Virus record (IMG/VR): IMGVR_UViG_3300031673_000130
Coordinates: 1-43,611 of that record
Direction: 5' to 3' (one strand)
DNA length: 43,611 bases
Origin: a virus
The notes beneath the pieces are model-generated. The model was not told the DNA's origin, made no database searches, and saw only the letters and a program-made list of their open reading frames with translations. How positions within the stretch are numbered: position 1 is the first letter of the stretch; each line of letters opens with the position of its first letter. Position numbers and translations under genes: made by a program. This document shows, one piece after another, positions 1 to 43,611 of this stretch.

Positions 1-118
1 TGGCGACATTCTCTCTGGTAGAATTGATTTCCAGAGCGAATTCTTTTTGGGTTAGTTTCAAACACTTGCGAACGGTTCTCACGTAACTTGCGAATGCTTC
101 TCTTACTTTTTTGTCCAT
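1..118 (-). pseudogene. Partial copy of the XRE regulator gene, cut by the contig end
   Basis: This is the first 39 codons of the XRE-type regulator annotated in full at 43371-43580. The start codon is the complement of 116-118. The copy is incomplete only because the contig begins inside the terminal repeat; on a circular map it is the same gene. The one difference between copies (base 128) turns the upstream AGGAGG of the right-hand copy into AGCAGG here, weakening the Shine-Dalgarno sequence without touching the protein. Confidence 0.85.
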
Positions 119-149
119 ACAAAACCTGCTTTTTGTTAAATTCAAAACG
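1..149. repeat. Left copy of the 149-bp terminal direct repeat
   Basis: Bases 1-149 match bases 43463-43611 at every position except one (G at 128, C at 43590). This is either the overlap left when a circular or circularly permuted phage genome is assembled, or a short genuine terminal repeat. The repeat covers the start of the XRE regulator gene and its ribosome binding site. The unique genome length is then about 43,462 bp. Confidence 0.95.
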
Positions 150-150
150 T

Positions 151-179
151 AGAGTAAAAATCTCCTGGGTTAATGTCAA
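151..179 (-). promoter_or_regulatory. Leftward sigma70-type promoter for the XRE/replication operon
   Basis: On the minus strand a perfect TTGACA (complement of 174-179) is followed 17 bp later by TACTCT (complement of 151-156). This is a good -35/-10 pair about 30 bp ahead of the XRE start codon at 118. The -35 box forms part of an 11-bp inverted repeat shared with the divergent rightward promoter. Confidence 0.55.
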
Positions 180-233
180 GAACTATTTCTTTTATGACGA
201 ATTCTCAATGATTGGCCTAAAAAGTTCTTGACA
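174..233. promoter_or_regulatory. Operator-like 11-bp perfect inverted repeat between divergent promoters
   Basis: TGTCAAGAACT at 174-184 is repeated in perfect inversion as AGTTCTTGACA at 223-233, with 38 bp between. Each arm contains the TTGACA -35 box of one of the two divergent promoters. An arrangement like this suits a regulator, probably the XRE protein, that touches both promoters symmetrically. Part of the symmetry may simply be two similar -35 regions; the extra AAGAACT bases argue for a binding site. Confidence 0.5.
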
Positions 234-258
234 AGTGCGGATCATGGTGATCTATAGT
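228..258 (+). promoter_or_regulatory. Rightward early promoter
   Basis: TTGACA at 228-233 is followed by TATAGT at 253-258, a 19-bp spacer, slightly longer than ideal. It lies 43 bp ahead of the first early gene, and no other strong promoter was seen within the tightly packed 301-8246 operon. It is divergent from the leftward promoter at 151-179. Confidence 0.55.
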
Positions 259-300
259 CCCTTGCGAAGTGAAAAAATCCTTAACTGAATGGAGGTAATA

Positions 301-972
301 ATGGCAGTTGAAAAAAAGAGAGCCTGTGGCTTTCGCAAGGTTGGAAACCTGTATTTAGTCGGAGATGGCCTACCTATGGCCTGCGATCGGTTGCCGATGC
401 CTCTCCCCAAATGTCCCATCTATGGAAATTATTGCACTAAATTCAGCCGCGGATTCACTTGGGTTGAAGACCCGTACAGATTCTTCAAGGGTGAGCATTA
501 CATTGACATCGGGAGAGATCATGGTATCCACCTGGGTCCAATACCGGGAAATCCGGATGAAGGCCGATTTGCACTCTGCCTTGAGTCTTGGTGTGTTGTC
601 TGCCGGCCGGATTACCTGGGAGAAAGAGTCGGCCTCCTATGGGTAGGTGAGAAATACTACACTCCCGGAAGTTTTATCCAGGAAGCTAAAGAAATGGGAA
701 TCAGCAAACGGGTCCACTCCATCCCTCGAAAGTTTATCCTGGGGGAATCCTGGGTCCTCCTGGCGCATATCAAAGGCGCGGTCATTCATGATCCAAGAAA
801 CGATGCCTTGCCGATCGAAGTCCCCGCCATCTTCTACGCCTTTAAACCCCAACGACTTGAAATGTTAGTTACTCAAAACATGGCTAAAAATGAAGAAGCA
901 ATGACAAAACTCCAAAGTAGAGGCATTAAGCCGGTAATCGTTCCCGATTATGACAAGGATCACGCTGCATAA
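301..972 (+). CDS. First early-operon protein, function unknown (223 aa)
   Basis: The start at 301 is chosen because GGAGGTAATA sits immediately before it; an in-frame ATG at 289 would place that Shine-Dalgarno sequence inside the gene. The protein has a Cys-rich N-terminal half (CPIYGNYC near residue 38, later CLESWCVVC) that may bind a metal. A central stretch reads LLWVGEKYYTPGSFIQEA and is followed by MGISKRV. From memory this resembles a family common in temperate phage early regions with no assigned role; the WVGEKYYT segment and Cys pairs are its hallmarks. As the first gene of the rightward operon it should be made early. I cannot assign a function. Confidence 0.85.
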   Translation: MAVEKKRACGFRKVGNLYLVGDGLPMACDRLPMPLPKCPIYGNYCTKFSRGFTWVEDPYRFFKGEHYIDIGRDHGIHLGPIPGNPDEGRFALCLESWCVVCRPDYLGERVGLLWVGEKYYTPGSFIQEAKEMGISKRVHSIPRKFILGESWVLLAHIKGAVIHDPRNDALPIEVPAIFYAFKPQRLEMLVTQNMAKNEEAMTKLQSRGIKPVIVPDYDKDHAA

Positions 973-991
973 GTAGGGCGAGGAGGTTAAA

Positions 992-1351
992 ATGGGAAAG
1001 CCAGAGTTACCTACAGAGTATCTTGGGGATGGTGTGTACGCGATTTATGATGGATTCGGAATTTGGTTACATGCCAATGATCATAAATGTCCAACCGATA
1101 GGATCTACCTGGAGCCATCCATCCTCCAGGCGCTAAGTAATTTTGCCAAAAGAGCGGTTGAAGTCTACACATCTTTGCTACATGAGCAACTGGACGCTCA
1201 GGCAAAAGAACTTAAAGAGAATGAAATCCTGAAAGAAAGCGATCCAGAATATGTGCGCCGCCTAGCCTCTATCCAGGATCCCGCCTTGAGAGCTGCTTTC
1301 CTCGAGGGCAGTTGGGATATGGCAAAGGATCCCAAAAAAGAGGGAAGCTGA
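992..1351 (+). CDS. Early protein with a terminase-like C-terminal tail (119 aa)
   Basis: The start at 992 has GAGGAGGTTAAA directly upstream. Residues 1-60 (DGVYAIYDGFGIWLHAND, then YLEPSILQALSNFAKR) form a small unrecognised domain. Residues 74-109 match residues 226-261 of this phage's own large terminase at 26 of 36 positions, including DPEYV, DPALRAA and LEG.WD. The DNA of the two segments differs widely, so any exchange is old or came from another phage's terminase. A 17-residue linker rich in Glu and Leu joins the two parts. Whether the tail binds something the terminase also binds, or is an evolutionary remnant, cannot be told from sequence. Confidence 0.85.
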   Translation: MGKPELPTEYLGDGVYAIYDGFGIWLHANDHKCPTDRIYLEPSILQALSNFAKRAVEVYTSLLHEQLDAQAKELKENEILKESDPEYVRRLASIQDPALRAAFLEGSWDMAKDPKKEGS

Positions 1352-1399
1352 CAGATACGCGTTAGAGCGTTCTGAATGTCCTTGCCTGGGACTCGCTTT

Positions 1400-1429
1400 A
1401 TGCTTAAAGGGGAGAAAGTTTACGAGAGA
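1400..1429 (+). promoter_or_regulatory. Possible hairpin in the leader of the 1457 gene
   Basis: In the 105-bp gap between genes, GGGGAGAAAG and CTTCTCCCG can pair over about seven bases (GGGAGAA with TTCTCCC) around a loop of about 15 bases. It sits about 25 bp before the Shine-Dalgarno sequence of the next gene. There is no U-run, so it is not a terminator; it could affect mRNA stability or translation. Coordinates are approximate. Confidence 0.25.
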
Positions 1430-1456
1430 CCTTCTCCCGAGGCAGGAGGTGAATCG

Positions 1457-1804
1457 ATGAGTATCGGCCAGAGAACTATAGACGAAATTAAAGGCCAGAT
1501 AGCAAAACACCTGGAGCATTACTCAATCGCGCTCCTGGAGGTGTACTCTGATCTGAACGAGGAGGAAACCATGACTGTTTCTTTCAGCGTTAAGATTGCA
1601 CCAAAAGGAGGAAAGAACGAGGTCAAAACAGCCATATCCTTTGTAACCGGCAGGGTCAAGGATGAGATCACCGCCCAGGTCAACGAAGGACAATTAGGCC
1701 TCTTCAATGGACCTACCCAAGAGAAACTTCCGTGTCTTAGCTGTGGAGGAATCGAGGAACATTATCCTGAATGCCCGGAGGTTGAAGGGGGTGGCCATGT
1801 ATAG
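1457..1804 (+). CDS. Small early protein, C-terminal Cys cluster (115 aa)
   Basis: Start 1457 is chosen for AGGAGG seven bases upstream; a longer frame from 1376 lacks a ribosome binding site. The N-terminus (residues 1-35) is a likely amphipathic helix. The middle (MTVSFSVKIAPKGGKNEV) looks like beta strands. The C-terminus has CLSCGG followed by HYPEC, a possible zinc site of two Cys, one His and one Cys. The start sequence MSIGQRTIDEI is echoed by the 2014 gene (INLSQRTVEGI), suggesting the two share an N-terminal module. The last codons overlap the next gene by eight bases. Function unknown. Confidence 0.75.
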   Translation: MSIGQRTIDEIKGQIAKHLEHYSIALLEVYSDLNEEETMTVSFSVKIAPKGGKNEVKTAISFVTGRVKDEITAQVNEGQLGLFNGPTQEKLPCLSCGGIEEHYPECPEVEGGGHV

Positions 1805-2021
1805 CATCGAGAAGATCTTAAATGTACTTTCAGAAAAAGGAATGGATCCCATGGTTTTGATTGTTAAAGCAAATGAGGGCTACAGTGCGGTTCATGTGAG
1901 CAAGGAGGATTACACTCTAAAGTTGTTTATGGAGCCCCATTACAACGCCGTCAGTGTTTTGAAAGCAGTCCGAAACCTCTACACTGCGATAAGGAGAAGG
2001 AGGGAAAGGCAACATGCCTGA
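1797..2021 (+). CDS. Small basic early protein (74 aa)
   Basis: The ATG at 1797 overlaps the end of the preceding gene and has a purine-rich Shine-Dalgarno stretch (GAAGGGGG) in front. The protein begins MYSIEKILNVLSEKG and ends in a basic helix (AIRRRRERQHA). No known domain is recognised. The overlap of coding ends on both sides (ATGCCTGA at 2014 contains this gene's stop) implies translational coupling in the early operon. Confidence 0.7.
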   Translation: MYSIEKILNVLSEKGMDPMVLIVKANEGYSAVHVSKEDYTLKLFMEPHYNAVSVLKAVRNLYTAIRRRRERQHA

Positions 2022-2280
2022 GGATTCAATAAATCTATCTCAACGAACAGTAGAGGGCATTAATCTGGCTCTTGACCAAGATTTCAATAGGATTGAACTA
2101 GCTGAAAGAATGGCGTGGATTGTCCTGTTGTTGCGGAAAATTGAAGACAACAAGCAGTTTTTTCCTATGGGCAAATGGGCAACGATACAATCGATCGAAA
2201 GTCAATTGGACGCTGCGGCTAATCAGGTGATGCAGTCGATTCGCTGCGCTCACGAAAGAAAAGAGGTTGATCATGCCTGA
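2014..2280 (+). CDS. Small helical early protein (88 aa)
   Basis: It starts with an ATG that overlaps the previous stop, and AAGGAGGGAAAGG lies just upstream. It is predicted to be mostly alpha-helical (RMAWIVLLLRKIEDN and QLDAAANQVMQSIRC). Residues 5-14 (SINLSQRTVE) resemble the start of the 1457 protein (SIGQRTIDE). No catalytic motif is seen and the role is unknown. Its stop overlaps the ATG of the 47-residue gene that follows. Confidence 0.7.
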   Translation: MPEDSINLSQRTVEGINLALDQDFNRIELAERMAWIVLLLRKIEDNKQFFPMGKWATIQSIESQLDAAANQVMQSIRCAHERKEVDHA

Positions 2281-2416
2281 AAACCGTAAACGCGAGGTTA
2301 ACACGAAGCCTGCTTACTGTCCGCATTGCAAATACTATCTCCAGGATTGCACTCCGGATCATGAGGACTGGGATCTTGGTTGCGATGCCTTTGAAGGAGG
2401 GGAGGACGAGGGATAA
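2273..2416 (+). CDS. 47-residue Cys-rich protein
   Basis: The ATG at 2273 follows AAGAGGTTGATC, a plausible Shine-Dalgarno sequence. The product reads YCPHCKYY, then QDCTPDH and GCDAFEGGED, giving four Cys and two His that could bind one zinc ion. Its stop TAA shares a base with the ATG of the next gene (TAATG). The gene is short, but the coupling and Cys pattern make it credible. Function unknown. Confidence 0.65.
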   Translation: MPENRKREVNTKPAYCPHCKYYLQDCTPDHEDWDLGCDAFEGGEDEG

Positions 2417-2547
2417 TGGAAGGGATCACTTTAGGGACCGTACTCTTGAGAGTTCTTCTGATCATTGGCCTGATCTGTTTGGCTGTAGGTATCGGTTGGC
2501 AAACAGGATGGATTTTCAAGAAACGGGAGGAGAAGGATGGGAAATAA
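2416..2547 (+). CDS. 43-residue single-span membrane protein
   Basis: This begins at the TAATG junction with the 47-residue gene, with GGAGGGGAGGACGAGG upstream. Residues 6-29 (LGTVLLRVLLIIGLICLAVG) form one hydrophobic span, followed by a short charged tail (FKKREEKDGK). It might be a small inner-membrane protein such as a superinfection-exclusion or early host-modifying peptide, but nothing in the sequence decides this. It overlaps the next gene by 11 bases. Confidence 0.6.
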   Translation: MEGITLGTVLLRVLLIIGLICLAVGIGWQTGWIFKKREEKDGK

Positions 2548-2734
2548 GTGCAAAGGTTGTGACCAAGAAATCAAATGGATCATCATGGGTAGGACTGGTG
2601 CCAAGATGCCTATAGACGTAAAACCGGTCCAGATGATTCAGGTAAAGGAGGACATCGGGGAAATGATCCCGGTCTACATTCCACATTGGGCCACTTGTCC
2701 TAAGGCTAAAAATTTTAAGAAAGGGAAGCCATGA
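2537..2734 (+). CDS. Zinc-ribbon-like early protein (65 aa)
   Basis: The ATG at 2537 has GGAGGAGAAGG in front. The N-terminal CKGCDQEIKWI is half of a treble-clef or ribbon site, and ATCPKAKNF near the C-terminus offers another Cys and ends a basic tail (KNFKKGKP). Proteins of this size and pattern are common beside phage recombination genes, with no established role. It overlaps the exonuclease gene by four bases (ATGA), so the two are probably translated together. Confidence 0.75.
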   Translation: MGNKCKGCDQEIKWIIMGRTGAKMPIDVKPVQMIQVKEDIGEMIPVYIPHWATCPKAKNFKKGKP

Positions 2735-3591
2735 ATGACTTACAAAACATTCCTATCGCGCCATTCATTGAGCCTGGATTTTATCCCAGGCACGTGATTA
2801 GTAACCTCGCCTACCATAACGGTCCGGGACTTTCCAAGACGGACCTAACCCTTTTAGATCGGAGTCCAGCTCACTACATGGCAAAGGAGCAAATGGGCGA
2901 AACGCCGGCTATGATCTTTGGAGCGGCTTTTCATACCTATATCCTGGAAAAGGAAATCTTCAATGACCAGTATTTAGTCATGGAGCCTGGAATAAACAGG
3001 ACCATGAAGGCCGGGAGAAGCCTGGTTGCTCAGGCAGTCGAGGAGCAAAAGATAGTCCTGAGTTACAAGGACCTTGAAACGCTTAAAGGTATGCACGATT
3101 CAGTTTGGGCGCATTCTAAAGCACAGGAGATTCTCTCGCATGGAATGGCGGAGGTATCCGGATACTGGAAAGACCCGGTTCACCCGGAGATCTTATGTAA
3201 GATCCGGATCGACTGGCTCAATACCAAACGTAATATCCTGGTGGACCTTAAAAGCGCGGCGGACGCACGGCCGCGGCCATGGCTCCGGACGGCGATTGAT
3301 AAAAAGTATCCGATGCAGAGTGGATGGTACCTGTATGGGGTGACACAGATCACCAGAATAGAGCACCGGGATTTCTATTTCATTGCAGTTGAGAAGGAGC
3401 CGCCTTATGGAGTCATGGTCTATGAGGCGGATAGTTTCTGGATCGATAATGGACTTATTGAGTGTCAACAAGCGCTGGCTATTTATGTGAAATGTCTGGC
3501 GGACAACGAGTGGCCTTGTTACCCGGAGGAGGTCCAAAAGGCCAGCTTTCCCAGGTGGGCGCAATCACAACCAATATTTGATTTAGCCTAA
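2731..3591 (+). CDS. RecE-type 5'-3' exonuclease, PD-(D/E)XK (286 aa)
   Basis: The protein has the layout of the PDDEXK exonuclease group with the RecE/DUF3799 domain: GAAFHTYILE at residues 64-73, E141 in a GYW context, D161 in IRIDWLN, the DLK motif at 172-174, and the helix with Q196 and Y200 (YPMQSGWYLYG). These residues match the expected metal- and DNA-contacting positions. Such enzymes resect double-stranded DNA ends to give single strands for the partner annealing protein, encoded directly downstream. The pair gives the phage RecA-independent recombination and may help circularise or repair its genome. The start overlaps the previous stop as ATGA. Confidence 0.85.
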   Translation: MNDLQNIPIAPFIEPGFYPRHVISNLAYHNGPGLSKTDLTLLDRSPAHYMAKEQMGETPAMIFGAAFHTYILEKEIFNDQYLVMEPGINRTMKAGRSLVAQAVEEQKIVLSYKDLETLKGMHDSVWAHSKAQEILSHGMAEVSGYWKDPVHPEILCKIRIDWLNTKRNILVDLKSAADARPRPWLRTAIDKKYPMQSGWYLYGVTQITRIEHRDFYFIAVEKEPPYGVMVYEADSFWIDNGLIECQQALAIYVKCLADNEWPCYPEEVQKASFPRWAQSQPIFDLA

Positions 3592-3602
3592 AGGAGGTAA
3601 TT

Positions 3603-5186
3603 ATGGCAGAGAATGATCAAGCAAAAACTGCACTTGAGGAGGTAAAACCAGCACTCAAAAACATTATGTTCACCCGTGGAGTGATCATGCCCACAGATTA
3701 TGAGGACGTGATGAGATTCGCGGGGTTAGTTCATGCCTCTGGTCTAGCGCCAAAATCTTTTGATTCAGGCGCAAAAGTTGCCATTGGGATCCTCATGAAT
3801 ATGGAGCTCGGCCGTCCGATTATCACTGGGCTCCAGGATCTCGCAATCATTAACGGCCGATGTAGGATTTATGGGGACGCGAAACTTGCGAAGGTCATGG
3901 GATCCGGATTAGTTGAAGAAGGGTACCCTATAGAGACAGAGACAGGAGAGCCTTATAAACCAGGCTGGGCCTTCACCTTTACCATCAAACGGAAAGGACG
4001 GCCGAAGAAGACCGGGATATGGACCTGGGAGGATGCGATCCGCGCCGGTTTCGATAATCCCCAACTGAAAGCCGGAGGAGACGATAAGTATAGCCCATGG
4101 AGACGATTCACCAGACGCATGATGCAATGGAAGTCAAAGGGATGGGTACTCAATGATGAGTTCGGGGATATCCTCCAGGGACTCCCCACGGTAGAAGAAG
4201 CGCACGATTATGTTGAGCTAGAGCGAGACGAAAAGGGTCAATGGCTCAAACAAGTGGAAAAACCAGGGGAATTAAAAGAGGGACTTACTCATATCTATGA
4301 TCTCAAGTCTCTCTCTCCGGAGACTCAGGCTGAATTGGCTAGAGTAGGAAAAGAATTGGAGAAAAAATCCTTTTCCGGATCCGGAGAGGAAAAAAAGGAC
4401 GAAACGGGGGATGAGAAAACAGAAAAATCGACTGGAGGAGCTCCTGAGACTAACGAGGCTGAGAAATCTAAGGAAAAGGTGGCCACTGGGTCATGGGACG
4501 GAATAGAGATCCTCCCCGTTGATGTCAACTTAGAATATCTCCATGCGACAATCTGGTATCTCAAGTCTAATTTTAAGCATTTTGAAGCAGTCCACCGGGA
4601 GAAAGGACTTATTGAGGCATGGAGTCCTGAGTGTCAGCTTGAATTTAGAAAAAAATATAAAAACGTGACCGGTCATGAGTACACCGATGAAGGACAGCCA
4701 GGGTATAAAACCCCGGAGCCGGTTACTGAGGACGCGGACGTCGTTGATGCTGAATTCCATGGTGAAGAGAAGCCTCCAGGTGGACCTCCAGGTCATGAAC
4801 ATGAAGCAACCACACGGAGAACCTGGTTAGAGAAACTCGGCAGACTGAAAGGTGAACTTTTTGCGCGTACAGGATCCGAGTTGGACTTTTATAAAGTCCT
4901 TCGAGATCGAGGCTACTCTGCAATAATCCAGGTCGATAGAACAGACGAGGCGGAAAAAGCTGTCTTTGATGCTGTGGAGGAAGTGGTCAGTAAGGTACGA
5001 AAGAAATCAAGCGAAGATCACATCCTTTGTCCGTTGCAAGGCCCAGGTGAGGAGCGAGTCACTGTAAGCCAATGTAAAACGAGTTGCCCTCGGGGGATGG
5101 GAGCTGGTCCGCGGTGTGAACCTTACGAGGAATATCTGTATCTTCATAAACAGGAAGAGGAGGTCATTGATAAATCTCGCGGATAA
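3603..5186 (+). CDS. RecT-like single-strand annealing protein with long C-terminal extension (527 aa)
   Basis: The start follows AAAGGAGGTAATT. Residues 1-215 carry the features of RecT-family proteins seen in many phages: a helix ending SGLAPKSF, then ILMNMELG, QDLAIINGRCRIYGDAKLA and KSGSPWRRF-like basic segments around 165 (SPWRRFTRRMMQWKSKGW). The position after a RecE-like exonuclease supports an annealing role. Residues 250-300 are an acidic, low-complexity linker (many Glu, Lys, Ser). The C-terminal 200 residues are unrecognised, end in a Cys cluster (DHILCPL, CKTSCPRG, PRCEPYEE), and are unusually long for RecT (normally 250-330 residues). The extension may be a fused accessory domain. 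Confidence 0.65.
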   Translation: MAENDQAKTALEEVKPALKNIMFTRGVIMPTDYEDVMRFAGLVHASGLAPKSFDSGAKVAIGILMNMELGRPIITGLQDLAIINGRCRIYGDAKLAKVMGSGLVEEGYPIETETGEPYKPGWAFTFTIKRKGRPKKTGIWTWEDAIRAGFDNPQLKAGGDDKYSPWRRFTRRMMQWKSKGWVLNDEFGDILQGLPTVEEAHDYVELERDEKGQWLKQVEKPGELKEGLTHIYDLKSLSPETQAELARVGKELEKKSFSGSGEEKKDETGDEKTEKSTGGAPETNEAEKSKEKVATGSWDGIEILPVDVNLEYLHATIWYLKSNFKHFEAVHREKGLIEAWSPECQLEFRKKYKNVTGHEYTDEGQPGYKTPEPVTEDADVVDAEFHGEEKPPGGPPGHEHEATTRRTWLEKLGRLKGELFARTGSELDFYKVLRDRGYSAIIQVDRTDEAEKAVFDAVEEVVSKVRKKSSEDHILCPLQGPGEERVTVSQCKTSCPRGMGAGPRCEPYEEYLYLHKQEEEVIDKSRG

Positions 5187-5209
5187 TTTTTCTGAGGAGG
5201 CGCTTTCTA

Positions 5210-5443
5210 ATGATCTTAATTGACCGGGTAGGCCACATGGTAAGCACAGAAAATGCGGAAGAGTTGCATGGCTTTGCAGGAAAATTAGGGCTCAAACGGA
5301 GGTGGTATCAAAGCCCTAGATCCGGAGAGCAGCATGCACATTATGATCTGACAAGCAGGCACATCTATAAAAAGGCCGTAAGGTTTGGAGCGAGGCAAGT
5401 AGATCCTTCTGATCTCGTACGGTGTGCCTGGTGGAATATTTAG
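5210..5443 (+). CDS. DUF4031 family protein (77 aa)
   Basis: This small protein fits the DUF4031 pattern: DRVGHMVSTENAEELHGFAG, then GLKRRWYQ, then HYDLTSRHIYKKAVRFGA. The conserved residues are the HM near 10, ELHGFA near 18-23 and HYDL near 44-47. The family is widespread in phages and bacteria and has no proven activity. The start is preceded by GAGGAGG. It is likely translated as part of the recombination-gene operon. Confidence 0.8.
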   Translation: MILIDRVGHMVSTENAEELHGFAGKLGLKRRWYQSPRSGEQHAHYDLTSRHIYKKAVRFGARQVDPSDLVRCAWWNI

Positions 5444-5457
5444 CTTAGGAGGAGAAG

Positions 5458-5790
5458 ATGACCTACATACCTAAACAACCCTGGTTTACTTCATTGATGA
5501 GTGAAGGGGACGTGATTGGCGAGTGTGCAAATTGCCAAAAAGTAGTCAGAGAGCATCTATTTACCCTCGATGATTGCTATGGAGTTTATCGCGGTCGATG
5601 TCCCCACTGTAACGCCGTCAACCTTTTAGATCGCCGGAAATCTATGCGCGGATATACGAGCCGGGAAATGTTTTTGGTTCTGCCTACTGATCATGAGGTA
5701 AAAAAGAACAAATGGGAGGCTGATATCCCGGTCCGTCAATGTACTTGTGGTACGTGCAAGGAGGAGGGGAAAGATGATCACGGAACGTAG
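5458..5790 (+). CDS. Cys-rich zinc-finger-like early protein (110 aa)
   Basis: AGGAGGAGAAG precedes the ATG. Two Cys pairs, CANCQK near residue 23 and CPHCNA near residue 48, are spaced as in a zinc ribbon. A second cluster, CTCGTCKEEG, sits at the C-terminus. The middle (NLLDRRKSMRGYTSREMFLVL) is basic. It may bind nucleic acid, but no specific family is recognised. The end overlaps the next gene by 17 bases. Confidence 0.7.
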   Translation: MTYIPKQPWFTSLMSEGDVIGECANCQKVVREHLFTLDDCYGVYRGRCPHCNAVNLLDRRKSMRGYTSREMFLVLPTDHEVKKNKWEADIPVRQCTCGTCKEEGKDDHGT

Positions 5791-6031
5791 TGCTCAAATT
5801 GCAATCCATGTCCTCCAGGGTTACTCTCATTCTCAGGTAGCTAGGATCTTTGAGGTAAGTCCTCAATGGACAAGGGATTGTCTTTCGCATTGTTGCAGGA
5901 AAGTTGCTTATGATGTTTGGGAGCAGGGTATGTATATCGAAGGAAAGCCAAAGCTGAAATTTATTAGGAGGCATAGGTTTACCTTAATGAGGCTTCTAAA
6001 GGACAGCCTGGAGCAACACGGAGGAGTATAG
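5774..6031 (+). CDS. Helix-turn-helix protein (85 aa)
   Basis: The start at 5774 is preceded by AAGGAGGAGGGGAAAG. Residues 5-40 read as a helix-turn-helix: AIHVLQGYSHSQVARIFEVS then PQWTRDCLSHCCRKV, with the SQVARIF(E)VS turn typical of sigma/transposase-like HTH folds. The C-terminal half is basic (KFIRRHRFTLMRLLKD). A DNA-binding regulatory role within the early operon is inferred. It abuts the next gene with a one-base gap in frame usage (TAG then ATG). Confidence 0.7.
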   Translation: MITERSAQIAIHVLQGYSHSQVARIFEVSPQWTRDCLSHCCRKVAYDVWEQGMYIEGKPKLKFIRRHRFTLMRLLKDSLEQHGGV

Positions 6032-6277
6032 ATGGGATCGCCAACACTAAAAAAGAAGAGTGAACTGAATTATCGCCACGGATCCACCGCGCATAGTTGC
6101 TCTGAGTGCAATGCGTATGTCCCGGATTTTGATGTCCGAGCCACCTTTCAAGACGGTGAGCATCTCCGTTTTGAGTCCAGATGCAGGGTGATGGGGCTCA
6201 AAGCAGGCCGGGCATATCGCATTAATCCCAAAAATATTTGTGATGCTCATAACAACAGCGATATGAGTAAACATTAG
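6032..6277 (+). CDS. Small early protein with Cys residues (81 aa)
   Basis: The gene starts immediately after the previous stop, with GGAGGAGTATAG ahead of the ATG. The product has CSECNAYVPDF near residue 23, a Cys in SRCRVMG near 51 and CDAHNN near 70, so a single zinc site is possible. The remainder is polar. No known family is recognised. It is flanked by an HTH gene and an ASCH gene in the same operon. Confidence 0.65.
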   Translation: MGSPTLKKKSELNYRHGSTAHSCSECNAYVPDFDVRATFQDGEHLRFESRCRVMGLKAGRAYRINPKNICDAHNNSDMSKH

Positions 6278-6283
6278 GTGAAG

Positions 6284-6703
6284 ATGAAAGCAGCTAGTTT
6301 ATATCAGCCGTACGCATCTGCAATGGCCCTGGGATGGAAAAAGATTGACACAAGATCCTGGGGGACCTCATACAGGGGTCCCCTGCTGATTCATGCTGCG
6401 AAAAAAATCATCAGCTGGCCGTCAATAGAGATCCAGGCCTTATTTGATGAGATAGCCTTTCTACCTTCAGATTTGCCGCTAGGTGTTTTGCTTTGCAGGG
6501 TGTTTTTGGTCGATTGCAAAAAGATAACGATCGACAACCGTCCGGAAGGAATCGAAAGAGCATTAGGGAACTATGCTCCTGGACGGTTTATGTGGGTCAC
6601 TGAAGGTTTAAAGGCTTTCGATCCCATACCATTTCGCGGGAGGCAGCGAATTTTTGAGGTGCCAAACGACATATTGCCAACGGAGGTTTGGTGGCCACGA
6701 TGA
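6284..6703 (+). CDS. ASCH-domain protein (139 aa)
   Basis: Residues 1-40 (ASLYQPYASAMALGWKKIDTR then YRGPLLIHAAKK) are the diagnostic start of ASCH domains, a PUA-like RNA- or nucleotide-binding fold. The GxKxxxxR element and the LLIHAAK strand are in place. Family members bind RNA or act on modified nucleosides (YqfB is an N4-acetylcytidine amidohydrolase); which applies here is unknown. The ATG at 6284 is preferred over the GTG six bases earlier. The stop overlaps the next ATG as ATGA. Confidence 0.8.
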   Translation: MKAASLYQPYASAMALGWKKIDTRSWGTSYRGPLLIHAAKKIISWPSIEIQALFDEIAFLPSDLPLGVLLCRVFLVDCKKITIDNRPEGIERALGNYAPGRFMWVTEGLKAFDPIPFRGRQRIFEVPNDILPTEVWWPR

Positions 6704-6936
6704 TCGATCTAAAATTCAATGACTGGGTTGAAGTTTTCGCGCCGGATCCTGATGGAACAAAAAATATAGCGGGAAGACCGAAGATGATCAAAAGAATGGG
6801 TCGGGTTATCGCGGTCCAGTATCCCTATGTGAAAGCGAGGATCTCAGTGGGCAAAAAAGGAACTCAGATTTGGTTTGGTAAGATTTCTGACGTTAAAAAA
6901 GTTCAAGCGGAAAAAGGTAGTGGAACTCAATCATAA
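6700..6936 (+). CDS. Small basic beta-rich protein (78 aa)
   Basis: The ATG at 6700 forms an ATGA overlap with the ASCH gene. A GTG at 6691 directly after CGGAGG is a possible alternative giving three more residues. The sequence (FNDWVEVFAPDPDG, then MGRVIAVQYPYVKARI) suggests a small barrel, like an SH3 or KOW-type fold, and is rich in Lys and Val. No family is firmly recognised. It lies directly ahead of the excisionase-like gene and overlaps it by 17 bases. Confidence 0.65.
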   Translation: MIDLKFNDWVEVFAPDPDGTKNIAGRPKMIKRMGRVIAVQYPYVKARISVGKKGTQIWFGKISDVKKVQAEKGSGTQS

Positions 6937-7177
6937 AGATTTGAATGTCTTAGCTGCTCTTATAGCCAAAGAAGTAGAAGAAGGTGTATTAAGTAGATTA
7001 TCTCCGGGCCGGTGGTTAACCCTTCAAGAGGCCATGGAGTATGCGAAGGTCAAATGTCCTAAAACCTTTTTGAAGTGGATTGATAAAGGCCATATTTACG
7101 GATTTAAGCGTAGCGGTCAATGGATCATAGACCGGGCATCTATTGATGATTGGTATGGGTCTGAGAGGGTTGATTGA
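6920..7177 (+). CDS. Excisionase-like MerR/HTH_17 protein (85 aa)
   Basis: Residues 31-80 form a winged helix-turn-helix of the excisionase type: WLTLQEAMEYAKV, TFLKWIDKGHIYGFKRSG, WIIDRASIDDWYG. The final DDWYG wing end is typical of this group. Such proteins bend attachment-site DNA and tip the integrase toward excision. The gene ends one base before the integrase start, so the two are probably co-translated. The start is uncertain: GTG at 6920 after AAAAGGTA is chosen, as an earlier frame start would overlap the previous gene more deeply. Its place in the early operon means excision factor and integrase share a promoter. Confidence 0.7.
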   Translation: MELNHKDLNVLAALIAKEVEEGVLSRLSPGRWLTLQEAMEYAKVKCPKTFLKWIDKGHIYGFKRSGQWIIDRASIDDWYGSERVD

Positions 7178-7178
7178 C

Positions 7179-8246
7179 ATGGGGAGTCCCTTTCGCTATT
7201 CTTGGCCCACCATGGCTACCCTCTGGAAGCACAAGAACGGCCGATATTATGTCCTGTGGCGCGATCAGGGCAAACCTCGCCAGAAATCTCTCAAGACCAC
7301 TGATAAGCGGATTGCCACACGGCTTTTTAATAACTTCCAGCGCGACCTTATTGCCGGCAAGATAAAACCTATTTCGATTGGGATCCGGCAAACCCTTTTT
7401 CCTTTCGTTGATGAATTCCTCGAGTATGTTTCAACCGTCACCGAAGTTTCTACTTACCGGCTCTATGACGTAGCCCTTCAAAAGGCTAAAGCATCATGGG
7501 GAGATATACCGCTGAATCACATCACTCCCCGCCATGTTGATACCCTGATAACTGATATGGCAAGGGCCGGGTTAAAACCCCCTACCATCAACAAGAATTA
7601 TCGCCATACTAAAGCGGCTCTCAGAAAAGCCTATGAGTGGAAATATCTGAGTACTACTATCCGCTTCCCTAAGCCAATTAAGGAGATAGAACAGGTCCGT
7701 TATCTAACGAAGGAAGAACTCTCTCGCCTTATGGTGAAAATAAGAGACCAGGAGTTTGCTGAGTTCTGCTGGTTCGCTGCTTATACCGGGCTGAGAAGCG
7801 GGGAGATAATCCGTTTGCAATGGTCTGATATGGATAATCCTGAAAGAGACGTGATGCGGATCTCGCCCCATCAAAAAAACAAAACCGAAGCATGGATCCC
7901 TATCAATAGGAGCGCCAGGGCAATACTCAGTCAATGCAAGCGCAGAAAAGGCCCTAAACCGTTTCGGTTTCAGTCGAGGACTTGGGTAAGCCAGAAATTC
8001 AAGAGATACGCAAGAGAGGCCGGGCTGCTCGATGCGAGGTTTCACGATTTGCGCCACACTTACGGGAGCCACTTAGCCATGAGCGGAGAAAATGAAGTGG
8101 TGATCCAAAACCTCATGCGTCACAAGTCAATGGCATCGACCCTTATTTATACAAAGATCTCTATGGAGTACCTGAAAAAAGCGAGTGAAAAGGTGAGTTA
8201 TGGATTGAGGCTAGTTCCAAACGGGAACAGTAAAGGAGAAAAATAG
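7179..8246 (+). CDS. int: Tyrosine-family integrase (355 aa)
   Basis: The start at 7179 has GAGAGGG nine bases upstream and follows the excisionase stop; an ATG at 7212 is an alternative. Residues 12-65 are an arm-binding-type N-terminus (LWKHKNGRYYVLWRD), 75-165 a SAM-like core-binding domain, and 175-345 the catalytic domain. The catalytic residues are visible: R206 in TGLRSGEI, H289 and R292 in HDLRHTYG, H315 in LMRHKS, and nucleophile Y324 in TLIYTK. It would recombine the attP just downstream (8258-8473) with a host tRNA-Leu gene. The arm repeats around attP suit a lambda-like mechanism with the excisionase upstream. Confidence 0.93.
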   Translation: MGSPFRYSWPTMATLWKHKNGRYYVLWRDQGKPRQKSLKTTDKRIATRLFNNFQRDLIAGKIKPISIGIRQTLFPFVDEFLEYVSTVTEVSTYRLYDVALQKAKASWGDIPLNHITPRHVDTLITDMARAGLKPPTINKNYRHTKAALRKAYEWKYLSTTIRFPKPIKEIEQVRYLTKEELSRLMVKIRDQEFAEFCWFAAYTGLRSGEIIRLQWSDMDNPERDVMRISPHQKNKTEAWIPINRSARAILSQCKRRKGPKPFRFQSRTWVSQKFKRYAREAGLLDARFHDLRHTYGSHLAMSGENEVVIQNLMRHKSMASTLIYTKISMEYLKKASEKVSYGLRLVPNGNSKGEK

Positions 8247-8257
8247 AGGCATTATTT

Positions 8258-8473
8258 GATTGAAATTCGATTGAAGTCCTCCGTAACATATTGAAATGAC
8301 TGGCCAGTAATCAGGATTTTAAGTCCCTTGCGTCTACCTATTCCGCCACCCAGGCACACCCTTGAAATACTTGATTTTTTTATTGATTTCCTCTTGCATG
8401 ATTGATTTGCCAAACCTGGAAAGCAAGGGAAATCACGGGAATTTCAATCAAAATCGATTGAAAATCGATTGAA
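8258..8473. other. attP: attP: tRNA-Leu core flanked by paired arm-type repeats
   Basis: An 18-bp unit, GATTGAAATTCGATTGAA, at 8258-8275 recurs with one change at 8456-8473. Within each copy GATTGAA is repeated 11 bp apart, one helical turn. A third, inverted GATTGAA lies at 8443-8449. Between the arms sits the tRNA-Leu half at 8314-8355. This layout, directly behind the integrase gene, is that of a lambda-type attachment site with arm sites and a central core. The TTTCAATC/GATTGAAA pair (8442-8474) can also form a hairpin where the two convergent operons meet. Confidence 0.75.
8314..8355 (-). other. 5' half of a tRNA-Leu(UAA) gene (attachment core)
   Basis: Read on the minus strand from 8355 to 8314, the DNA follows tRNA-Leu from base 1 through the anticodon loop: acceptor GCCTGGG, then TGGCGGAA, GGTAGACGC, the anticodon stem AGGGA and loop CTTAAAA with anticodon TAA. 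It departs from the tRNA after TCC, where CCT of the stem should continue, and no variable arm or T-arm follows. It is therefore a fragment shared with the host gene. The crossover probably lies in the anticodon-loop region. Confidence 0.75.
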
Positions 8474-8507
8474 ATCTTCATAGCAGATGTCCCGCCTACT
8501 GTCAACA

Positions 8508-9101
8508 TTAGCTTGCACGATCTTGGATCTCTGGAGGATGATCCTGGAGTTTAAGTTTATTCCTGCCCCATGCTGTGATCCCCAAAATAGCTCCTGCAAT
8601 CGAGAAGAGAGTAGTAAAGGACCCAATGATCAAAGGGATCGTACCTATTGCACTGGAGTCTTTCAATATGACCGCTTTATACCCAAGATAACATACAAAA
8701 CCACAGACGAAGCCGAAAGAGGTTCCTGATATCAAGCCCCAGTATGGCCTCCAAAACCATTGAGGCCAATGTTCGCTTTTTGCCTCTGCCTGCATGGTCT
8801 GATTTATAGCTAAAATTTGTTGAGTCTCTAAAGCCTGCTCTTGTAGACCTCCTTGAATGGTTAGCCGCTGCCATTCAAGTTTGAAGTTTAGCTCGAGCTC
8901 CCGGAGCTTAATAGCATGGTCCGGATCCATCTGCATAGCCTGATAGAGTTCTTCCGGTTTTGGATTCGGTGACTTGACCCCAAATTGACCAGCCAGGATT
9001 TTAACCGCGGTGGCCACGGCAGCTCCAGGAGGTCCCAAGAAAATCCCTGCCATAGTAGGCGCATATTCGAGGACCTTTCCTCCAAATTCTTTCCAGTCCA
9101 T
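8508..9101 (-). CDS. Holin of the three-TM (GTA-type) family (197 aa)
   Basis: The start at 9101 has GGAGGAGTGAT upstream and falls just after the previous stop. The protein has a Gly/Ala-rich N-terminal hydrophobic stretch (APTMAGIFLGPPGAAVATAVK), a charged helical middle (residues 50-105), and two C-terminal spans (ISGTSFGFVCGFVCYLGY and IPLIIGSFTTLFSIAGAILG). The WPQWFWRPYWG element before the first of these is characteristic of the 'holin of 3TMs, for gene-transfer release' family. It would form the inner-membrane lesion that frees the endolysin. It is the last gene of the long leftward late operon. Confidence 0.8.
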   Translation of the reverse strand: MDWKEFGGKVLEYAPTMAGIFLGPPGAAVATAVKILAGQFGVKSPNPKPEELYQAMQMDPDHAIKLRELELNFKLEWQRLTIQGGLQEQALETQQILAINQTMQAEAKSEHWPQWFWRPYWGLISGTSFGFVCGFVCYLGYKAVILKDSSAIGTIPLIIGSFTTLFSIAGAILGITAWGRNKLKLQDHPPEIQDRAS

Positions 9102-9102
9102 A

Positions 9103-9597
9103 TCACTCCTCCGTATCCTCAACGACTATCTGGCTAGGCAGCCCCGGCTCCCAAAAGATCCACCATCCCATGGGTTGGCCATTAACTACCCCATGTATAT
9201 TGCTGGTAGAATCGCTCCACTCAGAACAGAAGGTTTGTGCTTCAACTACCTTACAGGCCCGGACCATCGCCTTGAAATGGCCAGTGCGCGGTTTCAATAT
9301 CGTGATTTCGCATTGTGTTACGTGGCCGAGGTTATACTCAACTGGCTGTGATGGATCCAGCCAGACTATTTTCACTTCATAGTAGGAGGCCTCCGGGTTG
9401 CAATCCCAGGCTACGGTACCTTTATCTGATCTTTCATATTCTGCCCCTGTTAAGAGCCGGATCGCGGCGGGCCCTAGGAAATATTCAGATCCTATCCGGT
9501 CCGGATCCGCGGCGTTGATCATCCCTGCCAGGACCAAAATCAAAATAAAAAGGGTGCCCAAGTATGTAAGAAGGCGCTTGAAGAGACGAAGGATCAT
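9103..9597 (-). CDS. Exported Fn3-like protein in the lysis region (164 aa)
   Basis: The N-terminus has a basic start (MILRLFKRLL) and a hydrophobic core (LGTLFILILVLAG) ending MINAADP, a good signal peptide or anchor. The rest looks like a fibronectin-III-like beta domain (WDCNPEASYYEVKI, FKAMVRACKVVEA) with four Cys that could form periplasmic disulfides. The C-terminus PGLPSQIVVEDTEE repeats the end of the neighbouring 99-residue protein. It stands where Gram-negative phages carry spanins, but has no lipobox and no coiled coil, so that role is only a guess. The stop is one base before the holin start. Confidence 0.7.
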   Translation of the reverse strand: MILRLFKRLLTYLGTLFILILVLAGMINAADPDRIGSEYFLGPAAIRLLTGAEYERSDKGTVAWDCNPEASYYEVKIVWLDPSQPVEYNLGHVTQCEITILKPRTGHFKAMVRACKVVEAQTFCSEWSDSTSNIHGVVNGQPMGWWIFWEPGLPSQIVVEDTEE

Positions 9598-9599
9598 TT

Positions 9600-9899
9600 C
9601 TAAGCATCTTCTATAACAATATCCGAGGGAAGCCCCGGAGGGACAAAGTCGAAAGGGGTAGTGACCACCACGATATCGGTCTCATTGCCGAGATCATCGA
9701 GGGAAGAAATCCCCACATAATAGTCACCCTCCAGGAGGGTTCCTGGCCACTCATCCGGCAAAATAATTTCCGTCTTTGGCATTTTGACTTCACTTTGGGG
9801 TGAGCCGTAAGTGGGTTCCTCTTGGCTGATATAAACCCTGTGACTGACTGCCTGATCCCCCGGTGTCCATCTAATTCTTTTTTTCTGAATTCTAGCCAT
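9600..9899 (-). CDS. Small Fn3-like protein (99 aa)
   Basis: The ATG at 9899 follows AAGGAGAGAGT. The sequence reads as one fibronectin-III-like domain: IRWTPGDQAVSHRVYIS, then LLEGDYYVGISSLDDLGNETD. The last residues PGLPSDIVIEDA nearly repeat those of the next gene's product (PGLPSQIVVEDTEE), so the two are likely partners or a duplicated domain, this one lacking an export signal. It could be a virion or wall-binding accessory. It lies between endolysin and holin genes. Confidence 0.7.
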   Translation of the reverse strand: MARIQKKRIRWTPGDQAVSHRVYISQEEPTYGSPQSEVKMPKTEIILPDEWPGTLLEGDYYVGISSLDDLGNETDIVVVTTPFDFVPPGLPSDIVIEDA

Positions 9900-9912
9900 A
9901 CTCTCTCCTTGT

Positions 9913-10257
9913 TTAATAAAACCACATGACTTCCGGATCTTTTTGCCTGTCTATATCCAGGTGTAAAAAGTTCTTCCCTATGCCAATCCGCGTGATCCCA
10001 AGTCTTATTGCAGCACTGATAATTTTGAATCGGGGCCTGGACGCTGGACATGCAAGATCAACCGCCAGGCCTTTGAGGTGGCTTGAAGTTTCACTTCCTC
10101 CTTCTTTTTCGTTATGCTTTTTGCACCGATAACCTGAGGTGACTGTAAGGCTTTGGTTTATTTCTTCTTCAATGGTTTCAACCCGGTGAATAAGCCGGGG
10201 GTCCATCATGTTTTCGCCACAACATGGGCACTTGAATCTATCGTTTTTATCCACCAT
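9913..10257 (-). CDS. Endolysin, peptidase M15A type (114 aa)
   Basis: The protein carries the LAS zinc-peptidase signature of the M15 family: TSGYRCKKHN at residues 40-49, then SSHLKGLAVDL with H60 and D67, and HLDID with H99. These are the zinc ligands and catalytic positions of D-Ala-D-Ala carboxypeptidase-like lysins, which cut peptidoglycan cross-bridges. The N-terminus adds a CPCCGENMMD motif that may hold a second metal. There is no signal peptide, so release by the holin is expected. The start has GAGAGGTC upstream and overlaps the end of the preceding gene by 11 bases. Confidence 0.85.
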   Translation of the reverse strand: MVDKNDRFKCPCCGENMMDPRLIHRVETIEEEINQSLTVTSGYRCKKHNEKEGGSETSSHLKGLAVDLACPASRPRFKIISAAIRLGITRIGIGKNFLHLDIDRQKDPEVMWFY

Positions 10258-10459
10258 GACCTCTCAAATAAAGAGCTAAACCAATATTGATTATGGCTGC
10301 AACTAGGGTTAAAAATACACCCAGTAAGGTATGGAAACTCCTCTTCTTGATCCCGTTGATCTCATCCCATTGCGATTTATCAGAACCTAATAAATGCGTG
10401 ATATTGGTTTTTATGCCACTGTGAGCCCTACAGTCCTTGCAAGAGTTATTGTCGTTCAT
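10247..10459 (-). CDS. Small membrane protein, possible holin or antiholin (70 aa)
   Basis: Residues 43-66 (HTLLGVFLTLVAAIINIGLALY) form a single membrane span after a charged, Cys-containing N-terminus (NSCKDCRAHSG). It overlaps the endolysin gene, a classic holin position, and this phage also encodes a three-TM holin at the end of the cassette. A phage with two holin-like genes often uses one as an antagonist or pinholin, but nothing here proves which. The Shine-Dalgarno sequence (AAGGG) is close to the ATG and may limit expression. Confidence 0.65.
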   Translation of the reverse strand: MNDNNSCKDCRAHSGIKTNITHLLGSDKSQWDEINGIKKRSFHTLLGVFLTLVAAIINIGLALYLRGHGG

Positions 10460-10473
10460 TCCCTTGGATCCCC

Positions 10474-10740
10474 CTATTCATTGGCGAAAGTCCTGACGTA
10501 AGCCTTCATGCCTTGAGGTGTCAAAGTAATCACAGGCTCCAGGCGACAGTTCCATTTCACTTGAAGTTGCTTGAGTTCCTGATTGAATTGCATTTCTCTT
10601 TTCCGAAGTTCTTGAACAAGCAGCATGCGAGCAAGCTCCACTTGTTGTTTGCCGGCCATGATATCCTCAGGACCAGGGGGAGTTTCCGGGCTCACCGCTT
10701 CTTCCTTGTTCGGGATCTTGACGTCTGTCTTTTTTGACAT
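10474..10740 (-). CDS. Small coiled-coil protein of the late operon (88 aa)
   Basis: The start follows CGGAGTTCAGTT. The first 30 residues are polar and Pro-rich (SPETPPGPEDIM), followed by a helix (VELARMLLVQELRKREMQFNQELKQLQ) that would form a coiled coil, and a C-terminal strand segment (VITLTPQGMKAYVRTFANE). No family is recognised. It lies between the fibre gene and the lysis genes, where fibre assembly or chaperone proteins are often found, but the role is open. Confidence 0.65.
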   Translation of the reverse strand: MSKKTDVKIPNKEEAVSPETPPGPEDIMAGKQQVELARMLLVQELRKREMQFNQELKQLQVKWNCRLEPVITLTPQGMKAYVRTFANE

Positions 10741-10755
10741 AACTGAACTCCGTAT

Positions 10756-11028
10756 CTACTTTGCTTTTATGAGATTCTCAATTATGCGATTCTCAATTTC
10801 TGCCTTGTCACGTTCACGTCTTGAGGGAAGGTTTAAGGGAGCAATCAGAGAAACGAGTTGCCCAGGGTTTAGCCGGACTGGATTATAGACGGTATGTGCC
10901 GCAACCAACCTTTCAAGGCACTTACGTATTTTATTCCTCACCGCATGTTCAGTCCATTCAACGAGATCTGGAATGACCATTTCAACGGCTTTTAACTCAT
11001 CATCGTTTATGTCTATTACAATCTGCAT
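10756..11028 (-). CDS. Small late protein downstream of the fibre gene (90 aa)
   Basis: The ATG at 11028 is chosen for AAGGAGGTTAAA directly upstream; a frame start at 11049 lies inside the fibre gene. The product begins MQIVIDINDDELKAVE, has a helical core (VEWTEHAVRNKIRKCLERLV) and then LNPGQLVSLIAPLNLPSRRE. Known tail-fibre assembly proteins and phage head-like small proteins share this size, but there is no diagnostic motif. Position directly after the fibre suggests a fibre-related task. Confidence 0.65.
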   Translation of the reverse strand: MQIVIDINDDELKAVEMVIPDLVEWTEHAVRNKIRKCLERLVAAHTVYNPVRLNPGQLVSLIAPLNLPSRRERDKAEIENRIIENLIKAK

Positions 11029-11038
11029 TTTAACCTCC

Positions 11039-12841
11039 TTAACAAGCAAGAAAACCTGAGAAATAGCTTAGTACAAAAATATCAAGCTGCGCCGCTCCGC
11101 CGCCTTGCCAAACGGCAAGATAGGCGGTGTCGTTGGCGTCCATGTCAACTAAAAGAGCCAAATTAATAATCAAATAAGGTAAGTCACCAGTGAATTTAGG
11201 CGAAATAATTCCAACCTTGTAACTACGGTTAGAGGTATATAAGTCGAAGGAAAGAAAGGTTGCGTCGATGTCAACCTGATTCAGATAAATTTGAGCGCTG
11301 AGTTGATAAAGTCCGTCGACCGGTGCCGTGAAAGTGTTGTCTGCGAAATCGCTCCCTTGGTCTATAAGTTCGGTCTCCCATGTTATAGTAACAGCACTGC
11401 CAAGTGCGATATCCGTTTGAGTCGCGTTTTTCGTTACCAGAAAAGCCGTCTGATAAGCATTAGTAACATACCCTCCATCCTTTACAACCGGACCTAAGCC
11501 ACCATCGTCTGAGAGTTTTAAGCCATTGGCGTCTTTTGCCTTGATCTCTCCGATTATAAGTGGGTCTGGAACGTCACCGGTTGCGAGAGTGCATTGTATT
11601 CCTGAGGGGTGCGTGTACCTGTCATGGTTCAAAGGGTTTGCGTCGCCCTTGGCGCCCATGGCGGAGACCGCCTCTGCATCCGCGTATCTGGCATGATGCG
11701 CCGCGGCGACTCCCGCATGACTAGCTATCAAAGCCGGTGCATCCTGGTGAGCTGTAGCGATTCCGGCATGAGAAGCTATCAAGGCGTCTATGGCAACGTC
11801 AATCGTCCCGGTTGGATTGGTGTTTTGAACTACGATTCGAGCGTCAACCTCTGCGTCCGTATATTTGGCGTGGTGAGCGTCATCATCTCCGGCATGGGTG
11901 CTTATCTTTGCGTCACCCCTCAAGTCATTCCAATACTCGCCATGATCATCGTCTGAGAGGCCGTCTAAGCTGTGGTGACTGTGATCTGTGAGGTCCGCGA
12001 GGTTGTGGTTGTGGCTTAGAACCGAATAGCGGAGGTCATTGTATCCCCTGTCTCCTACCCCATTCTCATCTGCCGGATCAGTGCATTTTAAAGCCAAGAA
12101 GGTTCCGGCTGCCGCGGTAGTCCCCCCGATGATTATACCGTCAATATTTCCCCCGGTGAGAGCTACGGCATTGGCGTTTTGCGTGACAATGGTCCCGAGG
12201 CCCAGGGTACTTCTTTGAACTTCCGCGTTTGCATCGTCCAGGAGGGCTCTGCCGGCTGCGGTGAGAATTCCTACGGCGTAGACGTCAGGCGCGGTTGTGT
12301 AAAGCATCCGGTCAGCTTCAGTCGTCAGCCCGGCTATGGAGGCAAGACCGGCATCATAGGCTTGAACAGTAGAGCCGATTGTCAGGCCCAGATTCCCCCT
12401 GGCCGTTGCTGCGTTATCGAGATCCGAAAGGTTGCTGGCTATCTTAAGATATGGATCACCAAAGACTTCAGCTTCTCCCAGTGAGTAAGAATCATCGTAA
12501 TACTGGAACTGTACCCGATAGACGTAAACAAGAGCCACAGGGTAAGCGCTTGGAGTCCCGCTAAGAGTATAATTACCGTCCTCATCAAACGTAGCCGTGA
12601 CGATAACACTGCCAGCGGTAACGGCCGACTGGAAGGTAGGCAGGCCTCCAGACATCTGCGAAACAAGCGCATCCACTCCAGCCGACCATTGATCCATAAC
12701 GAACGTTGCTCCTGAGACCGGCGCTCCGACTGTTCCCGTTGTTCCCGAAGCAATACTTTCAAACCAGAGTGCGCGAACATAGATCCCCCCTATCAGTTCT
12801 CTGACGTTTCTTAATAAACTCCACCCTAAACCGCGGCTCAT
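11039..12841 (-). CDS. Tail fibre with C-terminal C1q-like domain (600 aa)
   Basis: The N-terminus (residues 1-130) would attach to the virion. The middle has repeat-rich fibre sequence: GNLGLTIGSTVQAYDAGLAS, then His-rich turns (HNHNLADLTDHSHHSLDG, ASHAGIATAHQ, HHAKYTDAEVDARI) that are typical of trimeric phage fibres. The last 140 residues contain FTAPVDGLYQLSAQIYL, the signature of a C1q/TNF-like trimeric tip, which probably contacts the host surface. The start has AAGGAG ten bases upstream. This is the main host-range determinant visible in the window. Confidence 0.8.
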   Translation of the reverse strand: MSRGLGWSLLRNVRELIGGIYVRALWFESIASGTTGTVGAPVSGATFVMDQWSAGVDALVSQMSGGLPTFQSAVTAGSVIVTATFDEDGNYTLSGTPSAYPVALVYVYRVQFQYYDDSYSLGEAEVFGDPYLKIASNLSDLDNAATARGNLGLTIGSTVQAYDAGLASIAGLTTEADRMLYTTAPDVYAVGILTAAGRALLDDANAEVQRSTLGLGTIVTQNANAVALTGGNIDGIIIGGTTAAAGTFLALKCTDPADENGVGDRGYNDLRYSVLSHNHNLADLTDHSHHSLDGLSDDDHGEYWNDLRGDAKISTHAGDDDAHHAKYTDAEVDARIVVQNTNPTGTIDVAIDALIASHAGIATAHQDAPALIASHAGVAAAHHARYADAEAVSAMGAKGDANPLNHDRYTHPSGIQCTLATGDVPDPLIIGEIKAKDANGLKLSDDGGLGPVVKDGGYVTNAYQTAFLVTKNATQTDIALGSAVTITWETELIDQGSDFADNTFTAPVDGLYQLSAQIYLNQVDIDATFLSFDLYTSNRSYKVGIISPKFTGDLPYLIINLALLVDMDANDTAYLAVWQGGGAAQLDIFVLSYFSGFLAC

Positions 12842-12853
12842 TGACCCTGCTCC

Positions 12854-13231
12854 TTATTGGATAGCGAGAAAAGCGGTGACCACTACTCCATTAGCTCCCC
12901 CAGTTTCGGTACACTTAATCTTCATACTGGGAGATAATTCAGGTTCAAAGTCCAGGATATCCTCACCATCTGAATCAGACCCGGACTCATCGGTTAAACT
13001 GGATCCAATGGCCGTTGCTCCACTGGGGACCTTGTAATTCATTGATTTATGGTGGCAGAGCTCATATTCAAATTTGCAAGTGCCGTCCCCGGTGATAACG
13101 AAGTGAAGCGAAAAGATTCCATCCTGTGAAATCTGATCAAGATCAATAGCGGCGGAATGGGCATGTGCACTTTTGGCGATCGATTCTGCGTCAAACACCT
13201 GAATAATGCTTACTGGTCTTTGTCCGAACAT
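12854..13231 (-). CDS. Small structural protein between ejection protein and fibre (125 aa)
   Basis: The ATG at 13231 follows GGGGGAAAATAGTC and sits just after the giant gene's stop. The sequence is beta-rich with acidic loops (SLTDESGSDSDGEDIL). Segments such as SLHFVITGDGTCKFEYEL and GVVVTAFLAIQ resemble small fibre-adaptor or decoration proteins, but there is no recognised family. Its position next to the fibre suggests a tail-end component, possibly the fibre's attachment partner. Confidence 0.65.
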   Translation of the reverse strand: MFGQRPVSIIQVFDAESIAKSAHAHSAAIDLDQISQDGIFSLHFVITGDGTCKFEYELCHHKSMNYKVPSGATAIGSSLTDESGSDSDGEDILDFEPELSPSMKIKCTETGGANGVVVTAFLAIQ

Positions 13232-13233
13232 GA

Positions 13234-16200
13234 CTATTTTCCCCCTTTCATGGCTTCCCGCGCACCTCGTAAGGTGAGCGGTTCTTTTGGTTGTGTAGGT
13301 TCAAATTTGCCTTTCATCCGTGGCGGATTAAACGGAGGAGGCCCCTGGGATCCCTTTGGTTCCTCTTCCATTAATTCCTGTTTTTTATATCTTTGGGTCT
13401 GTTCATAATCCCGGACCATTCTCTCTATCACTACGGCCTTTTCCGCGTTGCTTTGGGATGAGAGGAGGGCCTGTACGTAAGTATGGTTATATTTCCAGGC
13501 CAGAAGTTTTAAGGCGGCGTCAGGTAGAGAATTGGCTTTTGAAGCCAGAGCTTGAACCTCTTCCTTCGAAGGCATTTCACCCTCGAGTAATTTCTCCAGA
13601 CCTTCTCCAGCTGTCAGAGAAATCTCTGCCATAATGCTTTTGACTTCCAGTTTTGCCTCCCGGAGTGTCTCCTGAAGGCCAAGGTCCGTAACCTTGATAA
13701 AACGGCCCACGATGTTGCTGACTATTGGCCATCCCAGGATCTTCTCCAGGTCTGTTTTGATCTGCTCCGGTCTATCGGATCCGAATCGATGAATGACAGA
13801 AAGACCGGCCTGATCACTCAGCCATCTGGCAAAGATTTTATGGGCTCTTTTCCCTCCAGCAAGCATGATCTGTTCAGGAATAACGTACCTACTCCGAAAC
13901 GCATCATAAGGGTTTTTCCCGCAAGCATACGACACGACAGCTCCGATAAGGTTTATCATGGGATGCAGGGTAGGAGCCTGGCCTGCGAGGTAGTCCAGGA
14001 GCGCACTCCACCATTTAAACTTTTCCCTATTGAGTAGTTTCCAGAAAACTCCCCCTATAAGTCGGCCTGTTTCATCTTGGGGTACCCTGAGGACAACCGC
14101 TTTTCCGCTAGGAGTAATGCCAATGGGAACAATGTCATAATTTGTGCCGTCATAGCTTGATACCCGGTCCATAATTTGCTTTGTTTTCCATCCCAGGAAA
14201 CCGAGAGCAGCTCCAAACATCAAGAGTTTTGGCAAAAGGTAATATTTTGCAACCTTCCAGGCGATTTCTGCCGGTCTTTTTCTGGCTACTTCAAAGTCTC
14301 CCCTCCAGCCTTCCTTTTGTGCATTAGAGAAGATCCAGAGGTTATTGTAGATAGGAGCTCCGGTACCTTGCCGCAAGAAGGCAGGGGATCCCGCATTTGC
14401 TCTGATAAAATGGCCCTTTTCTCCTGGAGGCATATCCGGGAAGTGTTTTGACAGATAGATATCAGCTGCAAACTTAGGGATTCGTTCGAGTCCTCTTCCT
14501 AAGCCTGAGAGATAGTAAAAGAACGTATGAAAAGGCATGAAGACCTTTGCCTTCCAGATAGAAGGGATAATATTGAAACGCTTCAACATGCGCTCAAGCA
14601 TGAGATCTTCAGGAGCATCGGCCCTGTAATCAGTAACGGAGATAAGAGTCTTGCTTTTAAATGCCCTCTTTGCGAGTTCATCCACTTGGCCAACGACGCT
14701 CCGGAATGCAGGCTTAATTGCTTGCATGTACGACTTAAAAACGTTTACATAGGACCCTCCAGGTAGGTCCCTGGCTAATCTTCGATAGTCCTTTAGAGCA
14801 TTGTAGGCCATAAAACCCGGATTGAGTTCCGTAAAGACCATTTTGAAGGGCCTCACTGTGATCCGCAGGATCTCTGAAAGGAGCCATGCCTCTACGGGGT
14901 TCTTTTGAAATCCCTCTGCCACATAACGAGGTACATAGTATCCATGGGCCTTGCCATCCACCACATCAACGAGGAGACCTTGCTCCGGATCCTTGGGCTC
15001 CACAATCTTGTGAAACTTTCCGCTCCATTGCGTTTTGGCATCATTGATCTCATCGGGGTAGTAGTCCTTGAAAAATTTCACCACAGCTCTGCTTGCAGCG
15101 ACTCTATTGGCTGCCCTCATCATGGCAATGTCTTTGAGAATCGTGGCCGTGAAAGGTGGACCCGTAGGCCTGAGGGTACCTATTTGCCTAAAGACATGCG
15201 CGGATGCTATCCGTCCAAAGTTCTGATCTGCCCACCCCACAATATCAAACGTGGCATAGTTCGGATTTTCCACCATGAATTTGAGGAGCTCCGGACTGTG
15301 CATTTTGAGCTCCCCGAGTTTATCAATCAGCCATTCTTTCCGGACCGCGTTGAATTCATCGGCCATCTTTTTCACTAAAGGAAACTGATCCTGGAGCTCT
15401 TTAAGTTTTGCGCTCGATAGGTCTGAAGTCCATCCAAGAGGATTTGCAAGTTTCGATCTCTCCGTGGAAACTCTCCGATGATAGAGATAGACATCAAGAT
15501 CTCGAGGAGTGAAGTTTTCCTGTTCAAGAGGAAGAAGGATCCGGTTTTTGATATCCGTCAGATACCCTTCGACCTCTGCTCCTGTATGGATCATTTCCTC
15601 TATCTTGTAGCGAGGATTCAGATGATCCGGAATATTGCTCTCGCCTACCTTTTTGACCCGGTTAATCGTAGCGTAATAACGATCGATGAAGGTCATTGCC
15701 CAGGCGTCTTTATTCAGGATATCTTTCCAGCGACTCTTGATAGTTAAGCCATATTCCCTTTCCCTCTTCTCAAAGCCTTCAATTAAACGCCTGTCTCTCT
15801 TCTCCGGATTTGCTCCAAGTTGGATTTCCCTTTGGATCTGATCATAGATTGCCTTCACCCCAGGTTTCCTCTCCAGGTAATTGAAAAAGCCTTCATACCA
15901 ATTCGGAGCAAGGCTTTTTACCAGCTGAGGAGTATTAATCAAGGCGCTGAAGGCATCGGCGTAGAGTTCGACTCCGCTATACCTGTATTTCGTGAAGGCA
16001 GGGTTTTCTCCGGGATCAAAAGGTTTCCAGGCGCGAGAGAGGAGTTTCAATTCGTTCCTCATTTCATCAGCTTCGAATACCCTCAATTTCCTGATTTCTT
16101 CCGCTACCAGCTGCTCGTAGCGTTCTTTTATCTCAAGATCTGAAGGTTTGTATTTGATCTTTTTACCGGTGGGGACCATCACCACTTTTGCAAATCTCTT

Positions 16201-19200
16201 GATTTCATCGGCAACCTGATCTTTGAGGGCCTGCTTTACGATCGCTTTCTTCAATGCGGTATCAAGACCCTTGATATAATCCTCCAGGTCCTTGTTCTTT
16301 GCCGCAGGATCCAGGGAATTCCAGATATTGAGGACGTCCTGGGGGGAGACCGGGAAAGTCTTCTTGATAACCTGATCGATCATCAAATCTTTATTCTCTG
16401 CCTTGAGCATGAGAATGGCTTGTTTCCGGAGCCGGATCCGGTCCTCAGCTGTAAGTTCACCTGAAACTCCCGGAGCCCTGGGAAGAGTCTGTTTCATGTA
16501 TCGCTTGAGGCTTGCAATTCTACCTAGAATATTACCGCGGCTGAGAGTCTTGTCCGGGAGCCAGTCTGCCAGGTGACCAATCTCATGCGAAAGGACGGCC
16601 GCGGCTTCACCGGGATTCTGGAAGATCTCAGCCATCAATTTGATGCGGGGAACTTCTCCACCATGGTAAAAAGCTCCCCTCCATCCTTTGCCTCTCAATC
16701 TCTTCAGTATTGCCGGATATTTGCCTTTTAAGAGGAATTCCGCAATTTCGACTATCTCCGGCATTTCGATTATCTTGGGTAGGTTTGTCGCATATCCGCC
16801 CACATCGGCGGTACCTCGGGGAGGTTTGAAAATTGGAGGGATCTCATGTTTCACGTGAAATGTGGCATAGCCGCCTACGTCCGCATAGCCGGCCTTACCA
16901 GCCATCTTGATAGCGGGAATATGTTTTTCTCCTGTGTAGGCAAGAGAAGAGAGCATTCCTACAGGTTCGCCTTTAACATAGGCAATCAAAAGAGGAGTCG
17001 CGTCCTTTCCTTCCCCCTTGAACCCTATCTTATAAGTTGCCTCCGGATAACGGTTCCTGATCACGTTAAACTTCAGCATGTCAAAGGCTCGTCTGCGCTT
17101 TCCTACCTTGAAAATAACCTGGTTCCCGACTCCTCTTCCGGTCTCTCCAAGAATAGCAATCGGTTCCTTTGAGATCCCGATATCCCCTTCTGGTGATGTG
17201 GTGGAATAATAGCGCAGACTGGCCGGTTCTTGTCCCGGTACCTCCAGGTGTTCTTTTAGAGCCTCCCACGTAACAACTCTCCCAGGTAACATGCGGGTAT
17301 GCGGAGGCGTCCCTTTCACTGCTAGATGACCATCCGTAAACCATCCCTTACCGCCGTCTTCAATCTCGAAAAGTTCTCCTACCAGTTCTCTCTTGCCGGC
17401 TGAGGGTTTAGGCAGGGATGCCTTTGTGGGTTTTCTTCTGGCTTTGAGAAACGGTGCGCCTAGACCTTTTATGGCCTTCTTGAAGGCCTCCAGATCTTGT
17501 TTTATGGCCGTAGTCCCCAAGGTTGGAACTATATAGGTGGTACCTGAAGGAAGGACAAATTTTACTTTCCCTTGTGGTTTTTCCATATCGTGAAGCATTT
17601 CCGGAGCATTTCTTATGGCTTCGTCAACGGCCTCTCTGAGCAATTCTTCTTGTTCTTTAAGACTAAGTTTCTCGTCTGGCCTGATATGAAAGACCTGCGC
17701 GAATTCGGGGGCTTCTTCGGGTTCTTCTTCGGTTTTTCCTTTAGTGACTTCAGGGGGAAGTTCTTTAGGCTTTTCCAGTCCTGGCCTTCTCAATCCGGTT
17801 GCCTTTGTCAAACGTCCTATTTCACCGCCAATGCCTCTTACGGTCTCTTCAGTAACGTCTTTGATTGCCCAGGATCCCCCGGCTGCAATGGCTTCACGTT
17901 TGGCAAGGAAACTCTTGTAGTAAGGATCGTCTTTTCCCACGGTCTCCGCCATGCGCGCGAGGGACTTATCCATTCTGGCAAGAACAGCCTTCCTTTCCTC
18001 TTCTGTGGGAGGAGGACCTTGACCCTCAGATCTGGCTTGCCGCAAAGCTGCCCCTTGAGCTTCCTGGAAGGTAGCCTTTGCCATGATAGCTCTATTAAAC
18101 ACGCTCCAATATGGACCCTCTCCATACATTACGGGGAGATTTCGCCACTCTTGCATGGTCACGTCCCAGGGTTCTTTTTGTTTCTCAGCTTCTACTTTAG
18201 GAATTTCTGGCGCTTTTAGGAGTTTGGTAGGAACTTCGGGGGTAGGACCTGCTCCTGGACTTGAGGGTAATCTTTGTTCGGTGGGTTGTTTAATTTTATC
18301 TGCGGGGCGTAGATGTGGCACCTTAACCGGCGGTACAACCTTATGACCTTCCTGCTCCTTGATAACCTTGAGGATGGAGTCAAAATATTCTTCGAGTTCT
18401 TTTCCATCTTCTATCGTTTCGTATTTATAGGTTTTAATGAGATCATCGGCTATTTCATCGGCAACCGTAATCTTCATCTTCCTTATGATGTCAACCTTTA
18501 CGTCATTATTCTTGATCTTAGTGAGGTACTTGTCAAGCTCTTTAGGGTCAACCTCCCGGTCACTGATACGTTGATATATTGATCCAGTGAACTCCTCTTC
18601 TGGCAAAGCTAATATGTCGGCGTACTTTTCGTTGATCCGTTTATCAACGAGGGTCAAGGGGTCTTCGTACTGTTTTCTGGTGATAGCGATGATATCACGA
18701 GCGGGAGGGACTTTTGGGACTCCCTTTAATCCTGGCCCTTCACCACCTTCAATTTGCCTCCCGGTGGAAGTGACTTTAGCCACTCCAGGAGGCTCTTCCC
18801 CCCTGGCTGCCCTGAAACCTGCTTTTTCGCGTTCAACTTTAGCTCTTCTAAGCTGTTCTTCCGCACCTGGTTTTGTTTCGCCAAGTCCATAGGTAATTTC
18901 CACTCCTTTCTTGGTGTATTTCGTTCCATCCGGGGCAGTATATTCCAGGGTTACATTTTCAAGAGATTTACTGGCGCTCTCAATGGCTTGTTCAACGGTC
19001 GCCCTGTCTGGTCCTTGAATGATAAATTCATCCCCACTCATCCGATAAGATAGATGTTTGGCTCCTTTTGTGGGTTTAATCGCTTTTGCAATAGCCTGTA
19101 AGACCTGATCGCCAACATCATGCCCCAGGTTATCATTGATCCATTTTAAAGAATCGGCATCGACATACGCCTGATGTGGCATACGTTCGTCTTCTATATC

Positions 19201-20514
19201 AAATGCTCTTCTATTGCGAAGGCCGGTGAGTTCGTCAGTCAGAAGAATCTCTTGTTGTTCTTCCGGTGTCATTTGCGCGATCTTTTTCCGGAATGCAAGA
19301 TCAGCCCTTCGCTCAGGGCCTTTATAGATTTCGGGTGCTCCTAATTCGATAGGCGGGAGAGGCTCTTCGGGTCCTTTACCCCTTACTGGAGGAGGCTGTA
19401 GAGCTTCTGGAGGGCCTCCTGGAGCATAAGGCTTAGGAGGACCTGGAGGAGGACCATAAACAGGGCCTTGGGGAGTTTCAGGAGGTGGCGCATAGGGGCC
19501 TCTACGTTTTTGGATTTCTTCCGCTCTGAATTTATAAAACTGCTCGGGGTTGCCTCGTAATGCCTTGAGAATTTGAGCATCGGTAAGTCCGCGGCGTTTC
19601 ATATCCTCAATGGTCTGGACTACTAGACCGCGTTCTTTATTTGTAATCTGCCTCCACCAGGTTGAATCTTTGATTAGTTGTCCGATAGGTTTATCAAGCC
19701 ATGGGATTTTCTTGAGCAAGGGGACGGCAATATCTCCGGCCAATTTGAAGGCTGCTGGAGCAAGGGCCCACCCTGCGGTTTCCCCTAAGATCTGAAGACG
19801 TTTTTCCTCTATGCTTGAGCGGTTCCATTCTTCCCGGTCAGTTTCAGAGGCTAGGAATTGACCTCCAGGGATCAGGCTTGCCGCTGCATAACGCATACTC
19901 ATCAAGGTTGGATACCGCTGAAACATTGCCTGCTCTTCTTCCTTGCTCATTTTGTACTTACCCAGGAAGTCCGCGATTGCTTCAAAAGGCTTCTGAAGGT
20001 AGCCGATACCTGCCGGGAGTTCTCCGAATAAGGCATCATGAGCAATCTTGCCGGCGATCTTGATACTTTCCGGGACTTTCTTTGGAAACTCAGGGCCGGT
20101 TACTTCAGGCCTACCTAGATATTCCGGGATCTCTTGAGGAGGGCCTTCCGGACGTTCAAAAATCGGTCCTTTCTTCAGGGATACGCCTGGCTCTAGTCCT
20201 TCTATGCCTTGAAAGGGTCCTGGTTCATATTGAGGGGCCTCTCGGGGTGCTCCGAATTTACCGAACTCGCCCGGGATCTCCTCGCGTTCTCTCATCCGCT
20301 CGAGACGGCCAGGGATCCGCTGCGCTTCTATCGGAATTTGCTTTTCTCCGATGAAGTCATTTTTGAGGGTTTCTTGTTCCTCCGGAGCGAGGGCCTCATA
20401 GTCCGGATCTGGCTCGAGAAAGGTAGTAAAAAAGTCATTCCGGATATCCCATTGTTCCCCCGGATCCCTTGCTTGAAATGATGGGGATTCTTCTATCTCA
20501 GCCCAATTTTCCAT
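13234..20514 (-). CDS. Giant polyvalent ejection-like protein with GGDEF and zincin domains (2426 aa)
   Basis: At 2,426 residues this is a sixth of the genome. Residues 1-330 are helical with Pro-rich stretches; 335-400 is a Pro/Gly linker. Residues about 405-590 form a GGDEF domain: TDELTGLRNRR (426-436), D452, D454, K457, N460 and D469 in the DADSLKWIND...GHDVGD block, then SGDEF (493-497). D469, a position linked to GTP specificity, is retained. HEIGH at 1310-1314, with E1516 in GVELYADAF as a possible third ligand, marks a zincin peptidase. The C-terminus (LNPGFMAYNALKDYRR near 1894) resembles LPD38-type polyvalent-protein regions, with a hydrophobic segment near 2088-2112. Following two smaller internal-virion-like genes, it is probably carried in the head and ejected with DNA. 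Confidence 0.85.
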   Translation of the reverse strand: MENWAEIEESPSFQARDPGEQWDIRNDFFTTFLEPDPDYEALAPEEQETLKNDFIGEKQIPIEAQRIPGRLERMREREEIPGEFGKFGAPREAPQYEPGPFQGIEGLEPGVSLKKGPIFERPEGPPQEIPEYLGRPEVTGPEFPKKVPESIKIAGKIAHDALFGELPAGIGYLQKPFEAIADFLGKYKMSKEEEQAMFQRYPTLMSMRYAAASLIPGGQFLASETDREEWNRSSIEEKRLQILGETAGWALAPAAFKLAGDIAVPLLKKIPWLDKPIGQLIKDSTWWRQITNKERGLVVQTIEDMKRRGLTDAQILKALRGNPEQFYKFRAEEIQKRRGPYAPPPETPQGPVYGPPPGPPKPYAPGGPPEALQPPPVRGKGPEEPLPPIELGAPEIYKGPERRADLAFRKKIAQMTPEEQQEILLTDELTGLRNRRAFDIEDERMPHQAYVDADSLKWINDNLGHDVGDQVLQAIAKAIKPTKGAKHLSYRMSGDEFIIQGPDRATVEQAIESASKSLENVTLEYTAPDGTKYTKKGVEITYGLGETKPGAEEQLRRAKVEREKAGFRAARGEEPPGVAKVTSTGRQIEGGEGPGLKGVPKVPPARDIIAITRKQYEDPLTLVDKRINEKYADILALPEEEFTGSIYQRISDREVDPKELDKYLTKIKNNDVKVDIIRKMKITVADEIADDLIKTYKYETIEDGKELEEYFDSILKVIKEQEGHKVVPPVKVPHLRPADKIKQPTEQRLPSSPGAGPTPEVPTKLLKAPEIPKVEAEKQKEPWDVTMQEWRNLPVMYGEGPYWSVFNRAIMAKATFQEAQGAALRQARSEGQGPPPTEEERKAVLARMDKSLARMAETVGKDDPYYKSFLAKREAIAAGGSWAIKDVTEETVRGIGGEIGRLTKATGLRRPGLEKPKELPPEVTKGKTEEEPEEAPEFAQVFHIRPDEKLSLKEQEELLREAVDEAIRNAPEMLHDMEKPQGKVKFVLPSGTTYIVPTLGTTAIKQDLEAFKKAIKGLGAPFLKARRKPTKASLPKPSAGKRELVGELFEIEDGGKGWFTDGHLAVKGTPPHTRMLPGRVVTWEALKEHLEVPGQEPASLRYYSTTSPEGDIGISKEPIAILGETGRGVGNQVIFKVGKRRRAFDMLKFNVIRNRYPEATYKIGFKGEGKDATPLLIAYVKGEPVGMLSSLAYTGEKHIPAIKMAGKAGYADVGGYATFHVKHEIPPIFKPPRGTADVGGYATNLPKIIEMPEIVEIAEFLLKGKYPAILKRLRGKGWRGAFYHGGEVPRIKLMAEIFQNPGEAAAVLSHEIGHLADWLPDKTLSRGNILGRIASLKRYMKQTLPRAPGVSGELTAEDRIRLRKQAILMLKAENKDLMIDQVIKKTFPVSPQDVLNIWNSLDPAAKNKDLEDYIKGLDTALKKAIVKQALKDQVADEIKRFAKVVMVPTGKKIKYKPSDLEIKERYEQLVAEEIRKLRVFEADEMRNELKLLSRAWKPFDPGENPAFTKYRYSGVELYADAFSALINTPQLVKSLAPNWYEGFFNYLERKPGVKAIYDQIQREIQLGANPEKRDRRLIEGFEKREREYGLTIKSRWKDILNKDAWAMTFIDRYYATINRVKKVGESNIPDHLNPRYKIEEMIHTGAEVEGYLTDIKNRILLPLEQENFTPRDLDVYLYHRRVSTERSKLANPLGWTSDLSSAKLKELQDQFPLVKKMADEFNAVRKEWLIDKLGELKMHSPELLKFMVENPNYATFDIVGWADQNFGRIASAHVFRQIGTLRPTGPPFTATILKDIAMMRAANRVAASRAVVKFFKDYYPDEINDAKTQWSGKFHKIVEPKDPEQGLLVDVVDGKAHGYYVPRYVAEGFQKNPVEAWLLSEILRITVRPFKMVFTELNPGFMAYNALKDYRRLARDLPGGSYVNVFKSYMQAIKPAFRSVVGQVDELAKRAFKSKTLISVTDYRADAPEDLMLERMLKRFNIIPSIWKAKVFMPFHTFFYYLSGLGRGLERIPKFAADIYLSKHFPDMPPGEKGHFIRANAGSPAFLRQGTGAPIYNNLWIFSNAQKEGWRGDFEVARKRPAEIAWKVAKYYLLPKLLMFGAALGFLGWKTKQIMDRVSSYDGTNYDIVPIGITPSGKAVVLRVPQDETGRLIGGVFWKLLNREKFKWWSALLDYLAGQAPTLHPMINLIGAVVSYACGKNPYDAFRSRYVIPEQIMLAGGKRAHKIFARWLSDQAGLSVIHRFGSDRPEQIKTDLEKILGWPIVSNIVGRFIKVTDLGLQETLREAKLEVKSIMAEISLTAGEGLEKLLEGEMPSKEEVQALASKANSLPDAALKLLAWKYNHTYVQALLSSQSNAEKAVVIERMVRDYEQTQRYKKQELMEEEPKGSQGPPPFNPPRMKGKFEPTQPKEPLTLRGAREAMKGGK
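16786..16884 (-). repeat. Duplicated ADVGGYAT coding segment
   Basis: Within the giant gene a 24-bp segment encoding ADVGGYAT occurs twice, at 16861-16884 and 16786-16809, matching at 19 of 24 bases. The differences are scattered, several at third positions, so the copies are diverging under protein-level constraint. The spacer encodes FHVKHEIPPIFKPPRGT and contains the parS-like palindrome. Confidence 0.6.
16847..16862. promoter_or_regulatory. parS-like palindrome inside the giant gene
   Basis: TGTTTCACGTGAAATG matches the well-known chromosomal parS consensus (TGTTTCACGTGAAACA) at 14 of 16 positions and includes the full 12-bp palindrome TTTCACGTGAAA. ParB proteins recognise this site. In the coding frame it specifies FHVKH. 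A chance 14/16 match in 43.6 kb is unlikely, but binding is unproven. Confidence 0.45.
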
Positions 20515-21453
20515 CTATAAACCCCATTTTGACTTGAAGGACTCCAGGTTGCCTTTACCCACAGCTCCTTTTTTCTCAGCTGGAAGGAACTGCTCCCAGT
20601 AGCGTTTTTCCCTATCAAAGCCGGCAATGAGTTGGCGTTTTAGCTTTGGATCCATCTTTTGTCCGATCATGCCTTGAAGCTCCGGGCTCCTCTCCGCAAT
20701 AAGCGCGCTTATGATGTCTGTCTTTTCCAGGGTAGCGATCTTGGTATTGATGTCATTGATTCGTTTGTGTGCTCCTTCTACTTTCCCCGTAGCTTCTTTG
20801 CCGATCGTTCGTGCCTCTCCGCGTTCTGCTCGTGCCTCTCCGCGTTGGCCTCTTTCTTCTGTGGCCAGTTTAAAGGTGAGATCCTGCATCCGCTTTAGTT
20901 TCGTCTCGTATTCCTTTTTGTCATTGTCAAACTTGGTCATAAAAAAGTTGTGGACTTCTTTCATTTTTTCGCGTTTATCCTTTGCCTCGTTGAAAGTGTC
21001 CGCATGGTATTTCTTTACAACCCAGTCCCAATGCTCTTTTTGCTGCTTAGAGAGTTTGTTCCGGTCTGACCATACAACCTCTCCATCAAAGGCAAAGTTG
21101 AAAAGGTCCGGGAGGTTCGCGTCTGCTTTTTTCAATTCTTCATGTGGGTCAAATTCGAACCACTTTCCTCCAGCCTCTTTGAAAGCAAATTGCTCAAAAG
21201 CATCGCGGTTAGAGTAATCCGGAGGTTTATACCCTTCTGGAGGTTTTCCACCTATAGCAAGAGCTCCTTCTTTTGATGCCGGCGCTTGCCTTCCCCCTCC
21301 TTCAGGTGAAGCTAAAAAAGGATTCTCTCCATAGACTCCTGTTTGCCACTTTCCTTCAGGGATTTTCTCTATGTCAAAGGGCTCATGAAGAGGATTGTAA
21401 GTGTCTTCCTCTTCCCATTCCGCAGAACCGGTAGGATCCTGATATCTAGGCAT
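20515..21453 (-). CDS. Internal-virion-like protein with long coiled coil (312 aa)
   Basis: The product has an acidic, Pro/Gly-rich N-terminus (residues 1-85) and a helical region (residues 120-260) rich in Lys, Glu and Arg, including the repeated turn EERGQRGEARAERGEAR. No enzyme motif is seen. It lies between a smaller Gly/Ala-rich gene and the 2,426-residue protein; in P22- and T7-like phages this run of three genes encodes proteins stored in the head and ejected to form a DNA channel. The stop codon is immediately followed by the next ATG (TAGATG), implying coupled translation. Confidence 0.7.
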   Translation of the reverse strand: MPRYQDPTGSAEWEEEDTYNPLHEPFDIEKIPEGKWQTGVYGENPFLASPEGGGRQAPASKEGALAIGGKPPEGYKPPDYSNRDAFEQFAFKEAGGKWFEFDPHEELKKADANLPDLFNFAFDGEVVWSDRNKLSKQQKEHWDWVVKKYHADTFNEAKDKREKMKEVHNFFMTKFDNDKKEYETKLKRMQDLTFKLATEERGQRGEARAERGEARTIGKEATGKVEGAHKRINDINTKIATLEKTDIISALIAERSPELQGMIGQKMDPKLKRQLIAGFDREKRYWEQFLPAEKKGAVGKGNLESFKSKWGL

Positions 21454-21470
21454 AATCTCCCCCCTTCATA

Positions 21471-22181
21471 CTATCCATACTTCAACTCCGTTGTTGCTGT
21501 CTTAGTCGCGCTTGCCAAGTAAGCCTGCATTGCCGCGTTGTATTTCGCCATCATTGCGGAAACATCGGTCCCATGCTGCATTTGCGCGGCCTGGAATTCT
21601 TTCCCGTACTTCTCACCATACTCGCCCCTGGCCTGCTGAGAAGCTCCGGCCATGACTCCTTCGAGTCCTAATCCGTAGCCTGCTAGGGCCTGCCTCAAGG
21701 TCATGCGTTTTACATTGGGATTCTCGTACTGTTTGGACATAGCCGCCTGGACTGCCTGGCGCAATCTACGCACTCCCGGAGCTGCTGCTTTATGCGTGAG
21801 TTTTCTGACCTCACTTTCGGAGTACTCCGGTGCATTAAATTGAGGGGTTGCACCCATTTCAGGCATAGCTCCTGAAAATCCCGATGTCGTTGTGGTTGTG
21901 CTGCCTACCGGTGCAAGCCGATACGAGGAAACTGTTCTGATTCCGCTTTCTCTTTCTTGTCCTGGCGCCGCAACTGCTGTCTTTTTCGGTTCTTCTCCAT
22001 AGCCGCTGTATTTGTAGCTTGGAGAAAACATACTGAAAGAGCTTCCAGGAGAAACCGGTGATACTCCCTGGCTTGCAGGCATAGGGTAAAGATCCCCTTC
22101 GGATTGACTTAGGGGATATCCCTCTTCTTCCTCATAAAAAGGACTATACGGATCATCTTTTGTGTAATCATATGCAGCCAT
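21471..22181 (-). CDS. Internal-virion-like Ala/Gly-rich protein (236 aa)
   Basis: The start follows AAAAGGAGACTGGT. Residues 1-110 are low-complexity, with acidic Tyr-rich blocks (YDYTKDDPYSPFYEEEEG) and Ser/Thr runs. Residues 125-230 are Ala-rich helix (LRQALAGYGLGLEGVMAGAS, then MMAKYNAAMQAYLASATK). This resembles the small ejection proteins of short-tailed phages in composition and position, but homology cannot be claimed by eye. It is the first of a three-gene run ending in the giant protein. Confidence 0.65.
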   Translation of the reverse strand: MAAYDYTKDDPYSPFYEEEEGYPLSQSEGDLYPMPASQGVSPVSPGSSFSMFSPSYKYSGYGEEPKKTAVAAPGQERESGIRTVSSYRLAPVGSTTTTTSGFSGAMPEMGATPQFNAPEYSESEVRKLTHKAAAPGVRRLRQAVQAAMSKQYENPNVKRMTLRQALAGYGLGLEGVMAGASQQARGEYGEKYGKEFQAAQMQHGTDVSAMMAKYNAAMQAYLASATKTATTELKYG

Positions 22182-22224
22182 ACCAGTCTCCTTTTAACTC
22201 ACCCTGAGTTTACGTGATCTTCAA

Positions 22225-22683
22225 TCATGGTTTTTTTCTTCCCCATTTGACCCCGCCAAATTCTTGTTGTCTTTCCTTCTTGGAAAGCCTCCTGGCCCGT
22301 TTGCCACGGAGTTTTTTAGGGGTAAGCATCTGGATCCACTCTTCCACGGTCTTCTTGACCTTCTCCCCTTTCCAGGGGCATTTCTCGCATTCCCACCTTG
22401 TATAGGTGGCAGTCTCTTCACCTTTAGGGTAAAACACCCTTAACCTGAGAGGTTCCCCGCATTTCTCGCATTCCAACCGTTCAAATTCGTCTAAGATCGT
22501 CCTGGGTCTGTTTCCATCAGTCTTGCTCACCAGACGATTAGCCATCTTTTCCACTGCCAAAACTTCCTGATAGAGTTCAAAGGCAATGGTGATGTTCTTC
22601 GTGATATGAGGAATGAAAATCTTTCTGGCTTTTGCAACCGCTTCAAGTCTCTGGTGAAATTCATCTCTATCGAGATCCTTCAT
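22225..22683 (-). CDS. Zinc-ribbon protein between tail and ejection genes (152 aa)
   Basis: The ATG at 22683 is chosen for GGAGG seven bases upstream. A helical N-terminus (residues 1-60) precedes a ribbon: ECEKCGEPL near residue 72 and WECEKCPW near residue 98, a clean two-pair zinc site. The C-terminus is strongly basic (KKLRGKRARRLSKKERQQ), suggesting nucleic-acid contact. Its place in the late operon makes a virion-assembly or DNA-related role possible; no family is recognised. Confidence 0.7.
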   Translation of the reverse strand: MKDLDRDEFHQRLEAVAKARKIFIPHITKNITIAFELYQEVLAVEKMANRLVSKTDGNRPRTILDEFERLECEKCGEPLRLRVFYPKGEETATYTRWECEKCPWKGEKVKKTVEEWIQMLTPKKLRGKRARRLSKKERQQEFGGVKWGRKKP

Positions 22684-23831
22684 AGTAGGGCCTCCGGACA
22701 GCAACCCGCGGTTATCTGTTCTTCTGTTCGACTATCCGGGATCCCTCCTGTCGTAGGACCGAGAGCGGAGCAATCTTCCCAGTGGAGAGTGCAATTACTC
22801 ACCAGATACCAGTCACCACAAGCAACCCCGCCTGAGGAGGTTCTTCCACAAGTTCCAACCGGTTCATAAGTTCCATCACAGTTTAAAAACCTAAAACAGC
22901 TATGACCCCAACTCCCTTGACCAATGAGCGGATTTTCCCTGCATTCAGTAACCGCAGTCGCACAGTTACCTGTGACCACATTTACGGCAATGGTGATCGA
23001 ATCTAATTGCTTCCCCTGGCAACTCAACGTGATAGTCGGATTCTGATCACAATTCGCGTTACTCGATGGAGCCGTGTAGGTGACTCCGTTTCCGGTCGCA
23101 GAGGATAAAGAACCGCCTCCTCCAGTTATCGCCCACTCATAAAGATTTCCATCATGGAGAATTGGACTTGCCCATAAGATCTGCTCCTCATCAATGGCCA
23201 TCTGAAGCGTTGTGTAAGTGATCGAAGCCGTTGCAGGACAGACGTCACAATTAACCAGAATGTCATTCTTACAATAGGAATTTGTCGTTCTTGCGAGGAT
23301 TCTGACCTTCTGATAACTTCCGTCCAGTTCCGCGGTCACTAAACGAAAACAAACTTCCTTTTGATTCCATCTTGTAAGAACTGCCGGGGATCCCGCTAGA
23401 ATTTGAACCTTTGTTATCGTCTCGTATGCCGGGTTAAAGGTGCAACAAACCTCCTCATATCCAGGATTCCCCTTTTGAGCCCTGTCGCATTCCCGGTCAT
23501 GCGTGATGAACATCGGACAGTCCAGGATACAACCGACCCGGTGAATACCTCCCCAGGCACTATCCACGTCAGGGACCGGTCCAGGAAAATCAGGGAAATT
23601 TGGGGTAAAGGCATAAGGATCCGGATAGTATGTTTCCATTTCCTCATAGCTTTCCTCCAGGTATGGCTTTTTGAGCTCCGATTGTTTACCGAGGGCCTGA
23701 TTGAACATGGCCGCATCAGTGACCCTCTTCATTGACTCAATGTAACTGTCTTCCGGACTGGTTATGTATGGCTTTCGTCCATACTCCCTATCTATCGACT
23801 TTGGGGGTCCGCTTCTGGTTTTGGAGGACAT
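22680..23831 (-). CDS. Cys-rich protein with Ig-like region, likely virion-surface (383 aa)
   Basis: More than twenty Cys residues lie in the C-terminal 280 residues, in clusters such as VGCILDCPMF, EVCCTFNPAY, NCDVCPATAS and CTLHWEDCSALG. The stretch YEWAITGGGGSLSSATGNGVTYTAP is typical of bacterial Ig-like repeats, and Gly/Ser/Thr content is high. Such Cys density is unusual for a cytoplasm-assembled phage protein and may signal disulfides formed after lysis or metal binding. The first 43 bases overlap the 54-residue gene; M34 is a possible later start. Position beside the nozzle-like gene suggests a tail-exterior component. Confidence 0.7.
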   Translation of the reverse strand: MSSKTRSGPPKSIDREYGRKPYITSPEDSYIESMKRVTDAAMFNQALGKQSELKKPYLEESYEEMETYYPDPYAFTPNFPDFPGPVPDVDSAWGGIHRVGCILDCPMFITHDRECDRAQKGNPGYEEVCCTFNPAYETITKVQILAGSPAVLTRWNQKEVCFRLVTAELDGSYQKVRILARTTNSYCKNDILVNCDVCPATASITYTTLQMAIDEEQILWASPILHDGNLYEWAITGGGGSLSSATGNGVTYTAPSSNANCDQNPTITLSCQGKQLDSITIAVNVVTGNCATAVTECRENPLIGQGSWGHSCFRFLNCDGTYEPVGTCGRTSSGGVACGDWYLVSNCTLHWEDCSALGPTTGGIPDSRTEEQITAGCCPEALL

Positions 23832-23952
23832 CTTTAGGGTTTACTCCTGGCTTAGGCTTATCCCAAAAGCCTTTCACATTAAGAGGAGGTTCATCTGCAA
23901 TCTTTGTGACTTTAAAGAATTGCCTTTTCCATGGCTTTGTGGCGTCTTTCAT
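23788..23952 (-). CDS. 54-residue basic late protein
   Basis: The frame runs from the ATG at 23952 to TAG at 23788-23790. It reads MKDATKPWKRQFFKVTKIAD, then NVKGFWDKPKPG and NQKRTPKVDR. It fills the gap between the Acb2-like gene and the Cys-rich gene and overlaps both slightly, as is usual in this operon. The ribosome binding site (GAGAGA) is weak. No family is recognised; the composition is basic and Pro-rich. Confidence 0.55.
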   Translation of the reverse strand: MKDATKPWKRQFFKVTKIADEPPLNVKGFWDKPKPGVNPKDVLQNQKRTPKVDR

Positions 23953-24164
23953 GTTTCTCTCTCATTCCTCGCTATCGCGGCGTTTGCCCACATGACCCCT
24001 TCCTCGATCTTCCTGATTGCTTTAGTGAGCTCCGGACTCTCCGGACAGGAGAGGACAAGAAACTCTGCCAGTGCTTTTGCCTGTGTCCTGATTCTCTCAT
24101 ATCTTTGAGCCTGATCCTTTATCGGCTTGTGATATGTGAAAATGTTGTCAAGATCTAAACCCAT
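23949..24164 (-). CDS. acb2: Acb2-like anti-CBASS cyclic-nucleotide sponge (71 aa)
   Basis: The sequence has the hallmarks of the Acb2 family (T4 Vs.4 relatives): FTYHKPIKDQAQRYERIR at residues 9-26, AKALAEF, CPESPE at 40-45, and VMWANAAIARNE at 57-68. Family members are small hexamers that bind cyclic di- and trinucleotides and block CBASS defence. From memory, Tyr11 and Lys26 are key in the characterised protein; here residue 11 is Tyr and 26 is Arg. The start has AAGGAGGTAAGGGC upstream. Being inside the tail-gene cluster is notable, since it would be made late unless an internal promoter exists. Confidence 0.8.
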   Translation of the reverse strand: MGLDLDNIFTYHKPIKDQAQRYERIRTQAKALAEFLVLSCPESPELTKAIRKIEEGVMWANAAIARNERET

Positions 24165-24168
24165 GCCC

Positions 24169-26598
24169 TTACCTCCTTTCCCATACCGACATATTTACTC
24201 CTAGCTCCTCCAGGTACATTTCCTGGCTGGCCGTGTCATGCTGTAACTTGATGCTAATGAGTTGATCCTGGATATTTACGGAAAGCCTGTGGCGCCGTAT
24301 CAGTTGATTTGTGACCTCAGCCACCATGCTCAGGGTCTTGTCTGTGATGAATGCTATTCCGTTTTTGCTTATAGAAAGTTTGATGCTTCCAGCTGCTTGC
24401 GTCTTGCACCGGATCAGTAACTCCCGGAGGCTCAAATATTGGCCGCCTAAGCTAAATTCTTGTTGTGTGTAGGAGTCAATGGCGGTGCTCACATCATTGG
24501 TCCCGTAGTTTAGCTGATAAACCGTACCATCCGCGGTGCCTCCTCCAACCTGGAGGACCGGGACGTTCCCGGAGGCCGCTTCCACTTCTTCTATGCATGA
24601 GAGTGCTTGTCCAAGGACATCAAAGGACCAGGTCTTGTCCAGGAGATCAAAAACCGGGAATACATTCGGGACTGTGGCGGACGATCCGCTGACCAGGCCG
24701 ATCCGGATCACGTTAAATGTGGAGTCATACTTGAGCCACATCTCTGACTCATAACCGCGCCTGATACATTCCGTCTTTGTAGGATCAAAGTAGTTCTGAA
24801 TATCATCACTGATCAGGGACACACTCCTTCCATCACTGACAAAAACACCATGCCTCGATAGGAAGAAAAACAGATCTTTGATTTGCTCTTGATCCCCGAG
24901 CCGGACCAGAACTCCATCGACCACAGCCACGGTTTTATTATTCATCGTGCCGATCCTGGAGGAGAGAACCAGTTTCCCGAAGGTTTCAGGGGAGTATCCT
25001 TCAAAGAGGGTTACGGTCCCCCCTTCAACCCCTTTTTCTTCCTGCCATACGACCATTTCATTGTGGAATTTACGGATTGCGACAGTCTTATGAGCCCTCC
25101 CATCACCAGTTTCCAGGACGCCAAAATCCAGGCCGTTAAGAACCATCGGCTGACCGGTAGCAGAGACATAGAGATATTCAGGATAGAGATTGAAGCTAAG
25201 AACCGCTCTGTCTTTCCAGATACAGTTACATCGGCCCTTTCCGAGCTCTTCAACATCGAAATAAGGCATGGTCTGAATGCCAAGGATGATATCCGCGGAC
25301 AGGGTTTTATCCACTGTGAAGTAGTAGACATAGGCGTAATATTGAGAGGATCTGAACTGGTGCGGTTGTGCGGCTTTTCTGTCAAAACTGACCCATCCGG
25401 CGTTTGAAAGGCCGTTTGTTCCATCGGTCAAAGTGCCTACGGAAGCGAAAGCAGCTCCGTTCCAGTAATACCCTGCGTTGACGGTTGTTGATGCCGTACT
25501 GTTAGGATCCGGGCCCACGTCTATGTAAACAGCCTCGATGGGATCCGCGGATAGGATGATAAGTTTGTCTGAGGAGGTCATTTCCCCGACTTCTACCGAT
25601 CCGGAAGCGTAAAGATCGTAAGTGCCGGCTGAATCGTCATAAAAATAGCATTCGACCGCATCTGCCGGAACTCCATCCCACACATTCATGATATCCTGGA
25701 AAGAAGAGTCGAAAGTGACTCCAGATAGCTCTACCTCGCCGTCCAGTGCTGCTGAGAATCGTATTTGATACCAGTACCCCACTCCTCCATAGGCATATTT
25801 AGGTATGATGTCTGTGGGCTTGGGCTCTGTGAAGGACATCTTCCCCCCGGTTGTAGCTAGGGACGCCCCTCCTGAAGCAGTAGTATCTCCGAATCCGGAG
25901 ACCGCAGTCCAAGCTCCATTGTGATAGTAAATCGAGGCGTCTGAAGCGCTCCCGTTTGGCTTAGGTATGGTGAAGGTGAAAGACTTGGCAGGGACCGGGG
26001 TCTTGATCATCAAACAGTCATGATTTGCATAGGTATCCAGTAAGTCCAGGACCGCTACTGTGGAGGTCTGGCCATCGGAGACCTGATCTGAATAGTCTTC
26101 TCCCTCTGTAGGTACCGCAGGCATGGCCGCGGTACCCTTAAAGACAATGAACTTCTCAACGTAACTCGAGGATCCACCGTAGATTTGATGCTGATCGACT
26201 CCGTCAGAGAAAATCAACTTGTCGGCAATGTTGCCCCAGGCCGCGGGGATCTGGCCGGCGCTCCCGGAATAAACTTCAGATCCGAAGGCTCCGGTTGTGA
26301 CTCCCGGAGGATCCGCGGTAGCTTTGAGGATATCCCCATCCGACATCTGAGCGAAAAAGGCCTCTTCTGATACACGACCTTTCTTGAGCTGATAAAGGGA
26401 AAGGACCTTGTTGGTAGGACCATCAGCCTCAGTATGGAGTTTCCTCTGACCAGGCCTCTTGATAATTCCGGGATGCTTCCCCCTCATATTCTGGACCATG
26501 GAGAAGGCTCCAAACGGCAATGATGCCTTTTCCCGGACAGTAACGGCGCTTCCCTGGAGAGGAATTCCTTTGATCTCTGTCAGTTGTTTCAGTGCCAT
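24169..26598 (-). CDS. Tail nozzle/DNA-stabilisation-like protein (809 aa)
   Basis: The opening (GIPLQGSAVTVREKASLPFG, then MRGKHPGIIKRPGQRKL) and length suit the beta-propeller tail-nozzle proteins of short-tailed phages, such as P22 gp10-type and T7 gp12-type proteins. The middle contains repeated Gly/Asp/Thr-rich beta strands, and the C-terminal third has propeller-like blades (GVFVSDGRSVSLISDDIQNYF). It follows the adaptor gene, as expected for the tail built under the portal. Its ATG lies directly after the adaptor stop (TAAATG). The assignment rests on order, size and style rather than a catalytic motif. Confidence 0.6.
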   Translation of the reverse strand: MALKQLTEIKGIPLQGSAVTVREKASLPFGAFSMVQNMRGKHPGIIKRPGQRKLHTEADGPTNKVLSLYQLKKGRVSEEAFFAQMSDGDILKATADPPGVTTGAFGSEVYSGSAGQIPAAWGNIADKLIFSDGVDQHQIYGGSSSYVEKFIVFKGTAAMPAVPTEGEDYSDQVSDGQTSTVAVLDLLDTYANHDCLMIKTPVPAKSFTFTIPKPNGSASDASIYYHNGAWTAVSGFGDTTASGGASLATTGGKMSFTEPKPTDIIPKYAYGGVGYWYQIRFSAALDGEVELSGVTFDSSFQDIMNVWDGVPADAVECYFYDDSAGTYDLYASGSVEVGEMTSSDKLIILSADPIEAVYIDVGPDPNSTASTTVNAGYYWNGAAFASVGTLTDGTNGLSNAGWVSFDRKAAQPHQFRSSQYYAYVYYFTVDKTLSADIILGIQTMPYFDVEELGKGRCNCIWKDRAVLSFNLYPEYLYVSATGQPMVLNGLDFGVLETGDGRAHKTVAIRKFHNEMVVWQEEKGVEGGTVTLFEGYSPETFGKLVLSSRIGTMNNKTVAVVDGVLVRLGDQEQIKDLFFFLSRHGVFVSDGRSVSLISDDIQNYFDPTKTECIRRGYESEMWLKYDSTFNVIRIGLVSGSSATVPNVFPVFDLLDKTWSFDVLGQALSCIEEVEAASGNVPVLQVGGGTADGTVYQLNYGTNDVSTAIDSYTQQEFSLGGQYLSLRELLIRCKTQAAGSIKLSISKNGIAFITDKTLSMVAEVTNQLIRRHRLSVNIQDQLISIKLQHDTASQEMYLEELGVNMSVWERR

Positions 26599-27468
26599 TT
26601 ATAAGATCCCCGCATTGACGTCTATGGACATATCAAAATCCTCGTAGAGCTCTTCCACATCGATATCTTGAGGAGGTCCGGCATAACCCTTTATTGCCTC
26701 CCGGAAAAGATCGATCCATTCCTTATACTCAGCGGAATTTGGTGTGACCTGGCTTATTGGGTGGGTTCTTGTGAGAATTACGGCAAGAGGAGCTATCAGC
26801 TGCCTAAACTCCACGGGGATCTCCGGCACCAGGCCATAATAACTCCCTTCATCGGCACCTACGGCGCTAATGGAAGCAACTCGAGCCGCGGTATAGTCCG
26901 TAATCGTCCCGGTCCAGTCGTCAGTGACGTCCTCGATCTCCATGTTATTGTAATAATCGGCTATCTTCTTGGCATAGGTAGAGTCCAGGACTGCGCTTGT
27001 CGCTGCAACACAGGTTCCAAAGGCTCCAGAATGAATATCGCGGCATCTTCGGTGATACCAGAGGGTGTAAGTATCGGTGCATGAGGCCTTTTCAATAACC
27101 AGAGTGCGGCCTTGTCTTCTGTAAAGACGATCGTTGCCGACAGCCTCAGTGAGTCTGGTTTGATCAATGCCGATAGGATAGCACTTCCGGCCGGCGCTAT
27201 TCTTCAGGATCCTGAGCCGACCGAAATCGGAGGGAAGTGTGAGGACAGAATCAACCGCGGTTAGATCTTCGCTATCGAGAAACTCCTCGGGGATCCTCTC
27301 CAACAGAAGGGCATAGATAAACTGGAGAGCTTTGTTGATCTTCCTTAGCAGGTTTGCATTGCTCCAGGCCCCGCTCGTATCGGTTCCCTGCACATACGCG
27401 TCACTGAATTCATTAAGATCTTCCCGGACCTCTGAAAGGATCTCGTAAGCATTGTTATATGTTCCCAT
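26599..27468 (-). CDS. Head-tail adaptor, gp4-type (289 aa)
   Basis: The sequence begins AYEILSEVREDLNEFSD and includes WSNANLLRKINKALQFIYALLLERIPEEF, then YTLWYHRRCRDIH and VPEIPVEFRQLIAPLAVIL. This layout (an N-terminal helix pair, a mixed middle and the EFRQLI helix near the end) recalls P22 gp4 and T7 gp11-like adaptors that join portal to nozzle. The position directly before the nozzle-like gene agrees. No catalytic residues are apparent. Confidence 0.6.
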   Translation of the reverse strand: MGTYNNAYEILSEVREDLNEFSDAYVQGTDTSGAWSNANLLRKINKALQFIYALLLERIPEEFLDSEDLTAVDSVLTLPSDFGRLRILKNSAGRKCYPIGIDQTRLTEAVGNDRLYRRQGRTLVIEKASCTDTYTLWYHRRCRDIHSGAFGTCVAATSAVLDSTYAKKIADYYNNMEIEDVTDDWTGTITDYTAARVASISAVGADEGSYYGLVPEIPVEFRQLIAPLAVILTRTHPISQVTPNSAEYKEWIDLFREAIKGYAGPPQDIDVEELYEDFDMSIDVNAGIL

Positions 27469-27471
27469 TCC

Positions 27472-28221
27472 TTACCCCATTAAGTCAGGGAAGGACTCAC
27501 CGTACATTGCCTCATAGATATTGTTAAGCCTGTCTTTTGCTTCCTGGCTAAAACCGGTGATGATCTCCATGTTTTGCACTAGGAAAGGCCGGAGCCATCG
27601 TTTATTTTTATTCGTAGCAGCCGAAATGACCTCTTCTTCCAGCTCGGTAAGACTTTTTCCTTCAGTCTCTACCAGGGAAACCTCTACTTCAAACTCATCT
27701 TTTTGAGCCTGAGGTTCCGGTATATTCGCAATACGAGCTCCAGAGGGTCTTTCCATTAAAACAATCTTCATTAGATCGGCCATCTGGCTTTGAAGTTGCG
27801 CCATTTGAGCCTGCTGCTGCTGGTTTTGAGAAATAAGAACCTGCACCATGCCTCTTTCATCCGCTTTTTCAGAGTATGGTTCGATCAACTCGAGGCCTAA
27901 CTCTTTAGCATAGGCTTTTATATGTTCCGGAGGTGGAATCCATGGCCTCCCGGCTCGTTTCTGTGCTTCATTCTGCTGGTTATGCCTCTGGACCTGGCGC
28001 TTTTTAAACTCAAGATTACGCTCAATTCCCTGTTGCCTTTTCGGCTCAATCTCATCTCCAAACTCCAGGCTCATAAGGCCTCGAGGACCCAGGCTATTCA
28101 AGACATGCTTTGCTCTGGCATCATTCATCTTTGCGGTGCTATTAGGCGGTAGTACGATATCTTCCCCGATGTGTTGAGTTCTGAACTCTTCATTTGTCGG
28201 ATTAAAAACTATTACTGACAT
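27472..28221 (-). CDS. Late structural protein, Gln-rich coiled coil (249 aa)
   Basis: Residues 1-55 (VIVFNPTNEEFRTQHIGEDI, VLPPNSTAKM) form a small beta-like module. Residues 60-100 are basic and helical. Residues 130-160 (ISQNQQQQAQMAQLQSQMADLM) form a Gln-rich coiled coil. A helical C-terminus follows. Between capsid and adaptor genes this could be a head-completion or assembly protein, but the family is not recognised. Its stop and the next gene's ATG are separated by three bases. Confidence 0.65.
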   Translation of the reverse strand: MSVIVFNPTNEEFRTQHIGEDIVLPPNSTAKMNDARAKHVLNSLGPRGLMSLEFGDEIEPKRQQGIERNLEFKKRQVQRHNQQNEAQKRAGRPWIPPPEHIKAYAKELGLELIEPYSEKADERGMVQVLISQNQQQQAQMAQLQSQMADLMKIVLMERPSGARIANIPEPQAQKDEFEVEVSLVETEGKSLTELEEEVISAATNKNKRWLRPFLVQNMEIITGFSQEAKDRLNNIYEAMYGESFPDLMG

Positions 28222-28694
28222 TATGCTTCTCCTTGTGGCTGATCAAAGGCAATGGATCTATGATCTATCACCTTGAGAGCCTGTTTAGGTTTATGGGTTA
28301 TCTTGCGAAAGGTCCCATGGCCCGCCTTCGGACTTGTCGGCCTGGCCATAACCTTAGCGAGTTGAATCTTATCGTCTTTGGTCATATCCCGGAAATTCTC
28401 CGCGGCCTCTCTGCGTTTCTTCTCCCGGTACCCTTCCATGTAGGCCGAAATCTCATTGAGATACGCGTTAAGGCTCGTCCTTGAGAGATCGTGCCGTTTC
28501 AGGAAAAGGATATCCCGGTTATCCGGTTGTCTGAATCCTCCATCTTCGTCACGTTTAACGACAAAGAGGGATACCGGATCTCCGGTTGCACGTTTGAAGG
28601 TGATAACAAAACGCTCGATATCCCGGTTCCACATGACATCAAGGCGCTTATCCAGGGTTTTGAGATCCCGGAGAAAGACATGATCAGGTTTCAT
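28221..28694 (-). CDS. Unknown late protein (157 aa)
   Basis: The N-terminal half reads as a compact alpha/beta domain (RLDVMWNRDIERFVITFKRA, DPVSLFVVKRDEDGGFR). The second half is helical and basic (YREKKRREAAENFRDMTKDD). The segment KRLDVMWN near 17 appears in hypothetical phage proteins next to capsid genes, as far as I recall. The stop overlaps the next ATG by one base (TAATG). A head-assembly role is inferred from location only. Confidence 0.6.
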   Translation of the reverse strand: MKPDHVFLRDLKTLDKRLDVMWNRDIERFVITFKRATGDPVSLFVVKRDEDGGFRQPDNRDILFLKRHDLSRTSLNAYLNEISAYMEGYREKKRREAAENFRDMTKDDKIQLAKVMARPTSPKAGHGTFRKITHKPKQALKVIDHRSIAFDQPQGEA

Positions 28695-28696
28695 GA

Positions 28697-28879
28697 TTAT
28701 GCCTTTGCTATCCTGGGTTTGACTTGCTTCTCCGGCGCTTTCTCTGTTTCAGGTTCCTTCTCTGACGGCTTTTCGACTGCCTCTTTCTTTTTCTCCACAG
28801 GTTCACAGGACGGACAAGCCCCCCCCTCTCTCCAGAGATACTTGAATCCACATTTAGCACAATGTTTCATTTCAGCCAT
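28697..28879 (-). CDS. Small zinc-ribbon protein (60 aa)
   Basis: The start has GGAGGATAATC upstream. One zinc site is evident: HCAKCGFKYLW near residue 6 and GACPSCEPV near 21, the classical two-pair ribbon. The rest is a Glu/Lys/Pro tail (KKKEAVEKPSEKEPETEK). It is followed by only two bases before the next gene. The function is unknown; small ribbons in capsid clusters may bind nucleic acid or stabilise assembly. Confidence 0.7.
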   Translation of the reverse strand: MAEMKHCAKCGFKYLWREGGACPSCEPVEKKKEAVEKPSEKEPETEKAPEKQVKPRIAKA

Positions 28880-28892
28880 GATTATCCTCCGT

Positions 28893-29138
28893 TTAAAGTT
28901 CGTCTAACCTTTCCTTGATATCATTGCACTTATCCATGATGTCATTGACCTTATCAGACATATCCTCCAGGAAGCTGATAAGATCATCGGACAGTTGACC
29001 CTGAGGCAGCTTTCCAGTTCCAGCACACTGGGTACACTGATTATCGAATGGTACTGGATCACCACCCGGAATTGGCGTTGTTCCTGTTTCAGAACCCGTA
29101 CCGCCACAAGCTGGGCAGTCCTGAACAATCTCTTTCAT
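28893..29138 (-). CDS. DnaJ-type zinc-finger small protein (81 aa)
   Basis: Two CxxCxGxG motifs, CPACGGTG near residue 8 and CTQCAGTG near 35, match the Cys-rich repeat of DnaJ (two of its four copies, enough for one zinc ion). The second half is a helix (LISFLEDMSDKVNDIMDK, CNDIKERLDEL) that would make a coiled coil. Such single-site DnaJ-like fingers occur in many phage structural regions, with possible chaperone or binding roles. The start has GGGAG in front. Confidence 0.7.
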   Translation of the reverse strand: MKEIVQDCPACGGTGSETGTTPIPGGDPVPFDNQCTQCAGTGKLPQGQLSDDLISFLEDMSDKVNDIMDKCNDIKERLDEL

Positions 29139-29164
29139 GGCAATCTCCCAGCAGTCTCCTGCTA

Positions 29165-30121
29165 TTACGTATTGACAGTATCAGAGCCATGGTTCCAAAG
29201 GTCTACATAGGTACCACCGCCCTGCACGAGATTGGCTCTGGTAACAGTCGGAGCGACATTTCCGAAGGCTAACCCAGTGCCATCAATATAGATCGGCTCG
29301 TCACAGGTATCAGCCCTATCGGACGTATCATCCTGGAAGAAGTTATACGCAAATAGACCGTTGTGACCCTGGGCCATGAAGATCCCTCTTGGAACTCCAA
29401 TGAACCGACAGCCGATAACTTGAGGATTGACCGGATTATATACACCGTTAGTTGCGTGTTTAACCCCGTACACCTCCATAGAGGTTGAAAAGAAACAACC
29501 TTGGATGAGAGTACCATCCAAACCGTAATCCAGAATTCCACCGTCTGCCCCATCAGCGACGTCTCTTACAAAGTCAACGTTGAGGACCTTGTTTCCATAT
29601 GTATGGGACACACCCAGGCCGTCAGCATCACTGGCATTGCCACCAAGTCTCAATACTGGGTAGGCAGCGTCATAGGTGAACATTCCAACTTTTTCGATGG
29701 TATTGTTACTGCCTCTTATCGACAAGGCCGGTCCACCGGCACTGCCATCATATTCACCGGCCGTTCCACTTCCATAGAGCACAATGGAGTCATGGTTTCC
29801 AGGAGCAATACCAAGGATATGAACATCACTGGCCGTGAGAATCAACGGGACTTCAGAATACCAGCCCTCGGCAACCATAATCCTTCTCATCCTACCCCTG
29901 CTTTTTGCTTTGTTCGCTCCGGCTGTGTAGTCTGCATTTACTTGTCCTATGGCCTCGCCCCATGTCTTGAAGGCCTTATGAAGCGCCATACCATCACCAG
30001 ACCTGCCAACGTTTCTGTCTATGAAGTAAGTCTGTGCCACTGGGGTTAGACCCATTCCACCCCCAGCTATCTTGGATGGATCAATGTTCGCAAAAGGACT
30101 GATGTTATAATCTCTAATCAT
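29165..30121 (-). CDS. Right-handed beta-helix protein (318 aa)
   Basis: The sequence has short turns of Gly, Asn and Asp alternating with strands: ILGIAPGNHDSIVLYGSG, SIRGSNNTIEKVGMFTY, NKVLNVDFVRDVADGADGG, TLIQGCFFSTSMEVYG, QVIGCRFIGVPRGIFM, HNGLFAYNFF. That is the pattern of parallel beta-helix proteins such as pectate-lyase-like spikes. No catalytic cluster is obvious. Its place directly after the major capsid gene, not with the fibre, suggests a capsid-surface decoration that might bind glycans, rather than a tailspike. A clear AAGGAGAG precedes the ATG. Confidence 0.75.
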   Translation of the reverse strand: MIRDYNISPFANIDPSKIAGGGMGLTPVAQTYFIDRNVGRSGDGMALHKAFKTWGEAIGQVNADYTAGANKAKSRGRMRRIMVAEGWYSEVPLILTASDVHILGIAPGNHDSIVLYGSGTAGEYDGSAGGPALSIRGSNNTIEKVGMFTYDAAYPVLRLGGNASDADGLGVSHTYGNKVLNVDFVRDVADGADGGILDYGLDGTLIQGCFFSTSMEVYGVKHATNGVYNPVNPQVIGCRFIGVPRGIFMAQGHNGLFAYNFFQDDTSDRADTCDEPIYIDGTGLAFGNVAPTVTRANLVQGGGTYVDLWNHGSDTVNT

Positions 30122-30236
30122 GTCTTCTCTCCTTTTTATAGTTGACCCCCGGCAAGGAAAGTGCGCGGGTAGGAGGTAAAGGACCCCCTGGGTGCAGGTC
30201 TCCCCTCACCGGGATACTGGGTTAAAGGGTTTACTC

Positions 30237-31556
30237 CTAGCTCCAGAGACTCGGTTCGACCAGGTCCTTTAGGACCGTGAGGCAATTCCTCTGCTCTACT
30301 CCCAGGTTGGAATAAAGCCTCAAGAACTGATCCCACTCGTCATAACCAGATCTCCAGTGCATTTGCTGATCCAAGTTCCCCCATCCGATAGCTGCCATTT
30401 CATACTTCTGAATGACTCCGGACGGCTCGAAATACATCTTGTTCGGCTGCGCCACAGGATCTACAACGATCTCTACGGATCCGTCACCCGCGGCAAAGGT
30501 TAAGGTCTCATATCCCCCCCGGAGCTTCGTGGGTGCAAACCGGACGTCCGGCATGAGGAGGTTGGCATACTTTCTGCGCTGGCCAAGACCACACCTGATG
30601 ATGTTCGCTCTCATTCCTGAAGCCGCTCGGGTCAGATCGCAGGCCTGGAGCATGAGCTCCACGGTCAGCTCTCTGTTCACGCTCGAGTTGCCAAGAACGT
30701 TTGCTTTCCACTTGGGATAGGTATCGACAACGATATTCTCAAACGTAGCTATGAGAGTTCCATCATCGTAAATGCCGTCAAGACCGCAGATCTCGTAGGA
30801 GTCGTTGGTTGTTGCATGACTGGCCGCTCGGGTACCCATCTTGACCATATACGCACCGGTAGGAACTGCCTCGGCGACTATAGTATAGCCGGCAAAGGTG
30901 CTGTTCGGGTGGTTGGTCTTGTAGGTCCCATCGTTGAACTCCATTTCCATTGCTTTGGTTGAAGGGTTGATGCTGGAGATCCTCGAGGCCACTGAGGACT
31001 GATCCACAGCGGTACTATCGAAGAAATCAACCAGCATTCCCTCCTGGGCATACATAACCCCCCTGTCGTTGTCGCAGGTGACTGTCCAGGTGGTTGCCGA
31101 TGTGGTGAGCGTATCTGACGCAGCTGAGAGAGTCCCGATCAAGCCGAATCCGTCACCCCAGGTCTGTCTATTCAGATCCACAATCATGCTCTGATAGATG
31201 TCGTCTACCGCATCGGCCAGGCCATCCACAAACGCGGCCATATCTCCCTTAGCCGCTTCGATCATGGGGCCTGTCATGCGGATAACGCCATAGATATACT
31301 TGGGACTGATCCGGCCTTTGTCGTACTTCCCAACCAAAGGATCCGGGAGCTTCTGGCTTTCGCCGCGGGCTCCGGTACCTTGCGCCCTTGCATATCGGAT
31401 AGAGAACTCATATCCCAGGCCTTTAGGCTGTCTTTCGCTCTTCGGGAACTGGTGATATGTGAGAGTCTCATCCTTGAACTGATTCGTGATCCCTTTGCCG
31501 TAAACCAGCTTCAGGGTGTCCGCTATTGCGGTTAAGTCGTGATAATCAATAGTCAT
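30237..31556 (-). CDS. Major capsid protein, HK97-fold-like (439 aa)
   Basis: The start at 31556 follows GGAGGATTAAACC. The N-terminal arm (IADTLKLVYGKGITNQFKDE), an early basic loop (GARGESQKLPDPLVGKY), a helix (PMIEAAKGDMAAFVDGL) and a long beta-rich insert are followed by TRAASGMRANIIRCGLGQRR and a C-terminal GNLDQQMHWRSGYDEWDQF. Size and order (portal, scaffold-like protein, then this gene) identify it as the coat protein. It lacks an obvious cleavage site or protease gene, so assembly likely depends on the separate scaffold. Confidence 0.8.
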   Translation of the reverse strand: MTIDYHDLTAIADTLKLVYGKGITNQFKDETLTYHQFPKSERQPKGLGYEFSIRYARAQGTGARGESQKLPDPLVGKYDKGRISPKYIYGVIRMTGPMIEAAKGDMAAFVDGLADAVDDIYQSMIVDLNRQTWGDGFGLIGTLSAASDTLTTSATTWTVTCDNDRGVMYAQEGMLVDFFDSTAVDQSSVASRISSINPSTKAMEMEFNDGTYKTNHPNSTFAGYTIVAEAVPTGAYMVKMGTRAASHATTNDSYEICGLDGIYDDGTLIATFENIVVDTYPKWKANVLGNSSVNRELTVELMLQACDLTRAASGMRANIIRCGLGQRRKYANLLMPDVRFAPTKLRGGYETLTFAAGDGSVEIVVDPVAQPNKMYFEPSGVIQKYEMAAIGWGNLDQQMHWRSGYDEWDQFLRLYSNLGVEQRNCLTVLKDLVEPSLWS

Positions 31557-31585
31557 TGGTTTAATCCTCCGCAATGAGCGAGAGG

Positions 31586-32425
31586 TTACTTCTTGCCTAT
31601 AATCGCTTTCATAGATTCGAGAAATAGGGCTCTGGACTGCTTCAGATTCTTAGGTCCTTCCTCTGGAATAATGGGAGAAATATGCTCCGCAGGTGAAATG
31701 TCAATCAACTTGAGTTTCCCGGCCTTATAATCCTTGAGAATTGTCTGGACGAGTCCCTGGAACTCTTTCACCCCATCCTTGGCCAACTTCCGGACTGCAA
31801 TCTTGTCCGTGATGTCAACGTCATTGTAAGGGTTGTCGACTCCCAGGGCCTTTCTCAGGTATTGCTTTAAAGCCGGTGTGAACTCTTTCGCTTCACCATC
31901 CAGGACCATATCTACGGCAGACGTATAAGCCTCGACTGCCTTCTGAGCTTCCTTTACGGCCTTGTCAGCTTCTTCTCTGGCCGTTAGCTTCTGACGTTCC
32001 AGATTCTTTTCTTTCTCAAGCCTGGCAATGGTTTCCTCTGGCTCTTCACTAGCTCGTTGCTTCTTTTCCTCCACCTCTGCCCAATACGCATGAATCTTCT
32101 GGAGCTCCTGGGAATGTTCCAGGAGCTCGTCAACTTCCGTATCTCCCAGTTTCTCCCGGATCTCCTTGCTCGAGGTTAAGAACTCGTCAAGGTGATCAAG
32201 GGAGTCTATCCCGGTTTTCTCCAGGAGTTCATTGACGGCCTTTTCAGTCGTCCTAGCGCTTTTCCATCGTGGGTCAGAATCAAATGGAGGTGGTTTTGTC
32301 AAATCAGGAGTAAGCGACACTCCGCCATCTGCGCTTTGATCTCCGGGTGGGGAGCCCGGATCTTGCCCCGGTGTTCCAGGTACCGATCCTGGATCTAGCG
32401 GTTCTTTGATTATTTCGTCTCCCAT
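31586..32425 (-). CDS. Scaffolding-like protein (279 aa)
   Basis: The ATG at 32425 has AAGGAGATACACC upstream, a very strong site. The N-terminal 70 residues are Pro/Gly/Asp-rich and disordered. Residues 95-190 are almost entirely charged helix (EVEEKKQRASEEPEETIARLEKE-like), and the C-terminus has a helix with basic residues (LKQSRALFLESMKAIIGKK). This composition, length and position just before the coat gene match phage scaffolds. Upstream, at about 32469-32497, a TTGACA-like sequence might be a weak internal promoter, but its -10 is poor. Confidence 0.75.
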   Translation of the reverse strand: MGDEIIKEPLDPGSVPGTPGQDPGSPPGDQSADGGVSLTPDLTKPPPFDSDPRWKSARTTEKAVNELLEKTGIDSLDHLDEFLTSSKEIREKLGDTEVDELLEHSQELQKIHAYWAEVEEKKQRASEEPEETIARLEKEKNLERQKLTAREEADKAVKEAQKAVEAYTSAVDMVLDGEAKEFTPALKQYLRKALGVDNPYNDVDITDKIAVRKLAKDGVKEFQGLVQTILKDYKAGKLKLIDISPAEHISPIIPEEGPKNLKQSRALFLESMKAIIGKK

Positions 32426-32503
32426 GGTGTATCTCCTTCCAGGTTGCTCGTTAATGGTCATAACTGATCGTTATTGATCATCACGGCTTAGTGTCAATGA
32501 TTG

Positions 32504-32848
32504 CTATTTAGACCTTTTCCCGAAGTCGCGAAACTTCGAGTAAGGATTGCCTCTCTCTTGCAGGCGTTGGGCTTCTTCTTCCAACTCTTGAAGTCGAGTT
32601 TTGACCGCTCTGACACCTTTCCCTATTCCAGATTTCACGGTCTGGAATGCGGTAGGTTTCTTTTTCCTCTTCTTTGTGACCGGTTTGAGGGTTTCCTTGC
32701 GATCATTGCTTGCAGCCTTTTTCTCATTGATGAAGGATTGATAATCCCGGAGGGTTGCAGGTCCTTCACCGGCCGCGGGAATATACTGTTTGTACTCCGT
32801 CACCAGGCGATCAATATCGCTTTTGGTTTTTGGATCTAGTTCAGCCAT
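32504..32848 (-). CDS. Small basic helical late protein (114 aa)
   Basis: Residues 1-50 are polar; residues 50-65 are very basic (VTKKRKKKPTAFQTVK), then a helix (VKTRLQELEEEAQRLQERG). The C-terminus ends SKFRDFGKRSK. It could bind DNA or the portal; in this position (portal to scaffold) phages often encode head-assembly helpers. The Shine-Dalgarno GAGG is 11 bases away, a little far. There is no recognised family. Confidence 0.6.
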   Translation of the reverse strand: MAELDPKTKSDIDRLVTEYKQYIPAAGEGPATLRDYQSFINEKKAASNDRKETLKPVTKKRKKKPTAFQTVKSGIGKGVRAVKTRLQELEEEAQRLQERGNPYSKFRDFGKRSK

Positions 32849-32863
32849 AATTGCATTACCTCA

Positions 32864-33085
32864 TCATTTATTTGGTCCCTTATAGTTAGAGGGGTCCCTG
32901 TGTGCCTTCTTTACCGCTCTATTGCGTCCCAGGCCCCCCATGCACCGCTGCCAGGCCTCATCCTTGCTAAACCCTTTCTTGAGATATTCGATCACACATT
33001 GATGAGCTCTCAGCGTGTGGATCCCTTTACCATCCGGAGCCGTTAAGCCGGCCTTCCTATACGCTTGTTTGATTCGCTTGCCCAC
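32864..33085 (-). CDS. Small late protein after portal (73 aa)
   Basis: A GTG at 33085 with AGGAGG upstream is chosen over a GTG at 33112 that lacks a ribosome binding site; the gene overlaps the portal end by 29 bases. The product (LTAPDGKGIHTLRAHQCVIEYLKKGFSKDEAWQRC) has one helix pair and a basic tail (AVKKAHRDPSNYKGPNK). No family is recognised. Confidence 0.55.
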   Translation of the reverse strand: MGKRIKQAYRKAGLTAPDGKGIHTLRAHQCVIEYLKKGFSKDEAWQRCMGGLGRNRAVKKAHRDPSNYKGPNK

Positions 33086-35093
33086 CTGGAGCCCCTCCTC
33101 TCGTTGTTTCACCGGCCTCGGCCTGATCTCTGGTCATTGCCATTCCACCTTGGGCCTGCATCTTTGCCTGGATAAACATGAAATGGGTGTCTGTATGTAA
33201 GAGTGTTATGGCCTGGGCTTTGGTAGTAAGTTTGCCGAATTCAGGACTGACAATGAATTTGCGGTGGATCTCGAAATGAATGATATGATCGTCATACTTG
33301 AAAAGCGGATCGTCATTTTGACGCTCTTGCAGGATACTTGCCGGGTTTTCTGGATCCGCTTTGAGAACGAGAATTCCCTCAACGTCCCCCATCTTAAGCC
33401 GGGTATTTTCGAGTTCTGCTCTTTTCACGTCCGGGGAAGTCTTGTCTTTGAATCCTGACAGACCAACTCTTCTGAGGATCTCCATTCTCGTATCCACATC
33501 GTTCTGAAGATCCGGGAAAAGGCCTTGTTCGATCAGATTGATAATTGTTTGCGTCTTGCCGGCCTTTGTGGATCCCACACCTGAATCTAACTCGAGTCGA
33601 ACGTCTGTATTGCCTCTCAGCTGTGCGGCTCTAAAGGCCTTGACCTGGACATCGGAGCCTAGATTTCCGGTCTTGATCATTCTCTCTTCTGTGAAGAGAA
33701 GGGATGCCAGAATAAGGCGCTTTCTGTAAACGCGCTGATAGCTGCGATAGATCCGGGCGATATCGGGTCCATGGCCGGCCTCAGCTGCTTCCTTGAGGAT
33801 ATCGACCATGATCCCGGAGGCTCTTGCTGTGGGTGTTCTTCCCCGCAGGATATTCTTGGGATCCCCGGAGAGATCCTGGATTGTCTCGCGGTGTATGGAG
33901 CGTTCCTTGATCACCTGGTCCGGTAGTGCTATCCCCTGCTGAAACTCAGGCCGGAGCCCAGCGGCCATAAGCGCGTCATATTGCAGTACAAGGAAATGAG
34001 ATCCCTGCTCACTGAGTCTCTTGATCTTGACGTCTGAGGGTGAAAGGACTCGAGTTCTTCCCAGGCCCTTGCGGTTTATGTTGAGGGATTGATCGATTTC
34101 GTTGATAGAGTTCTGAGGGGAGATAAGATCATTGACGCCTGGATCACTCCAGAACCTTCCGGGGACGTAATTGTAATGAAAGTCAGTTAGGCTATAGAAC
34201 CATTTCCCGTTTTCCGCAGGGATAGGCATTTGCTTTGCGTCAACCATGATGGTATCGCCACACTGCGCGACATAACGGCCGTCAGGGTTCGTTTTGGTAG
34301 GTTTGAACTCCGCTTCTTTGAAGACCACCAGATCCTCAGCCTTCATATTGAGAATGCGCGTCTCGAGGCCGGATCCTTTCCAGGGACTCACGTTAGCAAC
34401 CAGGTCCATGAGCATCTGCTGATAATTGATAATGGCCGGATCATCCCCTCCGCTTATCTTTTTGTGGAAGGTATCTTCAACCCACTCCCGGTACTTGAGA
34501 CTCTTCATGGCCACGTAACGTTTACGCTTCAGTCCTTCACCCAGGGGATCCACGATGATATTGAAAGGGATCCATGTCTCAGTGGCGACATCTCCTTCTG
34601 TGATCAACTTCCCGGAAGCATCAAGAAACCATTCACCTCCATCCTTCTCCGCGAAGGTTCTGAGAAAGCCGACACCACACAAGAGGACCCACAGGAGGAC
34701 TCTTTCCTTTTCATCCAGGAAGATAGCCTCATTATCCAGGTCCATTGAGGAGAGAAGATCCGCGCCTAACTCGGAAGATTCTCGGTCCTCCTCGGAGTTA
34801 CTGTTTGGCCAGACTCTAGGAACATAGTTCTTACCCAGGATCAGAGCTTTCATGCTCCGGACGTACTCCCGGATAATGTTGTCGACCGGCGTAGGTTTGA
34901 AGGGGGATCTCCGCGTCTTCTTACGGAAAACGTTCAAAGATACAACCCACTCGAGGTATTGTTCGCCGATGTAATAGAGGATATTGCGGTACCACACCCT
35001 TTCCATCATCTTGCGGATAGGATCCCGGCCTTCATCGAAGATGTGAGTCATTTGCCGCTGTGCGTCCCATTCGTGAAAGTATTTATCTGCCAT
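33057..35093 (-). CDS. Portal protein (678 aa)
   Basis: The start at 35093 follows AGAGGAATTGC. The sequence has the portal traits: an N-terminal stem (RNILYYIGEQYLEWV), VDNIIREYVRSMKALILGKN, WIPFNIIVDPLGEG, GRFWSDPGVNDLISPQNSINE and a long helical C-terminus (IARIYRSYQRVYRKRLILASL). Length and style match P22-type portals of short-tailed phages. It forms the dodecameric DNA gate in the capsid vertex and docks terminase. Immediately upstream is the 10-bp repeat array and terminator region, so this gene begins a separate transcription unit. Confidence 0.85.
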   Translation of the reverse strand: MADKYFHEWDAQRQMTHIFDEGRDPIRKMMERVWYRNILYYIGEQYLEWVVSLNVFRKKTRRSPFKPTPVDNIIREYVRSMKALILGKNYVPRVWPNSNSEEDRESSELGADLLSSMDLDNEAIFLDEKERVLLWVLLCGVGFLRTFAEKDGGEWFLDASGKLITEGDVATETWIPFNIIVDPLGEGLKRKRYVAMKSLKYREWVEDTFHKKISGGDDPAIINYQQMLMDLVANVSPWKGSGLETRILNMKAEDLVVFKEAEFKPTKTNPDGRYVAQCGDTIMVDAKQMPIPAENGKWFYSLTDFHYNYVPGRFWSDPGVNDLISPQNSINEIDQSLNINRKGLGRTRVLSPSDVKIKRLSEQGSHFLVLQYDALMAAGLRPEFQQGIALPDQVIKERSIHRETIQDLSGDPKNILRGRTPTARASGIMVDILKEAAEAGHGPDIARIYRSYQRVYRKRLILASLLFTEERMIKTGNLGSDVQVKAFRAAQLRGNTDVRLELDSGVGSTKAGKTQTIINLIEQGLFPDLQNDVDTRMEILRRVGLSGFKDKTSPDVKRAELENTRLKMGDVEGILVLKADPENPASILQERQNDDPLFKYDDHIIHFEIHRKFIVSPEFGKLTTKAQAITLLHTDTHFMFIQAKMQAQGGMAMTRDQAEAGETTRGGAPGGQANQTSV

Positions 35094-35109
35094 TGCAATT
35101 CCTCTTCTG

Positions 35110-35179
35110 TTTGATCCGGTGTGATCCGGTCTGATACGATCTGACACGTTTTGACACGGTCTGACACCGTTTGTATGAC
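35110..35179. repeat. Seven-unit 10-bp tandem array upstream of portal
   Basis: Units TTTGATCCGG, TGTGATCCGG, TCTGATACGA, TCTGACACGT, TTTGACACGG, TCTGACACCG and TTTGTATGAC follow each other without a gap. Spacing is exactly 10 bp, one helical turn, so equal faces of DNA are presented. The array starts 17 bp upstream of the portal ATG, ahead of its ribosome binding site. It is non-coding in the minus-strand gene direction and has no known match in memory. A multi-site operator, a packaging or origin site are all possible. Confidence 0.7.
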
Positions 35180-35189
35180 AAAAGACCTT

Positions 35190-35220
35190 GCGACATTTTG
35201 TGTCGCGTACGCGACATTTC
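35190..35220. promoter_or_regulatory. 16-bp palindrome with flanking GCGACATTT repeats
   Basis: TGTCGCGTACGCGACA at 35201-35216 is a perfect palindrome. GCGACATTT appears at 35190-35198 and at 35211-35219, the second sharing the palindrome's right half. Both copies lie on the same helical face region, 21 bp apart. This is the shape of an operator for a dimeric regulator and lies in the leader of the portal transcription unit. Confidence 0.5.
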
Positions 35221-35225
35221 CTGTC

Positions 35226-35321
35226 TTTGTCCCTCCTAAATCAGGTTTTCCGTAAATATCGAGGGACAAACTGCCTCCACGTCTCTCGAAAATTACGTTT
35301 CCCTCAAATATCGGGGGACAA
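35226..35321. repeat. TTTGTCCCTC inverted and AAATATCGRGGGACAA direct repeats
   Basis: TTTGTCCCTC at 35226-35235 pairs in perfect inversion with GAGGGACAAA at 35261-35270. AAATATCGAGGGACAA at 35254-35269 recurs as AAATATCGGGGGACAA at 35306-35321, 52 bp apart. On the minus strand each direct copy reads TTGTCCC.CGATATTT. These shared elements before the portal unit suggest binding sites for a late-gene activator or repressor. Confidence 0.55.
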
Positions 35322-35325
35322 TGGC

Positions 35326-35372
35326 AAAGAAAAAGGGACATAGTGAAGGTGGGGTTCCCCACTATGCCCCTT
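35326..35372 (-). terminator. Rho-independent terminator at the end of the packaging unit
   Basis: On the minus strand the arms AAGGGGCATAGTG and CACTATGTCCCTT (35334-35372) pair over about 12 bp with one mismatch, closing a 14-base loop, and are followed by TTTTTCTTT. It lies downstream of the 72-residue gene at 35435 and would end the terminase transcript. The portal unit therefore needs its own promoter between here and 35094. Confidence 0.7.
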
Positions 35373-35434
35373 GAAAACTTCTTTGCCGATCTGCCTGGCG
35401 GTGGCCATCCTAACAGGCAGGATCTATCAATATG

Positions 35435-35653
35435 TTAGTCTACCGGGTAAACTCCTGGTTCCTCATCTGGTTCAATGGTAGCAACTTCTTTCTGCTCCAG
35501 TTCCTTTGTGTACCTGGCGTAATCGCTAAAGTCCCTGGCCATCAACCGATTGAGGAGCTTCTCCTCATTCTTTCGAGCCAGTTGTTTCTCTACCACATTT
35601 ACTATGGTCAGATAGATTACCAAGCCGCATAGGACAATGATTATTACATCCAT
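35435..35653 (-). CDS. Small N-terminally anchored protein (72 aa)
   Basis: A hydrophobic span (IIIVLCGLVIYLTIVNVV) opens the protein, followed by a charged helix (KQLARKNEEKLLNRLM) and an acidic C-terminus. It would sit in the inner membrane with a cytoplasmic tail. The ATG at 35653 has GAGGGAAGCG upstream. It is the last gene before the terminator. Functions such as membrane-bound packaging helper or exclusion protein are guesses only. Confidence 0.65.
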   Translation of the reverse strand: MDVIIIVLCGLVIYLTIVNVVEKQLARKNEEKLLNRLMARDFSDYARYTKELEQKEVATIEPDEEPGVYPVD

Positions 35654-35759
35654 TCGCTTCCCTCATCATGGTACAGTATTCTTTCCAACGTAGCTTTATT
35701 CTTTCACCTAAGATGTCATAGGTCATGCTCCCTGGTAAGCCTTGTCCGGGTTTCAGCAT
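35565..35759 (-). CDS. Small Cys-containing protein (64 aa), start uncertain
   Basis: Between the 35772 gene and the 72-residue gene, CAGGAGGG lies just before two consecutive ATGs (35762 and 35759), and a third in-frame ATG is at 35726. The product includes ILGERIKLRWKEYCTMMR and CNNHCPMRLG, then KCGRETTGS. It overlaps the 72-residue gene by 89 bases in another frame, an unusually long overlap. I include it because of the strong ribosome binding site, with low confidence. Confidence 0.35.
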   Translation of the reverse strand: MLKPGQGLPGSMTYDILGERIKLRWKEYCTMMREANGCNNHCPMRLGNLSDHSKCGRETTGSKE

Positions 35760-35771
35760 CATCCCTCCTGA

Positions 35772-36041
35772 TCATCCTTGCACTTCAAGGTGCACACAAA
35801 AACTATCCGGTTCCGCTTTCAATTTGCGAAGTTCCCTGTTCAAATCTCGAATAAGGTCCTTAAGCCCTTTTTGGAGGATCTTGATATCATCAGATTCGAC
35901 ATAAACTACATGGATAGCCGTATCTTCGCTTAATGAATGTACCCTCAGTGAGGTTAGTTTCGTTATCGTTTGCCATGAAACTCTAAACCCAGGACTTCCG
36001 TTAAAATAGACATAAATCCGTTTAGGGATAGGTATCACCAT
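35772..36041 (-). CDS. Small alpha/beta protein after terminase (89 aa)
   Basis: The ATG overlaps the terminase end (ATGGTGA), so translation is probably coupled. The sequence (IPKRIYVYFNGSPGFRVSW, then AIHVVYVESDDIKILQKGLK, LIRDLNRELRKLKAE) suggests strands followed by a charged helix. No family is recognised. It belongs to the packaging transcript. Confidence 0.65.
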   Translation of the reverse strand: MVIPIPKRIYVYFNGSPGFRVSWQTITKLTSLRVHSLSEDTAIHVVYVESDDIKILQKGLKDLIRDLNRELRKLKAEPDSFCVHLEVQG

Positions 36042-37702
36042 TGCTCTAACTCCTCATCATCACCCAGGAGTTCTCCGGTCCCCTCATCCATGAACTCCAT
36101 GAAGCCCTCGAGTTCATCCTCTTCTATTTGCTTCATGTGTTCCTTGAGAGCATCGAGCTCCTTCCAGACTGCTATCTGCGCGCCTGTGACTTCACCTTCT
36201 TTTTTTATCTTGAGCCGCGCTTGATCTATGGCCTGCTCTTCATCGAACTGGAAGAAGCGCAACGGTCTGGCCATGAAGATGTGGCAGGCCTCATCGTAAG
36301 GATGATCTTCTTGATCAGTGTCGATATCTTCAATGTTAAGATCATCCTGGCAGAGCGTAGGGATGATCCGGATAAAGTCCCGGCAAGTGTTGTAGACCTG
36401 GACCATCGGAGCGGTGCCGTCTTCAGGAATAACGAGGCGCTCCCGGAATTGCCGGATCTTAAGTTTACGATCGGGATCTCCAGGACGAAGGACAAGATCT
36501 GTGGCGCCAAGTCTCACAGTTCCGTCCTTGCAGGTGTAGCGCAATGATCTAAAGACTGTCGAGGTGGAAGGACCCTGACCTCCTCCTTGATAGTTCGGTT
36601 TCTTGCTGAAGCAATCCGGACCGGCAAAGCGGATAATGTTCTTGCGCTTGTGGATCCCCATCCGTTCCTCACGCTTGAAGATCCCCAGGCCTATAACTGA
36701 ATCTGACAAACGTAAACCCACATTCGGCGTTGTCTTGTCCCATCCGTACCACTCCGCGAATCTGTATAGGCGACCGTCCGCATCTATATGCCACCATCCG
36801 ATTGAGAACGGAGCTCCGTAACCCCAATCAAGCGTCATGTAAATAGGGGAGTACTCCGGCACCGGGAAGGGTACGCAGATATGAGGATCTCCAAAGTTGA
36901 AAGCCTGACCAACAAAGACGTCCCAGTTCCCCTCCAGCCATGCCGCACGAAGAGCAGGATCCCGGATAGATCTCAGGCGTTGCACATACTCGGGATCATT
37001 CTCGATCAGAATCTTATTGTCTTCAAGCCGGCTCTTGATGAAGACTGATACTTCTCCGGACTCAGGATCCCGGAGCACAGTCCCCGGAGGAGCCGGAGCA
37101 ATGAATCTATGTTTGATTATCGAGGACCCAGGGCCCCCAGGGTTCCCGGTCAGGAAGATATGGCAGGGTACCCCATAGGGTGAGCGATTGCAGCCTTTGA
37201 GTTTTTCGAGCAACTGTGCAATGAAGTGGAAGTTCGGCGCCTCATCGATGTCGATCTCGCAATACTGCTGGCCCTGGAAGAAATCCGCCAGATCCAACCT
37301 CATGACGGCCGTCATCATAAATTGCGCGCCATTCGAGAAGCGCACGAAATTGGTCTGCTGGTCCCCGCCGATCCGGACGGCCGGCATTCCTTGTCTGATC
37401 AGGCCATCTATCCGGAGCCGGAGTTCATTGAACTCTTTGAACTTGCGCCTGAGGATCAGGCCGTTCCAGTGGGGCCCATACTTTTCCGCTCCGCGCAGCT
37501 GTCGGCCAACGATCGTGTCAGTCTTTCCTCCACCTCGAGTACCGCCGTAAAAGATAATGGGGACCGGACACGTACCGGCAAACGCTTGAGGTCCTGGCTG
37601 AGGGATCCAGTAAGTGTTGAGATACAGATCCGCGTACTTCTCGCGGAGCGCTTGCTGCGCGCTGAGGGGTACTTTCGCTTGGATATCAGGAATAGGGTTC
37701 AT
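36035..37702 (-). CDS. terL: Large terminase subunit (555 aa)
   Basis: Residues 53-61 hold the Walker A loop GGTRGGGKT and residues 148-155 the Walker B strand CEIDIDEA, forming the packaging ATPase. The nuclease part begins near residue 289 (MTLDWGYGAPFSIGWWHID) with D292 as a probable metal ligand. The coupling region (residues 226-261) includes NDPEYV, DPALRAAWLEGNWD, echoed by the early 119-residue protein. It drives DNA into the prohead and cuts it. The start at 37702 is taken because it overlaps the preceding stop (ATGA). Length (about 500-600) is normal. Confidence 0.92.
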   Translation of the reverse strand: MNPIPDIQAKVPLSAQQALREKYADLYLNTYWIPQPGPQAFAGTCPVPIIFYGGTRGGGKTDTIVGRQLRGAEKYGPHWNGLILRRKFKEFNELRLRIDGLIRQGMPAVRIGGDQQTNFVRFSNGAQFMMTAVMRLDLADFFQGQQYCEIDIDEAPNFHFIAQLLEKLKGCNRSPYGVPCHIFLTGNPGGPGSSIIKHRFIAPAPPGTVLRDPESGEVSVFIKSRLEDNKILIENDPEYVQRLRSIRDPALRAAWLEGNWDVFVGQAFNFGDPHICVPFPVPEYSPIYMTLDWGYGAPFSIGWWHIDADGRLYRFAEWYGWDKTTPNVGLRLSDSVIGLGIFKREERMGIHKRKNIIRFAGPDCFSKKPNYQGGGQGPSTSTVFRSLRYTCKDGTVRLGATDLVLRPGDPDRKLKIRQFRERLVIPEDGTAPMVQVYNTCRDFIRIIPTLCQDDLNIEDIDTDQEDHPYDEACHIFMARPLRFFQFDEEQAIDQARLKIKKEGEVTGAQIAVWKELDALKEHMKQIEEDELEGFMEFMDEGTGELLGDDEELEQW

Positions 37703-37878
37703 TCTGATTCCTTGAATTCTCCGCACCAGTCCGGGGCATGGACAAGAGGCCATCCGTTCCCAGGAGGAAAACGCCGACAATTCCCGAAAACATAAGGGAC
37801 GATCTCTCGAGTGTCAGGGTCAATCGTGTTACCCTCTTCCCGGTTAAAAAAGTAATAGCAGCCTTCACACGTCTTCAT
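37699..37878 (-). CDS. 59-residue Cys-rich protein, paralogue of the 37865 gene
   Basis: The frame runs from ATG (37878) to TGA overlapping the terminase start. It reads CEGCYYFFNRE, GNCRRFPPGNGWPLV and PDWCGEFK. The arrangement C-x2-C, then NCRR.P, WP.V and DWCGE.K is shared with the C-terminal half of the neighbouring 133-residue protein. Four Cys could bind one metal or an iron-sulfur centre. It overlaps both neighbours by a few bases. The role is unknown; position just before terL suggests packaging. Confidence 0.75.
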   Translation of the reverse strand: MKTCEGCYYFFNREEGNTIDPDTREIVPYVFGNCRRFPPGNGWPLVHAPDWCGEFKESE

Positions 37879-38266
37879 AGTTCTCGTTTATCTTATGATC
37901 TCCGCACCAATCCCCTTCAAATACTGCTGGCCACCCGCCAAGGGTAGGTGCCTTCCTCCGACACCTACCCAAGCCTTTCATGCGTCCCTTTTTTCTCACA
38001 AAAGACATACAGGATCCACAGCGCATCTTTGCGGACCGGTGGACCCAGTTATCTTTAGAAATTTGCTTCGGTTCTTCTTGAGAAGCCTTTTCGAGTTTAA
38101 TGTCGAGCATCTTTTCGTTTATTGCTTTCTGGAGTCTTTTAAGCTCTTCCTCTTCTGTCTTCCCGGTAAGGATCTCGCGCTCGACCCTTTTCTTTTCCTC
38201 CAGGAGAGTTTCCTCGAGTTCCTTATCCAGAATTTCAATCACCTTGCTTTCATTCTGATCCGCCAT
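37865..38266 (-). CDS. Helical protein with Cys-rich C-terminal domain (133 aa)
   Basis: GGAGGAAAAGGGGG precedes the ATG. Residues 1-75 are a charged coiled coil (LEETLLEEKKRVEREILTG). Residues 80-130 hold CGSCMSFVRKKG, GRCRRKAP, GGWPAV and GDWCGDHK, the same small domain as in the next gene (59 aa). The pair looks like a tandem duplication in which one copy gained or kept a coiled coil. A metal-binding accessory to packaging is inferred from location. Confidence 0.7.
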   Translation of the reverse strand: MADQNESKVIEILDKELEETLLEEKKRVEREILTGKTEEEELKRLQKAINEKMLDIKLEKASQEEPKQISKDNWVHRSAKMRCGSCMSFVRKKGRMKGLGRCRRKAPTLGGWPAVFEGDWCGDHKINENYEDV

Positions 38267-38525
38267 CCCCCTTTTCCTCCTCTTCGAGTATTCGTTTTCT
38301 TGTTCTACCAGGATCCACCTCTAGGACCTGACAGATCCAGATGAAAGATCCTACACCATCCCTTGTAGCGATAAACCATAAACGGGCTTGCTCTTGGTAT
38401 TGCAGCCGATCTCTGCCACTAGCCGAACCTTGCAAATAGAGGTCACGATATGCGGTTTCCATAACGGCAAACCATAACTTTCGGTATGGAAGAATCTCCG
38501 TTGCTCCGAGGAGACCATCACTCAT
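38250..38525 (-). CDS. Small DNA-binding-like packaging-region protein (91 aa)
   Basis: The ATG at 38525 has AGGAGAAGGG in front and overlaps the preceding stop. The conserved core YQEQARLWFIATRDGVGSF followed by ICQVLEVDPGRTRKRIL looks like a helix-turn-helix: this 'ARxWF...C..L..DP..xR' pattern is common in phage genomes in late-control or packaging regions. No specific function is proven. The C-terminus is acidic. Confidence 0.65.
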   Translation of the reverse strand: MSDGLLGATEILPYRKLWFAVMETAYRDLYLQGSASGRDRLQYQEQARLWFIATRDGVGSFIWICQVLEVDPGRTRKRILEEEEKGDGGSE

Positions 38526-38943
38526 TACCCTTCTCCTCCTCCTCTTTGCGTTTTTGGATAGCAGCATCCCGGGCCTCTTGAACCTGCGCTTCCCATTCTG
38601 CAATGCTTTTCGGTTCAGGAGGAAACCAGGTCAATCTGGCCTCGAGTGGTCCTCCATCCTGGGTTCCTATCGTTATCCCTCGAGGTACCATGTCACGCAG
38701 GGTTGCTATGAATTTAACGGCGTCAAGCTGCGTCCTGTTGTCCTGCATTTTTTTGGAGTACTTGAACCCGGACTCTTTATCGTCTTTATCGAAATGTACC
38801 TTCTGATCTTTCGCGCGGCTTAAGGTTTTGAGCCTGCTGGCCACAAAATCGCCATCAAGACCATGACGATCAAGGGTTTGAGTTGTACGCGCCTGGATCT
38901 GCGCGCCGGCCAACTGGCCAAGGACTTGTTTGCTATTGCTCAT
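38518..38943 (-). CDS. Possible small terminase subunit (141 aa)
   Basis: The protein is mostly helical and charged, with HFDKDDKESGFKYSKKMQDN and RTQLDAVKFIATLRDMVPRG near its middle. The latter recalls the D.xT...A...L....g.lp helix of small terminase subunits, and the gene heads the packaging transcript four genes before terL. The ATG at 38943 has GAGGT upstream. No DNA-binding N-terminus is obvious (it opens LGQLAGAQIQARTTQTLDR), so the assignment is tentative; the HTH protein at 39101 is another candidate. Confidence 0.45.
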   Translation of the reverse strand: MSNSKQVLGQLAGAQIQARTTQTLDRHGLDGDFVASRLKTLSRAKDQKVHFDKDDKESGFKYSKKMQDNRTQLDAVKFIATLRDMVPRGITIGTQDGGPLEARLTWFPPEPKSIAEWEAQVQEARDAAIQKRKEEEEKGNE

Positions 38944-38996
38944 GAGGTACCTCTACAGAAAGGATTTAAGCCATACCTGTAAAAGTATTTGGTAGG

Positions 38997-39025
38997 ATGC
39001 AATCATGATGAGATTATTCTGTCAA
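38997..39025 (-). promoter_or_regulatory. Candidate promoter for the packaging unit
   Basis: In the 157-bp gap upstream of the possible small terminase gene, a minus-strand TTGACA (complement of 39020-39025) is followed after 17 bp by TTGCAT (complement of 38997-39002). The -35 is perfect and the -10 poor, as in activator-dependent late promoters. I see no gene in the gap. Confidence 0.3.
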
Positions 39026-39100
39026 ACCGGGGATCATATCTCCTATGAATCACTTATGCGTTATCTTTGATATCTTTTTCCGATAAACCTACTGCAATCT

Positions 39101-39340
39101 TCATTTCTTTTTGGCTTTAAACCTACTTTCCAGACTTATTGACTCTCCGCCATACTTTTTGACCAGTTCATGATACCTCACAAGCCAGCCGTCCAGCTCA
39201 TGTTTTAAGGCCACAGCGGTATTTCCCGGATCTCTGCGCACCGGCATTCCATACTTTCGATGATACTTCCTAGCCGTGTTAGGATGCTTCCCGATATACC
39301 GCGCGATAGTTTTCCAGCCGCTTAACCATCCTTCTTCCAT
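39101..39340 (-). CDS. Helix-turn-helix protein (79 aa)
   Basis: GGGGAGGAACTAG precedes the ATG, which follows the previous stop. Residues 7-35 (SGWKTIARYIGKHPNTARKYHRK) form a MerR/Xis-like helix-turn-helix with a following basic turn (YGMPVRRDPGN) and helix (LKHELDGWLVRYHEL). The likely role is transcription regulation of late or packaging genes, or DNA recognition in packaging; nothing else decides. It lies immediately before the intergenic gap with the candidate late promoter. Confidence 0.7.
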   Translation of the reverse strand: MEEGWLSGWKTIARYIGKHPNTARKYHRKYGMPVRRDPGNTAVALKHELDGWLVRYHELVKKYGGESISLESRFKAKKK

Positions 39341-39709
39341 CTAGTTCCTCCCCTGGGTGTCCATCATCATCTTGACTTTGCGCCACAGCCGGATCTTTTG
39401 TTTCATGAACCTCCGCATATTTTCAGCCGCCTTTTCCCAATCTAACTTTTTGATGCACGCCTGCTGGAAGTAAAAAGCCCAAATATCCTCCGGGACTGTC
39501 TCGAGATAATTCATAACCATCCCGAGTGCCTGAAAGTTACGATCTAGCTCCACGAATTTCTTTTGCCGTTCATAAAGGACCTTTGCGCTTTCCTGGGCCT
39601 CCAGAAGCGTATCCTTTCTATCGGCGTCACGATCGTGCTCTTTCCCCGCAAGTCTTTCCGTAAAACGCTTCACGAGATCATCAACAACAGGTTTTTTACC
39701 ATCGTCCAT
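39341..39709 (-). CDS. Unknown helical protein (122 aa)
   Basis: The ATG at 39709 follows GGGAGGAAAGAA; a longer frame start lacks such a site. The product is nearly all helix, with aromatic clusters (LETVPEDIWAFYFQQACIKK) and basic C-terminal segments (RRFMKQKIRLWRKVKMMMD). Such all-helical proteins near phage regulators often are antitermination or replication helpers, but no family is recognised. It overlaps the 57-residue gene by 14 bases. Confidence 0.65.
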   Translation of the reverse strand: MDDGKKPVVDDLVKRFTERLAGKEHDRDADRKDTLLEAQESAKVLYERQKKFVELDRNFQALGMVMNYLETVPEDIWAFYFQQACIKKLDWEKAAENMRRFMKQKIRLWRKVKMMMDTQGRN

Positions 39710-39869
39710 TTCTTTCCTCCCGCCTGATCTTTTCCATTTCGGCGCCAACTATCAAGGTTAGATCCATCATTACGCTTTGGATCTTTGAAACGAGGTCCCC
39801 TTTTTCTAGCGTATGCCTCAATTTTCCCTCTTTTATTATCAAGACGGCTATATCTTTGATCTTATCCAT
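39696..39869 (-). CDS. 57-residue protein with short helices
   Basis: The frame starts at ATG 39869 with AAGGAAGGAA upstream and ends at TAA 39696-39698. It reads DKIKDIAVLIIKEGKLRHTL, SKIQSVMMDLTLI and EKIRREERNGRW. It is helical with no recognised family and overlaps the next gene slightly, as is normal here. The CACAAGRTGTTGTGT repeats lie just upstream, so this gene probably follows a promoter or operator. Confidence 0.55.
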   Translation of the reverse strand: MDKIKDIAVLIIKEGKLRHTLEKGDLVSKIQSVMMDLTLIVGAEMEKIRREERNGRW

Positions 39870-39879
39870 TTCCTTCCTT

Positions 39880-39928
39880 CACAAGATGTTGTGTCGCTGC
39901 GGATCCAGGAGGCCACAAGGTGTTGTGT
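39880..39928. repeat. Pair of CACAAGRTGTTGTGT operator-like repeats
   Basis: CACAAGATGTTGTGT at 39880-39894 recurs as CACAAGGTGTTGTGT at 39914-39928, one base different, 34 bp apart. Each copy is itself nearly palindromic (ACAA..TTGT). They lie between the tRNA-like element and the 57-residue gene, where a promoter for the downstream minus-strand genes would be. Confidence 0.5.
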
Positions 39929-39936
39929 TTAGAGGA

Positions 39937-40034
39937 CTGGCAACCGGGACTCGAACCCGGACGGTGCGCTCTGTCCTAGTGGACGTGATCACCTTTCCTG
40001 AGCCTTGATAGCGTCTACATTCCGCCATTGCCAC
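39937..40034 (-). tRNA. Class II (Leu-type) tRNA-like element, anticodon stem unpaired
   Basis: Read from 40034: acceptor GTGGCAA pairs with TTGCCAG (39937-39943) except at the first pair. TGGCGGAATGTAGACGC gives a Leu-type D-arm, and CTCAGGA supplies a proper loop with anticodon CAG. GTCC-ACTA-GGAC is a variable-arm hairpin, and CCGGG-TTCGAGT-CCCGG a perfect T-arm. But the bases flanking the loop (AAGG on both sides) cannot pair, so the anticodon stem is broken, and the variable region is longer than usual. It may be a tRNA pseudogene or a mimic. It starts two bases after the upstream stop. Confidence 0.55.
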
Positions 40035-40035
40035 C

Positions 40036-40449
40036 TTATTTTCTTAACCTCCAAAGAAGTTCAACCCATTCCTGGGGAGTCAATGTCCGCCACTGATACT
40101 CGGGCGCCGGCCACAGTCGTTTCATCCTAAACAATTCTATGTCCTGAAATTGCGGATACGCGGAGTTTCTATGCTTTGCCAATTTATACAGAGCAACACA
40201 GCAAGGAAGGTTTGCCATCTTAGCCAGGTTCAAGGTAACAGTGGCGGTTTTATAGCTTTGGCCCCTGTCTTGCGCGGTTTCGATCAAGGCCAGGGGTTCT
40301 TTTGTTTTGTGATCATATTCCACGTTATCTATGTCGATCATAGTCAAAAGCTCAGCTTTTTCGATGCCTATAAAACGCTCGGTGCTCATCCTTCGGTGCC
40401 ATCCGGAGTAAGTGAGGTCTCGAGTATTAAACCGTTCTTCCTGGGTCAA
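40036..40449 (-). CDS. Phage protein of unknown function, RFNTRDLTYSGWHR family (137 aa)
   Basis: The sequence opens with ERFNTRDLTYSGWHR and later has AELLTMIDIDNVEYDHKTKE, PLALIETAQDRGQ, and LTPQEWVELLWRLRK. I recall this as a conserved phage protein of unknown role in replication-gene clusters. The only upstream start is a TTG at 40449 inside the methyltransferase end; an ATG at 40389 would cut off the conserved N-terminus. The tRNA-like element follows directly. Confidence 0.65.
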   Translation of the reverse strand: MTQEERFNTRDLTYSGWHRRMSTERFIGIEKAELLTMIDIDNVEYDHKTKEPLALIETAQDRGQSYKTATVTLNLAKMANLPCCVALYKLAKHRNSAYPQFQDIELFRMKRLWPAPEYQWRTLTPQEWVELLWRLRK

Positions 40450-41392
40450 TCTCTTGTAACCTCGTGGCTGATTGTTTTATCGCATATTCATCAGAATCAA
40501 TCCCGATGAAACGTCTGCCCATTTTGACAGCTGCAACTCCTGTGGTTCCGGCACCGCAAAAGGGATCTACGATCAAATCACCCTTGACTGTGAATCGCTC
40601 TATCAGCTGTGACATTCCTTGTTCGGTTTGACCCCACTCATGGAAATCTTTGTCATATTCCCCGGAATTTATCACATCGTCTATATGCTCACATTGATTT
40701 TCGCCATTGACCAGAAAAACTACCGGCTTCCAATTCGACTTGATCTTGCGGCCGTGAACCTGTGTGGATTTACCTGGAGAGAAGTAGGCAAGCAGCCAAA
40801 CGTATTTCAGTTTAGTAGACAGGAGGTGTAATGCCATTTCAAGCCAGCTCTGGCCGATCATTACAACACAAGGCGCGTTCGGTTTTAAAACGAAAGCAGC
40901 GAATCGAGAAAGAGACTCATAAAGCGGCATGTAGCTAAAACCGTAAGGCGGATCTGTTATGATTGCATCCGCATCCTTTACCCTGCCGGCGCGATGCCTG
41001 AAATCGTCATAAATTAACTCCCAGTTCCTACCTGACAAAGGGGGATTTGTTTTCAGGATCTCCCTGCGCTGCTCTTCTCGTTGCTTTTGACGATCTGTTC
41101 TTTTCTCTTTTTTAATATTTCTAGCTGCTCGAATGATCGCGTCTTCTTCAGATTTAGTTAAAATGAGTGGGTCAGTTGACCCACCCTTCTCTTTCTTTCC
41201 TCTCCTTATCATGGTCCTTACTTTTTCAGGATCCACTTCAAGCTCCTCGGCTAGTTCCTTTGCAACCTCGCGCGCGCTCTTTTCGGGATGCTTCTTTAAT
41301 CTGGCCTGTGCCTGGTCATAGAGTGTGATCCTGCAAAGAGGTAAGATTTTCATCATTTCTTCAAGCTCTTCCATGCTTTCAGGGCATTTCAT
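40427..41392 (-). CDS. DNA adenine/cytosine-N4 methyltransferase (321 aa)
   Basis: The motifs of the N6/N4 group are clear: IITDPPYGF with DPPY at residues 147-150 (catalytic motif IV) and DPFCGAGTTG at 276-285 (SAM-binding motif I), placed after the catalytic motif as in the beta class. Residues 1-115 form an extra helical, highly charged N-terminus with a helix-turn-helix-like part (EVAKELAEELEVDPEKV). It would methylate phage DNA, probably to evade restriction or mark replication; no restriction partner is nearby. The ATG is at 41392. Confidence 0.85.
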   Translation of the reverse strand: MKCPESMEELEEMMKILPLCRITLYDQAQARLKKHPEKSAREVAKELAEELEVDPEKVRTMIRRGKKEKGGSTDPLILTKSEEDAIIRAARNIKKEKRTDRQKQREEQRREILKTNPPLSGRNWELIYDDFRHRAGRVKDADAIITDPPYGFSYMPLYESLSRFAAFVLKPNAPCVVMIGQSWLEMALHLLSTKLKYVWLLAYFSPGKSTQVHGRKIKSNWKPVVFLVNGENQCEHIDDVINSGEYDKDFHEWGQTEQGMSQLIERFTVKGDLIVDPFCGAGTTGVAAVKMGRRFIGIDSDEYAIKQSATRLQEIDPGRTV

Positions 41393-41399
41393 ATTCCAC

Positions 41400-41834
41400 C
41401 TATCGCTCCCCGGGTGGTATCTCCTGGATGCGGAGCCGTGTTAATGGTTTCAGGCCGTAATATTTCATAGCAAGCAGAATAACGACCTGTTTATCATCCT
41501 CCCATACGATCCCTGTTAAGCAATCTTCCGCCCACTTTATAAGGTTTGACGTATCAGGCTTTACCGTGTACCAAATCATGTTTCCCCTCTCGAGTGCTTT
41601 AACCTTTTTCTCTGGCCATGAAGGAAGGATCGGCATCACGAAATCGATGCTTAATGAAATCGGTCCCTTCAGGAGCTCCTGTGGGAGCTGGCCGGTGGTC
41701 ACCAGGTAGGCCTTCGCTTCGAGCTGCCATCGCTTCTTTTCGCGGGACTGGCTACTAAATTTTCCAGGGCTATACCTTTTGTCCCGGTGCGTCAATTTGG
41801 GGATAGGCTTCCCCTCTATGATGATTTTGATCAT
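41400..41834 (-). CDS. rusA: RusA-type Holliday-junction resolvase (144 aa)
   Basis: The signature KPDTSNLIKWAEDCLTGIV at residues 92-110, followed by EDDKQV, carries the catalytic Asp residues (D94, D104, D113/D114) of RusA. These dimeric nucleases resolve recombination and replication intermediates. The N-terminus is the usual strand KIIIEGKPIPKLTHRDKR. The start overlaps the previous stop (ATGA). With the RecE/RecT pair, this completes the phage's own recombination set. Confidence 0.85.
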   Translation of the reverse strand: MIKIIIEGKPIPKLTHRDKRYSPGKFSSQSREKKRWQLEAKAYLVTTGQLPQELLKGPISLSIDFVMPILPSWPEKKVKALERGNMIWYTVKPDTSNLIKWAEDCLTGIVWEDDKQVVILLAMKYYGLKPLTRLRIQEIPPGER

Positions 41835-42370
41835 TCCAGCAACCTCCGCTTCTTCGGATCAAGCTGGATCACTTTAGGAGTGAATTTCTCATGCCCCTTG
41901 GCGCGGTTTGTCTTCTCCATAATTCCTTCAATGTGATCCAGGCCCATAGCCTTTTCACGGTTCATCGAATTATAAATAACTTCAAAATCTTGTCTTAGCC
42001 ACCTCCATTCCTGTTCTGTTTTTGATCCCAGGTATTCCCATCCTCCCAGGTGTTCAATGACCTTATGTGCAATCGGATCCGATAAATTCATGCTCAAATA
42101 GGCCCCATAATTTCTCATTGCCTCGTCAACCTTTGTCCATGCGATAGTAGCTGTATCCTTCGGATCCCCCTTGAGTATCCGCAAAAAATCAACGGGTTTT
42201 GGGAAAAAGGTATTTGTTGCCAGCAGGATCTTGAACGCTTCCTCACAGTCCTCATCTGAAAAGGGTTCTAAGGTTTCCCAGTAGATCTTGGTTACGGTTT
42301 TGGAAATTTCCTTATCAAAGATCTCTGAAAATGTTGCCATGTACTCGCTGAAGAGTTTTTCATCTTTCAT
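41831..42370 (-). CDS. Helicase-loader-like replication protein, DUF6475-type (179 aa)
   Basis: The ATG at 42370 has GGAGGCAGAA ahead of it. The protein is helical, and residues AMRNYGAYLSMNLSDPIAHK then VIEHLGGWEYLGSK and EQEWRWLRQDFEVIYNS fit the DUF6475 pattern found beside phage initiators. The family sits in the position of lambda P-like loaders, which bring the host helicase to the initiator. No ATPase motif is seen. It overlaps the RusA gene by four bases and the initiator by four. Confidence 0.65.
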   Translation of the reverse strand: MKDEKLFSEYMATFSEIFDKEISKTVTKIYWETLEPFSDEDCEEAFKILLATNTFFPKPVDFLRILKGDPKDTATIAWTKVDEAMRNYGAYLSMNLSDPIAHKVIEHLGGWEYLGSKTEQEWRWLRQDFEVIYNSMNREKAMGLDHIEGIMEKTNRAKGHEKFTPKVIQLDPKKRRLLE

Positions 42371-43278
42371 TTCTGCCTCCTTTCTTCCATCCACGCCTTA
42401 AGGTTCTCGATAGATCTTATAGTTTTATCGGACACAACCCCTTTCAAGGGATGAGGTCCCCGGTGATACCGTCCATTTGCAATCTTCGTGAAATTAGTTG
42501 GCCTAATTAACCATTCGAGGTCGGCCCGGAACTCTTTCACCTTCCCCATGAGAAAAGAGGATAGGCGGACGTATTCAAAGAATTTTCCCCACCATACCAG
42601 GTTTTGACGCTCGGGATCTTCGAGCCATCTAACCTTTAGGATTTTCTGGAGGTGATTAGGCCATTCTTTCACGGAAGGTAACTCGGGGAGGGTTTCATGA
42701 TAGATTTGAATAATTTTTTGGTGAGGACAAACAGCAACCCCTTGAGGGGGGTTGGGGGGTGTAGTATCTGTATCTGTATCTGTATCTGTATCTGTATCTG
42801 TATAAGCGGGAGCAGTACCGGAGCGGTACTGTACCTGTACTGGAGCGAGACTATTTTGATAGATTGTTGGCAGTTGCTCCTTTATTAAGGTATATCTGGC
42901 ATAGCGTCTTCCGGAGTTATATTGATAGATTTCGCAGGTGATCCATTCCGGCAAGGGAAGAACAGGTGAAGGAGAATTGTGGATTATTTGATGGAACATC
43001 AACCGAGCCAGCCAATGATATCGATTCCCATTAACTTCATAAGGGATGATATGGCCATCTTCTATCAGTTTCTCATCAAATTTCTTGCATTGCTCCGGAG
43101 TAAACTGGAGAGCTCCGGTCTGGAGCGCGATATCATTGAAATTAGGTAGATATCCTCCCCAATCCTCAGCTAATCCCCACAGCCGAATATAATAATGCAA
43201 TCCTTCAGCACCGAGGAGTTTCACTAAGGCGCTGTCGAAATAAAACCGATCCGTATCGATCAACCTTTTGCGCCCCAC
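42367..43278 (-). CDS. Replication initiator-like protein (303 aa)
   Basis: The start is a GTG at 43278 after AGAGGTGCGAT; there is no in-frame ATG. Residues 10-110 look like a winged-helix region (FYFDSALVKLLGAEGLHYYI, then IALQTGALQFTPEQCKKFDEKL). Residues 155-172 are a run of Asp-Thr pairs from a hexamer repeat, a linker. The C-terminal part (KEFRADLEWLIRPTNFTKIANG) is typical of phage O-like initiators. It should bind the origin and recruit the loader encoded downstream. The DT linker, or the gene itself, may contain the origin, as in lambda O. Confidence 0.7.
   Translation of the reverse strand: MGRKRLIDTDRFYFDSALVKLLGAEGLHYYIRLWGLAEDWGGYLPNFNDIALQTGALQFTPEQCKKFDEKLIEDGHIIPYEVNGNRYHWLARLMFHQIIHNSPSPVLPLPEWITCEIYQYNSGRRYARYTLIKEQLPTIYQNSLAPVQVQYRSGTAPAYTDTDTDTDTDTDTTPPNPPQGVAVCPHQKIIQIYHETLPELPSVKEWPNHLQKILKVRWLEDPERQNLVWWGKFFEYVRLSSFLMGKVKEFRADLEWLIRPTNFTKIANGRYHRGPHPLKGVVSDKTIRSIENLKAWMEERRQK
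42763..42803 (-). repeat. TATCTG hexamer microsatellite encoding Asp-Thr pairs
   Basis: Six to seven consecutive copies of the hexamer (plus strand TATCTG; sense strand GATACA) encode Asp-Thr repeats in the replication initiator linker. Since the unit is six bases, slippage would change linker length without a frameshift. Confidence 0.8.
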
Positions 43279-43381
43279 ATCGCACCTCTTCTTGCCCTAG
43301 GGACTCGAGCCAGTCATAAAAATCATCCCCTAGCGCCTCTCTTAAGGTTTTTTCCTGCTCTTTCTGAAAATCAAGAGACAT
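43205..43381 (-). CDS. Possible 58-residue protein between XRE and initiator genes
   Basis: The frame starts at ATG 43381, inside the end of the XRE gene, with AAGGTG nine bases upstream. The unique part reads LDFQKEQEKTLREALGDDFY then DWLESLGQEE, a plausible helical protein. From 43278 down it overlaps the initiator in another frame. It may be real with translational coupling, or a chance frame; the clean N-terminal half favours a gene. Confidence 0.35.
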   Translation of the reverse strand: MSLDFQKEQEKTLREALGDDFYDWLESLGQEEVRCGAQKVDRYGSVLFRQRLSETPRC

Positions 43382-43580
43382 CTGGCAGTTTCACCTTTTT
43401 CATTTTGCCGTGGATACGCAAAAGGACATCACCGGGGGGCATACTATTGGCGGTTTCATACTTGGCGACATTCTCTCTGGTAGAATTGATTTCCAGAGCG
43501 AATTCTTTTTGGGTTAGTTTCAAACACTTGCGAACGGTTCTCACGTAACTTGCGAATGCTTCTCTTACTTTTTTGTCCAT
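43371..43580 (-). CDS. XRE-family small regulator, possible Cro-like (69 aa)
   Basis: The start at 43580 has AAGGAGG in front (intact in this copy). Residues 8-60 form an XRE/Cro-C1 helix-turn-helix: ASYVRTVRKCLKLTQKEFAL, EINSTRENVAKYETANSMPPG, VLLRIHG. It is too short for a CI-type repressor with an oligomerisation or autocleavage domain, so a Cro-like or other small switch role is likely. Heading the leftward operon, it faces the rightward promoter across the 11-bp inverted repeat (174-233 on the circular map), its probable operator. No larger repressor is visible in the window. Confidence 0.85.
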   Translation of the reverse strand: MDKKVREAFASYVRTVRKCLKLTQKEFALEINSTRENVAKYETANSMPPGDVLLRIHGKMKKVKLPDVS

Positions 43581-43611
43581 ACAAAACCTCCTTTTTGTTA
43601 AATTCAAAACG
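43463..43611. repeat. Right copy of the 149-bp terminal direct repeat
   Basis: This is identical to 1-149 except C at 43590 (G at 128). It holds the N-terminal part and ribosome binding site of the XRE gene. The single mismatch shows that the two ends derive from non-identical molecules, or that one is a sequencing or assembly error. Confidence 0.95.

Follow-up and report, generated by a model that had tools for sequence, protein, structure and literature searches.

A GGDEF domain of a distinct phage clade within a giant, predicted virion-delivered protein

Gene content of the locus

We analyzed a linear virus record from IMG/VR, 43,611 bases long (the window). Its structural genes all lie on the minus strand, in the order terminase, portal, head, adaptor-like, nozzle-like, small genes, giant open reading frame (ORF), small gene and tail fibre.

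36035..37780 (-), terminase large subunit
33057..35147 (-), P22-type portal protein
30237..31574 (-), major head protein
26599..27468 (-), protein resembling SU10-type head-tail adaptors, slightly below the Pfam cut-off
24169..26598 (-), 809-aa nozzle-like protein, named by position
21471..22181 (-), 236-aa gene, possible companion ejection protein by position only
20515..21453 (-), 312-aa gene just upstream of the giant ORF, likewise a possible companion ejection protein by position only
13234..20514 (-), giant ORF (P0001), 2,426 aa, predicted virion-delivered polyvalent-type protein that carries the GGDEF domain
11039..12841 (-), tail fibre protein, downstream of the giant ORF

The reading frame of the giant ORF is open throughout, with no internal stop, and its start codon abuts the stop codon of the gene upstream. 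GGDEF is the sole Pfam domain, known LPDs included, to score above cut-off in it. As to catalytic domains, GGDEF is certain, and a possible zincin is indicated by a HEIGH motif that recurs in homologues, with Pfam M48 below cut-off.

Elsewhere in the window, a tyrosine integrase is encoded at 7143-8246 (+) (phrog_1, E=6e-58), and the phage is therefore probably temperate. Neither an EAL or PilZ gene nor a tRNA gene was found in the window. The gene at 40427-41392 (-) contains a TDPPYG motif and resembles, by eye, a DNA adenine methyltransferase gene; in the early region, 3603-5186 (+) and 2731-3591 (+) look by eye like genes for a RecT-type annealing protein and a nuclease.

The GGDEF domain and its active site

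The following features were located in and around the domain.

18745..19302 (-), GGDEF domain as modelled, residues 405-590, of the phage clade described below
18871..19239 (-), core Pfam PF00990 match, residues 426-548
19132..19164 (-), VDADSLKWIND motif, from residue 451, with the clade signature DSLKW
19024..19038 (-), SGDEF active-site loop, residues 493-497
18838..18840 (-), K559, equivalent to PleD K442, invariant in 36/36 clade members
18784..18831 (-), clade-specific C-terminal motif REKAGFRAARGEEPPG

A preliminary description, made from the sequence alone, had placed a diguanylate cyclase domain at 18745-19302, which corresponds exactly to residues 405-590. The motifs that it listed are found at their sites (TDELTGLRNRR from residue 426, GHDVGD from 464, SGDEF from 493), and D452, N460 and D469 are present as it reported. 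It had named a profile match and a comparison with PleD-type structures as checks, and both supported the assignment. The giant ORF matched Pfam GGDEF with E=5.5e-17 (62.4 bits versus a cut-off of 23.8) and TIGR00254 with 53.1 bits (cut-off 37.4), and phmmer aligned it with the solved cyclases SadC, PleD, DgcB and WspR. An AlphaFold model of the domain, built with 36 sequences, reached a pLDDT of 91.2 and a pTM of 0.85. Foldseek matched this model to WspR, SadC, DgcB and PleD in the PDB (E about 1e-9, probability 1.00); the top matches were all diguanylate cyclases, with moderate TM-scores of about 0.5-0.65. The window domain is a genuine GGDEF fold in which the catalytic and guanine-contact residues are retained.

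For residue equivalences, we relied on the phmmer alignment and on a PleD numbering that we take to be established. PleD D327, D329, K332 and N335 then correspond to D452, D454, K457 and N460 of the window protein, D344 to D469 and K442 to K559. The window domain has D452, K457, N460, D469, D495, E496 and K559. Across the 36 aligned clade members, the equivalents of PleD D327, D329, K332, N335, G369, E370 (as D), E371, F372 and K442 are invariant, and this holds in relatives down to 35% identity with the window domain. Close clade pairs are under purifying selection, with dN/dS of 0.02-0.26 where both rates could be estimated (some pairs were saturated); the most divergent estimable pair gave 0.35.

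The serine in place of the first glycine of GGDEF, to which the preliminary description had drawn attention, is present but not unusual, as it is the rule in the clade (S in 28, G in 6 and A in 2 of the 36 members). An SGDEF loop can be active, since the SGDEF domain of MbaA supports cyclic di-GMP synthesis (PMC8079147). The D344 equivalent is D in 32 members, N in 3, T in 1 and S in none. The earlier view that D469 sets the domain apart from the Ser-substituted Hypr type therefore stands, and Hypr/cGAMP specificity of the window domain was rejected on the basis of this residue. Because N or T is found there in 4/36 members, guanine specificity may vary within the clade. The RxxD product-inhibition site (I-site) is absent from all 36 members, including the window domain. 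Given the conserved active site and the active SGDEF domain of MbaA, the window domain looks catalytically competent, of the guanine type and free of product inhibition.

A phage clade of GGDEF domains

A profile search of IMG/VR recovered at least 39 loci with related domains, mostly within ORFs of about 1,000-4,400 aa, and tblastn against phage records added standalone proteins of Yuavirus and Vojvodinavirus (for example YuA gp44). These domains share DSLKW[IV]N (in one case DSLKYLN), usually SGDEF, and a C-terminal RAxRGExPP motif. A clade HMM gave 107-233 bits for the four genome-derived members and less than 58 bits for other GGDEF domains. In a tree of 70 sequences, made with a quick method and with a comparison set of 30 ordinary GGDEF sequences only, a branch with an SH-aLRT value of 100 separated the 40 clade members from the 30 ordinary domains. 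The rows nearest the window domain were L013, L007, L008 and L012. As judged from sequence, the window domain belongs to a distinct phage GGDEF clade.

Members are rare among prokaryote genomes. A motif scan of 84,980 species genomes yielded only 4 confirmed loci, and in a profile search of 399 genomes of one group, in which the best candidates (at most 8 per genome) were scored, only the seed exceeded 100 bits and the rest reached 77 or less. Because the DSLKW motif served as the main seed for membership, intermediates lacking it may be missed in these counts. Plasmid matches were rejected as clade members, being ordinary, weaker cyclases (66 bits for the best listed). One subgroup (L026, L027, L029) has LTGIKGRKAF instead of the NRR start and NDNLSPDHGD for GHxxGD, with the catalytic core kept.

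Gene position and companion domains

The giant ORF lies between the nozzle-like and tail-fibre genes of a P22-portal-type late operon, the same position as in L013, L026 and L029. In these three relatives, the GGDEF ORF follows the tail-tube genes phrog_394 and phrog_376 and precedes the tail fibre gene. Tail-tube genes also occur in L023 and L043, and internal virion or DNA-ejection PHROGs lie near the GGDEF ORF in L015, L031 and L039. By analogy, the slot between tail-nozzle or tube genes and tail-fibre genes in several relatives is the slot of T7 gp16.

Companion domains in the GGDEF-bearing giant ORFs include InPase, ART-PolyVal, RadC, GNAT, AAA_34 helicase and LPD22/23/38. InPase, a phage-type inorganic pyrophosphatase, is found in 11 GGDEF-bearing ORFs (L007, L008, L015, L016, L017, L020, L022, L024, L028, L039 and L041), often within 300 residues of the GGDEF domain. 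Functional coupling of the two was considered and is not claimed, because InPase is simply common: only 1/80 InPase loci has a GGDEF domain. In the podovirus-like L023 (8840-15886), the giant protein looks as though it had been divided into separate genes, with a GGDEF protein of just 637 aa and, after it, two ORFs (872 and 844 aa) that overlap or adjoin.

A shared chassis with different cargo

Searching IMG/VR with P0001 or A3 gave no close homologue over the whole length of the giant ORF; relatives of parts of it (chassis siblings) were recovered through sub-alignments, and delimit these regions.

19393..20052 (-), N-terminal chassis, residues 155-374, common to L160/L161 and L165, all without GGDEF
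16828..19392 (-), predicted exchangeable cargo region, residues about 375-1229, which holds the GGDEF domain and is unmatched in the chassis siblings
13387..16827 (-), C-terminal chassis, residues 1230-2376, common to L160/L161, L162, L163 and Baldr gp20
16573..16587 (-), HEIGH zincin-like metallopeptidase motif, residues 1310-1314, Pfam M48 below cut-off

In sub-profile scans, L160/L161 (2,506 aa) matched P0001 at residues 155-374 and 1230-2376, the latter with about 49% identity, L162 (1,802 aa) matched the C-terminal chassis, and L165 the N-terminal chassis only. In L163 (4,412 aa), the C-terminal chassis is preceded by ddrB-ParB, RadC and MTS domains. Gp20 of Pelagibacter phage Baldr, whose gene is directly before the tail fibre gene, matched residues 1230-2323 with 26% identity over about 1,070 aa. 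Upstream of its giant, L161 also encodes a protein homologous to the 809-aa nozzle-like one, and two downstream window genes likewise have homologues in L161. The HExxH motif is retained in L160/L161, L162 and Baldr, and is no longer invariant once L163 is added.

No GGDEF domain was found in the siblings L160/L161, L162, L163 and L165. Since these carry other cargo, residues about 375-1229 form, on the evidence of the alignments, an exchangeable slot, and the GGDEF domain is a swappable cargo module on a shared chassis. The corresponding cargo of L160/L161 (residues about 335-1350) has no Pfam match and contains repeated segments (EPWEMT, VPPEVL.DYPDL); this region possibly holds unrecognized effector domains.

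Comparison with known systems

Polyvalent proteins were defined by Iyer et al. (2017), who noted that some of them contain GGDEF domains, which they called "not very widespread", and who proposed interference with the nucleotide responses of the host as the role of such domains (PMC5512222). This bears out the preliminary description, which had stated that GGDEF-like modules are known in these proteins. Their examples include WP_004096050, encoded by a prophage of Acetonema longum, in which GGDEF is combined with SNF2, methylase, zincin and ART domains. P1 DdrB is a virion protein (PMC5512222). The window ORF is similarly a giant phage ORF near virion genes with a GGDEF domain and a zincin-like motif, and its homologous chassis sibling L163 has ddrB-ParB, RadC and MTS. 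It differs in that its chassis is shared with a podovirus protein located before the tail fibre. The giants found here fit the polyvalent kind by size, location and companion domains. As GGDEF-bearing polyvalent proteins have already been proposed, the window ORF adds a further member. In the open-access full-text literature (most subscription papers being outside this scope), we found no test of any polyvalent GGDEF domain and no description of the clade; three features may be new to the literature, namely the signature of the clade, the placement in the gp16 slot and the exchange of cargo.

YuA gp44 and its counterparts in Bordetella phages FP1/CN1 (Yuavirus and Vojvodinavirus) belong to the same clade, with DSLKW and RAARG motifs and 37-42% domain identity. 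Unlike the window domain, they are standalone, unfused proteins of about 156 aa encoded outside the virion operon, so that the domain does not always imply delivery. PleD, WspR, SadC and DgcB share the fold and catalytic residues with the window domain, which differs from them by SGDEF, the absence of an I-site, a shorter NRR-to-DxD segment, the clade-specific C-terminal motif and the lack of a recognized sensory domain.

With T7 gp16-type proteins and Baldr gp20, the window ORF shares the gene position before the tail fibre, and Baldr gp20 is homologous to the C-terminal chassis. However, a search of PDB sequences with P0001 detected no similarity to solved ejection proteins, including T7 gp16. 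The GGDEF domain is in the N-terminal half, and no transglycosylase was recognized. The structure model of the chassis (pLDDT 43) was too poor for a fold comparison with gp16. A transglycosylase suspected by eye in Baldr gp20 had no profile or PDB support.

Proposed function and alternatives

We infer, with somewhat better than even confidence in both delivery and activity, that the giant ORF encodes a virion-delivered cyclic di-GMP synthase. The domain and its fold, the active-site conservation, the clade, the gene position and the shared chassis with different cargo, as computed here, are consistent with the following scheme. The protein would be carried in the virion of a tailed, podovirus-like phage and serve as a delivery protein of the polyvalent type. 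Its N- and C-terminal chassis, with the zincin-like motif, would be packaged in the head and exit with the DNA, the central cargo slot being loaded with a compact diguanylate cyclase of the phage-specific clade. In the host, GGDEF modules of neighbouring subunits would pair, bind two GTP and yield cyclic di-GMP and PPi. T7 gp16 is ejected, is hexameric after ejection and has a presumed cytoplasmic hub (PMC8954989); oligomerization of this kind would, by analogy, provide the pairing that cyclases require. Because the I-site is missing, cyclic di-GMP would be made without feedback inhibition, and host signalling would be shifted before phage gene expression. Against delivery of a cyclase speak the lack of sequence similarity to solved ejection proteins and the lack of EAL or PilZ genes in the window.

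The protein might be delivered as proposed and yet make a different or mixed product (cGAMP or linear pppGpG) or act on host immune nucleotide signalling. The distance of the clade from ordinary GGDEF domains, the N or T at the D344 position in a few members and the suggested interference with host nucleotide responses (PMC5512222) favour this, but the window domain keeps both guanine contacts, N460 and D469, without the D-to-S change of the Hypr type, and we consider it unlikely. Some GGDEF domains function as receptors, and dimerization would be a prediction here, so that a non-catalytic role as a GTP- or cyclic-nucleotide-binding or assembly module (a receptor or sponge) can also be imagined. 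The invariance of the metal, phosphate and GGDEF-loop core residues in all 36 members speaks against it, as does the I-site, whose general absence removes the product-binding site that a receptor would use; this is the least probable of the explanations, and very improbable.

Alternatively, the protein could be a structural or late one that is not ejected, its GGDEF domain working during lysogeny or in the late phase of infection; lysogenic conversion of this sort has been proposed for YuA gp44 and LK3. This would agree with the integrase in the window and with the YuA-type members, whose genes are distinct from the virion genes and carry host-conversion annotations. The GGDEF gene of Bordetella phage LK3 is standalone and of the Vojvodinavirus type, and lysogens of this phage form more biofilm, although a causal link to GGDEF was not tested there (PMC8471281). 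In the window, however, the domain is fused within a structural-operon ORF, the chassis relatives include a DdrB-type polyvalent protein, and clade relatives occupy the gp16 slot; a role confined to the lysogen or to late infection therefore seems rather improbable to us.

The delivered cyclic di-GMP synthase could be one case of a wider strategy, which we raise tentatively and regard as doubtful. Many tailed-phage lineages would then package a feedback-free second-messenger synthase, a phage-only GGDEF clade serving as interchangeable cargo on ejection proteins, and the burst of cyclic dinucleotide at DNA entry would rewire host signalling or outcompete nucleotide-based immunity.

The full active site kept in a phage-restricted clade makes activity directly testable, and the standalone YuA-type members in cultivable Pseudomonas phages offer a starting point for biochemical work. 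Other delivered phage effectors can be sought by way of the common chassis and its swapped cargo. If the domain is active, what the virion injects would be the second-messenger synthase itself and not its gene, and the enzyme would act before any transcription.

Follow-up and report, generated by a model that had tools for sequence, protein, structure and literature searches.

The window analysed here, the whole 43,611-nucleotide stretch of virus record IMGVR_UViG_3300031673_000130, carries a single copy of an acb2-like gene. The gene adds a member to the known Acb2 family, and it sits at a late-module position of a kind that recurs among relatives. Its product is very probably a stand-alone sponge of the Acb2 type, which would hold cyclic oligonucleotide alarm signals and delay effector-driven cell death until lysis. 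The features on which the analysis draws are the following.

7143–8246, plus strand: integrase (phrog_1, 6e-58)
22680–23831, minus strand: Cys-rich gene of 383 aa in the same late operon (open reading frame and tblastn relatives)
23788–23952, minus strand: 54-aa gene downstream of the acb2-like gene (tblastn to L082, L085, L086, L088, L103, L110 and L111)
23949–24164, minus strand: acb2-like gene, 71 aa, Acb2/Tad1 hairpin protein (PF24729, phrog_1454, AlphaFold2, Foldseek)
24171–24179, minus strand: Shine-Dalgarno site AAAGGAGGT, overlapping the nozzle-gene stop (direct reading)
24169–26598, minus strand: upstream tail nozzle-like gene, 809 aa (AlphaFold2 pLDDT 81.6; Foldseek; 32 viral-contig relatives)
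26599–27468, minus strand: late gene of 289 aa that precedes the nozzle gene (tblastn, 34–46% identity in relatives)
30237–31574, minus strand: major head protein (phrog_14242, 5e-33)
33057–35147, minus strand: P22-like portal protein (PF16510, 1.4e-6; phrog_156)
36035–37780, minus strand: terminase large subunit (phrog_979, 9.9e-21; phrog_2, 1.1e-19)

The acb2-like reading frame runs from an ATG to a TGA and translates as MGLDLDNIFTYHKPIKDQAQRYERIRTQAKALAEFLVLSCPESPELTKAIRKIEEGVMWANAAIARNERET. A preliminary description had claimed that this 71-residue protein keeps the Acb2 pattern, and every motif that it quoted is found in the reading frame. The protein matches PF24729 (Acb2_Tad1_hairpin) with 57.4 bits (1.7e-15), well above the curated cut-off of 27 bits, its residues 10–66 covering positions 1–58 of the 58-position profile, and it matches phrog_1454 at 2.3e-21. 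The same PF24729 model recovers the experimentally proven T4 Vs.4 (70.3 bits) and PaP2 Acb2 (65.3 bits) in their own genomes. Relatives were found in 122 records of a phage collection, and a scan of viral contigs confirmed 142, the best 80 of which were retained. Across 41 aligned sequences, ten positions are invariant (H12, R26, E45, A49, W59, A60, N61, A62, A63 and A65). Given the two family matches, the 142 relatives and the invariant residues, the match is not a chance one. The earlier assignment to Acb2, which hinged on an HMM or structural match, holds on PF24729, AlphaFold2 and Foldseek.

No PADLOC or NCBIfam model matches the protein. A single-sequence phmmer search of the PDB returned ribosomal-protein noise only, so a profile search was required. 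With the clade profile, the best PDB match is “Acb2 homolog 43” (9ptq, 76 aa), aligned over profile positions 10–67 of 69 at a modest similarity (7.7e-5), followed by Tad1 hairpins (5e-3) and then Vs.4 (E 0.5). Profile comparison with PaP2 Acb2, taken as a single sequence, fell below significance.

The AlphaFold2 monomer model, built with 41 aligned sequences as input, has a pLDDT of 94.4 and places helices at residues 5–8, 18–39 and 44–67, that is, a short N-terminal helix and a two-helix hairpin. This layout agrees with the published Acb2 protomer, which comprises one short N-terminal helix and two long antiparallel helices (PMC12043709). In the PDB, the three top Foldseek matches are all T4 Vs.4 with cGAMP, with probabilities of 0.97, 0.97 and 0.82 and weak E-values of 0.2–0.3; the match to 7uq2 has a probability of 0.97 but an E-value of 0.2. 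PaP2 Acb2 appears further down the list, and E-values to solved Acb2 structures span 0.2–6, which is weak; a two-helix hairpin is a small, simple fold. Among the predicted viral proteins of BFVD the best E-value is 2.5e-5, and the named top matches are nearly all Acb2/Tad1 hairpin proteins. By analogy with solved Acb2, the protein would oligomerise as a hexamer, and pockets between protomers could hold CBASS-type cyclic di- and/or trinucleotides. With these signals sequestered, CBASS effectors would not kill the cell ahead of lysis.

Tad1, the Thoeris anti-defence protein 1, has a helical hairpin whose C-terminal part (SREN.CALTHVEEALMWMN) is shared with the window protein. It also has an N-terminal β-sheet domain (PMC12043709). 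This domain is missing from the window protein, whose 71 residues are modelled as all-helical with zero strands, and membership of Tad1 is thereby ruled out.

The anti-CBASS 2 proteins Acb2 of Pseudomonas phage PaP2 and Vs.4 of T4 resemble the window protein in their PF24729 match, in the short N-terminal helix and helical hairpin and in being stand-alone small phage proteins, and they share with it a pocket tyrosine and a basic residue at the position of PaP2 K26, which is R26 here. At 88–93 aa both are longer than the window protein, which has a shorter hairpin, belongs to a YHxP / VMWANAAIARNE clade and carries Arg at the T4 T68 position. The ligand-pocket tyrosine expected of an Acb2 protein is Y11, which is aligned to T4 Y8 and PaP2 Y11 by the MAFFT multiple alignment only, in its N-terminal part; Tyr is present in 72/76 relatives. 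In T4 Acb2, the Y8A substitution is binding-deficient (PMC12657230).

Two other conserved positions differ. Position 51 is Arg in the window protein and Thr in T4 (T68), in PaP2 and in 65/76 relatives, an equivalence on which MAFFT and hhalign agree. The remaining 11 of the 76 also lack Thr, so this residue is not family-defining; three other relatives (L005, L014 and L020) likewise have Arg. Position 44 is Pro in the window protein and Arg in 67/76 relatives. T68M reportedly lowers binding by T4 Acb2 (PMC12657230), so the affinity or specificity of the window protein may differ, a reading at residue level that draws on that study and the alignments.

The protein might be a sponge of the same fold that chiefly binds something other than a CBASS dinucleotide: the hairpin and tyrosine would be retained, and the changes at residues 44 and 51 would redirect it to, for example, cyclic trinucleotides (cA3) or another signal. 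The molecule cA3 is also used by type III CRISPR. We consider such a shift possible though doubtful. The replacement of a widely kept Thr by R51 and of Arg by P44 speaks for it, as do the better scores that the clade profile gives to Tad1 hairpins than to Vs.4 and the reported variation in binding spectrum among Acb2 homologs (PMC12043709). Against it, both the pocket tyrosine and a basic residue at 26 are conserved, the N-terminal β domain of Tad1 type is absent, and R51 recurs in three other members of a broadly conserved clade. Sponge function of the Acb2 type is likely, and the ligand preference of the window protein is not to be assumed.

The tail assignment of the upstream neighbour, made earlier from the sequence, is borne out by its predicted fold: Foldseek matches the model to the cyanophage A4 portal-tail complex (1.3e-16) and also to SU10 and PhiM1 tail proteins, P22 gp10 and the T7 gp12 nozzle. 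The 289-aa gene beyond it is possibly a tail adaptor, as judged from its position. Only 4 nt separate the stop of the nozzle gene from the acb2 start, and the acb2 stop overlaps the start of the 54-aa gene by 4 nt. The strong Shine-Dalgarno site noted previously is read directly 6 nt before the ATG. Placement between the nozzle-like and Cys-rich genes was right on the nozzle side; on the other side the 54-aa reading frame intervenes, and the Cys-rich gene is not the direct neighbour. Between ∼30 kb and 8.5 kb the late genes overlap or lie at most 43 nt apart, and the junctions support the claimed membership of acb2 in the late-strand cluster. The late genes include one for a 2426-aa protein (13234–20514, minus strand). 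Its residues ∼400–580 are similar to genes of Pseudomonas phages that carry a GGDEF diguanylate cyclase annotation, and its residues 1230–2298 resemble a protein of Pelagibacter phage Baldr.

At the junction of the nozzle gene and acb2 no terminator-like site was found, and no promoter-like site lies near the acb2 start; the nearest, on the same strand, is ∼1.1 kb upstream (25313–25286). The scan accepted 9-of-12 matches, with phage-specific promoters outside its reach, and returned 3 sites in 7.2 kb versus 7.1 expected in shuffles, which is fewer than expected. Transcription from an internal promoter within the nozzle gene, which would make acb2 a normal early anti-defence gene, could draw on the site at 25313–25286, but the shortage of such sites overall and the 4 nt that separate acb2 from the upstream gene make this quite improbable. 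Because of the 4-nt gap, the 4-nt overlap, the Shine-Dalgarno site inside the upstream gene and the absence of promoter-like sites close to the acb2 start, the simplest reading is late co-expression of acb2 with the virion genes. The preliminary description had left a choice between late action and an internal promoter; the junctions and the promoter scan favour the former.

The window phage is temperate, with an integrase and with exonuclease VIII-like and RecT-like genes. Acb2 is reported to act on induction and not in the maintained lysogen (PMC12043709), which fits the late operon of a temperate phage. Since it would be translated from late virion mRNA, the acb2-like protein would reach a high level during assembly and be off in the quiet lysogen. 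Capsid mutations reportedly help a phage to escape CBASS (PMC10419184), and a late sponge would be consistent with both observations.

The gene is extra cargo, added at the boundary of the nozzle gene and the 54-aa gene. We compared the post-nozzle slot across 32 viral contigs with a nozzle-gene relative. Two of them break off so near the junction that it cannot be read; wherever it can be read, the slot lacks acb2. In several of the relatives nothing intervenes between the nozzle gene and the 54-aa gene. The region past the nozzle gene is a cargo site, its gene content varying from one relative to the next. By eye, this cargo includes methyltransferase- and glycosyltransferase-like reading frames and long fibre-like ones (L083, L085, L088, L089, L109 and L110), and the slot may accommodate host-interaction genes. 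Several of the same phages carry an acb2 homolog elsewhere: homologs occur in the whole records of L088, L110 and L111 (apparently a single type of phage), of L114 and of L090, and further ones in L014 and L021, with which terminase or head genes are shared. The homolog lies 0.6 kb after the terminase gene and before the portal gene in L132 (the record of L110), directly after the terminase gene in L021 and upstream of it in L014 and L133 (the record of L114). Thus acb2 occupies at least three late-module sites within one phage group.

These comparisons bear on a further reading, in which an Acb2-fold protein has been co-opted as a part of the virion or for tail assembly, which would account for its place among tail genes. 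Such a role agrees with its location in a morphogenesis operon that has almost no gaps, and many relatives adjoin terminase or portal genes. However, relatives with the same nozzle gene have the slot without acb2, so the gene is not needed for assembly; other acb2 relatives lie in replication regions, and the pocket residues are conserved. We regard a structural role as very unlikely and rejected it on the relatives that lack the gene after the nozzle.

An acb2-type gene among virion genes is not peculiar to the window phage. The validated T4 and PaP2 acb2 genes are outside virion operons, T4 vs.4 being grouped with vs/regB genes and PaP2 acb2 sharing the strand of the replication genes, whereas the window gene is in a late tail operon. 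Placement in a late cluster had been described as unusual; this did not hold up, in that many relatives in the clade adjoin terminase or portal genes. Among proteins encoded on the same strand beside acb2 in the viral contigs, the commonest PHROG is the terminase large subunit, and portal, minor head and neck proteins are also present. Terminase could be placed in 28 records (27 by phrog_2, L021 by tblastn), in 26 of which it shares a strand with acb2, 19 of these with the two genes at most 5 kb apart. In records of at least 30 kb, acb2 is less than 5 kb from terminase in 10/16, versus 3.1 expected at random (P ∼1e-4, uncorrected for relatedness).

GenBank genomes provide individual cases. The acb2-clade gene directly follows the portal gene in Gordonia phages ChisanaKitsune (gp20) and ScarletRaider, is gene 1, before terminase, in Mycobacterium phage Whitty (gp1), and is gene 5, before portal, in Slarp; other members of the clade are in replication regions. 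ChisanaKitsune gp20 and Whitty gp1 share both clade and late-module placement with the window gene, which follows a nozzle gene instead, and the phages are unrelated. The clade is thus tied to the packaging and structural module, a statistical association of modest interest. A bolder version would make the YHxP / VMWANAAIARNE clade a branch that acts late, is retained near terminase, portal or tail genes and counters signals set off by virion assembly, with its Arg-51 members binding a different ligand set than known Acb2 proteins do; we think this rather unlikely as a whole.

The search for anti-defence genes usually focuses on early regions. The tie of this clade to packaging and structural genes means that surveys limited to early regions would miss such sponges. 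It also raises the question of whether a sponge made late comes in time to block CBASS; if so, CBASS would fire late, at virion assembly.

Several observations concern individual relatives. The ChisanaKitsune genome (MZ820089.1) holds three PF24729 matches, two of them above the cut-off, and its acb2 gene, right after portal, is beside an RNA ligase gene and a VIP2-like ADP-ribosyltransferase gene. In Bacteriophage Lily (L147, KP296792.1), the acb2-clade gene is flanked by a serine recombinase on one side and a HicAB-like pair on the other. Acb2/Tad1 hairpin genes of Brevibacillus and Paenibacillus phages (KT151955.1, JENST_90; MH460826.1, HEATH_54; KT361654-7) are labelled “putative phosphomannomutase” in GenBank, which looks like a misannotation.
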